Positions 1 through 64,000 of a stretch of DNA of 64,000 nt are shown here, piece after piece. The position numbers and the translations under genes were made by a program. Where the stretch lies: positions 1 through 64,000 of the forward strand of contig NZ_JAEUYX010000007.1 of assembly GCF_016798225.1 (NCBI RefSeq), in the 5' to 3' direction. The notes under the pieces were generated by a model. The model did not search any database, was not told the origin of the DNA, and worked only from the letters and a program-made list of their open reading frames with translations. Origin of the DNA: Anaerococcus sp. mt242 (GTDB lineage: Bacteria; Bacillota; Clostridia; Tissierellales; Peptoniphilaceae). Numbering within the stretch: position 1 is the stretch's first letter; each line of letters starts with the position of its first letter.

Positions 1-10
1 TTTTGGCATG

Positions 11-48
11 AAAAAAACCCCTCAATCCATATTCCGGATTTTGGGGTT
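11..48 (-). terminator. Intrinsic terminator of the ATP-grasp ligase gene
   Basis: On the minus strand, CCCC and AATCC are mirrored by GGATT and GGGG around a short AT-rich loop, and the stem is followed by a run of seven T. It lies about 30 bases after the TAG stop of the ligase gene. There is a two-base internal mismatch in the stem. The plus strand has no T-run, so it should act on minus-strand transcription only. Confidence 0.75.
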
Positions 49-78
49 CAGCTCAAAACTGATCCTGCTTTTTTAATA

Positions 79-1092
79 CTAAAATTTTCCTATACCTAAT
101 TTTTTATTATCTGCACCCTTGTTGTAAGCTGATTTTACTAATTTATCAATTAGTTCTTCGTACTCAATCCCTGAGGCTTTTGCTTCTAAAACATATGGAG
201 ATGAAGTTTTAGATAATCCTGGCATGGTATTTATTTCCATTATATAAGGCTCGCCATCTGCATTAAGTCTAATATCAATTCTTGCGTAAGTATCACAATT
301 CATAGCCTTAAAAGATTTGATGGCTAGGTATTTCATTTCTAGCTCTAATTCTTCATCAATTTCAGCTGGAGTAGTTTTAATAGTCCATTTATTTTTAACG
401 ACATCCTTAGTTCTAAAGTTAACTCCACTTTCTTTATCAAAAGTAATTTCGGTTACCTCTAATGCTTTTATCTCACCCATATCTTCAAGAACTCCGACAG
501 TAAATTCTCTACCTGGGAGGAATTCTTCAATGATTATTGGTGGGTTTACTTCAGAAAATATCCTGTCTAAAGTTTTTTCTAAATCTTCTTCGTTTTCTAC
601 CAAAGAATCACTCCTGATTCCTACTGAAACAGCTTCTGATTCTGGTTTTACAAATAGGGGATAGCTTTCTTTAAGCTCTTCTTTTAACTCTTCATCTTTT
701 GAAAATAAGATTTGTGATTTTACTATTGGTAAACCATGAGATGCTAAAATTAAGTTTGCAGTCTCCTTTGAGAGAGCAGTAGCTTGCGCTAGCATACCGC
801 TTCCTACTATTGGAATTCCTAGTAATTCTAATGCTGCAAATACATTTCCTTGAAGTTTTAGATTTTCTAATGGATCGTAATGGATAAATATTACATCAAG
901 TCCCTCAATTTCCATAATATTTCTCATCATATCGATATTTGCTGGGATCTCATAAACTTCGTGGTTTTTATATTCCAATGCTTCTTTTATAGATGATAGC
1001 ATATTTTTCATAATCCTATCTGCATTTGGATTTACCTGTCTGATTTCTTCTGTCATGTTTTCGTATTCTGCGTAAACTAAAGCAACTTTCAT
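79..1092 (-). CDS. D-alanine--D-alanine ligase-like ATP-grasp protein
   Basis: This 337-residue protein has an ATP-grasp fold typical of D-Ala-D-Ala ligases. The phosphate-binding segment VKPESEAVSVGI is near residue 148. The C-terminal metal-binding region has ARIDIRL and MEINTMPGL (about 268-295), followed by the AxxxGIxYxELI helix shared with Ddl. These enzymes join two D-alanines with ATP for peptidoglycan. The N-terminal 100 residues lack the usual glycine-rich GGxSxEHEVS segment, so substrate choice may differ; it could be the sole Ddl, a divergent paralogue or another dipeptide ligase. An AAGGAAGAG ribosome site precedes ATG 1092. The upstream tdk terminator means it is transcribed separately from ychF-tdk, and it has its own terminator at 11-48. 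Confidence 0.75.
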   Translation of the reverse strand: MKVALVYAEYENMTEEIRQVNPNADRIMKNMLSSIKEALEYKNHEVYEIPANIDMMRNIMEIEGLDVIFIHYDPLENLKLQGNVFAALELLGIPIVGSGMLAQATALSKETANLILASHGLPIVKSQILFSKDEELKEELKESYPLFVKPESEAVSVGIRSDSLVENEEDLEKTLDRIFSEVNPPIIIEEFLPGREFTVGVLEDMGEIKALEVTEITFDKESGVNFRTKDVVKNKWTIKTTPAEIDEELELEMKYLAIKSFKAMNCDTYARIDIRLNADGEPYIMEINTMPGLSKTSSPYVLEAKASGIEYEELIDKLVKSAYNKGADNKKLGIGKF

Positions 1093-1141
1093 ATGTACTC
1101 TTCCTTTTATAACATTAATATAGTAAATTATTTCCTGATAA

Positions 1142-1173
1142 ACAAAAAGAATTAGGTTTATTCACCTAATTCT
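1142..1173 (-). terminator. Terminator overlapping the end of tdk
   Basis: On the minus strand a perfect 10-bp inverted repeat (AGAATTAGGT / ACCTAATTCT, loop GAATAA) is followed by a T-rich tail. The left arm codes for the last residues of thymidine kinase and the loop holds its TAA stop. Confidence 0.85.
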
Positions 1174-1766
1174 AATGATATTTGGTTTTTGGTTTTTTCT
1201 CGTTCGCCCATCATTTGATTGTAGCATTCCCTGCATAATGGTTCATACTTATCTTTTGAACCAATTTGGATTCTTGATTCATCAGTTGATTTTCTGTATG
1301 ATGCCCAGGCATCGTCACCACAATTTGCACAAATGGCATGGTGCTTGGTAAGCTCATCTGCAATTGGCATAATTTCTTTTATAATTTCAAATGGTCTAGT
1401 TTTATAATCCATATCAAGTCCTGAGACTACGATGGTGATATTTTTTGCCATAAGTTCATTAAAAATATCGATAACTTCGGTTGGATCATTTGGGAAAAAT
1501 TGCACTTCATCAATTCCTATGGCATCTAGCTCGTGCTTGGTTGCGTATTCCAGAACATCATTTAGATTTTCAACCTTTATGGCATCTAATTCTAAGTTAT
1601 CATGAGAAACTATTTTTTTATCATCGTCACGATTATCAATTGCTGGCTTAAAGGCGGCAATCTTGTAATTAGCAATGCGCATCCTATAAAGCTCGCGCCA
1701 TAGGGAAGTGGTTTTGCCTGAAAACATTGATCCTGTATGAACTATTAGTTTTCCTTGTTTTTTCAT
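1158..1766 (-). CDS. tdk: Thymidine kinase (type II)
   Basis: This 202-residue protein phosphorylates thymidine to dTMP with ATP in pyrimidine salvage. The P-loop GSMFSGKT is at residues 12-19. The Walker B region is IGIDEVQFF, with the catalytic glutamate. Two zinc-binding CxxC pairs follow (CANC near 145 and CREC near 176) and flank the thymidine lasso region. Length and motif order match the family. It lies 9 bases after ychF with an AAGGTTAG ribosome site, so the two are co-transcribed. Its last codons form the left arm of the terminator at 1142-1173. Confidence 0.95.
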   Translation of the reverse strand: MKKQGKLIVHTGSMFSGKTTSLWRELYRMRIANYKIAAFKPAIDNRDDDKKIVSHDNLELDAIKVENLNDVLEYATKHELDAIGIDEVQFFPNDPTEVIDIFNELMAKNITIVVSGLDMDYKTRPFEIIKEIMPIADELTKHHAICANCGDDAWASYRKSTDESRIQIGSKDKYEPLCRECYNQMMGEREKTKNQISLELGE

Positions 1767-1775
1767 TATCTAACC

Positions 1776-2873
1776 TTACACATTAAATCTAAAGTTAACT
1801 ACATCACCATCTTGCATAATATAATCTTTGCCTTCCATTCTTAAAAGGCCTTTCTCACGAGCAGCATTTATAGATCCACTATTTACTAAATCATCGTAAG
1901 AAACTATTTCTGCTTTTATAAATCCTCGGGAGATGTCAGTATGGATTTTGCTAGCTGCATCCACTGCTTTGGTACCATCTTTTATAGTCCAAGCGCGTGT
2001 TTCCATTTCACCAGTTGTTAGAAATGAAATGAGATCTAGGGTTTTGTAGCTATCTTTTATAACTTTATCAGTACCAGACTCGTTTAAACCAAGCATAGAT
2101 AGGAAATCTTCTTTTTCTTCATCTGTATCAAGTTCTGAGATTTCCTGCTCGATTTTTGCAGATACTATAGAAACTTCTGCATTTTCATTTGCTGCAAATT
2201 CACGAACTTTTGCAACATATTGATTATCAGCTCCATCATTTGCTGCATCATCTTCATTTACATTACAAACATAGATTATCGGTTTTGTTGAAAGTAATTG
2301 GTAAGAACGAAGCAGTTTTCTTTCATCATCTGTTAGGTTAAGGACTCTGGCTGATTTTCCTTCTTCAAGCACAGCCTTTACCTTATCCAAAACTTCTACC
2401 TCTTTAGCCACTTCCTTATCATTTCTTGCAACTTTTCTACGTTTTTCTAAAACTTTATCAATCATATCAAGGTCAGCAAAAATTAATTCTAAGTTTATGG
2501 TTTCGATATCACGGATAGGATCAACGAATCCATCAACGTGTGTTACATTTGGATCATCAAAACATCTTAAAACTTCAACAATAGCATCAGTTTCTCTAAT
2601 ATTTGATAAAAACTGGTTGCCTAGACCCTCACCTTTAGAAGCGCCTTTTACAAGACCGGCTATATCATAAAATTCAATTGCAGCCGGAACTATTTTTTTT
2701 GACTCACTGATTTTAGCTAGGACATCTAGTCTTTCATCAGGTACATTTACTAGCCCCACATTTGGATCAATTGTTGCAAAAGGATAGTTTGCAATAAGTG
2801 CTCCAGCTTTTGTAATAGCATTAAATAAAGTTGATTTTCCAACGTTTGGCAAACCTACAATTCCAAGTTTCAT
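1776..2873 (-). CDS. ychF: Redox-regulated ATPase/GTPase YchF (OLA1 family)
   Basis: This 365-residue Obg-related P-loop protein binds ribosomes and hydrolyses ATP in preference to GTP. The G1 motif GLPNVGKST starts at residue 6 and the switch [16 protein letters not shown] lies near residue 70. A coiled-coil insertion (about 130-200) and a C-terminal TGS domain (about 280-365) follow, as usual for YchF. NVNE (about 205) replaces the canonical NKxD, which agrees with relaxed nucleotide choice in this family. The ribosome site GAGGGGTGAT precedes ATG 2873. It is the first gene of the ychF-tdk operon. Confidence 0.96.
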
Positions 2874-2914
2874 TTATATTATCACCCCTCTAATATTTTT
2901 ACACGATTGTATTT

Positions 2915-2942
2915 ATTATAATTGATTTGCTAAAAAATTCAA
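2915..2942 (-). promoter_or_regulatory. Sigma-A-type promoter of ychF-tdk
   Basis: On the minus strand there is TTGAAT (2937-2942), a 16-base spacer and a perfect TATAAT (2915-2920), about 40 bases upstream of the ychF start codon. Confidence 0.65.
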
Positions 2943-2976
2943 TCACTGATATGCTACCAAAAAGAGTGCTAAAAGG

Positions 2977-2982
2977 TATAAT
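2977..2982 (+). promoter_or_regulatory. Possible -10 element of the pepP-uvrC-hprK operon
   Basis: TATAAT on the plus strand lies 70 bases before ATG 3052 in the divergent intergenic region. I see no convincing -35 at the right spacing, so this is tentative. Confidence 0.35.
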
Positions 2983-3051
2983 TATTTTATAAAATCAAGG
3001 AATTTTAACCTTTTAACAAAGTTACTTTTTTAAATATTTAAGGGAGTTTAT

Positions 3052-4827
3052 ATGAATATAGATCAAAGATTAGAAGACTTAAGAAATTTAATGGCAGAAA
3101 GAAAAATAGAAGCATACATAATTCCAACTTCTGATCCACATCAGTCAGAATATCTAGCAGCTCATTATAAAGAAAGAGAATTTATTTCTGGATTTACTGG
3201 TTCTGCGGGAACTGCTGTTGTTACACCAAATGAAGCAAAAGTGTGGACAGACTCCAGATATTTTTTACAAGCAGAAAAAGAATTGTCTAGATCAGAATTT
3301 GAATTAATGAAATTAGGAGATGAAGACTATCCATCTGTTGAAGAATACCTAGACCAAAGTGTAAGTGAATTTGGAAAAATTGCCTTTAATGGAAATTTGT
3401 TTTCAGTAAGAGAATATAAAAAACTCAGCGAATCAATGGGATCACGTACTCTAGTATCTGATATTGATTATATTTCAAAATTATGGAAAAACCGTCCAGA
3501 TTTAAGAAAAGATAAAGCTTGGTTATTAGGCGAAGAATATACTGGCGAAAGTACAGAATCAAAATTAAGTCGTATTAGGGAAGAAATGAAGAAAAATGAA
3601 TACGATTATTATTTTATAGGGGCAGTAGAAGACATATGCTGGCTTTTAAATATCCGTGGAAATGATATTGATTTTAATCCAGTTGTTCTATCTTACATGC
3701 TAATTTCAAAAGATAGGGCCTACTTATGCATAGACCAAGAAAAATTAGATGGAGAAGTAAAAGAATATTTAGATGAAAACAAAATAAAAATTCATTCATA
3801 TGATTATATTTTTACACTATTAAAAGATATTCCTGGAAAAAATCGTATTTTCCTAGATCCAGCTCGTACTAATGTAGCAATTTATGATGCAATAAACTCC
3901 AATGTTAAGGTATCCACTGGGACAAATATTACTACAAATATGAAGGCGATAAAAAGTGAAAAAGAAATAGAAAATACTAAAGAAGCTTACATTATAGATG
4001 GAATAACCTTAGTGAAATTCTTTAATTGGTTAGAAGTAGGAGCAACAACTGGTACATTAAACGAATATGTAGCTAGTAAAAAGCTTCGTGAACTCCGTGC
4101 AGAAAATGAGAGCTTTGTAGAAGAATCTTTTGAATCAATCATAGGATTTAAGGATAATGCAGCCATAGTTCACTACGCGCCAGCAGATGTGGGCTCAAAA
4201 ACAATTAGAACAAATGGAATGATTTTGATAGATTCAGGCGCTCACTATAAAGAAGGAACGACTGATATAACAAGAACTATTGCACTTGGAGAACTTAGTC
4301 AAGCAGAAAAAGATGATTACACCTTAGTTTTAAAATCACACATTGCACTATTTTTAGCGAAATTTAAAGAAAAAACCACTGGATCAAGATTAGATGCTAT
4401 TGCTAAATATCCATTATGGCAAGCAGGAAAGGACTTTTTCCACGGAACAGGACACGGTGTTGGTTATCTATTAACAGTTCACGAAGGACCACAAAGACTT
4501 GGTATGGGACCTGGATCAGAGATAGAATTTAAAGAACATATGTTTACATCAGTTGAACCAGGTTTATATATTGCAGGCAGCCACGGAATTAGAATAGAAA
4601 ATCAAGCTGTTGTGAAAAAAGCAATGGGAAATGAATTTGGTAAGTTTTTAGAATTTGAAAATCTAACCTACCTTCCAATTGACACACGTCCAATAAATAT
4701 TGATATGTTAACAAATGATGAGATTAACTGGATTAATGATTACAATCAAAAATGCGAAGAAGTTTTAGCTCCACACCTAGAAGGAGCAGATTTAGAGTAT
4801 TTGAAAGAGAGTTGTAGACAAATTTGA
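3052..4827 (+). CDS. Xaa-Pro aminopeptidase (aminopeptidase P, M24B)
   Basis: This 591-residue cytosolic metallopeptidase removes an N-terminal residue preceding proline. It has two creatinase-like N-terminal domains (about 1-300) and a pita-bread catalytic domain (about 310-525). Metal ligands appear in IDSGAHYKEGTTDITRT (about 395), HGTGHGVG (about 465), the SVEPGLY glutamate (about 503) and GIRIENQ (about 520). A C-terminal M24_C domain follows. The length matches the long three-domain form rather than the 350-residue PepQ/YpdF type. The ribosome site is AGGGAG. It overlaps uvrC by 4 bases and heads a likely three-gene operon. Confidence 0.92.
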   Translation: MNIDQRLEDLRNLMAERKIEAYIIPTSDPHQSEYLAAHYKEREFISGFTGSAGTAVVTPNEAKVWTDSRYFLQAEKELSRSEFELMKLGDEDYPSVEEYLDQSVSEFGKIAFNGNLFSVREYKKLSESMGSRTLVSDIDYISKLWKNRPDLRKDKAWLLGEEYTGESTESKLSRIREEMKKNEYDYYFIGAVEDICWLLNIRGNDIDFNPVVLSYMLISKDRAYLCIDQEKLDGEVKEYLDENKIKIHSYDYIFTLLKDIPGKNRIFLDPARTNVAIYDAINSNVKVSTGTNITTNMKAIKSEKEIENTKEAYIIDGITLVKFFNWLEVGATTGTLNEYVASKKLRELRAENESFVEESFESIIGFKDNAAIVHYAPADVGSKTIRTNGMILIDSGAHYKEGTTDITRTIALGELSQAEKDDYTLVLKSHIALFLAKFKEKTTGSRLDAIAKYPLWQAGKDFFHGTGHGVGYLLTVHEGPQRLGMGPGSEIEFKEHMFTSVEPGLYIAGSHGIRIENQAVVKKAMGNEFGKFLEFENLTYLPIDTRPINIDMLTNDEINWINDYNQKCEEVLAPHLEGADLEYLKESCRQI

Positions 4828-6674
4828 GTAAAGAAGAACTAAGGGCGAAGCTTAAAGAACTTCCTGATTTGCCAGGAGTTTATATAATTAGAAATGCCGA
4901 TGATGAAATAATCTATGTCGGAAAGGCTATTTCTCTTAAAAAAAGGGTTCGCCAATATTTTGATAACAATAAAAACAAGGGTGCCAAAGTTTTGGCCATG
5001 GTTTCCCACATTGACCACTTTGAATATATCATAGTAGAAAATGAAGTGGAGGCCTTGGTTTTAGAATCAAACTTAATCAAAAAAAATAGACCAAAATACA
5101 ATATCGTCCTTCGAGATGACAAGCAATACCCTTATATAAAAATCACAAACGAAAAATTTCCCCGTATCCAAAAAGTAAGACAGATTTATAATGATAAGGC
5201 TAATTATTATGGGCCATATCCTGATGCCTATGCAGTAAATGATGCCATAGATTTATTTCATCTATACTATCCATTTAGAACTTGCAATCTAGATTTTGAA
5301 AAAGGACAGACATTAGATAGACCATGTCTTAATTATTTTATTAAAAAATGTAACGGACCTTGTACCCATGATGAAGATGAGAGTCGCTACATGAAGCATT
5401 TAGATGATATAAAACTTTTTTTGGAAAACAAGTCTGATAAGATTCCAGAATGGGTTTTAGATAAGATGAATGAATCTAGTGCTAATTTAAATTTTGAAAT
5501 GGCTTCAAAATATAGAGATTATTACAAGGCGCTATCAACGATATCCGAAAGACAAAAAGTTACAGAAGCTGCCGGAGAAGATATGGATATTATTGCCATG
5601 AGCAAGGGTGTAACAGCTATTGTCATGCAAGTTTTCTTCATGCGTCAAGGAAAAATTGTAGAACGTGAACATTTTATAATAAAAAATGACTATGTAGAAA
5701 CCGATAAAGATATCATGAGCTCTTTTATCAAGCAATTCTACCTTGACATAATGTATATACCAAAAGAAATTTTGATAGAGACAGAGCCAGATGATTTAGA
5801 AACTATAAATGAATTCTTAAATCAAAAACGTGGGACAAAAGTCTTAATCCATAAGCCAAAACTTGGCAAGAAGAGAGATTTAATAAATATGGCTCTTACT
5901 AATGCCAATGATATGCGCATAAAATACGAAAAGCAAGCTGAAAAAAAAGAACGTAAGAAGTCAGCAGGTATCAATCAGCTAAAAGATATTTTGGATATGA
6001 CGGAGATAAAACGTATCGAATGTTATGATATTTCAAATACATCAGGTGTTCAGTCTGTAGGATCTATGGTAGTTTTTGAAGATGGTCATCCAAATCCAAA
6101 AGAATATCGCAAATTTAAAATAAAAACTATTGAAGGACCAAATGACTATGGTTCCTTAAAAGAAGTATTAACTCGTAGATTTAAAAATGGTATAAAAGAG
6201 ATGGAAAATGGCAATACTTCTACAGGTTTTGGAAATATGCCAGATTTAATTTTAATGGATGGTGGAAAGGGTCAGGTTTCATCAGCCCTAGAAATCCTTG
6301 ATGAATTTAAATTGGATATAGAAATTGCAGGACTTGTAAAAGATGATAAGCACACCACCCGTGCTATAATTTATCAAGGTCAAGAGATATTTATTAACCG
6401 AAATGATCCGGTTTATAAATTAATTTACGAAATCCAAGAAGAAGCCCATAGATTTGCAATAAATTATCATAGAAAACTTATGCAAAATACAATGAAAACA
6501 TCTGAGCTTGATAATATCAAGGGTGTAGGAATAAAGACTAGAACTAATTTATATAAACATTTTAAAAGCATATCCAATATTAAAAAAGCTAGTGTTGAAG
6601 AACTAATGGAAGTACCCTTAGTCGGCAGAGCCCAAGCCCTTGAAATTTACAAATACTTTAGATTAAAGGGATAG
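4824..6674 (+). CDS. uvrC: Excinuclease ABC subunit C
   Basis: This 616-residue nuclease makes both incisions around bulky lesions after UvrA/UvrB loading. The N-terminal GIY-YIG nuclease (about 12-95) includes LPGVYII and IIYVGKA. A UVR domain (about 200-235) binds UvrB. The RNase H-like second nuclease (about 380-500) includes ECYDISNTSG and ILMDGGKGQ. Tandem helix-hairpin-helix motifs end the protein (IKGVGIKTR, VPLVGRAQA). The start is TTG at 4824, overlapping the pepP stop as TTGA; no ATG fits before the GIY domain. Translational coupling to pepP is likely. Confidence 0.95.
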   Translation: MSKEELRAKLKELPDLPGVYIIRNADDEIIYVGKAISLKKRVRQYFDNNKNKGAKVLAMVSHIDHFEYIIVENEVEALVLESNLIKKNRPKYNIVLRDDKQYPYIKITNEKFPRIQKVRQIYNDKANYYGPYPDAYAVNDAIDLFHLYYPFRTCNLDFEKGQTLDRPCLNYFIKKCNGPCTHDEDESRYMKHLDDIKLFLENKSDKIPEWVLDKMNESSANLNFEMASKYRDYYKALSTISERQKVTEAAGEDMDIIAMSKGVTAIVMQVFFMRQGKIVEREHFIIKNDYVETDKDIMSSFIKQFYLDIMYIPKEILIETEPDDLETINEFLNQKRGTKVLIHKPKLGKKRDLINMALTNANDMRIKYEKQAEKKERKKSAGINQLKDILDMTEIKRIECYDISNTSGVQSVGSMVVFEDGHPNPKEYRKFKIKTIEGPNDYGSLKEVLTRRFKNGIKEMENGNTSTGFGNMPDLILMDGGKGQVSSALEILDEFKLDIEIAGLVKDDKHTTRAIIYQGQEIFINRNDPVYKLIYEIQEEAHRFAINYHRKLMQNTMKTSELDNIKGVGIKTRTNLYKHFKSISNIKKASVEELMEVPLVGRAQALEIYKYFRLKG

Positions 6675-6690
6675 AAATAGGAGCATATTT

Positions 6691-7731
6691 ATGGATAAAA
6701 ATAACAATATGGTGGATAAATCATTAAATGAGCCTCAAGAATCAATGGTGGAAAGCGAAACTATATTAAAAGAATTACAATTAGGTGAGGAAAAAAATAC
6801 TATAAAACTTCATAAGGTTGTTGAAAGATTAGGACTTGAAATTGTCCACCAATCATCAGATTATTATGATATTTGTCTGTTAAGCGCTGATGTAAATCGT
6901 CCTGGTTTACAATTGGCAGGATACTTAGAAGATTTTCCCTATAAGAGACTTCAAGTTATTGGTTCTGTCGAATACACATATCTTACAGGACTAGATAGTA
7001 AGCTTCAATATGAAAGATTTAGAGGCATACTTTCATATAGCATTCCTGCGGTAATTTTTTCTTATGATGTTGACATTAACCATGACATATTAGACTTAGC
7101 CGATTATTATGACAAAACAGTCTTAAGATCACCAGCAAAAACAACTAAATTAATTTCTGATATTTCTGATGAACTAGAATATCAGTTAGCCCCAAGAAGC
7201 AATGTCCATGGTGAGCTTTTGGAAGTTTTCGGTGTTGGGGTTTTAATTATGGGAAAATCCTCAGTTGGAAAAAGTGAAACTGCCCTAGATCTTGTAAACC
7301 GCGGTCACAGATTAGTTGCAGATGATATGGTTGATATAATGGCTATTGATAACAAAATTATTGGTGAGTCGCCAGATAATATCCGTCATTATATGGAAAT
7401 AAGAGGGCTTGGAATAGTAAATGTGAGACGTTTATACGGTACAGGGTCGGTTAAAAATAGTACGCAAGTAGAAATGGTAATCGAGCTTGAGCAATGGAAA
7501 GAAGATTACGAGTACGACAGACTAGGGCTTGATGATCATTATATTGAGCTATTAGATGTCAAATTACCTCACTTAGTTGTTCCGGTTAGAGCAGGGCGAA
7601 ATCTAGCTATGATTGTAGAAGTGGCTGCTATGAACCAAAGAGAGAAAAATTTTGGCTATAATGCAGCTCGTGTAATGACAAATAAGATATTTCATAAAGA
7701 ATTAGTTGATGAAAACGATGACTTTGAATAA
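6691..7731 (+). CDS. hprK: HPr kinase/phosphorylase
   Basis: This 346-residue protein phosphorylates and dephosphorylates Ser46 of HPr, controlling carbon catabolite repression and sugar uptake. The P-loop GKSSVGKS is near residue 188. The catalytic ADD follows near 212, and the family signature EIRGLGIVNVRRLYG near 235. The N-terminal domain (about 37-160) is typical, but about 35 acidic, asparagine-rich residues precede it, making the protein longer than the usual 310. ATAGGAG lies 7 bases before ATG 6691, supporting the long form. It closes the pepP-uvrC-hprK operon at the terminator 7712-7751. Confidence 0.95.
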   Translation: MDKNNNMVDKSLNEPQESMVESETILKELQLGEEKNTIKLHKVVERLGLEIVHQSSDYYDICLLSADVNRPGLQLAGYLEDFPYKRLQVIGSVEYTYLTGLDSKLQYERFRGILSYSIPAVIFSYDVDINHDILDLADYYDKTVLRSPAKTTKLISDISDELEYQLAPRSNVHGELLEVFGVGVLIMGKSSVGKSETALDLVNRGHRLVADDMVDIMAIDNKIIGESPDNIRHYMEIRGLGIVNVRRLYGTGSVKNSTQVEMVIELEQWKEDYEYDRLGLDDHYIELLDVKLPHLVVPVRAGRNLAMIVEVAAMNQREKNFGYNAARVMTNKIFHKELVDENDDFE

Positions 7732-7751
7732 GTTTATCGTTTTTATTTTTT
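7712..7751 (+). terminator. Terminator overlapping the end of hprK
   Basis: AAAACGAT and ATCGTTTT pair, with an inner ACTT/AAGT stem. A T-rich tail follows. The hprK stop codon lies inside the hairpin. Confidence 0.75.
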
Positions 7752-7813
7752 TGCAAATATATTGGTTAATTTTTAAATAAATTAATTATTTTGATATTAT
7801 TTACCAAAGGCTC

Positions 7814-7842
7814 TTGACATTCGCTTTCATCTTATCTATACT
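7814..7842 (+). promoter_or_regulatory. Near-consensus promoter of pyruvate:ferredoxin oxidoreductase
   Basis: A perfect -35 TTGACA (7814-7819), a 17-base spacer and TATACT (7837-7842) lie 49 bases upstream of ATG 7892. This is one of the strongest promoters in the window and fits a highly expressed gene. Confidence 0.88.
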
Positions 7843-7891
7843 TAAATTAGTGTTAACGATAATTGCTTATTAATTATTTTAGGAGGTCTAA

Positions 7892-10800
7892 ATGACAATT
7901 ACTAGAGCAATGAAGACTATGGACGGTAATACCGCTGCAGCTCACGTATCATACGCATTTACTGACGTTGCAACCATTTACCCAATCACACCATCTTCAC
8001 CAATGCCAGAATCTATTGATGTATGGTCATCAAATGGACGTAAAAATGTTTTCGATAGAGAAGTTATGGTTAAAGAAATGCAATCTGAGGCAGGAGCAGC
8101 AGCAGCATTTCACGGTTCACTTGCAGCAGGAGCACTAACTACTACATACACAGCAAGTCAAGGTTTATTATTAATGATACCTAACATGTATAAAGTTGCT
8201 GGAGAAAGATTACCAGGTGTATTCCACGTTGCAGCTAGAACTGTTGCTACACACGCACTTTCAATCTACGGAGACCATTCAGATATATATGCAGCTAGAC
8301 AAACAGGTGTAGCTATGCTTTGCTCAAACTCTGTACAAGAAGTTATGGACTTATCACCAGTATCTCACTTATCAGCTATTAAAGGTAGAGTACCATTTGT
8401 TAACTTCTTTGACGGATTTAGAACAAGCCACGAAATCCAAAAAATTAATGTTTGGGATTACGAAACATTAGAAAACCTTGTAGATTTCGAAGCAGTTGAT
8501 AATTTCAAAAATAACTCACTTAACCCAGAAAGACCAAAACACATGGGTACAGCTGAGAAGAATATCTTCTTCCAAAGAACAGTTTCAAGAAACAATGCTT
8601 ACACAGAAATCGTGGGTATTGTAGAAGATTACATGAACCAAATTAACGAATTAATCGGTACAAACTACGGTCTATTCAACTACTACGGTCAAGAAGATGC
8701 TGAAGAAGTTATCGTAGCTATGGGTTCTGTAAACCAAACAATTCGTGAAACAATTGATGAATTAGTAAAAGACGGTTACAAAATTGGTTTAGTAGAAGTT
8801 CACCTTTACAGACCATTCTCTAAAGAACACTTATTAAAAGTTGTTCCTAACACAGTTAAGAAAATCGCAGTTCTTGATAGAACAAAAGAACACGGAGCTG
8901 AAGGACAACCTTTATACCTAGATGTTAAATCAGCATTCTACGGAGTAGAAAACGCACCAGTTATCTATGGTGGTATCTACGGACTTTCAAGTAAAGATAC
9001 AGTTCCTGGAGATATCAAAGCTGTTTATGACAACCTTAGAAAAGAAGATACAAAAGATAACTTCACACTTTCAATCACAGATGATGTTACAAACACATCT
9101 TTAGAAAGAGAAGACTTCAAAGTACGTCACGAAGGTACAACAAGATGTAAATTCTGGGGATTCGGATCTGATGGTACTGTTGGTGCTAACAAACAAGCTA
9201 TCAAAATCATCGGTGATAACACAGACATGTTTGCTCAAGGATACTTTGACTATGACTCTAAAAAATCAGGTGGTTTAACAGTATCTCACTTAAGATTTGG
9301 TAAAGAACCAATCAAATCAACATACCTACTTGACGAAGCTGACTTTATGTCACTTTCAAAACAAGCTTACCTACACCAATATGATGTATTAAAAGGGCTT
9401 AAAGATGGTGGTACATTCCTTCTTAACACAACTTGGAGTGAAGAAGATTTAGACGAACACCTTCCAGCAAATGTAAAAAGATACCTTGCTGAACACAATA
9501 TTAACTTCTACATCATTGATGCAAGCCACATTGCTCAAGAAATTGGACTAGGTTCAAGAACAAATATGATTATGCAAGCTGCATTCTTTAACTTATCTCA
9601 AGTACTTCCAATTGAAGAAGCTGTTGGATACTTAAAAGATTCTATAGTTAAAGCTTACGGTCACAAAGGTGATGATATTGTAAACATGAACTATTCAGCA
9701 GTAGATGCAGGTCTAGAAGCAGCTAAAAAAGTAGAAGTTCCAGCTGAATGGGCAAACGCTACTGAAGAAGAAAAAGCTGAACAAGCAGAAATGTCAGAAT
9801 TCGTTAAAAACATCTTAAGACCAATGATTGAACAAAAAGAAGATGACATTCCAGTATCTGCTTTCGTAGATCTTAATATTGAAAATGGTGAATTCCCATC
9901 TGGTACAACAGAAGTTGAAAAACGTGGTATTGCTCTAAATGTTCCAGAATGGCAAATGGAAAATTGTATCCAATGTAACCAATGTTCATTTGTATGTCCT
10001 CACGCTGTAATTAGACCATTCCTAGTAACAGAAGATGAAAAAGCAAATGCACCTGAAGGTTTCGAAACAAAACAAGCTATTGGAAAAGGAATGGAACAAT
10101 ACGAATTTAGAATTCAAGTATCTCCACTAGACTGTACAGGTTGTGGAAACTGTGCTGATATCTGTCCAGCTCCAGAAAAAGCTCTTCTAATGAAACCATT
10201 CGATGAACAAGTAGAAAGTCAAAAAGAAAACTGGGAATACGCTCACGAAGAAGTTGGTTACAAAGAAGATGTTATGGATGATAAAACACTTAAAGGAAGC
10301 CAATTCAAACAACCATTACTTCAATTCTCAGGAGCTTGTGCAGGTTGTGGTGAAACTCCATATGCTAAACTTGTTACACAATTATTCGGTGACAGAATGT
10401 ATGTTGCAAACGCAACAGGTTGTTCATCAATCTGGGGAGCAAGTGCACCAGCTATGTCATACACAATCAACCAAGAATCAGGTAAAGGTCCAGCTTGGGG
10501 TAACTCATTATTCGAAGATGCTGCTGAATACGGATATGGTATCAAATTAGCTGCAGAATCAAATAAATTACTTCTTGAAACAAGAATGAATTCATTCTTA
10601 GACTTAAACCTTGATACACCACTTAATGAAGCATTTAAAATGTGGTTAGAAGGTAAAGAAGATGTAAACTCATCTAAAGAAGCAACAGCTAAAATTCTTA
10701 CACTTGAAAACGAAACAGTTGACAGTGAAGAAGGTAAAGCTCTTCTAGAAGATATTTACAACCTAAAAGACTACATGATTAAAAAATCATTATGGATCTT

Positions 10801-11431
10801 CGGTGGTGACGGATGGAGCTACGATATCGGATTTGGTGGTGTAGACCACGTATTAGCAAGTGGTGAAAACATCAACATTCTTGTATTCGATACAGAAGTT
10901 TACTCAAACACAGGTGGACAATCATCTAAATCTACACCATTATCAGCAGTAGCACAATTCGCTGCATCTGGTAAAAAAGTACGTAAAAAAGACCTTGGTT
11001 TAATGATGACTTCATATGGTTACATCTACGTAGCACAAGTAGCTATGGGAGCTAACCAAAACCAAACAATCAAAGCTATCAAAGAAGCTGAAGCTTACGA
11101 TGGACCATCATTAATCATCGCTTACGCACCATGTATCAACCACGGAATTAGAATTGGTATGGGTAAATCACAATTTAGAGAAAAACAAGCTGTTCAAGCT
11201 GGTTACTGGCACTTATGGAGATTTGACCCAAGACTTGCAGAAGAGGGCAAAAATCCATTCCAATTAGACTCTAAAGAACCAAGCGAATCATTCCAAGAAT
11301 TCCTTCAAGGGGAAGTAAGATACTCATCACTTAAGAGATCATTCCCTGAAACAGCAGACGAATTATATGCTGAAGCAGAAAAAGCAGCTAACGATAGATA
11401 CGAAACATATAAGAGACTTGCTGGTAAATAA
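7892..11431 (+). CDS. nifJ: Pyruvate:ferredoxin (flavodoxin) oxidoreductase
   Basis: This 1179-residue single-chain enzyme oxidises pyruvate and CoA to acetyl-CoA and CO2, reducing ferredoxin. It has the N-terminal pyrimidine-binding half (YPITPSSPM near 31), CoA-binding domains II-III, and two [4Fe-4S] ferredoxin motifs (CIQCNQCSFVCP near 691, CTGCGNCADICP near 748). The proximal-cluster cysteines follow (CAGCGETP and ATGCSS, about 817-850). The TPP site is GDGWSYDIG near 972 with NTGGQSSKSTP. AGGAGG lies 5 bases before ATG. Codon choice (many AAC and TTC) differs from its neighbours in the manner of highly expressed genes. It stands alone between a strong promoter and a terminator. Confidence 0.97.
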   Translation: MTITRAMKTMDGNTAAAHVSYAFTDVATIYPITPSSPMPESIDVWSSNGRKNVFDREVMVKEMQSEAGAAAAFHGSLAAGALTTTYTASQGLLLMIPNMYKVAGERLPGVFHVAARTVATHALSIYGDHSDIYAARQTGVAMLCSNSVQEVMDLSPVSHLSAIKGRVPFVNFFDGFRTSHEIQKINVWDYETLENLVDFEAVDNFKNNSLNPERPKHMGTAEKNIFFQRTVSRNNAYTEIVGIVEDYMNQINELIGTNYGLFNYYGQEDAEEVIVAMGSVNQTIRETIDELVKDGYKIGLVEVHLYRPFSKEHLLKVVPNTVKKIAVLDRTKEHGAEGQPLYLDVKSAFYGVENAPVIYGGIYGLSSKDTVPGDIKAVYDNLRKEDTKDNFTLSITDDVTNTSLEREDFKVRHEGTTRCKFWGFGSDGTVGANKQAIKIIGDNTDMFAQGYFDYDSKKSGGLTVSHLRFGKEPIKSTYLLDEADFMSLSKQAYLHQYDVLKGLKDGGTFLLNTTWSEEDLDEHLPANVKRYLAEHNINFYIIDASHIAQEIGLGSRTNMIMQAAFFNLSQVLPIEEAVGYLKDSIVKAYGHKGDDIVNMNYSAVDAGLEAAKKVEVPAEWANATEEEKAEQAEMSEFVKNILRPMIEQKEDDIPVSAFVDLNIENGEFPSGTTEVEKRGIALNVPEWQMENCIQCNQCSFVCPHAVIRPFLVTEDEKANAPEGFETKQAIGKGMEQYEFRIQVSPLDCTGCGNCADICPAPEKALLMKPFDEQVESQKENWEYAHEEVGYKEDVMDDKTLKGSQFKQPLLQFSGACAGCGETPYAKLVTQLFGDRMYVANATGCSSIWGASAPAMSYTINQESGKGPAWGNSLFEDAAEYGYGIKLAAESNKLLLETRMNSFLDLNLDTPLNEAFKMWLEGKEDVNSSKEATAKILTLENETVDSEEGKALLEDIYNLKDYMIKKSLWIFGGDGWSYDIGFGGVDHVLASGENINILVFDTEVYSNTGGQSSKSTPLSAVAQFAASGKKVRKKDLGLMMTSYGYIYVAQVAMGANQNQTIKAIKEAEAYDGPSLIIAYAPCINHGIRIGMGKSQFREKQAVQAGYWHLWRFDPRLAEEGKNPFQLDSKEPSESFQEFLQGEVRYSSLKRSFPETADELYAEAEKAANDRYETYKRLAGK

Positions 11432-11449
11432 GGTTAAAAATTAATTAGC

Positions 11450-11483
11450 AAAAAATGCCATATGAAAATATGGCATTTTTTTT
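11450..11483 (+). terminator. Terminator of nifJ
   Basis: AAAAAATGCCATA pairs with TATGGCATTTTTT around a 6-base loop, followed by more T. It separates nifJ from the accessory operon. Confidence 0.9.
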
Positions 11484-11529
11484 AAAAATAATTAATAAAT
11501 TTTTTAACAAAATTATAATGGAAGCTAAA

Positions 11530-12987
11530 ATGAATAGAGCAATTTTATTTACAAAAGCACCTAATCTAACTAATAGTAAAACAAGACTAAAAGATTTCCT
11601 GTCTGAAAAAGAAAGACTTGATCTGATGAGAAAACTTATAAAGAAAAACTATAAACTTCTAAATCAACAATCCATAGAATCAGTAATATATTTTAGTGGA
11701 TGTGAGTCAGATTTAGACTTTATAGAGAGCCAAAAAATTCCCCAATGTGGAAAAGATTTAGGGGAAAAAATGCGTAATGCAATTTTTAACCAGCTAGATA
11801 CTTACAAGAAAGTTCTTTTAATAGGATCAGACTTAGAAAATCTTACAGAGATACAAATTGAAAAGGCCTTCGAAAAGCTAGACAAATTTGATGTAGTAAT
11901 TGCATCAAGTATTGATGGGGGATATGGCCTGATAGCTATGAAAGAAAAACTGGATATATTTTCTGATATAAAATACTCAACCCCCAATGTATTGGACGAT
12001 ACTATTAAGAAAATAGAAGACCTTGATAAATCATATTTTTTACTTAATCCAATTCGCGATATAGATACCATAAAAGATTTGATAATTGCTGAGTTTGATG
12101 ATGAAAACATTACAGATCTTGGGAATGGTGAATATAATTTAAATTATAAACTTAATGATATGGTAATTAGAATAAATCTTGCATCCCAGATGGGATTAGG
12201 TGAAAATCAATTAAAGTATGAATTTGATGCTTTAAAAACTTTAGAAAAATCTAAGGTTACTCCTAAGGTCTATGATTATTATAAAAATGGTAAATACCTT
12301 AATAAATCATTTATGACTATGGAATATGTCGAGGGTAGACCTCTTAATTATGATACAGATATGGATATTGGAGCAAAATTATTAAGCTCAGTCCATAATT
12401 TGAAAGTAGACTTCAATAAGTTTATCTGGGCTAAAAAACCTTTTCTTAGTATGTATGAGGAATTTCAGTCCATGTTTTCCCATTATCAAAATTATATCCA
12501 CAAAGATCCAATTGTCGAGTCAAAAATTTTGAAATTTTTGAAAATAGCTAAAGATTCAGGTTTAGATTCTGAGATAGAAAATCCATGCATTATAAATACT
12601 GAGTTAAACAATCGTAATTTTATAATTGGTGAAAAATCAGTGGTAATTGATTGGGAAAAACCAATTATTGGTGAGTGCGAACAAGATTTAGCTCACTTTT
12701 TAGTGCCTACTACTACAAATTGGAAGACTGATACAATTTTATCTGAAGGAGATATGCTATCTTTTTTAAAGATTTATGAGAAGTATCGAGAAGTAGATTA
12801 TGATAAGTTTTATAAGTACTTAATGTTTAACTCATTAAGAGGGGTGACATGGTGTTCTATGGCAAAGGTAGAATACGAACAAGATAGATTTTTATCTAAT
12901 GAAGATACACTTATAAAAATAAATAAGTTTTTAAGTATTGAATTTTTAGATATGTTAGAGAAGTTTTATAGGAGCTATAATGGATAA
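11530..12987 (+). CDS. DUF2064 (TIGR04282-like) transferase fused to a choline-kinase/APH-like domain
   Basis: This 485-residue two-domain protein is the first gene of the plus operon. Residues 1-195 match the DUF2064 glycosyl/nucleotidyltransferase family: FTKAPNLTNSKTRL near 7, CGKDLGEKM near 73, IGSD near 98 and the SSIDGGYGLI motif near 126. Residues 205-485 resemble choline/aminoglycoside kinases, with MEYVEGRPL (about 264) and IDWEKPIIGECEQDLAHF (about 373). The catalytic HxDxxxxN loop reads NTELNNRN (356-363), so His and Asp are replaced by Asn and Glu, while DWE is kept. GGAAG lies 5 bases before ATG 11530. An earlier in-frame ATG at 11455 sits inside the nifJ terminator and is unlikely. 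Substrates are unknown. Confidence 0.75.
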   Translation: MNRAILFTKAPNLTNSKTRLKDFLSEKERLDLMRKLIKKNYKLLNQQSIESVIYFSGCESDLDFIESQKIPQCGKDLGEKMRNAIFNQLDTYKKVLLIGSDLENLTEIQIEKAFEKLDKFDVVIASSIDGGYGLIAMKEKLDIFSDIKYSTPNVLDDTIKKIEDLDKSYFLLNPIRDIDTIKDLIIAEFDDENITDLGNGEYNLNYKLNDMVIRINLASQMGLGENQLKYEFDALKTLEKSKVTPKVYDYYKNGKYLNKSFMTMEYVEGRPLNYDTDMDIGAKLLSSVHNLKVDFNKFIWAKKPFLSMYEEFQSMFSHYQNYIHKDPIVESKILKFLKIAKDSGLDSEIENPCIINTELNNRNFIIGEKSVVIDWEKPIIGECEQDLAHFLVPTTTNWKTDTILSEGDMLSFLKIYEKYREVDYDKFYKYLMFNSLRGVTWCSMAKVEYEQDRFLSNEDTLIKINKFLSIEFLDMLEKFYRSYNG

Positions 12988-13417
12988 TAAAAAATTAGAA
13001 AATTTCATGGAAAAGGGCTATAACTGTTCTCAAACAGTATTTTCTTATTTTGCTGAAGATGTGGGAATGGATGAAGAAACTGCAGTAAAAATTTCTACGC
13101 CTTTTGAAATGGGCATGTATAAATCCGATATTTGTGGTGCATTGACTGCATCATATATGGCATTAGGTCATAAATATGGGTCTACAGATCCTTATAAAAA
13201 GATTGAATTAGCAAAGATGATTTATAAACTTGATAAAGAATTTGAAAAAAGAATGGGTCATACAAAATGTGCCAATCTTTTAAAAGTAGATGTAAATACA
13301 GATGATGGATTTAATTATGCAGTGGAAAATGGTTTGTTATCAAAAGTATGTGGCAAATGCATTACAAATGCAATTGAGATTACAGAAGAAATAATGAGGG
13401 AAAATGATGAAAATTAA
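12980..13417 (+). CDS. C_GCAxxG_C_C family redox protein
   Basis: This 145-residue protein belongs to the C_GCAxxG_C_C family, small cysteine-rich proteins often found beside redox or metal-related genes. Conserved cysteines are in GYNCSQ (about 14), DICGALTAS (about 51), HTKCANLL (about 96) and VCGKC (about 114). No signal peptide or membrane segment is seen, so it is probably cytosolic. It overlaps the upstream kinase fusion by 8 bases and the following lipoprotein by 11, so the three are coupled. The family function is not established; the cysteine pattern suggests metal-cluster or thiol chemistry. Confidence 0.8.
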   Translation: MDNKKLENFMEKGYNCSQTVFSYFAEDVGMDEETAVKISTPFEMGMYKSDICGALTASYMALGHKYGSTDPYKKIELAKMIYKLDKEFEKRMGHTKCANLLKVDVNTDDGFNYAVENGLLSKVCGKCITNAIEITEEIMRENDEN

Positions 13418-14705
13418 AAATTTATTTATTACAAGTCTCCTGTGCTTAGGGATATTAACCGGTTGTGCTAACAATGTTAATGAGAAGGCAGTAGAAGAAA
13501 AAGCACCAGTAAAAACAAGCCAATCAGAGGAAAATGAAGAAATTAAAGAAACTTCTGAAACAAGCGATGTAATAAGTGAAGTAAATTATGATGAAATAGC
13601 TAAAAAAGCTGAAGGAACATCTGTAAATTTATATGGATGGGGTGGGGATGATAAGCGTAACCAATGGTTAGATGATTATATAATTCCAAAGATGAAAGAA
13701 GATTATAACATCGAAGTAAATCGTGTAGGCATGGATATTGATGAAATATTAAATCTTATGCTAGCAGAGAAAGATTCTGAAGAAGGTGATGTAGATGTGG
13801 TTTGGATAAATGGTGAAAACTTTGAAAATGCAAAGAATAATGGTTTGCTTTTTGGTCCAATAACACAGGTACTTCCAAATTTTAATGATTATGTAGACCA
13901 AGATGATGAAGGAATAAAATACGATTTTGGTGAACCAGTAGAAAATATGGAAGCACCATATGGTGGAGCTCAATTTGTATTTATGTATGACAGCTCAAAA
14001 ATTGATAATCCACCTAAAAACGCTGAAGAATTATTAGAACTTGCCAAAGCAAACCCTGGAAAAATAACTTATGCTTCTTTGCCAGATTTTACAGGTTCAG
14101 CTTTTATTAGAAATATTATTTCTGATATCCAAGGTTATGAAGAATTTATGGATAAGGATCTAACTAAAGATAAGCTTAAAGAAATGCTAAAACCAACAAT
14201 TGATTATTTAAATGAATTAAAACCATATTTATGGAATGAAGGTCAATCTTATCCAGCAGATAACCCAACTCTAGTAAATATGTTTGCAGATGGTGAATTA
14301 ATAATGGCTATGAGCTATAATCCAAATGCCGCATCAACTGGTGTAGCTGATGGACAATTTAATGAAAATGTAAGGACAGCAGTATTTGATAAGGGGACAA
14401 TCGCAAATACACACTTCTTAGCAATAAGCAAAGGATCTTCAAACAAAGATGCTTCAACGGTTCTTATAAACTTAATATTATCCCCAGAAGCTCAAATTTC
14501 AAAAGCTGATCCTGAAACTTTAGGAGATCTTCCTATAATAGATTACGATAAATTAACTGATGAGCAAAAGAAATTATATGATGAAATTCCAAGCGGTAAA
14601 TACACTTTATCTACAAAAGAATTAGAAGAACATAGAATTCCAGAAATGCCAGCAAATCTTGTGCCTTTGATTGAAGAAATATGGGAAGAAGAAGTACTAA
14701 ACTAA
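13407..14705 (+). CDS. YnjB-like ABC transporter substrate-binding lipoprotein
   Basis: This 432-residue solute-binding protein has a lipoprotein signal peptide with lipobox LTGC (Cys 20) and an acidic Ser/Thr/Glu-rich linker to about residue 60. The mature part matches the COG4134/YnjB pattern: YGWGGDDKRNQWLDDYI, DVVWINGENFENAK, LLFGP, LPNF, APYGGAQFVFMYDSS, NPGKITYASLPDFTGSAF and MSYNPNAAS. The family binds an unknown solute outside the membrane. GAGGG lies 6 bases before ATG 13407, which is preferred to the ATG three bases earlier. It overlaps the genes on both sides, and the permeases and ATPase follow directly. Confidence 0.85.
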   Translation: MKIKNLFITSLLCLGILTGCANNVNEKAVEEKAPVKTSQSEENEEIKETSETSDVISEVNYDEIAKKAEGTSVNLYGWGGDDKRNQWLDDYIIPKMKEDYNIEVNRVGMDIDEILNLMLAEKDSEEGDVDVVWINGENFENAKNNGLLFGPITQVLPNFNDYVDQDDEGIKYDFGEPVENMEAPYGGAQFVFMYDSSKIDNPPKNAEELLELAKANPGKITYASLPDFTGSAFIRNIISDIQGYEEFMDKDLTKDKLKEMLKPTIDYLNELKPYLWNEGQSYPADNPTLVNMFADGELIMAMSYNPNAASTGVADGQFNENVRTAVFDKGTIANTHFLAISKGSSNKDASTVLINLILSPEAQISKADPETLGDLPIIDYDKLTDEQKKLYDEIPSGKYTLSTKELEEHRIPEMPANLVPLIEEIWEEEVLN

Positions 14706-15538
14706 AAAACTTACTTAGCTATTCAGGATTAATACTAATATTATTATTAATCTTGATTGGCTTTAGTAAGTCAATGTTAATAAGTTTTGGACTTTTTAAA
14801 GAAGTAGGGCTTGATAGTTTTACCTTTGACTTTTATAAAGAAGTTCTTAAAGATAAGACTTTTATATCAAGCCTTATTTTTTCTTTAAAAATTTCTATTA
14901 TTTCAAGTATTTTAGCAGTATTGCTGGGTATATTTCTTTCTTATGGCATATTTACCAATAAAATATTTGATATGTATTTAAAACTACCCGTGATTGTGCC
15001 ACATATTATAGTTGCAATTTTATTTGTAAATTTATTTGCCCAAACGGGGGTGATTTCCAGAGTATTTTATAAGCTAAATTTAATAGATGATTCAAGTTCA
15101 TTTATTCAATTATTTTATAACAAAAATGCTTTTGGGATAATTTTAAGCTATGCCTTAAAGGGTGGGGCTTATGCAGGCATGGTTTTTTTAGAAATCTATC
15201 GAAATATTAGTTCAAATCAGCTACTTGCTGCTAAAAATTTAGGGGCAAATGATATTCAACAATACTATTTTATAATTTTCCCTTTTATAAAAAGGCAAAT
15301 GATAGAAACTTTTCTAATACTTTTTAATTTCGCTATAAGTTCTTATGAAGTTCCACTTTTGATAGGTCCCACTAGTCCAAGAACTCTTGCTGCAAAATCT
15401 TATATCGAATTTACTAAAAATAGCTTTGCCTATAAGCCTAAGGCCTTAGTTATAAATATATTTTTAATCATTCTAGGTCTCTTATCATTAGTAATTGTGT
15501 ATATCATAAAGGATGAAATTTATGAAGAAAATGTCTAA
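14681..15538 (+). CDS. ABC transporter permease (YnjC N-terminal half-like)
   Basis: This 285-residue integral membrane protein has about six hydrophobic helices and a BPD_transp_1 cytoplasmic loop around residue 185 (AAKNLGANDIQQYYFIIFPFI, the EAA motif that contacts the ATPase). E. coli YnjC and ThiP carry two such domains in one chain; here they are two genes. It overlaps the binding protein by 25 bases. The ribosome site is weak, so translation is probably coupled. It pairs with the next permease to form the channel of the importer. Confidence 0.82.
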   Translation: MGRRSTKLKNLLSYSGLILILLLILIGFSKSMLISFGLFKEVGLDSFTFDFYKEVLKDKTFISSLIFSLKISIISSILAVLLGIFLSYGIFTNKIFDMYLKLPVIVPHIIVAILFVNLFAQTGVISRVFYKLNLIDDSSSFIQLFYNKNAFGIILSYALKGGAYAGMVFLEIYRNISSNQLLAAKNLGANDIQQYYFIIFPFIKRQMIETFLILFNFAISSYEVPLLIGPTSPRTLAAKSYIEFTKNSFAYKPKALVINIFLIILGLLSLVIVYIIKDEIYEENV

Positions 15539-16310
15539 GATAGTATTATATATTTATATAATTATATTAATATTTGCGGGAATAGATTTGTTATTTACTA
15601 GCTTTAGACAAAATTATCCTTGGCCAAACTTAGTATCTGCTAATTATTCTTTACGATCCTATTTGTACTTATATAGAGATAGGAAATTTATCAAAGGAAT
15701 ACTAAATTCATTAATAATTGGCTTAAGTTCTAGTACCTTTTCAGTTTTACTGTCCATTGCAATTACTAAAAAAATTTATTATAAGTCTAGGGGATATAGA
15801 CTAATAAGTTTTATAGTTTTTTTACCTTTTTTAATAGGCGCTACTAGTATAGGCCTTGGTTTGCAATTATTTTTTAAATCTATTGGAGTTACTGGCTCAA
15901 AAATACTTATTATAATTGCTCAAAGCATTTACATTATTCCTTATGCAGTTAGGATACTAAAAGCTGGGTATAGTTTTCTATCTGATAATCTCATTTATGC
16001 TGGAAAAATGTTAGGGGCTGGAGATAAAGAAATTAAAAGAGAAATAGTTTTTCCAATCCTAGCGCCTTTTATAAAGACAGCCTTTATTATGGGATTCATT
16101 CTTTCGATTAGCGAATACTATCTAACCCTAGTATTAGGATCTGGCCTTGTAGAAAGTTTTATGACTGTAGCTTTTCCATTTTTTGTAGCTAGAGATAGGG
16201 CAATTTCTTCAGCAGTGAGCATAGTATTTTTAATTATTAATATCATTTTTATATTAATCATAGAAGTGATTTTTAAAATAGTATTTAGGAGGAAAAAATG
16301 GGTCTTATAA
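15522..16310 (+). CDS. ABC transporter permease (YnjC C-terminal half-like)
   Basis: This 262-residue membrane protein has about six helices and an EAA loop (AGKMLGAGDKEIKREIVFPI, about residue 160). It is the second permease of the YnjBCD-like importer. AAAGG lies 9 bases before ATG 15522. Another ATG at 15513 directly abuts that ribosome site and is less likely. It overlaps the preceding permease by 17 bases and the ATPase by 13. Confidence 0.82.
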   Translation: MKKMSKIVLYIYIIILIFAGIDLLFTSFRQNYPWPNLVSANYSLRSYLYLYRDRKFIKGILNSLIIGLSSSTFSVLLSIAITKKIYYKSRGYRLISFIVFLPFLIGATSIGLGLQLFFKSIGVTGSKILIIIAQSIYIIPYAVRILKAGYSFLSDNLIYAGKMLGAGDKEIKREIVFPILAPFIKTAFIMGFILSISEYYLTLVLGSGLVESFMTVAFPFFVARDRAISSAVSIVFLIINIIFILIIEVIFKIVFRRKKWVL

Positions 16311-17221
16311 GGGCAAAGAATATAAGCAAGTCATATAATAATAAAAAAATACTTGATAATATAAGCTTTGATTTAGAATCTGGTCAAGTTTTATCTATTG
16401 TTGGCAATAGTGGATCGGGAAAGAGCACTTTATTAAAAATTATCTCTGGAATTATAGAAGAATTTTCTGGGAAAATATATTTAAATGAAAAAGAAATCAC
16501 AAACTTATCTATAAAGGAACGTAAATTTATCCTTATGTTCCAAGATGATGAACTATTTCCTCATATGACAATTTTTGATAATGTTGGTTTTGGCCTAAAA
16601 ATGGATGGTAAAGATAAAGACTATATAACAAAAGAGGTGGAAAAATATCTAAATTTGGTTGGACTAATAGAGCATAAAGATAAGTACCCATCTCAATTAT
16701 CAGGGGGAGAAAAACAAAGAATTGCCCTAGCTCGTAGCTTGATTGTAAAACCAAAAATGCTTTTACTAGATGAGCCATTTACTGCACTTGATCCAACTTT
16801 AAGAAATAAACTAAGAAGTGAAACTTTTAAAATCATAAAAGATCAGAATATCCCAACTATATTTGTAAGCCATGACCTAAATGAAGCAGTGGAAGTAGCA
16901 GATAAACTTGCAATCCTTGCTGATGGGAAATTTATAGCCTATGATAGGCCCAAAAATATTTATCAAAATCCAGACAATAAGGCCACTGCAAGTTTTATAT
17001 TTAAGGATAATATAATAGGTAAAAAACTTATCAAAAAATCTGATATTGATATAATAGACGGTGATGATTACAGTGTTATAGAAAAAACTTATAGGGGAGA
17101 TTTTTTTTCTTATAAATTGGATGGTCAATATACTTTGTCAGTAGATAGCCCTAAAGAATATTTTTTAGGTGATAAGATAGGGATAAATATAAAACAAGTG
17201 ATAGAATTGGAGGAGAAGTGA
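16298..17221 (+). CDS. ABC transporter ATP-binding protein (YnjD-like)
   Basis: This 307-residue ATPase powers the importer from the cytoplasmic face. Walker A is GNSGSGKS (about 37), followed by the Q-loop FQDDELFPHM (about 83), the signature LSGGEKQRIALARSL (about 133), Walker B LLLDEPFTALDP and the H-loop VSHDLNEAVE. About 70 residues after the nucleotide domain (240-307) look like a TOBE-type regulatory extension, longer than in E. coli YnjD. AGGAGG lies just before ATG 16298. It overlaps the nucleoside hydrolase start as GTGA. Confidence 0.92.
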   Translation: MGLIRAKNISKSYNNKKILDNISFDLESGQVLSIVGNSGSGKSTLLKIISGIIEEFSGKIYLNEKEITNLSIKERKFILMFQDDELFPHMTIFDNVGFGLKMDGKDKDYITKEVEKYLNLVGLIEHKDKYPSQLSGGEKQRIALARSLIVKPKMLLLDEPFTALDPTLRNKLRSETFKIIKDQNIPTIFVSHDLNEAVEVADKLAILADGKFIAYDRPKNIYQNPDNKATASFIFKDNIIGKKLIKKSDIDIIDGDDYSVIEKTYRGDFFSYKLDGQYTLSVDSPKEYFLGDKIGINIKQVIELEEK

Positions 17222-18039
17222 AAAAAGTTATAATAGATACAGATTGTACTATAGATATAAAAGGGTGTGACTTAGATGATGCTTTTGCAATTCTTTATTT
17301 GATAGCCCATCCTGATATAGATGTGAGACTTATTACAACAACTTTTGGTAATAATAATGAGGATGTAACTTACAATGCTACAAAAAAAATGCTAGATGAT
17401 TTAAATATTGACATACCACTTGTAAAGGGCGGCCTTTACATCCATGATGCGGCAGAAGCTATAAAAAAAGAAGTTGAAGAAAATGATGATATCATCATTT
17501 TATCTTTAGGAGCAACAAGCAATAGTCAAAAGGCTCTAGCCTTAGGAATGGTTCCTAAAAGAGTAAAATCTTTTGTAGCCATGGGTGGGATTACAGATGA
17601 ACTTAGATTTAACAAAAAAATTATGCGTGAGCTAAACCTAAGTATAGACTATCTATCCACTATATATGCATTAAAAAGATTTGATAATATTGATGTCATT
17701 ACTGGCAATAATTGTATGAAGCACAAATATCAAGTGCCAGTTAATGCGGTTTATAAAAGTGAGTTTATGAATTATTTGAAACCATCTCTAAATAGGGTTA
17801 GTGAAGAATTTATGGATGAGTTTGGAGAAAGCAAATTAGTTGTTTGGGATGCACTGGCTGCACTTTATATAACAAATCCAGAATACTTCACTGACTATAA
17901 AAAAGATATATCATTAGATGAACATTTACTAAATGGATACCTGGTGGAAGGAAATGATAAAAAAGTAAATTTACCAGAAATAAAAGAAAATATAAATGCT
18001 ATGAAGTATATAGTATCAATAATTGAAAACAATAATTAA
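17218..18039 (+). CDS. Nucleoside hydrolase-like protein with altered N-terminal motif
   Basis: This 273-residue protein is similar to inosine/uridine-preferring nucleoside hydrolases, which split the N-glycosidic bond of ribonucleosides. The usual DTDPGxDDA metal and ribose site is replaced by DTDCTIDIKGCDLDDAF (residues 7-23), an insertion carrying two cysteines. Downstream, LSLGATSN, VAMGG and ELNLSIDYLST match the order of the family. The C-terminal catalytic segment has VVWDALAALYI, where the family has an aspartate before the helix. The start is GTG 17218 with GGAGGAGA before it, overlapping the ATPase stop. It is the last gene of the plus operon. A changed substrate is plausible. Confidence 0.75.
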   Translation: MKKVIIDTDCTIDIKGCDLDDAFAILYLIAHPDIDVRLITTTFGNNNEDVTYNATKKMLDDLNIDIPLVKGGLYIHDAAEAIKKEVEENDDIIILSLGATSNSQKALALGMVPKRVKSFVAMGGITDELRFNKKIMRELNLSIDYLSTIYALKRFDNIDVITGNNCMKHKYQVPVNAVYKSEFMNYLKPSLNRVSEEFMDEFGESKLVVWDALAALYITNPEYFTDYKKDISLDEHLLNGYLVEGNDKKVNLPEIKENINAMKYIVSIIENNN

Positions 18040-18069
18040 AAAGACGGGGAATGATCCTCGTCTTTTTTA
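18038..18069. terminator. Bidirectional terminator between the two accessory operons
   Basis: AAAAAGACGGGGA pairs with TCCTCGTCTTTTT over 13 bp with one G-T wobble and the loop ATGA. A-runs on one side and T-runs on the other let it work in both directions. It sits between the nucleoside hydrolase and the glycosyltransferase. Confidence 0.9.
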
Positions 18070-18732
18070 TATTTTTTTATAAAGTTTAGCTATTTTTTCT
18101 ATATCATAACCTTTCCTATACATTTTTTGCAAAATTTTCATCATAAATCCAGTCCTTAGGGGATGATTTTTTAATCTTCTTGAGGAAGTATATATAGGGT
18201 AGTCTACTTGCTTTAACTTATAACCATGGTCTTTGATATCCATAGATAATTGATAATCTTCCATTAAAGGAATTGCCTTATATCCTCCGATTTTTTCGAA
18301 AATTTCTCTTTTTATAAATATGCCTTGGTCACCAAAAGCAATATTTTTTCTCTTTACCCTTAGATTTGAGAAAAATTCTATAAAATCTAGGCTAGGATTT
18401 GTTGGATGAAATTTTAAGGTAAAACAACCTGCATCAAGATTGGATTTTTCTATTACTTTTATACAATCAGGACCTATATAGCTATCACAGTGGAGGAAAA
18501 ATAAGTAATCACCCTTGGCATACTTACTTGCTGCATTCATCTGATTTGATCTATACTTTGTTTCTCTTATTTTAGGATATGTGATTAGGTCGTAAGTTCC
18601 ATCACTACTAAAACCATCAGTAAATATTACCTCGATATCTCCCTTTATTTTAGCTAATTGTTTTTCAATTTTTTTTACATTTTCTACTTCATTATAAGTT
18701 GGAATTATTATTGTTACCATGTTTTTTATCAT
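18067..18732 (-). CDS. TIGR04283-like family 2 glycosyltransferase
   Basis: This 221-residue GT-A glycosyltransferase is the last gene of the minus operon. TIIIPTYNE (about 7), the DGFSSDGT motif (about 39), RSNQMNAASKYAKGD (about 61), FLHCDS (about 78), FGDQGIFIKRE (about 133), PLMEDYQLS (about 154) and SSRRLKNHPLRTG (about 178) match the TIGR04283 transferase that accompanies TIGR04282 proteins. No membrane segment is present, so it is cytosolic. It overlaps the upstream membrane protein by 41 bases with no clear ribosome site; ATG 18720 is an equally possible start. Donor and acceptor are unknown. Confidence 0.8.
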   Translation of the reverse strand: MIKNMVTIIIPTYNEVENVKKIEKQLAKIKGDIEVIFTDGFSSDGTYDLITYPKIRETKYRSNQMNAASKYAKGDYLFFLHCDSYIGPDCIKVIEKSNLDAGCFTLKFHPTNPSLDFIEFFSNLRVKRKNIAFGDQGIFIKREIFEKIGGYKAIPLMEDYQLSMDIKDHGYKLKQVDYPIYTSSRRLKNHPLRTGFMMKILQKMYRKGYDIEKIAKLYKKI

Positions 18733-19363
18733 ATATTTTTTTAGCTAGGAGGGTCAATACTGTAAATGCCACAAGAATTACTATTGAAATTATAAATTCT
18801 TTACTACCCACATCTGTTATAGCTGTCCCTACATTTAAATAAACCAAAGTTCCTGGAATAACTGAGATGATAGTAGTAAGTAAAAATGGTACAAATTTTA
18901 TTTCAGTTAAGCCTGCAAGATAGTTTTCAAAAATATAAGGAACTGCAGGTACTAGTCTAAATATAATAAAAGTAGTTATAAGTTTTTTCTGATCTTTAGT
19001 ATAAATTAAATCTAAATATTGATCAGGTAATTTATCTTTTAAGATATTATAAACTTTATCCTTAGCATATTTGTGTGAGATTAAATACATCAGTGTTGTA
19101 TTTGTAGCAACCCCAATTGTTGTATATATTAGTCCGTTTAAAAATCCAAACAATGTTCCACCTACTATTACAATACTAAGGGTCGGGAATAAAAAGACAG
19201 GAAGTATTGTAAATGCGATTATATATATTATAGGTGCTAAAGCTCCGTAAGATTCTATTTTTGCTTGTAATATATCTATATTAATTGATTTATTTACCCA
19301 AACTATTAAAGCTATCACTAGGATAGCTTTAATAACATTATAGATTTGTTTTGTGTTTTTCAT
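18692..19363 (-). CDS. TVP38/TMEM64 (VTT-domain) membrane protein
   Basis: This 223-residue protein has about six hydrophobic segments and the VTT/SNARE-associated core: GGTLFGFLNGLIYTTIGVATN (from about 68) and FIIFRLVPAVPYIFENYLAG (about 131). The family is related to DedA proteins and YdjX/YdjZ of E. coli, with proposed lipid-scramblase or transport roles. It overlaps the upstream paralogue by 26 bases and the glycosyltransferase by 41, so it is an internal gene of the minus operon. It is more divergent than its neighbour, ending in an Asn-rich tail. Confidence 0.82.
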   Translation of the reverse strand: MKNTKQIYNVIKAILVIALIVWVNKSINIDILQAKIESYGALAPIIYIIAFTILPVFLFPTLSIVIVGGTLFGFLNGLIYTTIGVATNTTLMYLISHKYAKDKVYNILKDKLPDQYLDLIYTKDQKKLITTFIIFRLVPAVPYIFENYLAGLTEIKFVPFLLTTIISVIPGTLVYLNVGTAITDVGSKEFIISIVILVAFTVLTLLAKKIYDKKHGNNNNSNL

Positions 19364-20069
19364 TGTATCTTTTTCTTATGAAAGCTACGAGAACAGCAAG
19401 GATAGATATGATTATTACAAACATAAATATTCCACGTGCTCCGCCATCAAGCTCTCCACCTGTGTAGGAATACACAATAGTTGCTGGTAATTGTCCAAGT
19501 CCTGTGGCTAGGAAAAATCCCCAGAAACCCATTGATGTAAGTCCTGCAGCATAGCTTACAATATCAAAAGATATAAATGGTAAAAGTCTTGCTAAAAGAA
19601 TAGTGTGTTTACCATATCTTGCAAAGAAATCTTCGATATTTTCTAAAGCTCCTTTGCTAGAAAGTTTGATAACTGCATCACGGCCTAGTGATCTTGCTAT
19701 AAAAAAGCATAATGCGGCTCCAACCATAGCTGAAGACCATGAAAGTATAGCTCCCTTAACCCAGCCAAAAATAGCTGCATTGGCTAGTGTTATCAAAACT
19801 GCAGGAATAGGTGCTATAACAGATTGTAAAACCATTAATAAAAAAGAAACTACAGCTGCTTTTGCGCCATAACCACGGATGTATTCAATAACACCACTTA
19901 AACCACCAGTACTGATGGCTTTTAAAGCGTTATTAATTCCATTTCTAAATGATGGGATTATGAAATAAGCTAGTAATAAAACTAATAGGGGCACCAAAAT
20001 AGCAAGTTTAGAAGAATTTTTTAATCGTTCTTCTTGTGGATTTGTCTTATCTGTGTGTCTCTGTGTCAT
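19338..20069 (-). CDS. TVP38/TMEM64 (VTT-domain) membrane protein, YdjX/YdjZ-like
   Basis: This 243-residue integral membrane protein has a hydrophilic N-terminus (about 1-22), a first helix, and a VTT core with NAAIFGWVKGAILSWSSAM (about 97), ARSLGRDAV (about 125) and LLARLLPFISFDIVSYAAGL (from about 157). It pairs with the next gene as a duplicated unit, as E. coli ydjX and ydjZ do. It starts 11 bases after the rhodanese lipoprotein. A function in moving lipids or a lipid-linked product is possible but unproven. Confidence 0.85.
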   Translation of the reverse strand: MTQRHTDKTNPQEERLKNSSKLAILVPLLVLLLAYFIIPSFRNGINNALKAISTGGLSGVIEYIRGYGAKAAVVSFLLMVLQSVIAPIPAVLITLANAAIFGWVKGAILSWSSAMVGAALCFFIARSLGRDAVIKLSSKGALENIEDFFARYGKHTILLARLLPFISFDIVSYAAGLTSMGFWGFFLATGLGQLPATIVYSYTGGELDGGARGIFMFVIIISILAVLVAFIRKRYNEKHKTNL

Positions 20070-20080
20070 ATTTTATTACC

Positions 20081-20911
20081 TTAATTTTCAGATAGATCAT
20101 ATCCGTCGTATTCTTTAGTACCATCAAGAGCGTTTATTACTTCATGGCCTTCATTTGCTAACATATCAGCTACTTTAAATGATCTGTTTCCTGAGTAGCA
20201 GTGTGTTAAGAATGGTTTATCAGTTGGTAATGTTTTGATTAATTCTTCTGCTTGATCAACTGGAACATTAATTGCTCCTGCTAAGTGACCTTTATTGTAG
20301 TCTTTCTCATCTCTAACATCTACGATTGTGTAATCGCCTGTTTTTGCAAGTTCTATAAATTCTGGTCCTGATACTGATGTTACTTTTGTTTTTGTGGTGT
20401 AATCAAAATCTCCATATGCTCCAGCAGATTTTACATTTGTAAATCCATTATCTACTAAAGTCTTATAAGCTTCTTCTGCTTTTCCAGTAGTTTCACCGTA
20501 AACAACAACATTTTTGTCTTTAGAATCAGCTAGTTCATCAATTCTTTCAGCTAATTCATCAGCTGGAAGTGTGATAGCGTGTTTTACGTGTCCTTCTTTG
20601 TAAGCTTCAGCTTTTCTTGTATCAATTACTAGATATTTTTCCTTTTCGTCGTTATCTTCTTGGATTTTATCTAGTTCTTCACCTGTAATTGTTTTAACTT
20701 CAGTTTCGGAATTATCTTTAGCAGTATCATCAGTGGTTGCTTCATCTGTTGTAGATGTTTCTGATTTGTTAGTATCTTCACTTGTATTTTCTGTAGAAGT
20801 AGTATCTTCAGTTTTTGTTTTTTCTGGTGCTGTAGCTGTGTTATTTCCACAACCTGTTAGGGCAAAAGTACCAATTAGCATAAGTGTAAGTAGTTTATTT
20901 GTTTTTTTCAT
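20081..20911 (-). CDS. Lipoprotein with two rhodanese domains, one lacking the catalytic Cys
   Basis: This 276-residue lipoprotein has lipobox LTGC (Cys 21), a Thr/Ser/Glu/Asp-rich linker (about 28-72) and two rhodanese-like domains (about 74-172 and 178-272). In the second, the active-site loop is HCYSGNRS with Cys 238, suitable for persulfide transfer. In the first, the corresponding site reads VYGETTGKA with no cysteine, so it is likely non-catalytic. It would work on the outer face of the membrane. It overlaps the small membrane protein by 17 bases, placing it within the minus operon. Confidence 0.85.
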   Translation of the reverse strand: MKKTNKLLTLMLIGTFALTGCGNNTATAPEKTKTEDTTSTENTSEDTNKSETSTTDEATTDDTAKDNSETEVKTITGEELDKIQEDNDEKEKYLVIDTRKAEAYKEGHVKHAITLPADELAERIDELADSKDKNVVVYGETTGKAEEAYKTLVDNGFTNVKSAGAYGDFDYTTKTKVTSVSGPEFIELAKTGDYTIVDVRDEKDYNKGHLAGAINVPVDQAEELIKTLPTDKPFLTHCYSGNRSFKVADMLANEGHEVINALDGTKEYDGYDLSEN

Positions 20912-21284
20912 ATTTTTCTCCTATTTTGTTAAATTCTAAAATATTTATCAATAGCAATAAAAATGATATTGCATATTTAGTAAGCTTAAATTTATTAATA
21001 TTAATGGTCATTAAGATTAATATTGCAATTGTAGACAATAAATTAATAACTCTTAATGTTTTGTACTTATAAAAGTTATAGATTAAATAAATCAATAATC
21101 CCAAGCTAATAAGTATTATTATGATTTTAATATTATAATTATTTTCTAAATTGTAATTATAGTAAACTAGTGTTCTTTGAACTCCCATTTTTTTTCTTGA
21201 AAAGTATTGGATTAAAAAAATGCCTAATAAGAAAATTAATTGAAAGATCGAAAGTATAATATTTTTATTCTGTGGCTTTGTCAT
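20895..21284 (-). CDS. Small integral membrane protein, function unknown
   Basis: I do not recognise this 129-residue protein. It has four hydrophobic segments (about 9-25, 52-70, 79-95 and 103-117), short basic loops and a basic C-terminus, with a very AT-rich coding sequence. It overlaps the sulfurtransferase gene by 20 bases and the rhodanese gene by 17, so it is co-translated with both. The tight placement between two extracytoplasmic rhodanese lipoproteins suggests a part in the same system, for example passing a thiol or anchoring the pair. Confidence 0.65.
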   Translation of the reverse strand: MTKPQNKNIILSIFQLIFLLGIFLIQYFSRKKMGVQRTLVYYNYNLENNYNIKIIIILISLGLLIYLIYNFYKYKTLRVINLLSTIAILILMTININKFKLTKYAISFLLLLINILEFNKIGEKYEKNK

Positions 21285-22437
21285 TTGATAAGTCGCCGAC
21301 TTTTTTTATTTCTGCACCATCTTTTGGATCACCAAGTTGGGCAGGAAGTTCATCATGCATTTGCCACTCGTTCCATCCACCATCAAATAATTTTGCAGTA
21401 ATTCCTTTTTCATAGAATTTTAGGATTGGCAGGGCAGCTCTCCAACCAGTTCCGCAGTAAAATACCATTTCTTTGCTGGTGTCTACACCTTCAGCCTCTA
21501 ACATTTTTATCATATCTGTGTAGATGATATATGTTCCATCTGGATTTTTATAGTTCGCTTCATCATGGCCGTATATTGCACCTGGCAGTTCACATGCTTT
21601 TGGAATATAAGAATATCCACTGGTTTCACCGACATATTCTTCATAGCTTCTAGTAGAAATGTATTGAACATCATCATTTTCATCTTCAATGTCTTTTTTA
21701 GCTTCTTCTAGGCTCACTATAAATTCTGGGTGGGCAGGATATTCACCTTTAAAATCATCTTTGGCAACTGCTTTATTTTCACCATCTTCTGTTTCATAAC
21801 CCTTGTCCATCCAAACTTTAAGGCCGCCATCAATTAGCTTTATGTTTTCAACACCTTCTATCAGATAGGCTAGAGCTACTCTTGGTGCTCCAGAATCAGG
21901 ACCGTATAAAAATACTGTTGTATCTTTATCAATTCCGTAATCTAGCATTGATTTTACAATTTCATCATCGCTTTTTAAATTCCAAACTGGGCCCTCTTCG
22001 ATAGTATCAGTATTTATATGAATAGCTCCTGGGATATGATTTTTTAAATAATCCTCGCTGGCGTCAGCTTCACCCCAAGTAACTTCTGCTATTACATAAT
22101 CACCAACATCTTCTTTGCCATCAATTACATCTTTTACATACTCAGCTGTAACAAAAATATCCTTGTTTTTTGTCCTTCCACAGCAATCAAGTATTTCACC
22201 GTCATCAGAATCTTTGATAGTTTCAGATGCAATTTCTTTTTTTTCACCATTTTTTGATTCTTCATTTGATTCTTCTACTTCATTGCTGTCTGATGTTTCT
22301 TCGCTTACTTTTTCATTTTCTGCAGTATTTTCATTTGCATTTTGATTTGAACAAGCTGTAATACTTAAAACAAAAAACAAAGTAAAAAATGAAAGGCCAA
22401 GTTTTTTTATGATTTGATTAATATTTAATTTTTTCAT
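21265..22437 (-). CDS. YnjE-like sulfurtransferase lipoprotein
   Basis: This 390-residue lipoprotein has lipobox ITAC (Cys 29), an acidic linker (about 31-80) and two rhodanese domains (about 92-220 and 235-365). The second has the active loop YCGTGWRA (Cys 328), the form I recall for E. coli YnjE. The first has LYGPDSGAP and no cysteine there. A vicinal pair DCCGR (85-86) before the first domain may act in thiol relay. YnjE sits beside the YnjBCD transporter in E. coli, and a YnjBCD-like transporter is encoded nearby here. It starts 12 bases after the iron-sulfur gene. Confidence 0.85.
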   Translation of the reverse strand: MKKLNINQIIKKLGLSFFTLFFVLSITACSNQNANENTAENEKVSEETSDSNEVEESNEESKNGEKKEIASETIKDSDDGEILDCCGRTKNKDIFVTAEYVKDVIDGKEDVGDYVIAEVTWGEADASEDYLKNHIPGAIHINTDTIEEGPVWNLKSDDEIVKSMLDYGIDKDTTVFLYGPDSGAPRVALAYLIEGVENIKLIDGGLKVWMDKGYETEDGENKAVAKDDFKGEYPAHPEFIVSLEEAKKDIEDENDDVQYISTRSYEEYVGETSGYSYIPKACELPGAIYGHDEANYKNPDGTYIIYTDMIKMLEAEGVDTSKEMVFYCGTGWRAALPILKFYEKGITAKLFDGGWNEWQMHDELPAQLGDPKDGAEIKKVGDLSNDKATE

Positions 22438-22449
22438 TTATTCTCCTGT

Positions 22450-23376
22450 TTATTTAAAAAATTTCGCTTTAAGTGCATTTTTTAAATAATCCGTATTTAC
22501 TTCTTCATCGATGCCTAAAAATACTGAGACAAAGTGGTGGACCTTGTTATATTTGGAAAATCGCATAGAACAAGTTGCACAATAAGTATAAATCTCATCA
22601 TTTTTAATAGATTGAGCCATACCATCTGCTATTTCTTTTTCCTTTTTACTTGCTAGACCTCCTGCACCACAGCAATTAGTTGATTTAAACTTATCTTGCC
22701 ATTTTGGAGCGTGTCTTTTAATGACTTCAAATATTTCTCTATTATATCTATCAGAACATGGGTAAAATACATTGCATTCATGATCTATGTCTTTTATATA
22801 ATTATATTCTTCTAGCCATTCAAATATAGAAATTATTTGAGCATCGTATTTATTTTTCATCTGATGGTAGCAGTTTGGACATGCAGTTACAATCCTATCT
22901 ATATCCAGATTTTTTATTTGATCATCTAATAACTTACTAGGAGTATCTTTGTATCCTGAGCTTTTAACTGGATTTTTGCAACAGTCGATAGAAAAATCAA
23001 AACCCTTATCTTTAAATAAGTCTATTAAAGTCTTAGAAGTTTCTGGATAAAATGCTGGAAAGTTGCAACCTAGATATAAAAGATCCCTTGATTTACCTTT
23101 GTTTTTTGGAAGGTTTCTAAAGGGGTAGGATTCTTTAGTAAGTTTTACGAGTTTATATTTTGGAGTATTTTGTCTAAATGCCAGTGAAATATATTTGCCG
23201 TTTAAATTTTTAGGACAAACATCACTACATTTATTGCATAAAAAGCATGAATAAGCTAAGTCTTCTCTTTTAGTAAAATCTAATAAGTTTATACTATATT
23301 TACTCAAAAATGGACAATTATCAGTACATAGCCCGCACTTGATACAATTGTCCTTAACTATTTTCAGATAATCCAT
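22450..23376 (-). CDS. 4Fe-4S/CCG-domain oxidoreductase (HdrB/GlpC-like)
   Basis: This 308-residue cytosolic protein starts with two ferredoxin motifs, CIKCGLCTDNCP (from residue 11) and CFLCNKCSDVCP (about 43). Two cysteine-rich CCG segments follow: CCKNPVKSSG (about 132) with CPNCYHQM (about 166), and NCCGAGG (about 236) with CATCSMRF (about 268). This is the layout of HdrB/GlpC-type electron carriers that act on disulfides or persulfides. It is the first gene of the minus operon, reading away from the 23377-23640 intergenic region. It could supply electrons for thiol or sulfur chemistry in this system. The exact partner is unknown. Confidence 0.82.
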   Translation of the reverse strand: MDYLKIVKDNCIKCGLCTDNCPFLSKYSINLLDFTKREDLAYSCFLCNKCSDVCPKNLNGKYISLAFRQNTPKYKLVKLTKESYPFRNLPKNKGKSRDLLYLGCNFPAFYPETSKTLIDLFKDKGFDFSIDCCKNPVKSSGYKDTPSKLLDDQIKNLDIDRIVTACPNCYHQMKNKYDAQIISIFEWLEEYNYIKDIDHECNVFYPCSDRYNREIFEVIKRHAPKWQDKFKSTNCCGAGGLASKKEKEIADGMAQSIKNDEIYTYCATCSMRFSKYNKVHHFVSVFLGIDEEVNTDYLKNALKAKFFK

Positions 23377-23640
23377 TTTATTTCCAATCTTTATGATAAA
23401 ATATTTTAAGTGTGTACTAAAGCCTAGGGCTTATCTTAAAATATTACATTTAGCTTATAAATATATTCAAACTTCATAGTGTACTTATTGCCTTTGCAAT
23501 TATGAAAATGTTGTCATATATCCGTTTATATATTAACACAAAAGATTATTTTGTCAATATATATACAGCAAATCTAGAATGCTTATAGTATAATATAACA
23601 AATATATATGATATAATAGGTCCAAATAATGGAGGATACA
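23377..23640. other. Divergent AT-rich intergenic region between the accessory operon and the Asp23-fakA operon
   Basis: About 260 bases with no gene. It contains a small hairpin AAGCC-TAG-GGCTT (about 23420-23432), two direct copies of GTGTACT (23412-23418 and 23479-23485) and several TATAAT-like words (23589-23594, 23612-23617). On the minus strand TTGAAT followed 18 bases later by TAATAT could serve the iron-sulfur operon. The repeats might be operators, but this is only a suggestion. Confidence 0.45.
23551..23580 (+). promoter_or_regulatory. Possible promoter of the Asp23-fakA-recG operon
   Basis: TTGTCA (23551-23556), an 18-base spacer and TAGAAT (23575-23580). The start codon is about 60 bases downstream. 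Other TATAAT words nearby lack a good -35. Confidence 0.4.
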
Positions 23641-23994
23641 ATGTCTATAAAATACGTAAATAATTTAGGCAAGGTTACTATAGATGATTCTGTACTCAGC
23701 AACATAGTTGCAGCTACAGTAATGCAATCATACGGTGTAGTCGGCCTTGCATCACAATCAGCAAAAGATGATATTTATCAATTATTAAAACTAGAAAATA
23801 TGAGCAAAGGTGTAGAAATACATAGAAGAGATGATGGAACTCTTACAATTAATATTTCAATTTTTATCCTGTATGGTGTAAGAATTTCAGTAGTAGCACA
23901 AAATATAATTGACAATGTAAAATATACAGTCGAAAAATCTCTAAATGTTAGAGTTTCTGATGTAAATATTTTGGTGCAAGGAATAGGACAGTAG
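23641..23994 (+). CDS. Asp23/Gls24 family envelope-stress protein (YloU-like)
   Basis: This 117-residue DUF322 protein has the core VLSNIVAATVMQSYGVVGLA and GVRISVVAQNIIDNVKYTVE. The family is linked to cell-envelope stress and often sits directly before fakA, as yloU does before yloV. ATG 23641 is preferred because GGAGG (23631-23635) lies 5 bases before it; the ATG at 23629 overlaps that ribosome site. It leads the operon running to 29080. Confidence 0.88.
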   Translation: MSIKYVNNLGKVTIDDSVLSNIVAATVMQSYGVVGLASQSAKDDIYQLLKLENMSKGVEIHRRDDGTLTINISIFILYGVRISVVAQNIIDNVKYTVEKSLNVRVSDVNILVQGIGQ

Positions 23995-25575
23995 GTGAAT
24001 ATGAGAGAAATTGATGCAAATAAACTCCACCAGATGATAATTGGAGCTTATGAATTATTAAATGAAAATAAAGAGATGGTTAATCAATTAAACGTCTTTC
24101 CGGTTCCAGATGGAGATACTGGAACAAATATGACTATGACTATGAAGTCAGGGGTTGATAAAGTTAATCAATTAAATAGTACTAGTTGCTATGAAATTGC
24201 AAAAGCTTTATCCCAAGGAACCCTTATGGGAGCTCGTGGGAACTCCGGAGTTATCCTATCTCAACTTGTAAGAGGGCTATCTAAAGCTATTAAGGGCAAA
24301 GATATTATCGAAATTTCTGATATAAAAGAAATTTTTCAAATAGCAAATCAAACAGCTTATAAGGCTGTAATGAAGCCAACTGAGGGAACAATCCTTACAG
24401 TTAGTCAAAAGATGACTGATAAGGCAAATGAAGTCTATAGCGAAGAAATTAACTTAGATGAGTATCTATTTGAAATAATTAGTGCAGGGCAAATAGCATT
24501 AGATAACACACCAAATCAACTTCCAGTATTAAAAGAAGCAGGTGTGGTTGATTCTGGTGGACAAGGATTGATCACTCTACTTAAAGGTGCATTTACTGCT
24601 TTAAATAGTGATATCAAAATCGAGGATATTCATAGCAAAAGTCAAGCAGCAAAAAAAGATTTGCCTTATGAATTAAGTTTTGAGATAGCCACTACAGAAG
24701 AGTCTTATAAAACTATTTTAAAGAATCTTGAAACAATGGCCGATGAAATAGAAGAATCTTTTGAAGATGAAGTATTAAAAGCAAGCTTAAAAACTGATAA
24801 CCCATATGGGTTACTACAAATGTTAACTGTAGATGGAGAGATTTTAAAGGCTGAGTTTAAAAATTTAAAACCAAATGCAGAAAAAGTTACAAGCAAAAAG
24901 TCAAGTCAGGCTAAAAAGTATGGTTTTATAGCTGTAAGTCGCGGCGAAGGCTATGATGCAATCTTAGAATCAATGAATGTAGACGAAATCATTTCTGGTG
25001 GCCAAACTATGAACCCATCCACAGAAGATATTTTTAATTCATTAGATCGTGTTAATGCTGAAAACATTATTATTTTCCCAAATAATAAAAATATAATAAT
25101 GAGTGCTAAACAGGCAGCTGAAATTACAGAAAAAAATGCAGTCGTTGTAGAAACTAGATCTATACCAGAAACATTTGCTGCAATGCTAGAATTTGACGAA
25201 GATAGTGATATTGAAACAAATGTAGAAAATATGAACGATGCTATCAAAGAAATGCACGTAGCTGAAATTTCTATATCTATCCGTGATACTTCAATCAATG
25301 GCATAGAAATTGTAAGAGATGATTATCTAGGAATACTAGATGGTAATATCGTAACATCAAATGCAAAAATTGTTGATACAGCATTAAAAACTATTGCAAG
25401 TGCATTAGAAGATAATGAAGATTTATCGCTTATTACTCTATATTATGGAGAAGAAGTAGACAAAAAAGATGCCAAAGACTTGGTAAATAAAATCAGCAAG
25501 AAAAATAAAGATGTCGATGTAGAGCTAGTTTATGGTGGACAACCAGTTTATTATTACACAATAACACTTGAATAA
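23995..25575 (+). CDS. fakA: Fatty acid kinase ATP-binding subunit FakA (DAK2/YloV family)
   Basis: This 526-residue protein has an N-terminal DhaL-like kinase domain (about 8-200) with NVFPVPDGDTGTNM, TLMGARGNSGVILSQ and KPTEGTILTV. A middle domain and a C-terminal DegV-like/Fak accessory domain follow (about 215-526). With FakB it phosphorylates exogenous fatty acids for phospholipid synthesis. The listed start is GTG 23995, directly after the Asp23 stop, with AGGA 6 bases upstream; ATG 24001 is a close alternative. It overlaps recG by one base (TAATG). Confidence 0.92.
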   Translation: MNMREIDANKLHQMIIGAYELLNENKEMVNQLNVFPVPDGDTGTNMTMTMKSGVDKVNQLNSTSCYEIAKALSQGTLMGARGNSGVILSQLVRGLSKAIKGKDIIEISDIKEIFQIANQTAYKAVMKPTEGTILTVSQKMTDKANEVYSEEINLDEYLFEIISAGQIALDNTPNQLPVLKEAGVVDSGGQGLITLLKGAFTALNSDIKIEDIHSKSQAAKKDLPYELSFEIATTEESYKTILKNLETMADEIEESFEDEVLKASLKTDNPYGLLQMLTVDGEILKAEFKNLKPNAEKVTSKKSSQAKKYGFIAVSRGEGYDAILESMNVDEIISGGQTMNPSTEDIFNSLDRVNAENIIIFPNNKNIIMSAKQAAEITEKNAVVVETRSIPETFAAMLEFDEDSDIETNVENMNDAIKEMHVAEISISIRDTSINGIEIVRDDYLGILDGNIVTSNAKIVDTALKTIASALEDNEDLSLITLYYGEEVDKKDAKDLVNKISKKNKDVDVELVYGGQPVYYYTITLE

Positions 25576-27563
25576 TGGACTTACTTGATCTAAAAGGCAT
25601 TGGAAAAAAGAAAAAAGATACACTAAGAAAACTAAATATCTACACGGTTTCTGATTTGTATAATTACTATCCGACTAGTTTTGAGGATAGAAGTCATAAA
25701 ACAAATATATTAAAGGCAAATCCAGATAAAAAATCATATTTTGAATGGAAAATAGTAAGTAGGTCATATCAAAATCGTACCAGAGTAGGGATTATAACTT
25801 ACTTGTTTGCCTTTGAAGAAGAGACAAATCAAAAAATAAAAATCATATGGTTTAATGATAGATTCTCACATCAAAAATTAAAAGTGGGAGATAACTATAA
25901 ATTTTATTGTAAAGTGAAATCAGAAAATGGGATTTACGAGACTGTCAATCCAATTTTTTGTGAACTAGATGATGAGCAGATTGGCAACATAATTGCAATC
26001 TATCCGCTTACAAGTGGGATAAATCAAAAGCAATTATCTGGATTTATTAAAGAAAGCCTTAAAAACTTTGATAAGGATGAAGAGATTTTAGATACTAGTA
26101 TTTTGAATAAGATCTCCTTTAATACTAAGCTGGATAATTTAAATCAAATTCATTTTCCTACTGAAAAAGAAAATTTGATGGCCGCTAAGTCACAAATTAA
26201 AATTATAGATTTTGTAAAAGAACTTATCTATATTGACTATATAAATCAAAATCTCCAAAGAAAACAAAGTTTAGATCTAAAATATGATTTGGATAATATA
26301 TTAGGGAAATTAGAATTTAAACTCACTAGATCTCAGCTTATTTCTTTAAAAGAAATATTAAATGATGCAAGCAAAGATCAATTGATGAATAGGTTATTAA
26401 TTGGTGATGTAGGATCTGGAAAAACAATTGTTGCTATAATTGCAATGATTATATTTGCCTTAAATGGCTATCAAGCTGCTATGATGGTTCCAACAGAGGT
26501 CTTAGCTATCCAACAATACGAAAAAAATTTAGATTTAATTAGCAAATTTGGATTGAATTTAGGGTTGCTAACTGGATCTCAAAAAAATAAGGATGAGATT
26601 AAGGAAAAACTTGCTAATGGTGAAATTGATATTGTAATTGGCACACATGCTCTTATTCAAGAAGATGTAATTTTTAAAAATTTACGTTTTGTTGTAAATG
26701 ATGAGCAGCATAGATTTGGTGTTGGACAAAGGCAGGCTTTGGGCAAAAAAGGTGAAAAAGTTAATTACCTTACCATGACTGCAACTCCAATCCCAAGAAC
26801 AATTTCCTTAAGATTATCTAAAATTTTAGATTTATCAATGATAAATGAACTTCCAAAAGGCAGAAAACCAATTACTACAAGTGTAATCACTGAGGCAATG
26901 GAAGAAACATTATTTTATGAGATAAACAAAAATTTAGATGAAGGACGACAAGTCTATGTAGTTTCAAATAATATCGATGCCGATGATAAAAATAGTGTAG
27001 AAAAGCTATACAAACGTTATATAAAACAATTTAAAACGAGGAATGTAAAAAAACTTCACGGGGATATGAAAGCCGCCGATAAGGATAAAACTTTGAAAGA
27101 ATTTGCTGAAGGGCGTATAGATATTCTGATTTCAACCACAGTAATTGAAGTTGGAATAGATGTCGCAAATGCTAACACAATGGTAATTTATAATGCAAAT
27201 CACTTTGGACTTTCATCTCTCCACCAATTACGAGGCAGGGTTGGTAGAGGCCAATACGATTCATATTGTTATTTAGTAAGTAAACATGCTGATAATATGG
27301 CAAAATTAAATATCTTGGTAAATAACGAAAATGGCTTTGATATTGCAAAAAAAGACTTTGACCTACGTGGTGGTGGTAAAATTTTATCATCCATCCAACA
27401 CGGTAGAAATATCAGCCAAATAGAGTTTTTAAATATGGCAAGTGAAGAGATTGATAAGGGCTTTAAAATATTTGATTATCTAAAAGCAAATAATTTTAGA
27501 GGCGTAAATTTTTCTTATGTAGAGAAATTTTTTGAAATGGATAAAAGGATAATTTTAAATTAA
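25575..27563 (+). CDS. recG: ATP-dependent DNA helicase RecG
   Basis: This 662-residue superfamily 2 helicase remodels stalled forks and Holliday junctions. It has an N-terminal wedge/OB domain (about 60-150), Walker A GDVGSGKT (about 277), the DEQH box NDEQHRFGVGQRQ (about 375) and motif III MTATPIPRT. The helicase C domain includes STTVIEVGIDV and QLRGRVGRG (about 556). A RecG-specific tail carries DLRGGGKIL. It is coupled to fakA and to rsmD through TAATG overlaps. Confidence 0.96.
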   Translation: MDLLDLKGIGKKKKDTLRKLNIYTVSDLYNYYPTSFEDRSHKTNILKANPDKKSYFEWKIVSRSYQNRTRVGIITYLFAFEEETNQKIKIIWFNDRFSHQKLKVGDNYKFYCKVKSENGIYETVNPIFCELDDEQIGNIIAIYPLTSGINQKQLSGFIKESLKNFDKDEEILDTSILNKISFNTKLDNLNQIHFPTEKENLMAAKSQIKIIDFVKELIYIDYINQNLQRKQSLDLKYDLDNILGKLEFKLTRSQLISLKEILNDASKDQLMNRLLIGDVGSGKTIVAIIAMIIFALNGYQAAMMVPTEVLAIQQYEKNLDLISKFGLNLGLLTGSQKNKDEIKEKLANGEIDIVIGTHALIQEDVIFKNLRFVVNDEQHRFGVGQRQALGKKGEKVNYLTMTATPIPRTISLRLSKILDLSMINELPKGRKPITTSVITEAMEETLFYEINKNLDEGRQVYVVSNNIDADDKNSVEKLYKRYIKQFKTRNVKKLHGDMKAADKDKTLKEFAEGRIDILISTTVIEVGIDVANANTMVIYNANHFGLSSLHQLRGRVGRGQYDSYCYLVSKHADNMAKLNILVNNENGFDIAKKDFDLRGGGKILSSIQHGRNISQIEFLNMASEEIDKGFKIFDYLKANNFRGVNFSYVEKFFEMDKRIILN

Positions 27564-28105
27564 TGAGAGTAGTAGCAGGAAAATATAAGGGTTTTAATCT
27601 AACCGCACCCAAAAATAAAAATACTAGACCTACTGATAATAAAATCAAGGAAGCAATTTTTGATATGCTTTATCCAATGAAGACAAATGGTAATGCCCTA
27701 GATTTGTTTGCAGGAAGTGGGCAAATGGGTATAGAATTTTTATCAAGGGGTATGGATTTTATTTATTTTAATGAGATAGATAGGTCAAGTTTAAAAACTC
27801 TAAATGAAAATTTAGAAAAAATTAATAATCCAAATTATGAGCTTAGTAAATTAGATTATAAATTGGCCTTGGAAAATTATAAAAATAAAGGGATAAAGTT
27901 TGACTATATATTCCTAGATCCGCCCTATGATGAAGAATATATCACAGAATCTATCGAATTAATTTTAAATTATGAATTGTTAAATGACGATGGTATAGTA
28001 ATAACTGAATCAGATAGAAACATTGAGTTTTCTGATACATATGATTTATATCTCATTAAAGAGAAAACTTATGGAAGGAAAATAGTTAAAATTTATATAA
28101 AATGA
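27563..28105 (+). CDS. rsmD: 16S rRNA (guanine966-N2)-methyltransferase RsmD
   Basis: This 180-residue SAM-dependent methyltransferase has the N-terminal motif MRVVAGKYKG, LDLFAGSGQMGIEFLSRG (SAM-binding motif I, about 48) and the catalytic LDPPYDEEY (about 118). It modifies 16S rRNA during small-subunit assembly. It overlaps both neighbours (TAATG with recG, ATGA with coaD). The rsmD-coaD pairing is common in Firmicutes. Confidence 0.94.
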   Translation: MRVVAGKYKGFNLTAPKNKNTRPTDNKIKEAIFDMLYPMKTNGNALDLFAGSGQMGIEFLSRGMDFIYFNEIDRSSLKTLNENLEKINNPNYELSKLDYKLALENYKNKGIKFDYIFLDPPYDEEYITESIELILNYELLNDDGIVITESDRNIEFSDTYDLYLIKEKTYGRKIVKIYIK

Positions 28106-28584
28106 AAGTAATATATCCCGGAACCTTTGACCCACCAACATTTGGGCATCTTGACATTATAAAAAGACTTAGTCAAATGTTTGATGAAGTAGTAGTTGCA
28201 CTTTTGATAAATGGTAATAAAAATCCGATTTTTACCCTAGATGAAAGAATCGAAATGATAAAATCAGATATAGATGACCATAATCTTAAAAATGTAACTA
28301 TAAAAACATTTGATGGCCTGATGGTAAACTTTGCAAAAGAAGAAAATGCACACATAATTGCAAGGGGGCTGAGGGGCATGGCTGACTATGAATATGAAAG
28401 AAATCTTGCAAGGGTAAATGAAGCACTTTTTAAAGGACTTGAAACAGTTTATCTTTTAAGCAATCCTGATTATTCGCACATTAGCTCAAGCATGGTAAAA
28501 GAAGTTGCAAGCTTTGAAGGAGACATTTCCTCCTTTGTAAGCGCAGATGTTGAACGTAAAATGAAAGAAAAATTCAATTATTAA
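28102..28584 (+). CDS. coaD: Phosphopantetheine adenylyltransferase
   Basis: This 160-residue nucleotidyltransferase makes dephospho-CoA from 4'-phosphopantetheine and ATP. YPGTFDPPTFGHLDII (from residue 4) contains the TxGH ATP motif. RGLRGMADYEYE (about 90) and SHISSSMVKEV (about 129) complete the active site. The length is standard. It overlaps rsmD by 4 bases. Confidence 0.96.
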   Translation: MKVIYPGTFDPPTFGHLDIIKRLSQMFDEVVVALLINGNKNPIFTLDERIEMIKSDIDDHNLKNVTIKTFDGLMVNFAKEENAHIIARGLRGMADYEYERNLARVNEALFKGLETVYLLSNPDYSHISSSMVKEVASFEGDISSFVSADVERKMKEKFNY

Positions 28585-28594
28585 GGAGGAAAAC

Positions 28595-29080
28595 ATGGCA
28601 AGTACAATTACAGAATTAATAAATGAAATGGAAGATGTTATGGATGAAGCAAGTGCTGTTCCATTTTCTAGAAAAGTATCAGTGGATCCAGACGAAATTT
28701 ATGAAATATTAAATGAAATGAAAGATTCTCTACCTCAAGAAATTAAACAAGCTGAGTGGACTTATCAAGAAAAAGATAGAATTATTGGTGAAGCTAATGC
28801 TGAAGCTGATCGTAGACTAGCAGATGCTGATAAAGAAATTCAAAACTTCAAAGAACAAGCTAAAACTCAATACCAAAAAATGATTTCTGAACACGAAATC
28901 ACTCTACAAGCTAGAACAGAAGCGGACAGAATCTTACAAGAAGCAGCAACTGAAGCAAATAAAATTAGACAACAATCATATGAGTATATCGACAAATTAT
29001 TCTCATCTTCATCAGAAAACTTCAGTACTCTAGCTCAACAATTAGAAAAAAATAGAAGATCTATTCTAGAATCTAGATAA
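28595..29080 (+). CDS. Coiled-coil protein, DivIVA/ATPase-stalk-like
   Basis: This 161-residue protein is mostly predicted coiled coil (about 50-160), rich in Ala, Glu, Lys and Gln, with a short structured N-terminus. Similar genes follow coaD in many Clostridia and are annotated as ATPase-like or DivIVA-related; the true function is not known to me. AGGAGG lies 6 bases before ATG. It is the last gene before the bidirectional terminator. Confidence 0.75.
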   Translation: MASTITELINEMEDVMDEASAVPFSRKVSVDPDEIYEILNEMKDSLPQEIKQAEWTYQEKDRIIGEANAEADRRLADADKEIQNFKEQAKTQYQKMISEHEITLQARTEADRILQEAATEANKIRQQSYEYIDKLFSSSSENFSTLAQQLEKNRRSILESR

Positions 29081-29081
29081 T

Positions 29082-29126
29082 AAAATAAGGCGCCATTAGT
29101 TTTCCTAATAGCGTCTTATTTTTTTT
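29082..29126. terminator. Bidirectional terminator between the coiled-coil gene and tmcAL
   Basis: AAATAAG, CGC and TTAG pair with CTAA, GCG and CTTATTT, separated by small internal mismatches, around a TTTTC loop. An eight-T tail follows on the plus strand; the minus strand has a weaker T-rich tail. The tmcAL stop lies in the hairpin. Confidence 0.78.
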
Positions 29127-30262
29127 GTAAAATCCCTATTTATTTCTCGATTCGTAGAAAGATTATATAAATTTGAAGCTTTAATCATTTGTGATAATAT
29201 TTCTAAATCATCACCATCTAAATTATCCATATCTTTTTTTGTTAGTATTGATTTACTTTTTGCATTTCTAAAAATATATTCACTTTTTTTATTAAATGCC
29301 AACACTCTATAGAAATTTGGATCATAATCATTAAGTTTACTCGTATTATCTAAGATATAATTTAAAATTAACCTTTTAATCCTAGAAGAAGTGTATCTTT
29401 TAGTAGTGACTTCGTCTAAAAATTGCTCAAATAAATTGTTTTTACTAGCAATTTTTGAAAGATAATTATCAATTCCATTTTCATATCCCAAAATATTTAC
29501 CATTGGTTTTTTATCTATAAGCAGCAAAAATTTAAATAAATCATATTCATATTCCATATTAGGGATGCCATAGTCTATTTTATTTTTTTCTAAAAGCTTG
29601 TAAGAATAATCTGGGACGTGATCTTTGTAGTCAGCGAAAATATTATTCCTAATTGCAGTTGATGAAGAAATTTTTTCTTTTCTTAAGTCACTATCCCTAT
29701 TTAAAGATGATATTCTATTAATCGGTATAGCTTTAATTTTTGAATTAATTTTCCTGATAGCTCTTATATATTCTAGAGCTAGTATATTATTTGCAGTGAT
29801 AAAATTACTTTCTCCTAGTATTTTACAAGTAGCATCATAACGAGCCTTGGTGAAAGATGAATTAGAAAGATTTTCCTTAGTTAATCTTTCAAGCTCACTG
29901 GATTTGTCAATTAATAAATTTACTTTTTCTAAAAAATCATCAGAATTTATATTCTCAATACCAAAACATAAATAATCTATGCCGATTTTTTCCAAAATTT
30001 TGATAGATCCTAGGGCAAAGTATTCTGCAGATTGTAAGGTGATAAATGTTGGCATTTCAATTATCATATCAAATCCAGCTTTGATGGCACTATCTGATCT
30101 AGCGAATTTATCTATTATTGCTGGTTCTCCTCTTTGAACATAGTTTCCGCTCATAATGCTTATAGAGATATCTGCATTTGTTAATCTTTTTGCTTCATCC
30201 AATAAGTATTTATGGCCATTATGAAAGGGGTTAAATTCCGAAATTATTGCTAAAGTTTTCAT
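29105..30262 (-). CDS. tmcAL: tRNA(Met) cytidine acetate ligase TmcAL
   Basis: This 385-residue HIGH-type nucleotidyltransferase forms ac4C at tRNA(Met) position 34 from acetate and ATP. IISEFNPFHNGHKYLL (from residue 5) has the HxGH motif. IMSGNYVQRGEPAIIDKFARS (from about 37) and ISSSTAIRNNI follow. ATG 30262 gives the standard family N-terminus; an upstream in-frame TTG at 30280 would add six unusual residues. It lies between the bidirectional terminator and the divergent efp promoter. Confidence 0.92.
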   Translation of the reverse strand: MKTLAIISEFNPFHNGHKYLLDEAKRLTNADISISIMSGNYVQRGEPAIIDKFARSDSAIKAGFDMIIEMPTFITLQSAEYFALGSIKILEKIGIDYLCFGIENINSDDFLEKVNLLIDKSSELERLTKENLSNSSFTKARYDATCKILGESNFITANNILALEYIRAIRKINSKIKAIPINRISSLNRDSDLRKEKISSSTAIRNNIFADYKDHVPDYSYKLLEKNKIDYGIPNMEYEYDLFKFLLLIDKKPMVNILGYENGIDNYLSKIASKNNLFEQFLDEVTTKRYTSSRIKRLILNYILDNTSKLNDYDPNFYRVLAFNKKSEYIFRNAKSKSILTKKDMDNLDGDDLEILSQMIKASNLYNLSTNREINRDFTKKIRRY

Positions 30263-30363
30263 AAAATCTTTATACCCCAATTGTATTTTATTTCATGAAT
30301 AAGAATAATTTTAGATATATTTGAAATATAATTTTAATAAAATTTCCAAAAAAATACAGAATA

Positions 30364-30372
30364 TGGTATAAT
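30364..30372 (+). promoter_or_regulatory. Extended -10 promoter of the efp operon
   Basis: TGGTATAAT (TG at 30364-30365, TATAAT at 30367-30372), 30 bases before ATG 30403. The -35 region is poor, as is common for extended -10 promoters. Confidence 0.6.
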
Positions 30373-30402
30373 AATGTAAACTAAATTTACATAGGAGGAA
30401 TT

Positions 30403-30960
30403 ATGATTTCTGCAAATGATTTAAGAAAAGGTGTTACTTTTGTATATGACAATGATGTTTACCAAGTAGTTGATTTTCAACACGTTAAACCAGGTAAGGG
30501 TGCTGCTTTTGTGCGTGCTAAAATTAGATCAGTTATGGGTGGAGGAACAAAAGATGTAACTTTTAACCCAAATGAAAAATTTGAAAACGCTGTTATCTCT
30601 ACTACAGAAATGCAATATTTATACAATGACGGTACTCTATACTACTTTATGGATCCTGAAACTTTTGAACAAATTGGTATAGAATACGAGGCTGTAGAAG
30701 AAGCTATACAATATGTAAAAGAAAACGACTCAGTTCAAATCAAATTCTATGATGGCAATCCATTTAGTGTTGAAGCACCAAATTTTGTAGAACTAAAAGT
30801 TACAGAAACAGAACCTGCTATCAAAGGTGATACAGCAACAAACGTTACAAAACCAGCTACAGTTGAAACAGGTGCAGTAATAAACGTTCCAGTGTTCGTA
30901 AATGAAGGAGACACAATCAAAATTGATACAAGAACTGGAGATTACCTATCCAGAGTTTAA
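30403..30960 (+). CDS. efp: Elongation factor P
   Basis: This 185-residue three-domain protein relieves ribosome stalling at proline runs. The modification loop [15 protein letters not shown] includes the conserved lysine near 32. The C-terminal domain ends with the [11 protein letters not shown] signature. AGGAGG precedes ATG. It heads the efp-Asp23-nusB-xseA-xseB-ispA-argR-recN operon, the usual Firmicutes order. Confidence 0.97.
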
Positions 30961-30969
30961 GGAGAAATG

Positions 30970-31296
30970 ATGGCTAATAATTTTAGAAATGGGCAAGTAA
31001 AGATTGCAAATGAAATCTTAGATCAACTTGCTATCAGAGCAAGTGAAGAGATAAATGGAGTTTGTGGACAAGAAGAGAATGATAGCAAACTAAATATTTC
31101 GCAACATGGCCCAAAAAGTACAGTTACACATTCAAATGGTAAACTTTTAATAGATCTTAGTGTAAATCTTGATAAAAATGTAAATGTAAGAAAAACAGTA
31201 AAAAATATTCAAGAAAATGTAGTAAGAGTTATTGAATCTATGACAGGCCTTAGTGTATCACGTGTAAATGTATCTGTGGACAAATTAGTAATCTAA
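30970..31296 (+). CDS. Asp23/Gls24 family protein (YqhY-like)
   Basis: This 108-residue DUF322 protein lies between efp and nusB, the position of B. subtilis yqhY. QVKIANEILDQLAIRASEEI and VRVIESMTGLSVSRVNVSV match the family. GGAG (30961-30964) lies 5 bases before ATG 30970, favoured over the ATG at 30967. YqhY has been linked to acetyl-CoA carboxylase control in B. subtilis. Confidence 0.88.
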   Translation: MANNFRNGQVKIANEILDQLAIRASEEINGVCGQEENDSKLNISQHGPKSTVTHSNGKLLIDLSVNLDKNVNVRKTVKNIQENVVRVIESMTGLSVSRVNVSVDKLVI

Positions 31297-31670
31297 TGAA
31301 GCGTAGTAAGCAAAGAGAGTGGGTTTTTAAACTCATCTATGAGGACAGTATAAATAAAATATCAGATGTTGAAAAAACATTGGAAAATCACAACATAGCT
31401 GATGAAGATTTTATAAGGGAATCTATAATTTCTTACAATAACAATTATGAAAATATAGAAAAAACTTTAGAAGAATCTTTAAAAAAGAGATATAGTCGTT
31501 TATCAAAAGTTGAGAAAGCAATATTATTTTTAAGCCTAAATGAAATGACCTACATGGATATCCCAGTTTCTGTATCTATAAATGAAGCTGTGGAGCTTGC
31601 AAAAACTTATGCTGATGACAATGATTACCAAATGATAAATTCAGTTTTAGGGAAAATTGTAAGAAAATAA
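31296..31670 (+). CDS. nusB: Transcription antitermination protein NusB
   Basis: This 124-residue all-helical protein binds boxA RNA and S10 in rRNA antitermination. The N-terminal MKRSKQREWVFKLIYE and the C-terminal VSINEAVELAKTYADDNDYQMINSVLGKIVR pattern match NusB. It is slightly short. It overlaps the Asp23 gene by one base (TAATG). Confidence 0.9.
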   Translation: MKRSKQREWVFKLIYEDSINKISDVEKTLENHNIADEDFIRESIISYNNNYENIEKTLEESLKKRYSRLSKVEKAILFLSLNEMTYMDIPVSVSINEAVELAKTYADDNDYQMINSVLGKIVRK

Positions 31671-31671
31671 T

Positions 31672-32859
31672 ATGTTAAAGGCTCTTTCTGTAAAACAATT
31701 TAACGAATATTTTAAAACTAGCATAAAACATGATCCCATCCTAACAAGAGTTTATATAAATGGTAGCCTTGCCAATATTAGGTTTAATGGCGCCCATTTA
31801 TATTTTTCTCTTAAAGAAGGAAACGATATTATAGACTGCGTGATTTATTATTACGATGATAAGGATATTGATTTTGACTTTAAGGAGGGGATGGATGTTT
31901 TAGTTCGAGGTAATTTTTCCTATAACAACTATTCATCTAGAGTAGTCATAATTACAAATGAAATAAAGGAAAATGGAGTATCAGAAGAATATTTAAAGTT
32001 TATCAAAATGAAAGAAGACTTTAAAAATCGAGGATACTTTGATTTAGAAAATAAAAAACAAATTCCAAAACTACCCAAAAATGTAGGTCTTATAACTTCG
32101 AAAGATGGAGCAGCCATAGTAGACTTTGTTTCAGTAATCAATCAAAAACCGAATGATATCAATATAAAATTATTTCCAGTAAAAGTTCAGGGAAATGATG
32201 CAGTTGATTTGATTTTAAAAGGTCTAAATGATTTGGAAAAAATGAATTTAGATGTAATTGTAATTACACGTGGTGGGGGATCGAGCGAAGACTTGTCAGT
32301 TTTTAATGATAAGGAAATAATTGAACAAGTATTTAGGTCAAATACACCTATTATCTCAGCAATAGGACATAAAATTGATACAACCTTATTAGATTTGGTA
32401 GCTGACTTATCATTACAAACTCCAACCGAAGCAGGATCTTATATTATTGCAAATTATACAAATTTAGAAAGTGAAATGAAGAAAAATTTATCTTTGATGA
32501 AAGATATTATTTTAGGTCAACTAAGGCTAAATGAATACAAACTTGCAATATTAAAACAAAAATTAAAAGCAGAAAATCCCAAAAACAGTGTTGAGCAAAA
32601 AAATAAAGATGTTAAAAGTTTAAAAATTGCTATGGACAAGGCAATAAAAAATAATATTGCCCATAATATAAGCAAACTCAATTTATTAGAAGCAAGACTG
32701 AAATCTGCAAAAACATTAATTGAATCTAGGAAAGAAAATATAGTGATCAAAAATGCTCACAATGCTGAAATATTTTCAAAATATTCTATAAATATAGGGG
32801 ATGAGATTGAAATCAACTTTAGTGATGGAAGGATAAAAGCAGTAGTTACTGATGGATAA
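31672..32859 (+). CDS. xseA: Exodeoxyribonuclease VII large subunit
   Basis: This 395-residue protein has an N-terminal OB domain (about 18-100) and a catalytic domain (about 120-260) with GLITSKDGAAIVDF, VITRGGGSSEDLSVFND and AIGHKIDTTLLDLVADLSLQTPTEA. A coiled-coil region and a short beta C-terminus follow. With XseB it degrades single-stranded DNA from either end. It overlaps xseB by 8 bases. Confidence 0.95.
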   Translation: MLKALSVKQFNEYFKTSIKHDPILTRVYINGSLANIRFNGAHLYFSLKEGNDIIDCVIYYYDDKDIDFDFKEGMDVLVRGNFSYNNYSSRVVIITNEIKENGVSEEYLKFIKMKEDFKNRGYFDLENKKQIPKLPKNVGLITSKDGAAIVDFVSVINQKPNDINIKLFPVKVQGNDAVDLILKGLNDLEKMNLDVIVITRGGGSSEDLSVFNDKEIIEQVFRSNTPIISAIGHKIDTTLLDLVADLSLQTPTEAGSYIIANYTNLESEMKKNLSLMKDIILGQLRLNEYKLAILKQKLKAENPKNSVEQKNKDVKSLKIAMDKAIKNNIAHNISKLNLLEARLKSAKTLIESRKENIVIKNAHNAEIFSKYSINIGDEIEINFSDGRIKAVVTDG

Positions 32860-33037
32860 ATCATTTGAAGAAAATTTAAAAAAAATTGAAGAACTCTTAG
32901 AAAAATTAGAAGAAAACAAAGAAAACTTGGATGAGAGTATAAAGATATATGAACAAGCAAATGGTCTTTATGATGAGCTTAAATCTCAGCTTTCAGAATA
33001 CCAAGCAAAAATTGAAGTAATAGGCAAGCATGAATAA
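32852..33037 (+). CDS. xseB: Exodeoxyribonuclease VII small subunit
   Basis: This 61-residue helical protein has SFEENLKKIEELLEKLE and ENLDESIKIYEQANGL, the XseB pattern. It binds XseA to regulate nuclease activity. It overlaps xseA by 8 bases and ispA by 8. Confidence 0.93.
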   Translation: MDKSFEENLKKIEELLEKLEENKENLDESIKIYEQANGLYDELKSQLSEYQAKIEVIGKHE

Positions 33038-33857
33038 GGAAATATTTCAAAAATCATTAAATGATAATAGAAATTTAATAGATAAGAAAGCAATTTCATA
33101 TTTTACTGATAAATATAAGCTAGTAGAGCCCTTAGTTTATGCTATGGATTCTGGAAAAAGAATCAGAGCTAATCTTTATCTTGAAACTTTAAAAATGTTT
33201 AATAAAGTGATTACGGATCTAGACTTAAATTTTGCTTTAGCCTTGGAAATGGTTCATGCATATTCATTAGTTCATGATGATTTACCAGCTATGGATGATG
33301 ATGATATGAGACGCGGAAAAGCATCTTTACATATTAAATTTGGTGAAGATATTGCAATATTAACTGGGGATGCTCTTTTAAATGAGGCAAGTTCATTAAT
33401 ATTTGATTTAGCCAGTGAGAATTTAGACTATTCAAAGGCTGGAAGATATCTTTTTGAACACACAGGTTATAAGGGTATGGTCGAGGGCCAAGTATTAGAC
33501 CTAAGATGTCCTAATGATTATAATAAAGATTATTTATTAAATGTCTATGATAAAAAAACTTCTGATTTATTTAAAGCTTCTATTGTTTCTGCTGCTATTG
33601 TTAGTAATTGTTCAGATCAAAAAGTGAAAAAATTAGAAGAATTTGCCTATAATTTAGGTTTGGCCTACCAAATCCAAGACGATTTATTAGAAGATAGCTA
33701 TACAGATGAACTTAATATTTTAAATGTTTTAGATAAGTCCGCTGCTATAAAATTGTTAGATGATATAAATAAAAAAGCAAAATCATCGATATTAGAATTT
33801 GAAAATAACGATTTTTTATTATTTCTGATAGACTATCTATCAGTGCGCGAGAAATAA
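33030..33857 (+). CDS. ispA: Polyprenyl (geranyl/farnesyl) diphosphate synthase
   Basis: This 275-residue all-helical enzyme condenses isopentenyl and allylic diphosphates. The first Asp-rich motif HDDLPAMDDDDMRRG is near 85. GDALLNEA, FEHTGYKGMVEGQVLDL and the second motif YQIQDDLLED (about 215) follow; there the last Asp of DDxxD is Glu. The C-terminus after this motif is shorter than usual. It lies in the nusB-xse-isp-argR-recN series. folD, dxs and tlyA, which flank it in Bacillus, are absent here. Confidence 0.93.
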   Translation: MNKEIFQKSLNDNRNLIDKKAISYFTDKYKLVEPLVYAMDSGKRIRANLYLETLKMFNKVITDLDLNFALALEMVHAYSLVHDDLPAMDDDDMRRGKASLHIKFGEDIAILTGDALLNEASSLIFDLASENLDYSKAGRYLFEHTGYKGMVEGQVLDLRCPNDYNKDYLLNVYDKKTSDLFKASIVSAAIVSNCSDQKVKKLEEFAYNLGLAYQIQDDLLEDSYTDELNILNVLDKSAAIKLLDDINKKAKSSILEFENNDFLLFLIDYLSVREK

Positions 33858-33866
33858 GGAAATAAT

Positions 33867-34319
33867 ATGAAAAAATATACTAGACAAAGACTAATACTTG
33901 ATATTATTCAGAATAATGAAGTAAAAACTCAAAGCCAGCTTTCTCAAATGCTTAGGGATCATGGAGTTGATGCGACACAAGCTACAATTTCTAGAGATAT
34001 CAAGGAACTTCGCATTTCAAAAGTACAAACAGATGATTATGAATATAAATATACTGTTGTAGATACAGTATATGATACTTTAAATGAGCGTATGGAAAAG
34101 ATTTTTAAAGAGTCTGTACTTTCTGTTGAAAAAAGTGGACAATTTTGTGTGATAAAAACTATTTCATACTGTGCGACTGTTTGTGGCCAATATATTACAA
34201 ATGCAAAACTTGAAAATATTCAAGGTATAGTAACAGGAATAGATACTATGTTTATTACACCACGAGATTTTGATGCCCTAGATGATTTGATAGAAGAATT
34301 AAGGGATATGGTTAGATAA
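33867..34319 (+). CDS. argR: Arginine repressor ArgR (AhrC) with altered effector site
   Basis: This 150-residue repressor has an N-terminal winged helix (TQSQLSQMLRDHG, ATQATISRDIKELRI) and a C-terminal hexamerisation domain. The segment that binds arginine, GTxxGDDT in B. subtilis/E. coli, reads GIVTGIDT here, so one of the two conserved Asp residues is Ile. Effector binding may differ. It overlaps recN by one base, the usual argR-recN order. Confidence 0.92.
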   Translation: MKKYTRQRLILDIIQNNEVKTQSQLSQMLRDHGVDATQATISRDIKELRISKVQTDDYEYKYTVVDTVYDTLNERMEKIFKESVLSVEKSGQFCVIKTISYCATVCGQYITNAKLENIQGIVTGIDTMFITPRDFDALDDLIEELRDMVR

Positions 34320-36019
34320 TGCTTTCTGAGCTGTTTATAGATAATTTTGTAATTATTAAAAGAAATCATATATTTTTTGAAGATGGATTTAATGTACTAA
34401 CTGGAGAAACTGGATCTGGTAAGTCTTTAATTCTAGAGTCTATAAATTTGCTTTTAGGAAAAAGAGCTGACAAAGATATAGTGGGCCGTTTTGCAGATAA
34501 AACTGTAATCGAAGGAGTTTTTGAGCTTGATAAAAAGGCTAAAGATATACTTATAAATAATGGTGTTATATTTGATGAAGATGATAATAAACTAATAGTA
34601 AATAGAACTATTTCTCAAAAATCATCCACTTTGCGTATTAACGGGAGAGTGGCAAATCTTACTATACTTAGAGAGATATCACCAATTTTAATTGATATCT
34701 ATAATCAAGGCGATTCTAATGCTTTTATGAACAAGGCAAACTATATTTATCTTATCGATAATTATTCTAACGATCAAGAAACTATCGATCTTAGAAAAAT
34801 GATTAAGGCCTTAGTTAATCAAAAAAATGAATATTTAGTAAAATATAACAATCTAAATCTGTCAGATGAAGAAATAACTAGAGAACGAGACTTGATAAAA
34901 TACCAAATCGAGGAAATTGATAAAATTGATTTGTTTTCTATAAATGAAGAAGAAATTGATGAAGAATACAAGAAGCTAAATAATATCAATGCTTTGCGAG
35001 AGTCTATAGAGCTTACGAAGGGTGTGTTGGATAATAGCGATTATGATGTAAATTCAATCTCTTCAATGCTTGGAACAATACTAAGTGAAATTAATTCTTT
35101 TTCTGATATCGATAGTAAGGTAAGTGAGTTTTATGATAGAATTTCTGCACTAAATGATGAAGTCAATGATATTTATTCAGAGATGGATATTTATCAAGAA
35201 ACTTTAACTGGAGATCCAGAAAGAGCTGCAGAATTAGAAGATCTTATAGAACACATTTATAATCTAAAGAGAAAATATGGGGCGAATATCGATGATATCA
35301 TATCCTATTATGATGAAATCTCAGCTAGAATTAAGGAACTGGATGAGATTGAAGATTTAAGAGATAATCTAGATGATATCTTATCAGATATTGACCAAAA
35401 GCTAGATAAAAATGCAAACAAACTCCATGAGATAAGAGTTAAAAAAAGTAAAATTCTTGAAGAAAATATAAATAAATCCATTGCTGATTTAAATATCAAA
35501 AATGGTTTGTTTAAGATAGAATTTAGTAAAAAAGAAAATATTGATACTACAGGAGCTGATGAAGTAGATTTTCTGATAAGAACAAATAAGGGAGAAAATC
35601 TAAAATCTCTTACTAAAACAGCATCAGGCGGTGAAATATCCAGGATTATGTTAGCCTTTAAAGAAATATTTGCTGATTTTGATGATGTAGATACAATGAT
35701 TTTTGATGAAATTGATACAGGAATATCAGGAAGAACTGCCCAAATTGTAGGTGAAAAAATACTCGATTTATCAAACAAAAGGCAAGTAATAGCTATAAGC
35801 CATTTGCCACAAATTGCATCTCTTGCAAGCAATCATATACTGATTAGTAAAGAAGATGTGGGAGATTTTACTATATCATCTACACAAAAAATTGAAGGTA
35901 AAAAGCGTATATTGGAAATAGCTAGACTTATAGGCGGAGTAAATATAACAGATATAACCATAAATTCAGCAAGTGAAATGCTTGAAATGGCGGAGGAATT
36001 AAGAAATGAGCGAAAATAA
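34319..36019 (+). CDS. recN: DNA repair protein RecN
   Basis: This 566-residue SMC-like ATPase acts in double-strand-break repair. The N-terminal Walker A is GETGSGKSLILES (about 29). Long coiled coils (about 150-380) with a central hinge follow. The C-terminal ABC signature is TASGGEISRIMLAFK (about 440), with Walker B MIFDEIDTGISGRTA (about 461). It overlaps the Nudix gene by 14 bases. Confidence 0.97.
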   Translation: MLSELFIDNFVIIKRNHIFFEDGFNVLTGETGSGKSLILESINLLLGKRADKDIVGRFADKTVIEGVFELDKKAKDILINNGVIFDEDDNKLIVNRTISQKSSTLRINGRVANLTILREISPILIDIYNQGDSNAFMNKANYIYLIDNYSNDQETIDLRKMIKALVNQKNEYLVKYNNLNLSDEEITRERDLIKYQIEEIDKIDLFSINEEEIDEEYKKLNNINALRESIELTKGVLDNSDYDVNSISSMLGTILSEINSFSDIDSKVSEFYDRISALNDEVNDIYSEMDIYQETLTGDPERAAELEDLIEHIYNLKRKYGANIDDIISYYDEISARIKELDEIEDLRDNLDDILSDIDQKLDKNANKLHEIRVKKSKILEENINKSIADLNIKNGLFKIEFSKKENIDTTGADEVDFLIRTNKGENLKSLTKTASGGEISRIMLAFKEIFADFDDVDTMIFDEIDTGISGRTAQIVGEKILDLSNKRQVIAISHLPQIASLASNHILISKEDVGDFTISSTQKIEGKKRILEIARLIGGVNITDITINSASEMLEMAEELRNERK

Positions 36020-36551
36020 ATTTTACGAAACATCGATAAAATCAGATACTATTTATGATGGCAAAATTTTAAAACTCAGAGTTGAAACGGTAGAATTACA
36101 AAATAAAAAATATTCAAAAAGAGAAATTGTAGACCACCAAAAAGGAGTAGGCATTATAGCTTATGACGGCGATGATAAATTATGGATGGTTAGCCAATAT
36201 AGGATTGTAGTTGATAAAGTAATGCTAGAAATTCCAGCAGGTCTAGTTGACCCAAATGAAGCTCCAATTGAATCTGCAAAAAGAGAACTACAAGAAGAAG
36301 TGGGATTTTTCCCAGAACAAATAGATTTCTTATTTACTATGCATGCATCTCCAGGATTTACAAATGATAAATTATTATTTTTTGTAGCAAAAAACTTAAA
36401 AGAATCAAAACTTGAATTAGATGAGGATGAGAACCTAGAAGCAAAATCTTATCCTATAGATGAGCTCTACAATATGGTAGAAAATGGCGAAATCACAGAT
36501 GCAAAAACAATAATTGCTATTCAATATGCAATAATGAATAAAAATAATTAA
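36006..36551 (+). CDS. ADP-ribose pyrophosphatase (Nudix hydrolase)
   Basis: This 181-residue NudF-type enzyme hydrolyses ADP-ribose to AMP and ribose 5-phosphate. The Nudix box is GLVDPNEAPIESAKRELQEE (from about 79), with the expected Glu residues, and MHASPGFTNDKL (about 117) is typical of ADP-ribose enzymes. It lies in the scpA-scpB operon region, overlapping recN by 14 bases and abutting scpA (TAATG). Confidence 0.93.
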   Translation: MSENKFYETSIKSDTIYDGKILKLRVETVELQNKKYSKREIVDHQKGVGIIAYDGDDKLWMVSQYRIVVDKVMLEIPAGLVDPNEAPIESAKRELQEEVGFFPEQIDFLFTMHASPGFTNDKLLFFVAKNLKESKLELDEDENLEAKSYPIDELYNMVENGEITDAKTIIAIQYAIMNKNN

Positions 36552-37243
36552 TGGAATTTACTATTGAACTAGAGGGCTTTACAGGCCCTTTTGATTTGTT
36601 ATTAAAACTAATTGAAAAACAAAAAATTGATATTTACGATATTAATCTAGAAGATGTAACTAATGATTATCTATCGGAGATCGAAAAGCTGGACCCTGCT
36701 ATAGAAGACTTAAGTAGTTTTATATACATAGCTTCAGTACTTTTAAATATAAAATCAAATAAACTATTACCTAGAGAAAAGGAAGAAAATCTAGAAGAAG
36801 ATTTTATTGCGTATCTAATTGAGTACAAAAAAATAAAATCGGTTCAGGATGATTTAAAACTCTTAGAAGCAGAAGCTAGAAAAATTCATAGCAAATATGG
36901 GGAAGACTTGGCAAAATTTGAAGCAGAAGAAGAGATAATTACTAAAGATGTAAAAATTTTAGCCAATCAATTTCAAAAGCTTTTAAAAAGAATAGAAAAG
37001 GAAGAAAAACCTCAAAACATCATTTCTCAAATCAAGATACCAGATGTAAATGATTATTTATCAAGCTATAGAAAGGCTTTAGATATAAGAAATGATTTGA
37101 AACTTGATCTAATAATAAATGAAATCCATACAAAGGCAGAATGTATAGCAAGTTTCTTGGCACTTTTAGAACTTTGCAAGCTAAGAGAAATATATTTAGA
37201 ACAAAATCAAGGAAATAAATTTCATATTAAAAAGAGAATGTAG
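36551..37243 (+). CDS. scpA: Segregation and condensation protein A
   Basis: This 230-residue kleisin bridges SMC heads in chromosome condensation. The N-terminal FEGPFDLL-like ELEGFTGPFDLLLKLIEKQKI is partly listed here only by its key GPFDLLLKLIE. SVLLNIKSNKLLP and the C-terminal FLALLELCKLREIYLEQ (about 198) follow. It is paired with scpB 6 bases downstream. Confidence 0.95.
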   Translation: MEFTIELEGFTGPFDLLLKLIEKQKIDIYDINLEDVTNDYLSEIEKLDPAIEDLSSFIYIASVLLNIKSNKLLPREKEENLEEDFIAYLIEYKKIKSVQDDLKLLEAEARKIHSKYGEDLAKFEAEEEIITKDVKILANQFQKLLKRIEKEEKPQNIISQIKIPDVNDYLSSYRKALDIRNDLKLDLIINEIHTKAECIASFLALLELCKLREIYLEQNQGNKFHIKKRM

Positions 37244-37249
37244 GAAAAA

Positions 37250-37783
37250 ATGGATAAAATTTATCTAAAAGGACTTATTGAAGAGGTCTTATACATTTGG
37301 GGCGAACCAATTGGTATAGAAGATCTCTCAACAATAATAACTGATGCAGATAAAAATCAAATAAAGATAGCTATCGATGAGATGGTTGCAGAAAGAAAGC
37401 AAAATCAAAGTGGGCTTTTGATAAATAATTTTGATGAAAAATACCAGTTTGTGACAAGGGTTAAACATGATAAGTATTTCTCTGCCCTTGTTAAAAAAAG
37501 CGAAAAAAAATTAACATCCTCAGCCTTAGAAACTCTATCAATAATTGCATATAAGCAACCAATAACTCGAGCAGAAGTTGATAAGATCCGTGGTATAAAT
37601 TCTCAAACTACAATTGATAATCTTTTAGAACGTGGACTTATAAAAGAAAATGGACGCTTGGAGAAAATTGGCAAGCCGATTATTTATGTAACTACTACAT
37701 TATTTTTGCAATATTTTAATATATCTTCCCTTAAAGAATTACCTGAAATTAAAGAGTTAGAAGAGGATAGTTATGAGGATTAA
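37250..37783 (+). CDS. scpB: Segregation and condensation protein B
   Basis: This 177-residue winged-helix protein partners ScpA/SMC. IEEVLYIWGEPI (about 6), SALETLSIIAYKQPITRAEV (about 85) and INSQTTIDNLLERGLIKENG follow the ScpB pattern. It overlaps the pseudouridine synthase by 11 bases. Confidence 0.95.
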   Translation: MDKIYLKGLIEEVLYIWGEPIGIEDLSTIITDADKNQIKIAIDEMVAERKQNQSGLLINNFDEKYQFVTRVKHDKYFSALVKKSEKKLTSSALETLSIIAYKQPITRAEVDKIRGINSQTTIDNLLERGLIKENGRLEKIGKPIIYVTTTLFLQYFNISSLKELPEIKELEEDSYED

Positions 37784-38468
37784 TAAATTTATTGCCCAAT
37801 CAGGATATACATCTCGTAGAAAAGCAGATCAGTTAATTTTAGCTGGAAAAGTAAAAATAAATGGGAATGTTTTAAATGAAATGGGATATGATGTAAAGGA
37901 AGATGATATAGTAAGTATCAATGGTGAGATATTAAAACTAGAAGAATATTTTTATTATAAACTAAATAAGCCAGTTGGATATATAACAAGTAATTTTGAC
38001 CCTCATAATGACAAAGATTTAAATAATCTAATTGACATTGACGAAAGATTTTTCGCGGCTGGTAGGCTCGATAAGGATAGCCATGGGCTTTTGATAATTA
38101 CAAATGATGGAGATTTTACAAACTCTCTAATCCATCCTTCATCTGGGATTAGCAAAGAATATATAGTAAAAGTTGATAAATTGCTCAATCAAAATCAAAT
38201 CGAAAAATTTAAAAGTGGTCTTGATATCGGTAATGGTGAGATGACATCAGATGCTGCTATTCGCTATATAAAAAATAACACATATATAGTTGCTATCCGC
38301 CAAGGATACAACCGCCAAATTAGAAGGATGTTTGCTGTGTTTGGATCAACTGTAATTGACCTAAAACGCACAAGAATTGGTGCAATACATCTTGATAAAT
38401 TAGAAGAAGGCGAATACAGGAAATTTGATGACAAAGAAATGGAATTTGTTTCTTTATGGAAGGAATAG
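37773..38468 (+). CDS. Pseudouridine synthase (RsuA/RluB/RluF family)
   Basis: This 231-residue rRNA modification enzyme has an S4 RNA-binding domain (about 1-60) and a catalytic domain with GRLDKDSHGLLIITNDGDF (about 94), where the aspartate is catalytic. RQGYNRQIRRMFAVFG (about 173) resembles RluF/RluB enzymes. The exact uridine cannot be assigned. It is the last gene of the efp-scp run. Confidence 0.9.
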   Translation: MRINKFIAQSGYTSRRKADQLILAGKVKINGNVLNEMGYDVKEDDIVSINGEILKLEEYFYYKLNKPVGYITSNFDPHNDKDLNNLIDIDERFFAAGRLDKDSHGLLIITNDGDFTNSLIHPSSGISKEYIVKVDKLLNQNQIEKFKSGLDIGNGEMTSDAAIRYIKNNTYIVAIRQGYNRQIRRMFAVFGSTVIDLKRTRIGAIHLDKLEEGEYRKFDDKEMEFVSLWKE

Positions 38469-38488
38469 TTATCTATTTCTTTTTTTTA
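38460..38488 (+). terminator. Short terminator overlapping the pseudouridine synthase stop
   Basis: AAGGAATAG pairs with CTATTTCTT (one G-T wobble) around TTAT, and is followed by a T-run. The stem includes the stop codon. Confidence 0.6.
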
Positions 38489-38497
38489 TGGTAAAAT
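38489..38497 (+). promoter_or_regulatory. Extended -10 close to the start of the flavoprotein gene
   Basis: TGGTAAAAT (TG at 38489-38490, TAAAAT at 38492-38497) lies 11 bases before ATG 38509. A start 6-7 bases after the -10 would give a leader of about 5 bases. Confidence 0.45.
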
Positions 38498-38508
38498 TTT
38501 TATAGTAT

Positions 38509-39723
38509 ATGAAAAAAATAGGAATCATTGGAGCTGGAGCTAGTGGACTTTATGCTGCAATAAATTTAAAAAATCAAAATACAGATGTGACTATACTTGA
38601 AAAAAATGATAGGATTGGCAAAAAAATCCTCATGACTGGCAATGGTAGATGCAATATAACAAATGCAAAGTTTTATGATGAATTTTTAGAAAACATTGTG
38701 ACAAATCAAAAGTTTTTATATTCATCATTTAGCCAGCATGATAACTATGCTAGCATGGATTTTTTTCAGAGCAAAGGTCTAGAATTAGTTACCAAAGAAT
38801 ATGATAGAGTATTTCCAAAATCTCAAAAAAGTACTGATGTAATAAGATTTTTCAAAAGAGAAATTATAAAAAATAATATAAAACTTATTACAAATACTGA
38901 GGTTTTAAGTATTAAAAAATTCGAAAAATTCTTAGTTAAAACTGATAAAAAAAATTACGATTTTGATTATTTAATCATTGCAACAGGTGGATTGTCATAT
39001 CCAAATACTGGGGCAACTGGTGATGGATATAAATTTGCAAAAAACTTTGGACACAAAGTTACAAAAACAATTCCATCTTTAGTGCCTATTTTCTTTAAGG
39101 ATAAAGATTTAGAAAATATAAAAGCCCTATCCCTTGAAAATATAGAAATAAAAGCAGAAACAAATAAAGGAGATTTTTCGCAATTAGGACCAGTTTTATT
39201 GACAAAAAACTTTATATCAGGACCTAGTGTTTTAAGACTATCTTCTTTTATAGTGGGAACAGATGTAAGACAAATTTCACTAAATTTATCAGTTTTAGAT
39301 GAGAATGAACTTGATAAAACTCTAATAGAAATATTTGATAAAAATTCTAATAAGGATATATCAAATGTTTTAGACCCAATTTTACCAAATGCTTTAGTCC
39401 CAGTAGTAATAAAAAGAGCACACATAAATCCAGATAAAAAATCTAATCAAATTACAAAAGATGAGAGAAGTAGAATAGTAAAAAATATTAAAAATTTTAC
39501 CTTGGATTTTGATAAATTCGGCGGATTTAATACTGCGGTTATTACTAAAGGCGGAGTAGATGTCAGAGATATCGATCCTAAAACTATGGAATCAAAACTA
39601 GTTTTTGATTTATATTTTGTTGGAGAAGTCTTAGACATAGATGCTTTAACTGGAGGATTTAATTTACAAATCGCATTTACAAGCGCATTTGCTGCAGCAA
39701 GTGCTATAAAGGAGAGAATATGA
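38509..39723 (+). CDS. HI0933-family (YhiN/BaiN-like) FAD-binding oxidoreductase
   Basis: This 404-residue flavoprotein is annotated in many genomes as an aminoacetone oxidase family enzyme. GIIGAGASGLYAAINL (dinucleotide fold, from residue 4), KILMTGNGRCNITNA (about 44), YLIIATGGLSYPNTGATGDGY and the C-terminal FNLQIAFTSAFAAASA follow the family. No ribosome site is visible, although the FAD motif begins at residue 4 and forces this start. It overlaps cmk by 4 bases. Confidence 0.9.
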   Translation: MKKIGIIGAGASGLYAAINLKNQNTDVTILEKNDRIGKKILMTGNGRCNITNAKFYDEFLENIVTNQKFLYSSFSQHDNYASMDFFQSKGLELVTKEYDRVFPKSQKSTDVIRFFKREIIKNNIKLITNTEVLSIKKFEKFLVKTDKKNYDFDYLIIATGGLSYPNTGATGDGYKFAKNFGHKVTKTIPSLVPIFFKDKDLENIKALSLENIEIKAETNKGDFSQLGPVLLTKNFISGPSVLRLSSFIVGTDVRQISLNLSVLDENELDKTLIEIFDKNSNKDISNVLDPILPNALVPVVIKRAHINPDKKSNQITKDERSRIVKNIKNFTLDFDKFGGFNTAVITKGGVDVRDIDPKTMESKLVFDLYFVGEVLDIDALTGGFNLQIAFTSAFAAASAIKERI

Positions 39724-40373
39724 CTTATATAATTGCCATAGATGGGCCAAGTGGTTCTGGAAAATCAACTATTTCAAATAAACTGGCAAAAATTTTAAAT
39801 ATAGAATACCTAAATACTGGTGCTATGTATAGGGCAGCAACTCTTTATTTTCTAGAACATTCTTTAAATGAAGACTCAAGTACTGAGGAAATATCAAAGG
39901 CCTTAAATAATATAAAAATAGATTTTAAGGATAATGAAATATTTTTAAATGATATAAATGTAGAAAATGAAATTAGGACAGATATTGTGACTAAAAATGT
40001 GTCATGGGTTTCTGCAATTGCTCTTGTACGAGAGAGACTAGTTGATATGCAAAGAGAAATTGCAAAAGAAAAATCATTTGTACTTGATGGTAGAGACATC
40101 GGTACTGTTGTATTTCCAAATGCTAAGTATAAATTTTATTTAACTGCAAATGCTAGGCAGAGGGCCATAAGAAGATTTGAGCAAAAAGAATCAAAACTAA
40201 CAGTTGAAGAAATTGAACAAGCGATAATTTCCCGTGACCAATACGACTCCACACGTGAAATATCACCTTTAAAAAAAGCTGAGGATGCAATTGAGATTGA
40301 TAACTCAAATTTAAATATAGATCAGACGATTGATCTAATACTAAAGAATATGGAAAAATCAGATGTTTTATAG
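39720..40373 (+). CDS. cmk: Cytidylate kinase
   Basis: This 217-residue NMP kinase phosphorylates CMP and dCMP. The P-loop DGPSGSGKST is at residues 8-17. NTGAMYRAATL (about 32), DGRDIGTVVFPNA (about 123) and RDQYDSTREISPLKKA (about 172) are typical. It overlaps plsC by 11 bases; cmk-plsC-ispH is a common Clostridia order. Confidence 0.96.
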   Translation: MTYIIAIDGPSGSGKSTISNKLAKILNIEYLNTGAMYRAATLYFLEHSLNEDSSTEEISKALNNIKIDFKDNEIFLNDINVENEIRTDIVTKNVSWVSAIALVRERLVDMQREIAKEKSFVLDGRDIGTVVFPNAKYKFYLTANARQRAIRRFEQKESKLTVEEIEQAIISRDQYDSTREISPLKKAEDAIEIDNSNLNIDQTIDLILKNMEKSDVL

Positions 40374-40938
40374 AATTATAAGAATAATAGCTAAAATTTT
40401 TATATGGCCACTTTATAGAGTCCATGTAGTAGGATATGAAAATATACCAGCAGATAATTATATCTTATGTGCCAATCACAAATCTGGATTTGATCCGATA
40501 TTTCTAGTAATAGCCTTTCCGCCTCAAATAAAATTTATGGCTAAAAAAGAATTGTTTGAAAACAAGTTTTTTGCCTGGTTATTAAAAGGACTTGGAGTTT
40601 TTCCTGTAGACCGTAAGGGTCGTGACTTAGCTAGCTTAAAAAACTCAATAAGCTTACTTAAAGAAGGAAAAACACTTGGAATCTTTCCAGAGGGAACGAG
40701 AACAAAAAATATATCTCGTGAGAATATGAAAGATGGTGTGGCCTATATTGCCTTAAAAGCGAAAAAGGATATATTGCCTGTTGAAATTGTTTCAACTTAT
40801 AAACCTTTTAGAAAAACATATATTTATATAAATCAACCAATTAATGTAGATAAATATTTATCTATGAAATCAAAAGAGGCTATGGTAAAAATGACTGATG
40901 AGGTATTTTTAAATATCTATCAAACACAGCTAAGATAA
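40363..40938 (+). CDS. plsC: 1-acyl-sn-glycerol-3-phosphate acyltransferase
   Basis: This 191-residue membrane-associated enzyme adds the second acyl chain to make phosphatidic acid. The HX4D motif is NHKSGFDP (about 39) and the acceptor site is FPEGTRT (about 108). One hydrophobic N-terminal segment anchors it. It lies between cmk and ispH-rpsA. Confidence 0.93.
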   Translation: MFYRIIRIIAKIFIWPLYRVHVVGYENIPADNYILCANHKSGFDPIFLVIAFPPQIKFMAKKELFENKFFAWLLKGLGVFPVDRKGRDLASLKNSISLLKEGKTLGIFPEGTRTKNISRENMKDGVAYIALKAKKDILPVEIVSTYKPFRKTYIYINQPINVDKYLSMKSKEAMVKMTDEVFLNIYQTQLR

Positions 40939-40953
40939 AAGAAAGAGAAAAAA

Positions 40954-43236
40954 ATGGAAATAATTATAGCAGAAAATTCTGGATTTTGTTTTGGGGTAAA
41001 AAGATCTGTTGATCTAGCTCATGAAGCCCTAGATAGCAAAAGAGATAAATATACAGTTGGACCGCTAATTCATAACCCACAATTAGTAGAAAAGTTAGAA
41101 AGTCAAGGATTAAAAGTTTTAACTAAAGAGCAAGCTCTTAAAATAAAGGATTCATTAATTGTAATTCGTGCCCATGGAGAAAGTGCTGAGTTTAAACAAG
41201 CACTCTTAGATAATGGAAATGAAATACTTGATGCGACTTGTCCGGTCCTAGGAAATATATATATAAAAATAACAGAAAAAGAGAAAGAAGGATACCAAGT
41301 TATTATTGTAGGGGACCCTGATCACCCTGAGATAATTGCTATGGACTCTTATTTAAAAAATGGTATAATAGTAGATGATGAGACTGAAGCAAAAAATATT
41401 AAAAGTGAAAAACCACTCTATGTTGTAAGTCAAACTACAAATAGAGCTGATTTTTACTATGATATTGCAAATACGCTCAAAGAAAATAATGGTAGTGTTG
41501 TGATAGAAAACACAATATGCAACGCAACTAAGCTTAGACAACAATCAGCAGCAGAGTTGTCAAAGGAAGTTGATTGCATGATTGTAGTTGGTGGTTTTAA
41601 TAGTTCTAATACTAACAAGCTATATCAAGTAGTGAGTTTGTATAACAAAAATGTTTTTAGGATTGAGACTGTTAAAGATCTACCTTTGCAAAAGCTCTCG
41701 GAATTTAAAAAAATTGGAATAATCGCAGGTGCATCCACACCTGATGAGATTATTGAGGAGGTAGTTAGTAAAATGGACGAATTTACAAAAGAAGATTTTA
41801 TGAATAGTCTTGAGGATAGTTTAAAAAAGGTATATCCAAAAGATGTTATCACAGGAACAGTTATCGATGTAAAAGATGATGAAGTTTTTGTTGATATCCA
41901 ATACCGTGCAGATGGTATCATTAAACTTGACGAAATGACAGAAGAAGAACAAGAAAATCCTAAAGATCATTTTGAAGTAGGAACAGACATTGATGTTTAT
42001 GTTATTAAACTAGATGATGGTGAAGGAAACGTAGCTCTATCAACAAGAAGAGTTCAAGGAATGAAAGTTTGGAAAGAACTTGCTGAAAAATTCGAAAACG
42101 AAGAATTAGTAACAGGTACAGTTTCAGGCTTTAACAAAGGTGGACTTACAGTTGATGTTGAAGGAGTAAGTGGTTTTGTACCAGCTAGCCAAGTTGCAAC
42201 ATACTTTGTTAAAAACTTCAAAAAATTTGTTGGTGAAACATGGGATTTAAAAATTGTTTCAATCGATGAAAGAAAAAATAGATTAGTTTTATCTCGTAAA
42301 GATGTTCTTGAAGAAGAACTTGACGAAAGATGGGATGAACTTGAAGAAGGTCAAGTACTTGAAGGTGAAGTTGCAAGACTTACAGACTTTGGTGCTTTCG
42401 TAGAAGTAAATGGACTTGATGGTTTACTTCACGTTTCAGACATTGCATGGACTAGAGTAGAAGTTCCATCAGATGTACTTAACGTTGGAGATACTATCGA
42501 AGTTAAAATATTAAAATTAAACAAAGAAAAAAATAGAATTTCTCTAGGTCGTAAACAACTACTAGATAAACCGTTCGATTCATTTGTAAATGAACACGAA
42601 GTAGGTGATGTAGTAACAGGTAAAGTTGTAAACTTACTTGACTTTGGTGCTTTCGTAGAAGTAGCTGATGGCGTAGAAGGACTAGTACACGTTTCAGAAA
42701 TTTCTTGGGACCATGTAGAAAAACCATCTGATGAATTAAATGTAGGAGATGAAATCCAAGTTAAAATTATTTCATTAGATAATGAAGAAGAAAAAATTGG
42801 TCTATCAATCAAACAACTTGAAGAAGCTCCAGAAAGACCAGAAAGAAAACCTAGACGTGAGAAAAGAGAAAATACTAATAACAACAGACCAAGAAGAAAA
42901 GCTGAAAGATCTAACTCAAATAACTTTAGCTCAGATGCTGATCTAAACAACAACCTTGGTAACTTATTAGAACAAGCTCTATTTGCACAAGGTTCATCTG
43001 ATTTAATCTCTGAAGACTCAGAAGTTGACAATGTAATTGATGATTTCGATTCTGTTGAAGCTCCAGAAGAAAATCTTGATCAAGAAGTTAACGAAGAATT
43101 AGCTACAGAAGCTGAAAAGCTAGACGATGAAGTAGTTGATGAAGACATCGTAACACTTGAAGATGAAGAAAATCTTGATCAACCAGCCGATGAAATCGAT
43201 GATGTTGATGAAAATGAAGAAGAAATAGAATATTAA
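40954..43236 (+). CDS. ispH-rpsA: Fusion of 4-hydroxy-3-methylbut-2-enyl diphosphate reductase (IspH) and ribosomal protein S1
   Basis: This 760-residue protein has IspH at residues 1-280, with Fe-S cluster cysteines in SGFCFGVKRSV (about 12), ATCPVLGN (about 95) and NTICNATKLRQQ (about 190). Four S1 RNA-binding repeats follow (about 300-370, 385-455, 470-540 and 555-625), for example TDFGAFVEV and LDFGAFVEV. The final 130 residues are a basic then strongly acidic tail with a repeated EENLDQ. IspH makes the last step of the MEP isoprenoid pathway; S1 helps mRNA binding. This fusion is known in Clostridia and relatives. The S1 half has highly-expressed-type codon use. Confidence 0.95.
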   Translation: MEIIIAENSGFCFGVKRSVDLAHEALDSKRDKYTVGPLIHNPQLVEKLESQGLKVLTKEQALKIKDSLIVIRAHGESAEFKQALLDNGNEILDATCPVLGNIYIKITEKEKEGYQVIIVGDPDHPEIIAMDSYLKNGIIVDDETEAKNIKSEKPLYVVSQTTNRADFYYDIANTLKENNGSVVIENTICNATKLRQQSAAELSKEVDCMIVVGGFNSSNTNKLYQVVSLYNKNVFRIETVKDLPLQKLSEFKKIGIIAGASTPDEIIEEVVSKMDEFTKEDFMNSLEDSLKKVYPKDVITGTVIDVKDDEVFVDIQYRADGIIKLDEMTEEEQENPKDHFEVGTDIDVYVIKLDDGEGNVALSTRRVQGMKVWKELAEKFENEELVTGTVSGFNKGGLTVDVEGVSGFVPASQVATYFVKNFKKFVGETWDLKIVSIDERKNRLVLSRKDVLEEELDERWDELEEGQVLEGEVARLTDFGAFVEVNGLDGLLHVSDIAWTRVEVPSDVLNVGDTIEVKILKLNKEKNRISLGRKQLLDKPFDSFVNEHEVGDVVTGKVVNLLDFGAFVEVADGVEGLVHVSEISWDHVEKPSDELNVGDEIQVKIISLDNEEEKIGLSIKQLEEAPERPERKPRREKRENTNNNRPRRKAERSNSNNFSSDADLNNNLGNLLEQALFAQGSSDLISEDSEVDNVIDDFDSVEAPEENLDQEVNEELATEAEKLDDEVVDEDIVTLEDEENLDQPADEIDDVDENEEEIEY

Positions 43237-43258
43237 TCTATAAATAAAATTAAAAATT

Positions 43259-43290
43259 AAAGAAGATGATTTCGATCATCTTCTTTTTTT
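43259..43290 (+). terminator. Terminator after ispH-rpsA with a TTCG loop
   Basis: AAGAAGATGAT and ATCATCTTCTT pair perfectly (11 bp) around a TTCG tetraloop, followed by a T-run. Confidence 0.9.
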
Positions 43291-43303
43291 AAGTGAGGAT
43301 ATA

Positions 43304-44659
43304 ATGCAAAGTTTACAAAAAGAAAAATACAAAGAATATTTTAAGAATAAAACTTACAATATAACCACATTTGGTTGCCAGATGAATGAACATGATTCTG
43401 AGCGTATCTCATATATTCTTGAAGATTTAGGATACACATATACAGATAATAGGGAAGAAGCTGACTTTATTTTATTTAATACTTGCTTAGTTCGTGAAAA
43501 TGCTGAGTTAAAACTGTATGGTCAAGTCTCATCCCTAAAAAGATTAAAAAAAGAACACCCAGAAAAAATCATTTCAGTATCTGGATGTATGATGCAAACC
43601 ACAGAAGCTCGACAAGTAATAATAGATAAGCATCCAGAGGTAGATATTATTTTTGGTACAAAAAATATTAATTCACTTTCTGATTTGATATTTAGATATC
43701 TTGAAACAGGTGAAAGAGTTATAGATATTTCTACAGATGCAGTAAAAGATGATTTCGAAAAATATAATTCCACCAATGATTTCCAAGCCTATGTAAATAT
43801 TATGCGCGGATGCGATAATTATTGTACTTATTGTATAGTTCCAGAATCACGTGGACGAGAAGAATCTAGACGTCCGTATTCAATTATTGAAGAAATAGAG
43901 TATTTAGTCTCTCAAGGCTTTAAAGAATTTACTCTGCTTGGACAAAATGTAAACTCATATGGAAACAACACAGACTATGACTTTACTTTTCCAGAGTTAC
44001 TAGCAAGAGTTGCTAAAATTCCAGGTGTAAAAAGACTTAGATTTACATCAAGCCATCCAAAAGATTTATCAGATGAGCTAATTGAAGTAATGCGAAATAA
44101 TGACAACATTTGTAACTACTTCCACTTACCAATGCAATCAGGATCAGATGAAGTATTAAAGAAAATGAACCGTCATTATACAATAGAAAAATACTTAGAA
44201 AGAGCAAACAAATTAAAAGAAGAGATTCCAGGCATTGCCCTTTCTACAGATATAATTGTAGGTTTTCCTACAGAAACAGAAGAAGATTTTCAAAAAACAG
44301 TTGAAGCATGCAAAAAAGTTGGTTTTGACTCAGCTTATACTTTTAAATACTCACCAAGACCAAAAACAGTTGCAGCAAAATACCCAACAATAGATGATGA
44401 AATAGTTCAAGACAGATTCCAAAGACTTTTAGATGAACTATATCCAATGTTTAACGAAAAGAATGCAGAGTATGTTGGAAAAACTGTAGAAGTTTTATTA
44501 GAATCAGAATCAAAAAATAATCCTGAAATTTTAACAGGTAGGACTGATACATTCAAATTAGTTCACGTAAAAGCACCGAAAGAATTAATAGGTGAATTTG
44601 TAAATGTAAAAATCACAGATCATACATCGTTTACTATATCAGGGGACTTGGTAAATTAA
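43304..44659 (+). CDS. miaB: tRNA-2-methylthio-N6-dimethylallyladenosine synthase MiaB
   Basis: This 451-residue radical SAM methylthiotransferase converts i6A37 to ms2i6A37 in tRNA. The N-terminal domain has the auxiliary-cluster cysteines in TFGCQMNEHDSERI, NTCLVRENAE and SGCMMQ. The radical SAM motif is CDNYCTYCIVPESRGREESR (from about 169). A C-terminal TRAM domain (about 380-450) ends the protein. GTGAGGAT serves as the ribosome site. It is flanked by terminators on both sides. Confidence 0.95.
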   Translation: MQSLQKEKYKEYFKNKTYNITTFGCQMNEHDSERISYILEDLGYTYTDNREEADFILFNTCLVRENAELKLYGQVSSLKRLKKEHPEKIISVSGCMMQTTEARQVIIDKHPEVDIIFGTKNINSLSDLIFRYLETGERVIDISTDAVKDDFEKYNSTNDFQAYVNIMRGCDNYCTYCIVPESRGREESRRPYSIIEEIEYLVSQGFKEFTLLGQNVNSYGNNTDYDFTFPELLARVAKIPGVKRLRFTSSHPKDLSDELIEVMRNNDNICNYFHLPMQSGSDEVLKKMNRHYTIEKYLERANKLKEEIPGIALSTDIIVGFPTETEEDFQKTVEACKKVGFDSAYTFKYSPRPKTVAAKYPTIDDEIVQDRFQRLLDELYPMFNEKNAEYVGKTVEVLLESESKNNPEILTGRTDTFKLVHVKAPKELIGEFVNVKITDHTSFTISGDLVN

Positions 44660-44675
44660 TTATCAAATCATTTAT

Positions 44676-44704
44676 GGATAATACAAACTATTTATTATCC
44701 TTTT
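44676..44704 (+). terminator. Probable terminator after miaB
   Basis: GGATAATA and TATTATCC form an 8-bp stem with a 9-base loop and a short TTTT tail. The tail is weak. Confidence 0.5.
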
Positions 44705-44757
44705 AAAGAAAAGTTATAAGTGATATTATTTTTCTGTAGGGAGAAAAGAGGCGATAA

Positions 44758-45738
44758 ATGAGAGATGTATTAGTAAAAGCCAAGGCAAAAATGGGAAGAC
44801 TCCCAGATAACGAATTATATTTAGCCTTAGCAAATGAAAGCAATATAGACAAAAAAATTGATATTCTTTCAAAAGCTTATCCTGAAATTGATAACAGGAA
44901 AAATAAAAGAGCCCTAGAAGCTGATAATTTCAACTATATGTTTAGTGAACTAAAAAGCATTGATTACTTTTTACGCGGACTTGAAAGTGAATTTTTCAAC
45001 TTATACTTCTCAAAATATGAAATATTATTTTTGCAAGAAGTTATAGAATCACTAGTAAATAAAAACTACAAAAGAAACTATGTAAGCTTTACAGCTAGTC
45101 CTTTATCAAAAGAATTTATTTTGACAGAGGACATGGATCTAGAATCTTTTGTAAATATGAATAAATCTAGCAAGTATTATAGAATTTTGCTTCCATTTTT
45201 AAATGAAAATATGGAGGCAGAGTCTATAATATTTTTATCTTCAAATGCTTTAATCAAATTTTATTATCGTAATTTATTAAAACTTGCTAAAAAATTTAAT
45301 AGCAAAGAACGCAAGCAAATAGAAAAATTCCTAGGTGAAGAAATTAATTTGCTTAATTTTGAGATGCTTTATAGACTAAAATCATATTACAATAGAAATG
45401 ACGGCGATGTTTTCAACTACCTTATTGCAGGAGGAAATACATATAATGGACAAAGGCTAAAGGAATTAGCAGAAATGTCAAAGATAGATTTTCTCGAAAA
45501 AATGAGTGATAGTAAGTACAAACATATTTTCGATGATTACACCCATACTCATAAAGAAATCAGAAAAAGGGAATTAAAACTCTATTATGGTGAAATAACT
45601 AAACAAGAGTGCGATATCCTATACGTGATTTCTGCAATGAATATAATGTTTATCAGCGAAGAAAATATCGAAGCCCTTTTAGAAGTTGATGACAGTTTCA
45701 CAGTAGAAGAAGCAATGGAATATCTAATAGTGAGGTAA
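44758..45738 (+). CDS. atpC: V-type ATPase subunit C/d
   Basis: This 326-residue helical protein resembles the NtpC/AtpC socket that joins the central stalk to the membrane ring. It is rich in Leu, Tyr and Lys, with the repeats FNYMFSELKSIDYFLRGLE and GGNTYNGQRLKELAEMS typical of the V-ATPase C/AC39 family. It is the first gene of the ATPase operon, with GAGGCG before ATG. The exact first gene varies between operons. Confidence 0.8.
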   Translation: MRDVLVKAKAKMGRLPDNELYLALANESNIDKKIDILSKAYPEIDNRKNKRALEADNFNYMFSELKSIDYFLRGLESEFFNLYFSKYEILFLQEVIESLVNKNYKRNYVSFTASPLSKEFILTEDMDLESFVNMNKSSKYYRILLPFLNENMEAESIIFLSSNALIKFYYRNLLKLAKKFNSKERKQIEKFLGEEINLLNFEMLYRLKSYYNRNDGDVFNYLIAGGNTYNGQRLKELAEMSKIDFLEKMSDSKYKHIFDDYTHTHKEIRKRELKLYYGEITKQECDILYVISAMNIMFISEENIEALLEVDDSFTVEEAMEYLIVR

Positions 45739-45740
45739 TA

Positions 45741-46619
45741 ATGGCAGTAGAAAAAATGTACCTGGTAAATATGATATCCGATAAAAAAAACCTGGACAGT
45801 TTTTTGGAAGATGTGATCAAAATTGGTGATATCGAGCCACTTGATTCATTTAATCAAATTACAAACAGGAATTTTAACATAACAGCTAGTGCTGAAAATG
45901 TTGACATTACTGAAGATATCAATAACTTATCAGGATTTGACAGAAATGATGATGGGTTTATTAACAAGCTTGAAGAGATGAAAAATTCTCTAGGCATTGA
46001 TAGTAACTCAGAAAATGGACAATTACTTGACCATGAAAGAGTCGATGAACTTTATGATAAACTTAAAGTTTTATTAGACAAAAAAACAGAACTAGAAGAA
46101 AAATCAAAACAGCTTGAAGTCTATAAAAAGAATGTAGACTTACTTAAACAATACGATATCGATATCGATAAAATTCAAAATTTAAAATATTTTGATTATA
46201 GATATGGAGTAGTTACTGAAGATGGTCGTTTTATCCTAAAAAATAACTACGAAAATATCCCATCTTTAATTATCCATTTGGATGAGAATGTAGATCGTGC
46301 AAGCTTAAATGCATTAGATGAAATTTATGCAATTGATGAAGCAACTTATAACTTAAATGAAAAAACAAATCAAGTTTTAGAAAATGAAAGAGAAAATGCT
46401 CGCAATGTTTCTCTAAAACTTGATCAAGAATATAGTTTAAAAACAAAAAATGAATCAAATCAAATTTATAATGATATTATGCAAGGCGCTTCAGATAGAG
46501 AAAATAAAATCAATGCAGACTATCAGTCAAGAATTAACAACATGAATGATACTTATAGTAAACATAAGGATGAAGTTGTTGATAAGATAGTAGACTTCTT
46601 AGTTAATTCTGAAAGTTAG
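45741..46619 (+). CDS. N-terminal part of V-ATPase subunit I/a fused to a stalk-like coiled coil
   Basis: This 292-residue protein begins like subunit I (MAVEKMYLVNMIS, then LDSFLEDVIKIGDIEPL). It continues through a coiled coil (about 105-145) and LLKQYDIDIDKIQNLKYFDYRYG (about 133) with the typical beta-rich lobe. Instead of entering the membrane domain it changes near residue 200 to a long charged coiled coil (about 205-285), similar to peripheral stalk G/H-type subunits. No separate G/H gene is seen in this operon. It has no membrane segment. It is followed 11 bases later by the membrane-bearing part. Confidence 0.65.
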   Translation: MAVEKMYLVNMISDKKNLDSFLEDVIKIGDIEPLDSFNQITNRNFNITASAENVDITEDINNLSGFDRNDDGFINKLEEMKNSLGIDSNSENGQLLDHERVDELYDKLKVLLDKKTELEEKSKQLEVYKKNVDLLKQYDIDIDKIQNLKYFDYRYGVVTEDGRFILKNNYENIPSLIIHLDENVDRASLNALDEIYAIDEATYNLNEKTNQVLENERENARNVSLKLDQEYSLKTKNESNQIYNDIMQGASDRENKINADYQSRINNMNDTYSKHKDEVVDKIVDFLVNSES

Positions 46620-46630
46620 ATAAGAGGTAT

Positions 46631-49151
<2,521 letters not shown>

Positions 49152-49152
49152 A

Positions 49153-49392
49153 ATGAAGGCAAAAATATTAACTAACGACCCAAGTCTTATTGTAATGTTT
49201 AGACTTGGGTCTATTGAAGGAAAGCTAGTTACTGAGCCTGATGAGGCCTATGAAGATTTTAAGGCTTCATTAAAAGATAATGATCTTGCAGTTCTAATTT
49301 TAACTAAAACAGTAGAATCATGGATTGAAGAAGATGTTAGAACTCATAGGCTTAGTGAAGGGGCTCCTTTAATTGTAGTCATTGATGGTTAA
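49153..49392 (+). CDS. atpF: V-type ATPase subunit F, short form
   Basis: This 79-residue protein has the small Rossmann-like fold of subunit F: AKILTNDPSLIVMFRLGSIEG, AVLILTKTVESWIEEDV and APLIVVIDG. It stops right after the last strand. Subunit F of other organisms is about 100 residues and continues with a C-terminal helix, so this copy lacks about 20 residues. It starts one base after the K stop with no clear ribosome site, suggesting coupling. Confidence 0.8.
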   Translation: MKAKILTNDPSLIVMFRLGSIEGKLVTEPDEAYEDFKASLKDNDLAVLILTKTVESWIEEDVRTHRLSEGAPLIVVIDG

Positions 49393-49403
49393 TTGGAGGT
49401 ATT

Positions 49404-50009
49404 ATGCTTGATATAAATCAAAAACTAAGAACCTTTAGAAAAATGGTTTGGGATGAAGAAAAAGCAAGAAGTAACGAAGAATTATACAATTCTACAAATA
49501 TAAATAGTGAACAAATTGATGAGAAAAAAGCAAGTCTTGAAAAAGAGCTAAAATCAACTTTAGAAAATCGTAGAAGTTTTGCAACAATTCGTGGAAACGA
49601 GAGAGTATCAAAACTTGAAGAAGAACAAAAGACAAATTTTTACGCTCATAAAGAATCTCTCCTTAATGACTTGGTGGGAGAAGTTAAAGATAAGCTTAAA
49701 GAGTATACAAAAACAGATGAATATAAAAATTCTCTGGCAAAAAATATAGAAAAAGTACTTAACGAATTAAATGAAAGCGTTGATAATTTTGATATTTTGT
49801 TAAGAGAAGAGGACAAGAATTTAGTAAACTATCCTAATATTGGTACTTTGGATGATGAGTATATTGGTGGATTTATTTTAAAAGCAAAAGATGGATCATT
49901 CCAATATAACCAAACTTATCTAAAAAAAATCGAAGAAAAACAATACGATATAGGCAGAACTTTATATAATCTGTTTGAAAGTGAGAGTTTTAATGAATCC
50001 AATAATTAA
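49404..50009 (+). CDS. atpE: V-type ATPase subunit E (peripheral stalk)
   Basis: This 201-residue protein has a long charged coiled coil (about 20-100) and a globular C-terminal domain with IGTLDDEYIGGFILKAKDG, matching the E subunit. It connects the A3B3 head to the stator. GGAGG precedes ATG 49404. It overlaps the A subunit by 17 bases. Confidence 0.85.
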   Translation: MLDINQKLRTFRKMVWDEEKARSNEELYNSTNINSEQIDEKKASLEKELKSTLENRRSFATIRGNERVSKLEEEQKTNFYAHKESLLNDLVGEVKDKLKEYTKTDEYKNSLAKNIEKVLNELNESVDNFDILLREEDKNLVNYPNIGTLDDEYIGGFILKAKDGSFQYNQTYLKKIEEKQYDIGRTLYNLFESESFNESNN

Positions 50010-51747
50010 AACAATAAATGGTCCAGTAGTTGTAGCAAAAAATGCAAGCTCACTTAAAATTCGTGAGATGGTTTCTGTAGGTAAACTTAAACTTATTGGT
50101 GAAGTTATATCTGTAGATGGTGATAATGCTACTATCCAGGTTTATGAAGATACATCTGGACTTGCTGCAAATGAAGAGATAGTTTCAACAGGTAGACCAC
50201 TTTCTGTAAGACTTGGACCAGGCCTACTTAAAAATATGTTTGATGGTATCGAACGTCCACTACAAAAAATTATGGATGAAAATGGTGCTTTTATTCCCTC
50301 AGGAATTGGTTTTGAAAACTTGGATGAAGAAAAATCTTGGGAAGTAGAAATCAAGGTTTCTGTAGGCGACACTATAAATGTTGGAGATATTTATGCCACA
50401 ATTATGGAAACAAAAACCATCGAACATAGACTTATGTCTACAGTAGAGGGTGAGATCACTGATGTAAAACCATCAGGGACTTATAAATTAGAAGATACAA
50501 TAGTAAAAGTAAAGACAAATAAGGGCGAAGAAGAAGAATTAAAACTTTATCAATATTGGCCAGTAAGAAATCCTCGTCCAGTTAAAAAAGTTAGACCGCT
50601 TGAGTTATTATTAAATACAGGGCAAAGAGTCCTTGATGTATTTTTCCCAGTAGCTAAGGGTGGTACAGTAGCAATCCCAGGTGGATTTGGTACTGGAAAA
50701 ACTATGCTTCAACACCAATTTGCTCAATACGCAGATGCTGATATTATTATCTATATCGGTTGTGGTGAACGTGGAAACGAGATGACTCAAGTACTAGAAG
50801 AATTCCCAGAGCTTATTGACCCAAATACAGGTTATGGGTTGATGGAGCGTACAATTCTTATTGCAAATACATCAAATATGCCAGTAGCTGCCCGTGAAGC
50901 TTCAATCTACACAGGTATTACAATTGCAGAATACTTTAGAGACATGGGATATCACGTAGCCTTGATGGCTGACTCTACATCTAGATGGGCAGAAGCTTTA
51001 AGAGAGATCTCTGGTCGTTTGGAAGAAATTCCAGCAGAAGAAGGATATCCAGCATATCTTGGATCAAGACTTTCTCAGTTCTATGAAAGAGCAGGATACT
51101 TTACAAACTTAAATGGATCAGAAGGATCAGTTACCCTAATTGGTGCGGTTTCACCATCAGGTGGAGACTTCTCAGAACCAGTTACAGAAAATACAAGAAG
51201 GTCTGTAAATGTATTCTTAGGTCTAGATAGAAAATTAGCATATTCACGTCACTATCCAGCAATTAACTGGTTAACATCTTATTCAAACTATGTTGATACC
51301 ATTAGATCATACTATCAAGAAAAAACTGGAGAAGATATTATTGCAGTTCGTAATGAACTTATGAATGTACTTTTACAAGAAGACGAAGTGCGTTCTATCC
51401 TTATGCTTGTAGGTAAGGATGCTCTATCAGATGCTCAAAGAAATATTTTAGATGTATCTGAACTTATCAGAGTAGGATTTTTACAACAAAATGCCTACAA
51501 TGATACTGATAAATACGTGCCACTTGATAAACAAATTGAAATGCTAAATGTAATTAGAAATTATTATCATAAATCAGCAGAAGCAATTGAAAATGGTGTA
51601 CCATATAGTAAAACTTATAACTCAGAACTTATAAATGACATTACTCAAATGAAATACACCATTAAAAATGATGAGCTAGATAAATTTACAGTTTTAAATA
51701 ATAAACTAGAATCACATTTCTTAGGACTTAGGGGAGGAGAATATTAA
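49993..51747 (+). CDS. atpA: V-type ATPase catalytic subunit A
   Basis: This 584-residue protein is the nucleotide-hydrolysing subunit. The P-loop PGGFGTGKT (about 230), [19 protein letters not shown] (about 256), [32 protein letters not shown] (partly; about 315-345) and SGGDFSEPV (about 387) match. The A-specific non-homologous insert lies near 115-185. ATG 49993 is preferred with GAGAG before it; an upstream TTG at 49975 is less likely. It overlaps the B gene by one base. Confidence 0.97.
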
Positions 51748-53111
51748 TGCGTAAAGAATATACAAAAGTTAAAAGAATCGAATCCTCAATCATAGAAATT
51801 GAAAAAGTAGCAGATGTAACCTACAATGCCGTAGTTTCTGTTCATGCATTAGGAATGGACTTTGTAGGACAAGTTGTAAAGATAGATGATGATACTATAT
51901 CTATAGAAGTTTTTGGTAATACTCAAGATTTTTCACTAGATGATATAGTGATATCATTTGAAGAAAAACCACTCGCTATTCCACTAAGTGAGAAAATACT
52001 TGGTCGTACATTTGATGGACTTGCTCGTCCAATTGACAATGGTGGAGATATCTATGCTGAAAAAAATTATTCAGTAGAAGGTGAACCACTAAATCCAGTG
52101 GCTCGTGAGTACCCAAGAGACTTTATACAAACAGGTATTTCAGCAATAGATACACTTACAACCCTAATACGTGGTCAAAAACTACCAATATTCTCGGGAT
52201 ATGGACTATCACATAATCAAATAGCAGCTCAAATAGTAAGACAAGCAAAACTAAAAACTGATGAAGACTTTGCCTTTGTATTTGCCGCTATGGGAATAAA
52301 AAAAGATGAAGCTATGTTTTTTGAAGATGCCTTTAATAAAGCAGGAGTCCGTGATAAAGTAGTAATGTATCAAAATCTAGCTGATAGCCCAATTATGGAA
52401 AGATTAATAGCGCCAAAATGTGCATTAACCGCAGCTGAATACTTAGCATATGAAAAAGGCTATCACGTTTTAGTAATTATCACTGATATGACTTCTTATT
52501 CAGAAGCTTTACGTGAAGTTTCATCTATCAGACAAGAAGTGCCATCTCGTAAGGGTTATCCAGGATATCTATATTCTGATCTTGCTACTCTTTATGAAAG
52601 AGCTGGTATGATTCGTGATGTAAATGGATCTGTTACACTTATTCCAATTTTAACTATGCCAAATGATGATATTACTCACCCAGTTCCTGACCTTACAGGT
52701 TACATCACTGAGGGACAAATAGTAATTGATAGGGGATTATTTAATAAAGGAATCTATCCACCAATAAATGTACTACCTTCACTTTCTCGTCTTATGAAAG
52801 ATGGTATTGGTGAAGGGTATACACGTGCTGACCATGAAGATTTAATGAACCAAATTTATGAATCATATTCTCACGTTGGTGAAGTAAGAAATATTGCCCA
52901 AATTGTTGGAGAAGATGACTTATCAGATATTGATAAAAAATATCTAGAATTTGGAGATGAATTCGAAAAAAGATTCTTATCTCAAGATCCAACTGAAAAT
53001 AGAGAACTTGACCAAAGTTTAGATCTAGGTTGGGAGATTTTAAGTATTCTTCCAAGGACAGAACTACACAGGGTAAGTCCAGAAAACCTAGATAAATTTA
53101 TAGGTAAGTAA
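51747..53111 (+). CDS. atpB: V-type ATPase subunit B
   Basis: This 454-residue non-catalytic partner of subunit A lacks a true P-loop ([15 protein letters not shown] near 151). It keeps [32 protein letters not shown] in part (about 247), [10 protein letters not shown], and [25 protein letters not shown] in part (about 290). GGGAGGAGA precedes ATG 51747. Confidence 0.97.
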
Positions 53112-53112
53112 A

Positions 53113-53754
53113 ATGGAAATAAAATCAACTGCCCCTACTAAGGCAAATTTAATTGCAGCTAAAGACCACTTAAATTTACTTAAGGGTGGTCTTGATATTC
53201 TTGATAAATCAAGAAAAGCTTTAATACAAGCCCATGATAGCAAAATTAAACAAAGAGATAAACTAAATGATGATGTAAATGATACTATCAAAAAAGTTAG
53301 CAGAAATTTCAAAAAAGCTATGGTAACCATGGGTGAGTCAAAACTTGATGATATTTCAAGAATTGTTCCAGTAGATAATAGTATAGAGTTAAAAGAAAGC
53401 GAATTTATGCAAACAAAGGTTTATGATATAAACTTTGTACCAACTATGCTAAATCTTTCTTATTCATTTTATGAAACAAACGAAGCCTTTGATGTGGCAT
53501 TGCTATCATTTAATGAACTTAAATATAAAATTTATAAGTTAGCCGAGCTAGATACTACAATTAATAACCTTGATAGGCAAATAAAAAAAACTAGTAAAAA
53601 AGTTAATTCTCTAGAAAAAGTACAAATACCAAAAACCGAAGAGAGAATAAAAACAATATCATCCTTGATAGAAGAAAAGGAAAGAGAAGAATTTTCTAAG
53701 ACAAAAATGGTTAAGGATAAAAAAATACGAGATGAAAAAAACACCGCAAACTAA
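53113..53754 (+). CDS. atpD: V-type ATPase subunit D (central stalk)
   Basis: This 213-residue protein has two long helices that form the rotor shaft inside A3B3. The N-terminal APTKANLIAAKDHLNLLKGG pattern is typical. It ends at TAA inside the shared hairpin with rodA. It is the last gene of the operon, in which no separate G/H stalk gene is seen. Confidence 0.93.
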   Translation: MEIKSTAPTKANLIAAKDHLNLLKGGLDILDKSRKALIQAHDSKIKQRDKLNDDVNDTIKKVSRNFKKAMVTMGESKLDDISRIVPVDNSIELKESEFMQTKVYDINFVPTMLNLSYSFYETNEAFDVALLSFNELKYKIYKLAELDTTINNLDRQIKKTSKKVNSLEKVQIPKTEERIKTISSLIEEKEREEFSKTKMVKDKKIRDEKNTAN

Positions 53755-53773
53755 TTTGTTGCGGTGTTTTTAA
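53735..53773. terminator. Bidirectional terminator shared by atpD and rodA
   Basis: AAAAACACCGCAA pairs with TTGCGGTGTTTTT. Both convergent stop codons lie in the 9-base loop, where the two genes overlap by 4 bases (CTAA gives TAG one way and TAA the other). Confidence 0.95.
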
Positions 53774-54941
53774 TTTCTCTCTTTTTAGATGTGCGAATCT
53801 TGTTTGGATCGATAACTTTTATAGTTTCATAATCCAAGATATCATCATCCTTGTATGATTTTTGCATAGATGCTGATAAGGCAAGTCCAATCATAATTAA
53901 GCATATTAATTGAAAAGTACCTCCAGCTGATAAAAATGGAAGTGGGATACCAGTTACTGGCATTAGGCCAATTGTCATACCTATATTTTCAAAAATATGA
54001 ATAAATAGCATGGCTGCGATGCCTGTTACCATTAATGAAATAAAAGTATTATTAGATTTTTTAGCAAGTCTAGCTAGTCTTAGAATAATAATTGTAAATA
54101 ACAATACTAATAATATTGCTCCTATGAATCCTAATTCCTCAGCCAAAACTGAAAAAATAAAGTCAGTTTCTTTTTCTGGAACATATCCATATTGGGATTG
54201 AGTACCATTTAAATATCCACGGCCTTTTAGCATTCCAGATCCAATTGCTATCATTCCTTGTTGTTGTTGCCAATTAGATCCAGATGTATCTCTTGCTGGG
54301 TCCAAAAAGTTTTGAATTCTATCGGCTCTATAACCAGATAGATTTGATAAAACTAAGTATCCAACAGTTATACCACCCACTGCAAAGAACAAAATCCATT
54401 TCCAAGACAAGCCTGCTACAAAAAGCATAGCAGCGATGAAAAATAAAAATACCATTGCAGTTCCAAAATCTGGTTGAAGTAGGATTAGTCCTACAGGTAC
54501 AGCAACAAATATTAAAGCTTGTATAAGTTTTTTTGGCTCATTTATTTGATATTTGTTCTGATCTAGATAAGCTGCAAAAGCAAATATAAGCCCTACTTTT
54601 ACAAATTCAGATGGTTGGAAGGAAAATGATCCTATATAAACCCACGATTTTGCACCCCATTCATCAAGGCCTCGTCCAAATATTAAGGTTAAAATCAATA
54701 AGCCAAGACCTATTCCATAAATCCATAGGTAAAATCGTTTTAATACTTCCAAATCAATAGTACAAAAAATACCAATTAGTACAAAACCTAAAAGGGTCGA
54801 TGCTATTTGCATCTTTATAGAATCAAAATCTCCTCCATAGGCCGAGTATAGAATTACTAGACCATAAATACTTAGGATAAGTGTTGCGAAAAGCAAAATC
54901 AAATCCAAATCTTTTAAATTTTTTTTCTTTATATTAAACAT
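53751..54941 (-). CDS. rodA: Rod shape-determining protein RodA (SEDS glycosyltransferase)
   Basis: This 396-residue integral membrane protein has about ten helices and polymerises lipid II during cell-wall growth. FQPSEFVKVGLIFAFA (about 107), LQPDFGTAMVF (about 155), VPEKETDFIFSVLAEELGFIG (about 255) and GLMPVTGIPLPFLSAGG (about 325) identify the SEDS family, RodA-type. It ends in KNTATN because its terminal codons lie in the shared hairpin. ATG 54941 has GGAG upstream. Confidence 0.92.
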   Translation of the reverse strand: MFNIKKKNLKDLDLILLFATLILSIYGLVILYSAYGGDFDSIKMQIASTLLGFVLIGIFCTIDLEVLKRFYLWIYGIGLGLLILTLIFGRGLDEWGAKSWVYIGSFSFQPSEFVKVGLIFAFAAYLDQNKYQINEPKKLIQALIFVAVPVGLILLQPDFGTAMVFLFFIAAMLFVAGLSWKWILFFAVGGITVGYLVLSNLSGYRADRIQNFLDPARDTSGSNWQQQQGMIAIGSGMLKGRGYLNGTQSQYGYVPEKETDFIFSVLAEELGFIGAILLVLLFTIIILRLARLAKKSNNTFISLMVTGIAAMLFIHIFENIGMTIGLMPVTGIPLPFLSAGGTFQLICLIMIGLALSASMQKSYKDDDILDYETIKVIDPNKIRTSKKREIKNTATN

Positions 54942-54966
54942 TCAATCACTCCATATCTAATGACTT

Positions 54967-54975
54967 ATTATACCA
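54967..54975 (-). promoter_or_regulatory. Extended -10 promoter of rodA
   Basis: Minus-strand TGGTATAAT, with TATAAT at 54967-54972 and TGG at 54973-54975, 25 bases before ATG 54941. No clear -35 is seen. Confidence 0.55.
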
Positions 54976-55043
54976 TTTTAAGAAGTTTTAATAAATATAA
55001 TCTTAAAAAATAGTATAGTATTAAAAGAGGATAAGGTGATATT

Positions 55044-55685
55044 ATTTTAAAGAAAAAAGAAATTCGAGAGGTTTTAGACATTTTATCTAAAATGTATGAG
55101 GATCCAAACAAAAATCTGTTACACTTTGAAACTCCTTTTGAAGCGCTAATTGCAACTATGCTTTCAGCTCAAAGTACTGATAAAAGAGTAAATGCAGTAA
55201 CATCTGAACTATTTAAAGAGGCAAATACTCCAAAAGATTTTGTTAAGATGGATATTAAAGTTTTAGAAAACTGGATAAAATCTATTGGAATATATAAAAA
55301 TAAAGCAAAAAATATAAAAGCAACCAGTCAAATTTTGCTTGAAGATTTTAATAGTGAAGTTCCTAAACAGAAAAGTGAACTAATAAAGTTACCTGGAGTA
55401 GGCAATAAAACAGCAAATGTAGTTCTTGCAAATGCATTTGACATCCCAGCCTTTGCAGTAGACACTCATGTTTTTAGAGTAGCTAATAGAATAGGTCTAG
55501 CTGAGGCAAAGAATGTTAGTCAAACAGAGATGCAGCTTACAGAAAATGTGCCAGAAAATGAGTGGAATATAACACATAAAAGGCTTATTACCCACGGCCG
55601 AGCAATCTGTAAGGCGCGAGGACCACTCTGTGAAGAATGCAATTTGAATAAGTTATGTTTATATTATAGGAGAGATAATGATTAA
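55044..55685 (+). CDS. nth: Endonuclease III (DNA glycosylase/AP lyase), probable ATT start
   Basis: This protein removes oxidised pyrimidines and cleaves abasic sites. The helix-hairpin-helix KLPGVGNKTANVVL has the catalytic Lys (about 119) and AVDTHVFRVANRIG has the catalytic Asp. The Fe-S ligands follow C-x6-C-x2-C-x5-C at the C-terminus. The first ATG (55092) gives only 197 residues and removes the first conserved helix. The frame is open upstream to 55035, and AAGGTG lies 5 bases before ATT 55044, which gives 213 residues, the usual family length, with a family-like start LKKKEIREVLDIL. It overlaps the HAD gene by 8 bases. Confidence 0.85.
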   Translation: MLKKKEIREVLDILSKMYEDPNKNLLHFETPFEALIATMLSAQSTDKRVNAVTSELFKEANTPKDFVKMDIKVLENWIKSIGIYKNKAKNIKATSQILLEDFNSEVPKQKSELIKLPGVGNKTANVVLANAFDIPAFAVDTHVFRVANRIGLAEAKNVSQTEMQLTENVPENEWNITHKRLITHGRAICKARGPLCEECNLNKLCLYYRRDND

Positions 55686-56526
55686 ACTTTTTGCAATTGA
55701 TATGGATGGTACACTTTTAAATACTGATGATAAAATAGATCCATCTACGAAAGAATCCATCTTAAGATTAAATGCATCTGGTGTAAAAACAGTTTTAACA
55801 AGTGGCAGGGTAATGTCATCTATTAAATTTGCTACAAAAGATCTTGGAGAAGATAATCCCATGGTGGCAACTAATGGAGCCTTGATTATGGCAAATAATA
55901 AAATTTTAAAGCAATATCCACTTAAAGATGACCATCTTAAAGAATTAGTAGACTTTTGCCAGGAACACAAATTTATATATCATTTTTATGATGAAGATAC
56001 TTTTTATTCAAATAGACTTGATGAAGACAGGATAAGACATTTAAAAATTGATAATGATTATGGTTTAAACTACCAATGCAATATTTCTATTACAGACGAT
56101 CCCATTAAGAATCTGAAAGAAAGAAAAAAATTAGCCTATAAGATATTAATCGGATGTTTAAGTAGCCATCCTTATGGCGAAGAAGAAGCAGTAGAAATAA
56201 TAAAAGAAAAATTTAATCATATACTTTATATAACTTCTTCTGGTCCAGGTGCAATAGAAATCATGGAACCCCATGTTAATAAGTGGGAAGGTATAAAAGA
56301 ACTAATAGAATTTTTGGGTATAAAAGTTGATGAAGTTGCTGCAATTGGAGATTCTTATAATGATTTGCCAATGATTGAAAATGCCAAAATTGGATTTGCT
56401 ATGGGCAATGGTAACGAAAAAGTAAAATCAATATCCGATTATGTTGTAGCAGATAATGATAATGGCGGCATTAGTGAAGCAGCAGAAATAATTTTAGAAT
56501 ATAATAAGGAAAATCCAAGTGCTTAA
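55678..56526 (+). CDS. HAD-superfamily hydrolase, Cof-type
   Basis: This 282-residue phosphatase begins with the nucleophile motif IDMDGTLLNTDD (about 6). It has VLTSGR (motif II), the type IIB cap (about 85-190), Lys in HVNKWEGI (about 196) and IGDSYNDLPM (motif IV, about 222). Cof-type enzymes act on sugar phosphates, pyridoxal phosphate or flavins; the substrate cannot be assigned. AGGAGAG precedes ATG 55678. It overlaps nth and trmL. Confidence 0.9.
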   Translation: MIKLFAIDMDGTLLNTDDKIDPSTKESILRLNASGVKTVLTSGRVMSSIKFATKDLGEDNPMVATNGALIMANNKILKQYPLKDDHLKELVDFCQEHKFIYHFYDEDTFYSNRLDEDRIRHLKIDNDYGLNYQCNISITDDPIKNLKERKKLAYKILIGCLSSHPYGEEEAVEIIKEKFNHILYITSSGPGAIEIMEPHVNKWEGIKELIEFLGIKVDEVAAIGDSYNDLPMIENAKIGFAMGNGNEKVKSISDYVVADNDNGGISEAAEIILEYNKENPSA

Positions 56527-56977
56527 TATAGTTTTATTAGCCCCAGAATATCCTGGGAATGTTGGAAATATTGGAAGAACTTGTGTATTAACCGAGTCTA
56601 ATTTACACTTAGTAAGGCCATTTAAATTTGATTTTTCAGATAAGGCCTTAAAAAAATCTGGAATTGATTATTGGGATAAGGTAAATCTTACTATTCATGA
56701 TAGTATGGAGGAATTTTTAGATTTTATCAAAGATAAAAATTTTTATTTAGTAGAGACAGGTACAGATACAAAGTATTCTGATATTTCTTTTAATAATAAT
56801 GATTTTTTAATATTTGGTAGGGAAAAAGAAGGTATAAATTCAAGTATTCTAGAAAAATATAAAGAAAAAATAATTACTATCCCTATGACTAAAAAGATAG
56901 ATAGGTCTTTAAACTTGGCCAATTCAGTAAATATAGTTTTATACGAAGCCTTAAGGCAAAATAATTTTAATTTTTAG
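56519..56977 (+). CDS. trmL: tRNA (cytidine(34)-2'-O)-methyltransferase TrmL
   Basis: This 152-residue SPOUT methyltransferase modifies the wobble base of certain tRNAs. PGNVGNIGRTC (about 13), FGREKEGI (about 100) and the knot region IPMTKKIDRSLNLANSVNIVLYEALRQ in part (about 121-147) are typical. The start is GTG 56519, with AAGGA 8 bases upstream. It overlaps the HAD gene by 8 bases. Confidence 0.93.
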   Translation: MLNIVLLAPEYPGNVGNIGRTCVLTESNLHLVRPFKFDFSDKALKKSGIDYWDKVNLTIHDSMEEFLDFIKDKNFYLVETGTDTKYSDISFNNNDFLIFGREKEGINSSILEKYKEKIITIPMTKKIDRSLNLANSVNIVLYEALRQNNFNF

Positions 56978-56985
56978 GAGAGAAT

Positions 56986-57915
56986 ATGTACGATATTATA
57001 ATTTTAGGAGCAGGTCCAGCAGGTCTTACTGCAGGACTTTATGCTGGTAGATCAAAATTAAAAACACTTATAATTGAAAAAAATATACCAGGTGGACAAA
57101 TTGCGACAACAGCATTTGTAGATAACTACCCTGGATCTATGGAAGATGCAACAGGCATGGGTCTATCAGATAGGATGTATGATCAAGCAAAAGAATATTG
57201 TGAATTTTTAACTACAAATGTTACTAGTGTTGAGCTAGAGGGAGAAGTTAAAAAAGTTCACACAGATGATGGCAAAACCCTAGAAGCAAAAGTAATAATT
57301 ATTTCAACTGGAGCAAGCCATAGAAAACTTGAAGTCCCTGGTGAAAGTGAATTTGCAAATATGGGTGTTTCTTATTGTGCTACTTGCGATGGTCCATTTT
57401 ATAATGGACTAGATATATTTGTTGTAGGTGGTGGGGATAGTGCAGTAGAAGAAGCGATATATCTTACAAAATTTGGAAAATCTGTAACTATTATCCACAG
57501 ACGTGATGAGTTTAGAGCAAGCCAAGTTGTTGTAGATAAGGCACGTGCAAATGAAAAAATAAAATTCGAACTGGATTCTGTAGTAAATGAAATAAGGGGA
57601 GATAAGGAAACTACTTCTCTTATTATAGAAAATGTAAAAACTGGGGAGAAAAAAGAGCTAAAAAGTGATGATAATGACCCAATAGGGGTATTTATATTTG
57701 TAGGATATATTCCACAAACAGATATATTCAAAGATCAAATTGATATGAATTATGGGTATATAGTTACTGATAGCGATATGAAAACAAATATCGAAGGAGT
57801 TTTTGCAGTAGGTGACAATCGTGAAAAGTCTGTCAGACAAATGGTGACTGCTGCAGGCGATGGCTGTACAGCTGCTGTTGTAGCAAACAGATACCTTGAA
57901 GGACAAGTCTGGTAA
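56986..57915 (+). CDS. trxB: Thioredoxin reductase
   Basis: This 309-residue FAD/NADPH enzyme reduces thioredoxin. GAGPAGLTAGLYAGR (from residue 7), the redox pair CATC (about 133-136), the NADPH fold VGGGDSAVEEA (about 147) and the C-terminal FAVGDNREKSVRQMVTAAGDG in part (about 270) are all present. It ends the nth-cof-trmL-trxB operon. Confidence 0.95.
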   Translation: MYDIIILGAGPAGLTAGLYAGRSKLKTLIIEKNIPGGQIATTAFVDNYPGSMEDATGMGLSDRMYDQAKEYCEFLTTNVTSVELEGEVKKVHTDDGKTLEAKVIIISTGASHRKLEVPGESEFANMGVSYCATCDGPFYNGLDIFVVGGGDSAVEEAIYLTKFGKSVTIIHRRDEFRASQVVVDKARANEKIKFELDSVVNEIRGDKETTSLIIENVKTGEKKELKSDDNDPIGVFIFVGYIPQTDIFKDQIDMNYGYIVTDSDMKTNIEGVFAVGDNREKSVRQMVTAAGDGCTAAVVANRYLEGQVW

Positions 57916-57919
57916 ACTA

Positions 57920-57947
57920 TTGACAATGTCCTATAATTTAGTAAAAT
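57920..57947 (+). promoter_or_regulatory. Promoter of the glycolytic operon
   Basis: TTGACA (57920-57925), a 16-base spacer and TAAAAT (57942-57947). It is 40 bases before ATG 57988, which has AGGAGG. Confidence 0.75.
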
Positions 57948-57987
57948 ATTATTGTAAAAACTTTTAGAAAGAATATAGGAGGCAATA

Positions 57988-58992
57988 ATGACAACTAGAG
58001 TAGCAATTAATGGATTCGGTAGAATCGGTCGTCTTACACTTAGAAGAATTTCTGAAGTAGAAGATGATATCCAAGTAGTAGCAATTAATGACCTTATTGA
58101 TAAAGATGGTCTAGCTTATGCTTTCAAATATGATACAGCACAAGGAAGATTTACTGGAGATTTTGAACAAACAGAAGAGGGCTTTAAAGTAAATGGCCAA
58201 GAAATCAAAATCTTTGCTGAAAGAAATCCAGAAGACCTACCATGGGGAGACCTTGATGTTGATGTTGTGCTAGAATGTACAGGTTTCTTCACAGAAAAAG
58301 AAAAAGCAGAAGCTCACTTAAAAGCAGGAGCTAAAAAAGTTCTAATCTCTGCACCAGGTAAAGGTGATATGAAAACTATCGTTTACGGTGTAAACCATGA
58401 AACTTTAGATGGATCAGAAACAGTAGTATCAGCAGCAAGCTGTACAACAAACTGTTTAGCACCTATGGTAAACGTACTTGTAAAAGAATTTGGATTTGTA
58501 ACAGGACAAATGTCTACAATCCACGCATATACAGCAACACAAGCTATCCAAGATACACCAGCTTCTAAAAAAGACCTTAGAGGTGGACGTGCAGCTGCTC
58601 AAAATACAATCCCAGCTTCAACAGGAGCTGCAAAAGCAGTAGGTAAAGTACTTCCAGAAGTAGAAGGTAAAATTGATGGTACTGCTTTAAGAGTACCAGT
58701 TATCACAGGATCAATTACAGAACTTTACTCAGTACTTGAGAAAAAAGTTACTGAAGAAGAAGTAAACGAAGCAATGAAAAAATACTCATCTGATGCATTC
58801 GCTTACGAAACAGAAGATGTTGTTTCAAGTGACATCGTTGGCTACCCAGCAGGATCAGTATTTGATTCACAACTTACAAAAGTTGTAGAAAATGGTGACA
58901 GCCAATTAGTAAAAACAGTTGCTTGGTATGATAACGAAGCAGGATACGTATCTAACTTAGTTAGAACATTAGATTATTTAGCTAAACTTTAA
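57988..58992 (+). CDS. gapA: Glyceraldehyde-3-phosphate dehydrogenase
   Basis: This 334-residue enzyme oxidises glyceraldehyde 3-phosphate with [13 protein letters not shown] (from residue 7) is the NAD-binding fold and [10 protein letters not shown] (about 150) has the catalytic Cys. [13 protein letters not shown] and ALRVPV follow the family. Codons are of the highly expressed type. It has its own promoter and a following terminator, so it is probably made in excess over pgk-tpiA-eno. Confidence 0.97.
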
Positions 58993-58998
58993 GAGATA

Positions 58999-59036
58999 GA
59001 AAAGGGCAGGGATATTTATCTCTTGCCCTTTTATTA
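58999..59036 (+). terminator. Terminator between gapA and pgk
   Basis: AAAAGGGCA pairs with TGCCCTTTT around an inner GGGATATTTATCTCT, followed by a T-rich tail. It may partly limit read-through to pgk; I see no strong promoter after it. Confidence 0.75.
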
Positions 59037-59048
59037 TTGAGGTGAATT

Positions 59049-60245
59049 ATGAACAAAAAAACACTAAAAGACCTAGATGTAAATGGAAAAAAAGTATTAG
59101 TTAGAGTAGACTTTAACGTTCCTTTATCAAAAGAGGATAGAAGTAAGATTGCAGATGACTCAAGAATAAGAGCTGCTCTTCCTACAATTGATTATTTATT
59201 AGAAAACGACGCAAAAGTTATCTTAATTAGTCACTTAGGCAGACCAAACGGTGAAGCTAACCCAGAATTTTCATTAAAACCAGTTGCAAATTGGTTATCT
59301 GACCACTACGGTGATAAATTTGAATTTTTAGCTGCTGATGAAGTAGTTGACGAAAATGTTAAAGAAAAAGTTAATGAACTTAATGACGGCGAACTTGCCT
59401 TATTAGAAAATACTAGATACGTAGCTGGTGAGACTAAAAATGATGAAGCATTTGCAAAAGAATTAGCTTCTCTTGCTGACTTATATGTAAATGATGCCTT
59501 TGGTACAAGCCATAGAGCACATGCTTCAAATGTAGGTGTAGCTAGCATTTTGCCATCCGCAGTAGGATTATTAATTGAAAAAGAAATAGATGTCATGGGA
59601 AAAGCTCTTGAAAATCCAGAACATCCTTTTGTATCAATCCTTGGTGGAGCTAAAGTTTCTGATAAAATTGGTGTAATTGAAAACTTAATTACAAAAGTAG
59701 ATACAATTCTTATTGGTGGGGGCATGGCTTACACATTCCTAAAAGCTCAAGGTAAAGAAATAGGTAAATCTCTTCTTGAAGAAGACAAGATGGATCTTTC
59801 TTTAGAATTACTTGAAAGAGCAAAAGAAAACAATGTAGAAATATTATTACCAGTAGATGTTGTAATAGCTGAAGATATTGCTCCAGGTGTTGAAACTGAA
59901 ATTGTAGATGTTGACAATATCCCAGATGATAAGGAAGCATTAGATATTGGACCAAAAACAGCAGAAATCTATGCAGAAAAAATTAAAGATTCTAAAACTG
60001 TTGTATGGAACGGGCCAATGGGCGTATTTGAAATCAAAGAATTTTCAAATGGTACAAATAAAGTAGCACACGCTCTAGCAGAAGCTGATGCAACAACAAT
60101 TGTTGGTGGTGGCGACTCAGCACTTGCAATAGAAATGGCAGATTTAAAAGATAAAATTACCCACGTATCAACAGGTGGTGGAGCAAGCTTAGAATTTTTA
60201 GAAGGAAAAGACCTACCAGGTATTTCTGCAATTGAAGATAAATAA
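59049..60245 (+). CDS. pgk: Phosphoglycerate kinase
   Basis: This 398-residue two-lobe enzyme makes ATP and 3-phosphoglycerate from 1,3-bisphosphoglycerate. [10 protein letters not shown] (about 18), SHLGRP (about 60), [10 protein letters not shown] (about 155), [12 protein letters not shown] (about 197), WNGPMGVFE (about 320) and GGGDSA (about 355) are family motifs. GAGGTG precedes ATG. tpiA follows after 9 bases. Confidence 0.97.
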
Positions 60246-60254
60246 GGAGTAATA

Positions 60255-61007
60255 ATGCGTAAACCAGTAATAGTTGGAAACTGGAAAATGAATATGACAG
60301 TAAGTGAAGCTAAAAATTTACTTACTGAAATTAAAGAAAAAGACTTAGATAATGAAGTAGAAGCAGGTGTTTGTACACCAGCCATAGACCTACCAATAGC
60401 AGCTGAGATTTTAGAAGGAACTAACGTTGAATTTGGTGGACAAAATATGTACTTTGAAGAATCTGGAGCATTTACAGGAGAAATTTCCCCAACAATGCTA
60501 AAAGATATTGGAGCAACATATGTTATCCTAGGTCATTCTGAACGTCGTGATATCTTTGGCGAAGATGATAAATTAATCAATGAAAAAGTATTATCAGCCT
60601 TTGACCATGACTTAACACCAATTCTTTGCTGTGGTGAATCTTTAGAAGAAAGAGAAGCTAACAAACAAGAAGAAAAAGTAAAAGCACAATTAGAAGCTGA
60701 TCTTAAAGATATAAGCGAAAGTGATATTAAAAAATTAATCATAGCTTACGAACCAATCTGGGCAATAGGTACTGGAAAAACAGCATCAGCTGATGATGCA
60801 GAAGCAATGTGTGCATTTATTAGAAATCTTGTATCGGATCTTTACTCAACAGAAGCAGCAGATGCGGTTCGAATTCAATATGGTGGTTCTGTAAAACCAG
60901 CAAATGTTAAAGAGTTAATGGAAAAAGAAAACATCGATGGAGCTCTAGTAGGTGGAGCAAGCCTAAAAGCAGACGATTTTGAAGCATTGGTAAATCATAG
61001 AAAATAA
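60255..61007 (+). CDS. tpiA: Triosephosphate isomerase
   Basis: This 250-residue TIM barrel interconverts dihydroxyacetone phosphate and glyceraldehyde 3-phosphate. VGNWKMN (from residue 6), ILGHSERR (His about 96), AYEPIWAIGTGK (Glu about 166) and YGGSVKP are the catalytic segments. GGAG precedes ATG, and eno follows after 15 bases. Confidence 0.97.
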   Translation: MRKPVIVGNWKMNMTVSEAKNLLTEIKEKDLDNEVEAGVCTPAIDLPIAAEILEGTNVEFGGQNMYFEESGAFTGEISPTMLKDIGATYVILGHSERRDIFGEDDKLINEKVLSAFDHDLTPILCCGESLEEREANKQEEKVKAQLEADLKDISESDIKKLIIAYEPIWAIGTGKTASADDAEAMCAFIRNLVSDLYSTEAADAVRIQYGGSVKPANVKELMEKENIDGALVGGASLKADDFEALVNHRK

Positions 61008-61010
61008 TAA

Positions 61011-62330
<1,320 letters not shown>

Positions 62331-62334
62331 TTAA

Positions 62335-62369
62335 AATAAAAAGTAGGGAAAATATCCCTACTTTTTTAT
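62335..62369 (+). terminator. Terminator after eno
   Basis: AAAAAGTAGGGA pairs with TCCCTACTTTTT around a short AT loop, followed by further T. Confidence 0.9.
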
Positions 62370-62418
62370 TTAAAGAAATTTGGGTATCATATTACTAGCT
62401 TAATCTATAAACTAAAAA

Positions 62419-62447
62419 TTGCGAAAGGACATTTCCTGTGGTATCAT
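62419..62447 (+). promoter_or_regulatory. Promoter of secG-rnr
   Basis: TTGCGA (62419-62424), a 17-base spacer and TATCAT (62442-62447) with an upstream TG (extended -10). GGGAGGTG lies before ATG 62477. Confidence 0.65.
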
Positions 62448-62476
62448 ATAGAGTGATGAAAATGGGAGGTGTCTAG

Positions 62477-62704
62477 ATGGAAAATATCTTTGCAGTTATT
62501 TTAATGCTTGCATCACTAATAATTATAGTGTCTGTAACAATGCAAGATCCAAAAACTGATGGACTAGGAACACTAGCTGGCCAAGAAACAAACGTATTTG
62601 GTAGAAGTGCTCATAGAACTAAAAATGAAATGTTAGATAAAGTTGTAATTGCTGGAGGAGTATTACTTTTCTTAGGAAGTATCATAATGCTAGCAGTTAT
62701 GTAA
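62477..62704 (+). CDS. secG: Preprotein translocase subunit SecG
   Basis: This 75-residue protein has two membrane helices (about 3-20 and 55-73) and a loop with MQDPKTDGLG and the conserved NVFGRSAHRTKNEMLDK. It aids SecYEG-driven export. The secG-rnr order is common in Firmicutes. A terminator follows. Confidence 0.94.
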   Translation: MENIFAVILMLASLIIIVSVTMQDPKTDGLGTLAGQETNVFGRSAHRTKNEMLDKVVIAGGVLLFLGSIIMLAVM

Positions 62705-62744
62705 GGGGCTATAGATAGACTTAAGCTATCTAGCCTCTTTTTTT
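62703..62744 (+). terminator. Terminator between secG and rnr
   Basis: AAGGGGCT plus AGATAG pair with CTATCT plus AGCCTCTT (a two-base bulge and one wobble), followed by a T-run. It may attenuate transcription into rnr. Confidence 0.75.
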
Positions 62745-62761
62745 ATAGAAAAGGATAAGAT

Positions 62762-64000
62762 ATGAATCTAAAAGAACTAATATTAAATATAGTAAATGAT
62801 GAAAATTATGAACCTATTACAATAAAAGAACTTGAAAAATATTTACAAGCTGATAAATACACAAGAAATGCAGTTTATAATGTCTTAAAAGAGCTTGAAA
62901 AAGAAAATAAACTACGTATCTCCCACAAAAAACGCATAATGCCATTAAGTGATGAAGAACTTTCTCTAGTAGGAAAGATTCAACTAGCTCAATCTGGTTA
63001 TGGTTTTTTTATTTCAGATAATACAGATTTTAAAGATGTATTTATCTCAAAAGATAACCTAAACAAGGCCTTTGATGGGGACAGAGTAAAAATTGAAATT
63101 ACAAAAGCTAGAGAAAAAGGAAAAAATGCTGAAGGACGAGTTTTAGAAATAATAGAACGTGGCAATACTAAAATAGTAGGTTCTTACCAAGAGTCAAAGG
63201 GTTTTGGTTTTGTAATTCCAGATAATAAATCAATTGGTAATGATATTTATATAGACAAAAAACTTTCAAAAAATGCAAAGAATAAGGATAAGGTAGTAGC
63301 AGAAATTATCAAATTCCCAAAAAAAGGCAATCCTGAGGGTAGGATTGTAGATATTATCGGTCATAAAAATGATAAAAATGTTGATATCTATTCCTTAGTA
63401 GCGCAACACGGAATACCTTATCTTTTTTCAAAAGATACAAAAAAAGAAGTTTTATATCTAGATAAGGAAGTAAAAGAAGAAGATATAGAAAATCGAACAG
63501 ATTTTAGAGACCTATTTACAGTTACAATTGATGGAAGGGACTCAAAAGACTTTGATGATGCTATTTCAATTGATAAAAATGGAGACAATTACGATTTATA
63601 CGTACACATTGCAGATGTATCCCATTATGTAAAAAAAGGAACAGCCTTAGACAATGATGCTTATGATAGAGGCAACTCTACATACTTATATAATGTAGTT
63701 ATACCAATGCTTCCAAAAGAATTATCAAATGGTATTTGCTCATTAAATCCAAATGTAGATAGACTATCCCTATCATTAAAAATGACCATAGACAAAAAAG
63801 GTAGGGTAATAGCAAATGACTTTTATAAAGCAGTTATAAACTCTGATTATAGATTAGTTTATGATGATGTAAATAATTTTATAGATGAAAAAGATGAAAG
63901 TGTCTATGAAGATGATATATTAAAAGAAAAGTTACTTTTATTTGATGAATTACACAAAATATTAAGAGGAAAAAGAGAAGATAGGGGAGCTATTGACTTT
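62762..64000 (+). CDS. rnr: Ribonuclease R (partial, runs off the window)
   Basis: The first 413 codons of a 3'-5' exoribonuclease are present. A winged-helix N-terminus (about 1-65) is followed by cold-shock-like domains (GYGFFISD about 79, GFGFVIPD about 155) and the start of the RNB catalytic domain with TIDGRDSKDFDDAISI (about 257) and HIADVSHYVKKGT. Conserved aspartates bind magnesium. AAGGAT precedes ATG 62762. The C-terminal RNB and S1 domains lie outside the window. Confidence 0.94.
   Translation, partial: MNLKELILNIVNDENYEPITIKELEKYLQADKYTRNAVYNVLKELEKENKLRISHKKRIMPLSDEELSLVGKIQLAQSGYGFFISDNTDFKDVFISKDNLNKAFDGDRVKIEITKAREKGKNAEGRVLEIIERGNTKIVGSYQESKGFGFVIPDNKSIGNDIYIDKKLSKNAKNKDKVVAEIIKFPKKGNPEGRIVDIIGHKNDKNVDIYSLVAQHGIPYLFSKDTKKEVLYLDKEVKEEDIENRTDFRDLFTVTIDGRDSKDFDDAISIDKNGDNYDLYVHIADVSHYVKKGTALDNDAYDRGNSTYLYNVVIPMLPKELSNGICSLNPNVDRLSLSLKMTIDKKGRVIANDFYKAVINSDYRLVYDDVNNFIDEKDESVYEDDILKEKLLLFDELHKILRGKREDRGAIDF

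Follow-up and report, generated by a model that had tools for sequence, protein, structure and literature searches.

The window, a stretch of 64,000 nucleotides from Anaerococcus sp. mt242 (contig NZ_JAEUYX010000007.1, positions 1 to 64,000), contains at positions 11530-23376 a block of 14 open reading frames, seven on the plus strand and seven on the minus strand, arranged as two convergent operons. As an earlier note on this DNA had claimed, both meet at a single hairpin terminator (18038-18067; 13 pairs with T runs on both flanks). This terminator is credible because of its position exactly between the operons, and not because of the scan itself, which returned two candidate sites in 11000-24000 where 5.0 were expected from shuffled sequences, the second being weaker and located within a gene. 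Among the same-strand junctions, 10 of 12 overlap and the remaining two are separated by 11-12 bases. A promoter-like site upstream of the minus-strand operon (TTGACA-16-TAATAT; 23530-23557, minus strand) comes from a consensus scan only, which gave 66 sites against 74.9 expected by chance. A riboswitch search for a clue to the ligand found none at E <= 1 in positions 10500-24500; across 14 other loci, the yield was two riboswitches (one purine, one TPP), both outside the cluster genes, as well as one cobalamin riboswitch and two tRNA-Sec. The genes of the block are also adjacent in other genomes, forming a single same-strand operon in some relatives, and their neighbourhood is not due to chance.

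The first plus-strand gene (11530-12987) encodes a fusion of a TIGR04282 domain (DUF2064/CofC-like nucleotidyltransferase fold, approximately residues 5-184; 142.6 bits against a curated cut-off of 134, and 145.6 in the genome search) with an APH-fold kinase-like domain (approximately residues 190-485; PF01636, 28.7 bits, cut-off 23.2). In the AF2 model of this protein (pLDDT 93.7), the N-terminal part aligns with 3cgx (Z 23.5, 2.7 A, 204 aligned residues) and 7p97 (Z 19.5, 2.5 A, 184 aligned), and the C-terminal part with 3dxq (Z 22.4, 3.1 A, 272 aligned) and 2ppq (Z 21.4, 3.0 A, 275 aligned); as modelled, the fusion thus matches a nucleotidyltransferase fold joined to an APH/choline-kinase fold. 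Active members of the APH/choline-kinase family contain an HxDxxxxN catalytic loop. The kinase-like domain lacks this motif, although its fold matches, and its loop reads N356-T357-E358-x-N360-x-x-N363, a pattern that is invariant in 45/45 homologues and in alignment A3 (36 sequences). Since the loop is N-T-E-x-N-x-x-N instead of HxDxxxxN, kinase activity is not assured.

Downstream on the plus strand lie a putative redox protein of the C_GCAxxG_C_C type (12980-13417; PF09719, 99.4 bits; TIGR01909, 55.1 against 47.4) and a YnjB-family lipoprotein predicted to be the substrate-binding protein of an importer (13404-14705; NF008633, 444.9 against 203; LTGC lipobox). These are followed by two ABC permeases (PF00528; 14681-15538 and 15513-16310), a YnjD-like ABC ATPase (16298-17221; PF00005), and an N-ribohydrolase of the nucleoside hydrolase family (17218-18039; PF01156, IU_nuc_hydro, 80.9 against 34.2). 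The AF2 model of the YnjB-like protein resembles many glycoside- and nucleotide-binding SBPs with tied scores (Z 27-29), a search for solved relatives gave only two weak SBP matches, and sugar, polyamine, and iron binders all ranked with tied scores; therefore, the ligand is not readable from the fold. In the hydrolase, D7, D20, D21, N45, E138, N140, and W210-D211 are invariant in 31/31 cluster homologues. Loss of the asparagine that contacts the 5'-OH, which might have pointed to a substrate substituted at 5', proved uninformative, as this position is N in 23/31 homologues.

The minus-strand operon includes a TIGR04283 GT2-type glycosyltransferase (18067-18732; 193.8 bits, curated cut-off 182) and two TVP38/VTT membrane proteins (PF09335; 70.3 and 91.7 bits, cut-off 33.9), a paralogue at 18692-19363 and a YdjZ-like protein at 19338-20069. 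It also encodes two lipoproteins, each with two rhodanese domains (PF00581; 104.1 and 82.2 bits, cut-off 22.2), of which one (20081-20911; two stretches, LTGC lipobox) has a CYSGNRS loop in its second domain and the other (21265-22437) is a YnjE-like sulfurtransferase with a CGTGWR loop (2wlr, E 9.5e-52). Between them, a 129-aa membrane protein (20895-21284) gave no match to Pfam or NCBIfam families with an E-value up to 0.01, and its BLAST matches were confined to four same-genus loci among 80 named loci; a protein resembling it by eye occupies the same position in L042, L047, L055, and L057. The last gene (22450-23376) encodes an iron-sulfur protein with 2x[4Fe-4S] and two CCG domains of the heterodisulfide-reductase type (PF02754, two stretches), whose CCG cysteines are invariant in 43/43 homologues and [4Fe-4S] cysteines in 37/43. 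A selenoprotein form of this protein was considered and rejected, as no in-frame TGA aligned inside it and the TGAs at gene ends were read as ordinary stops.

By sequence comparison, most of E. coli ydjXYZ-ynjBCDE appears to have counterparts in this genome, in agreement with the kinship proposed earlier, and YnjB consequently gains a testable ligand class. The window holds clear counterparts of YdjZ (52% over 206 aa), YnjE (36% over 291 aa), YnjD (35%), and YnjB (33%), whereas YnjC is represented by two separate permeases, each weakly matching one half (E 2.8e-7 for the first, E 5.8e-7 for the second). The second TVP38 protein is a paralogue no closer to YdjX (27%) than to YdjZ (32%), the YdjY homologue lies outside the block on contig C13, and YnjA belongs to another AhpD-like subfamily than TIGR04169. 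YnjE has three rhodanese domains. The window protein has two Pfam stretches and shares the CGTGWR loop; the alignment covers E. coli residues 145-428, and the N-terminal region of YnjE aligns with nothing in it. The E. coli stretch examined, unlike the present block, is without TIGR04282/TIGR04283, hydrolase, kinase, ArsS, or ArsM genes. The E. coli relatives of the uptake system have no known job, and the block is widely conserved, here in a human-associated anaerobe. E. coli YnjE is annotated as a molybdopterin synthase sulfurtransferase, and PMC3688515 counts ynjE and ydjXYZ-ynjABCD among the genes that FNR activates directly, so that a role in molybdopterin sulfur supply might be envisaged. 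However, the lipoboxes on both rhodanese proteins imply action outside the cell, and family searches of the 14 genes found no molybdenum genes in the block, making this explanation extremely improbable.

The earlier note also stated that the block contains no radical SAM partner; this is correct, but the genome does encode one, ArsS (TIGR04167), on contig C13 (405.9 bits, cut-off 300). This ArsS is of the selenocysteine type, with TGA at the Sec/Cys position, and its neighbours are an ArsM homologue, a TIGR04169 protein, and the YdjY homologue. The ArsM homologue scores 190.8 bits, under the NF008823 cut-off of 263, its best model still being arsenite methyltransferase. The start of the window is syntenic with two Anaerococcus genomes where it adjoins the ArsS locus, which is thereby placed by synteny, probably just beyond the window start. 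According to PMC12159101, ArsS adenosylates arsenic. All the proteins of the arsenosugar biosynthesis cluster, namely ArsM (as a sub-cut-off homologue), ArsS/TIGR04167, TIGR04169, TIGR04282, and TIGR04283, are encoded in this genome. Unlike in that cluster, the genes are split between two loci, a hydrolase and a TIGR04282-fused kinase stand in place of the phosphorylase, and the YnjBCD importer, the TVP38 pair, the rhodanese lipoproteins, and the CCG protein are added. Family searches found no nucleoside phosphorylase among the 14 block genes, and none was seen by eye near ArsS in selected ORFs of L085, L086, L088, L090, and L091. One stretch, L203, unites TIGR04282, kinase, TIGR04169-like, ArsS, ArsM, TIGR04283, and hydrolase genes. 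Nevertheless, no arsenic gene lies inside the 14-gene block, which counts against an arsenosugar reading, and no link of YnjB, YnjE, or TVP38 to arsenosugars was found among the titles and abstract openings of the best-ranked, largely open-access literature matches.

Co-occurrence was counted with TIGR04282 as bait. The order sample comprised 199 genomes, 50 of which matched TIGR04282 at E <= 0.001 (48 above cut-off). In the phylum sample, 44/398 matched at this threshold, 27 of them above cut-off including the present genome; 29 were taken on (26 above cut-off plus G212, G458, and G296 below it), the weaker rest being dropped, and 28 were fetched, leaving out G458 (76% complete, with neither ArsS nor YnjB). 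The fetched stretches spanned at most 20 kb and were often ended by contig ends; the counts of ArsS (above cut-off) and YnjB refer to whole genomes. In the stretches of the order, TIGR04283 was found in 50/50, TVP38 in 46/50 (the two TVP38 columns cross-match), Fe-S/CCG in 43/50, and kinase in 38/50. The view of one system joined to the TIGR04282/TIGR04283 pair is thus borne out, as the families exceed their cut-offs and the genes are true neighbours elsewhere; neither a failure of the family models nor a rarity of the genes as neighbours occurred, and the earlier interpretation as a whole is partly supported.

All 22 ArsS genomes of the 199 fall among the 50 with TIGR04282, of which 20 have ArsS only, 27 YnjB only, two both (including this genome), and one neither. 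This exclusivity is marked in Fisher tests (1e-10 in the order, 6e-4 within the family alone) and weaker outside the order, where the 28 TIGR04282 genomes include 11 with ArsS, six with YnjB, none with both, and 11 with neither (p 0.055). Under phylogenetic control, it is not significant and the test is underpowered, with YnjB opposite in 3.3 and the same in none of five supported independent pairs (p 0.25); a 103-row tree, for which near-identical loci and those <15 kb were left out and each named locus was scored within its own stretch only, gave p 0.125. This counts against the arsenosugar reading, as does the absence of TIGR04282 from 8/37 YnjB genomes. The hydrolase and kinase tend to accompany the importer: in TIGR04282 stretches, the kinase occurs in 31/33 YnjB-only and 9/31 ArsS-only genomes, and the hydrolase in 22/33 and 3/31, respectively. 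Pooling separate YnjB stretches (L093, L094, L104, L105) raises the YnjB-only figures to 32/33 and 25/33, and 12 ArsS-centred stretches held neither kinase (0/12) nor hydrolase (0/12).

The arsenic connection guessed at in the earlier note is strengthened on the ArsS side, where long-form ArsM is found in 13/22 ArsS genomes and 0/177 others, whereas for the importer cargo we can only infer it. The clean split is limited to the long form, because whole-genome searches found a more distant ArsM homologue (E <= 1e-30, roughly 110-156 bits) in another 24 genomes, including 9/27 importer-only genomes of the order. ArsM was absent from the fetched stretches of importer-only genomes (0/33), a further point against the arsenosugar reading. 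ArsS and the ArsM homologue in this genome, along with ArsR-like regulators near some clusters, could also indicate detoxification, in which methylated arsenicals would be conjugated to sugar for export and the ABC system would be an unrelated passenger. ABC systems that depend on a binding protein are importers. The present one would accordingly import, and importer-only stretches lack both ArsM and ArsS, so that detoxification is very unlikely.

We tentatively propose, at a little short of an even chance, an arsenosugar-type pathway with two interchangeable feeds, of which the block would supply the back end and a front end for salvage, and infer from gene content every chemical step, the importer cargo, the acceptor, and the direction of TVP38 transport. 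In the first feed, ArsM would methylate arsenite and ArsS would then place a 5'-deoxyadenosyl group on the arsenic. In the second, YnjBCD would bring in a ready-made riboside, which the nucleoside hydrolase would cleave and whose freed sugar the kinase domain would phosphorylate at C1, these two steps together replacing the nucleoside phosphorylase. The earlier suggestion that the hydrolase takes the place of the phosphorylase is therefore plausible, refined to the hydrolase and the fused kinase acting jointly. The TIGR04282 domain would convert the 5-modified ribose-1-phosphate to an NDP-sugar, TIGR04283 would transfer the sugar moiety to an acceptor, glycerol or lipid, and the TVP38 pair would carry the product or its precursor, in lipid-linked form, across the membrane. 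The Fe-S/CCG protein, the C_GCAxxG_C_C protein, and the rhodanese lipoproteins may perform thiol, persulfide, or arsenic-sulfur redox work. Judging by its genes, this genome has both feeds, that is, ArsS with an ArsM homologue as well as the importer with hydrolase and kinase. FKP, a bifunctional salvage kinase/pyrophosphorylase, likewise combines kinase and nucleotidyltransferase domains in one protein, although with an unrelated kinase fold.

The same enzymology might serve another element, with a commonplace riboside, either 5-substituted or ordinary (5-deoxyribose, methylthioribose, or some other host-mucosa nucleoside), being imported, activated, and built into a glycolipid or glycoside, and arsenic being only one substrate, seen where ArsS is present. 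This is possible but doubtful. Arsenosugars are expected to be scarce in gut and mucosal settings. Relatives of the kinase occur frequently in bacteria of the gut and mucosa and are widely distributed among host-associated Bacillota, Campylobacter, and Coriobacteria, which favours such a cargo and counts against the arsenosugar reading; the importer-only stretches without ArsM point the same way, as does another radical SAM gene in 7/11 fetched stretches of the genomes outside the order with neither feed. Moreover, according to PMC6079011, a nucleosidase and kinase as the equivalent of, or alternative to, a phosphorylase are known from 5-deoxyribose disposal (drdKIA) and from methylthioribose salvage, with transporters in some of those clusters. 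In contrast to those pathways, no isomerase or aldolase family was matched in the window block, and the sugar phosphate would here be activated instead of degraded. The near-exclusion with ArsS suggests that the importer supplies an ArsS-type product, and ArsR-family regulators with a CxC motif occur in three importer-type loci (L061, L080, L175), both of which count against this alternative cargo.

The selenium link of the earlier note is not needed for the cargo, but the association with SelD is strong (50/50 TIGR04282 genomes vs 116/149 others; 27/27 vs 26/53 within the family), and acquisition of a selenium or sulfur compound by YnjBCD, with rhodaneses, the CCG protein, and YedE-type neighbours passing the element on, is kept as an improbable alternative. 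YedE halves and a LysR regulator recur in five loci, one or two representatives of which were matched to models, SelA (accompanied by SelB in L155, judged by eye) or tRNA-Sec adjoins clusters in Aerococcus and Facklamia, and the rhodanese active-site Cys is aligned with TGA in three loci. Nevertheless, selenocysteine in the cluster proteins themselves would account for selenium use, being found in 13/46 ArsS-type ORFs (weak relatives included, some genomes repeated), three rhodaneses, two ArsM, and GRDB-like proteins, and this alternative leaves unexplained why a hydrolase, a kinase, a nucleotidyltransferase, and a glycosyltransferase are present.

The proposed scheme would unite E. coli ydjXYZ-ynjABCDE, the TIGR04282/TIGR04283 pair, and a kinase of variant APH fold in a single pathway whose steps can be assayed, and it predicts a ligand class for an importer carried by the usual bacterium of the laboratory. 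Should the role of arsenic be confirmed, organoarsenic sugar metabolism would extend past algae and cyanobacteria into human-associated anaerobes. A bolder proposal, which we regard as unlikely, is that YnjBCD, including that of E. coli, takes up arsenical ribosides, or ribosides with a similar 5-substitution, with high affinity, and that many host-associated bacteria scavenge arsenosugar-type units for a membrane glycolipid or glycoside rather than making them through ArsM and ArsS; were this so, an arsenic-containing sugar would be a shared and useful metabolite.

The block at 11530–23376 of the window (bases 1–64,000 of contig C40 in the 1.69 Mb genome of Anaerococcus sp. mt242) comprises a plus-strand operon of seven genes (11530–18039) and a minus-strand operon of seven genes (18067–23376). 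Both the ORF coordinates and a terminator scan agree with the earlier note that these operons converge on one shared hairpin terminator, and its family assignments are borne out by family-model matches. The first gene of the plus operon encodes a protein in which a TIGR04282 domain is fused to an APH-fold kinase-like one (the kinase). Lipoboxes in the sequences of the YnjB-like protein and both rhodanese proteins mark these three as lipoproteins, which suggests that the rhodanese sulfur-transfer domains should face outward. A small membrane protein (20895–21284), from a family without a confident name, adjoins the YnjE-like gene; a second such family, with members similar by eye and a WLxMRxH stretch, adjoins YdjY genes in other genomes (L081 68–463; L149 17422–17820). 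Elsewhere in the window, the ORF at 46631–48694, which we take to encode a V-type ATPase subunit I-like protein, has two similar segments of ~200 residues in its N-terminal half, and a 760-aa ORF (40954–43236), presumably a fusion of IspH-like and S1-domain (RpsA-like) regions, contains a 74-nt direct repeat with copies at 42335 and 42590.

TIGR04282 occurs in 50 of the 199 genomes sampled from the order Tissierellales, and TIGR04283 is present in every one of the stretches fetched around it (50/50), TVP38 in 46/50, an Fe–S/CCG gene in 43/50 and the kinase in 38/50. At two loci (L043 and L048), a single strand carries rhodanese, TIGR04282-kinase, two TVP38, TIGR04283, Fe–S protein, YnjB-permease-permease-ATPase and nucleoside hydrolase genes; since the counterparts of both convergent operons share one strand there, these loci support treating the two operons as one unit. 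A kinase-alignment scan of a collection in which 84,980 species are represented by a single genome each returned 345 relatives, the best 80 of which include loci from Peptoniphilus, Ezakiella, Finegoldia, Gemella, Facklamia, Aerococcus, Campylobacter, Coriobacteria, Oscillospiraceae and Lachnospiraceae. Among these best 80, TIGR04282 is found at 66 loci, TIGR04283 at 63, the hydrolase at 32, YnjB at 29 and the TIGR04167 radical SAM enzyme ArsS at 16, with YnjB and ArsS together at one (L149, from Facklamia); some loci are incomplete, e.g., in Gemella, with rhodanese, fusion and one TVP38 gene only. The original observation was right, and its reading as a ydjXYZ/ynjBCDE-like system joined to the TIGR04282/TIGR04283 pair is supported by both neighbourhood and family matches.

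The mt242 genome has clear counterparts of the E. coli proteins YdjY, YdjZ, YnjB, YnjD and YnjE, that of YdjY being encoded outside the window. YnjC is weakly matched by two permeases, the sole match of YdjX is a TVP38 paralogue no closer to YdjX than to YdjZ, and YnjA belongs to another AhpD-like subfamily. A limited literature search (titles and abstract starts) found no publications tying the E. coli ydj/ynj genes to arsenosugars; direct activation by FNR is listed for ydjXYZ-ynjABCD and ynjE in an excerpt of PMC3688515.

The absence of a radical SAM partner, as described earlier, holds for the block but not for the genome, which encodes ArsS on another contig, C13 (405.9 bits, cut-off 300). 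ArsS is flanked there by a TIGR04169 protein (153.6 bits, cut-off 120), a YdjY-domain lipoprotein (142.7 bits, cut-off 50) and a homologue of the arsenite methyltransferase ArsM, whose best model, NF008823, scores 190.8 bits, below its cut-off of 263. This homologue has cysteines in FYGCGS, SNCVINL and GECLGGA stretches, presumably the arsenic-binding ones. For genes that come after the ArsS locus in both A. octavius and A. sp. Marseille-Q5996, the closest matches are window genes 79–1092 and 1158–1766; given this synteny, the mt242 ArsS and ArsM genes are probably located a few kilobases upstream of the window's first base, beyond a break in the assembly, a join that we infer.

In the mt242 ArsS gene, the position of a Cys in another member is occupied by an in-frame TGA (GSS-U-GGSLE vs. 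GSS-C-GGGLT), and SelD is present in the genome. SelD is found in 50/50 TIGR04282 genomes of the order versus 116/149 others, and in 27/27 versus 26/53 within the family. Selenoprotein forms occur in some clusters for ArsS, ArsM (two) and the rhodanese catalytic Cys position (three loci). A GRDB-like selenoprotein, its Pfam GRDB match checked for L149 only, is present in Facklamia, Aerococcus and Atopobacter, as well as in L073, a genome of the order. This protein, with a U-YIC motif, lies in or beside the cluster at the Aerococcus loci L155 and L162, the Facklamia loci L149 and L153, and L073. Two Aerococcus loci have SelA (and, by eye, SelB) directly before the TIGR04282-kinase gene and two Facklamia loci have tRNA-Sec beside the cluster, as if the selenocysteine machinery travelled with it. 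Selenium is read here as a tool of the cluster enzymes, the rival reading being that it is their cargo. At L059, L062, L064, L066 and L070, a LysR regulator and two YedE/FdhT-like half-proteins (model-checked for L070 and L062) adjoin the cluster; the regulator of L066, the one tested, matches the selenium-metabolism model NF040786 (254.5 bits, cut-off 250).

The cluster would have two alternative feeds, ArsM–ArsS synthesis or YnjBCD import with hydrolase and kinase. ArsS exceeds its cut-off in 22 genomes of the order, all with TIGR04282, and the 50 TIGR04282 genomes divide into 20 with ArsS only, 27 with YnjB only, two with both (mt242 and A. octavius) and one with neither. Of the 28 genomes from outside the order whose loci were fetched, ArsS is present in 11, YnjB in six, both in none and neither in 11. 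Seven of these last 11 have another radical SAM gene in the fetched stretch, ArsS-like at L113, L124 and L125 and of another kind at L123, L130, L132 and L134, the domain being checked by Pfam for L125 and L130 only. The non-ArsS protein is possibly a third feed. Its genes (L123 10408–11424, L130 10456–11385, L132 12813–13853, L134 10304–11302) share a stretch with TIGR04282 and are BioB-like by eye, with a Pfam check for L130 only.

The TIGR04282 stretch contains the kinase in 31/33 YnjB-only versus 9/31 ArsS-only genomes and the hydrolase in 22/33 versus 3/31; adding the separate YnjB stretches of four genomes gives 32/33 and 25/33 for YnjB-only, and ArsS-centred stretches had neither kinase nor hydrolase (0/12). 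With shared ancestry ignored, Fisher p for ArsS versus YnjB is 1e-10 across the order, 6e-4 when restricted to the family and 0.055 outside the order. A 72-row TIGR04283 tree requires no fewer than 9 changes for ArsS and 10 for YnjB, and in supported independent pairs YnjB is opposite to ArsS in 3.3 of 5 and the same in 0 (p 0.25); a 103-row tree gives 3.7 of 7 and 0.1 (p 0.125). After phylogenetic control, the direction of the effect is consistent, but the contrasts are too few for adequate power.

Arsenic as the element is favoured by long-form ArsM in 13/22 ArsS genomes versus 0/177 others, by a single stretch (L203) holding ArsM, ArsS, hydrolase, kinase and both transferases, and by the occurrence, at some loci of each feed type, of ArsR-family regulators bearing CxC motifs. 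Against it count the lack of ArsM in importer-only stretches and the rarity of arsenosugars that we would expect where these bacteria live. Mixed evidence comes from a more distant ArsM homologue (E ≤ 1e-30), present genome-wide in another 24 genomes, including 9/27 importer-only and 3/20 ArsS-only genomes of the order. Modelled with AF2 (pLDDT 84.5), the YnjB-like protein resembles glycoside- and nucleotide-binding proteins, tied at Z 27–29, when one aligner is used, and Foldseek pairs it with binders of iron, polyamines and sugar phosphates; no ligand is identifiable from these fold matches. An arsenosugar taken through an artificial digestion series, with enteric bacteria as the last step, was converted to the thio form without loss of its deoxyribose (PMC6656958, in part); that the outward-facing sulfurtransferases serve such a conversion is speculation.

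The AF2 model of the fusion (36 sequences, pLDDT 93.7) bears on the chemistry. Its N-terminal domain matches 3cgx (Z 23.5, 2.7 Å, 204 aligned) and the phosphoglycerate guanylyltransferase 7p97 (Z 19.5, 2.5 Å, 184 aligned), which favours nucleotidyl over glycosyl transfer for the TIGR04282 domain. The C-terminal domain matches, nearly tied, APH, choline-kinase and homoserine-kinase structures (3dxp, Z 22.5; 3dxq, Z 22.4; 2ppq, Z 21.4), as well as the sugar kinase NahK (4ocv; Z 20.0, 3.5 Å, 289 aligned); its N-T-E-x-N-x-x-N loop, present in 45/45 homologues, calls for caution, since the domain could be a variant form of kinase or a transferase of another type. A kinase joined to a nucleotidyltransferase is sugar-salvage logic. 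The role that the earlier note gave the hydrolase, in the place of a phosphorylase, is plausible, but it would need a kinase beside it, as in 5-deoxyribose salvage, where nucleosidase and kinase substitute for the phosphorylase (PMC6079011, in part); the hydrolase and kinase of the window fit these roles and accompany an importer. This analogy, together with the adenosylation of arsenic by ArsS in oxo-arsenosugar biosynthesis (PMC12159101, in part), points to a route in which a 5-substituted riboside, either made by ArsS or imported, would be converted to the free sugar, then to the sugar-1-phosphate and the NDP-sugar, and finally to a glycoside. The putative chemistry is coherent and would be that of an arsenosugar-type pathway extended by a front end for import and salvage.
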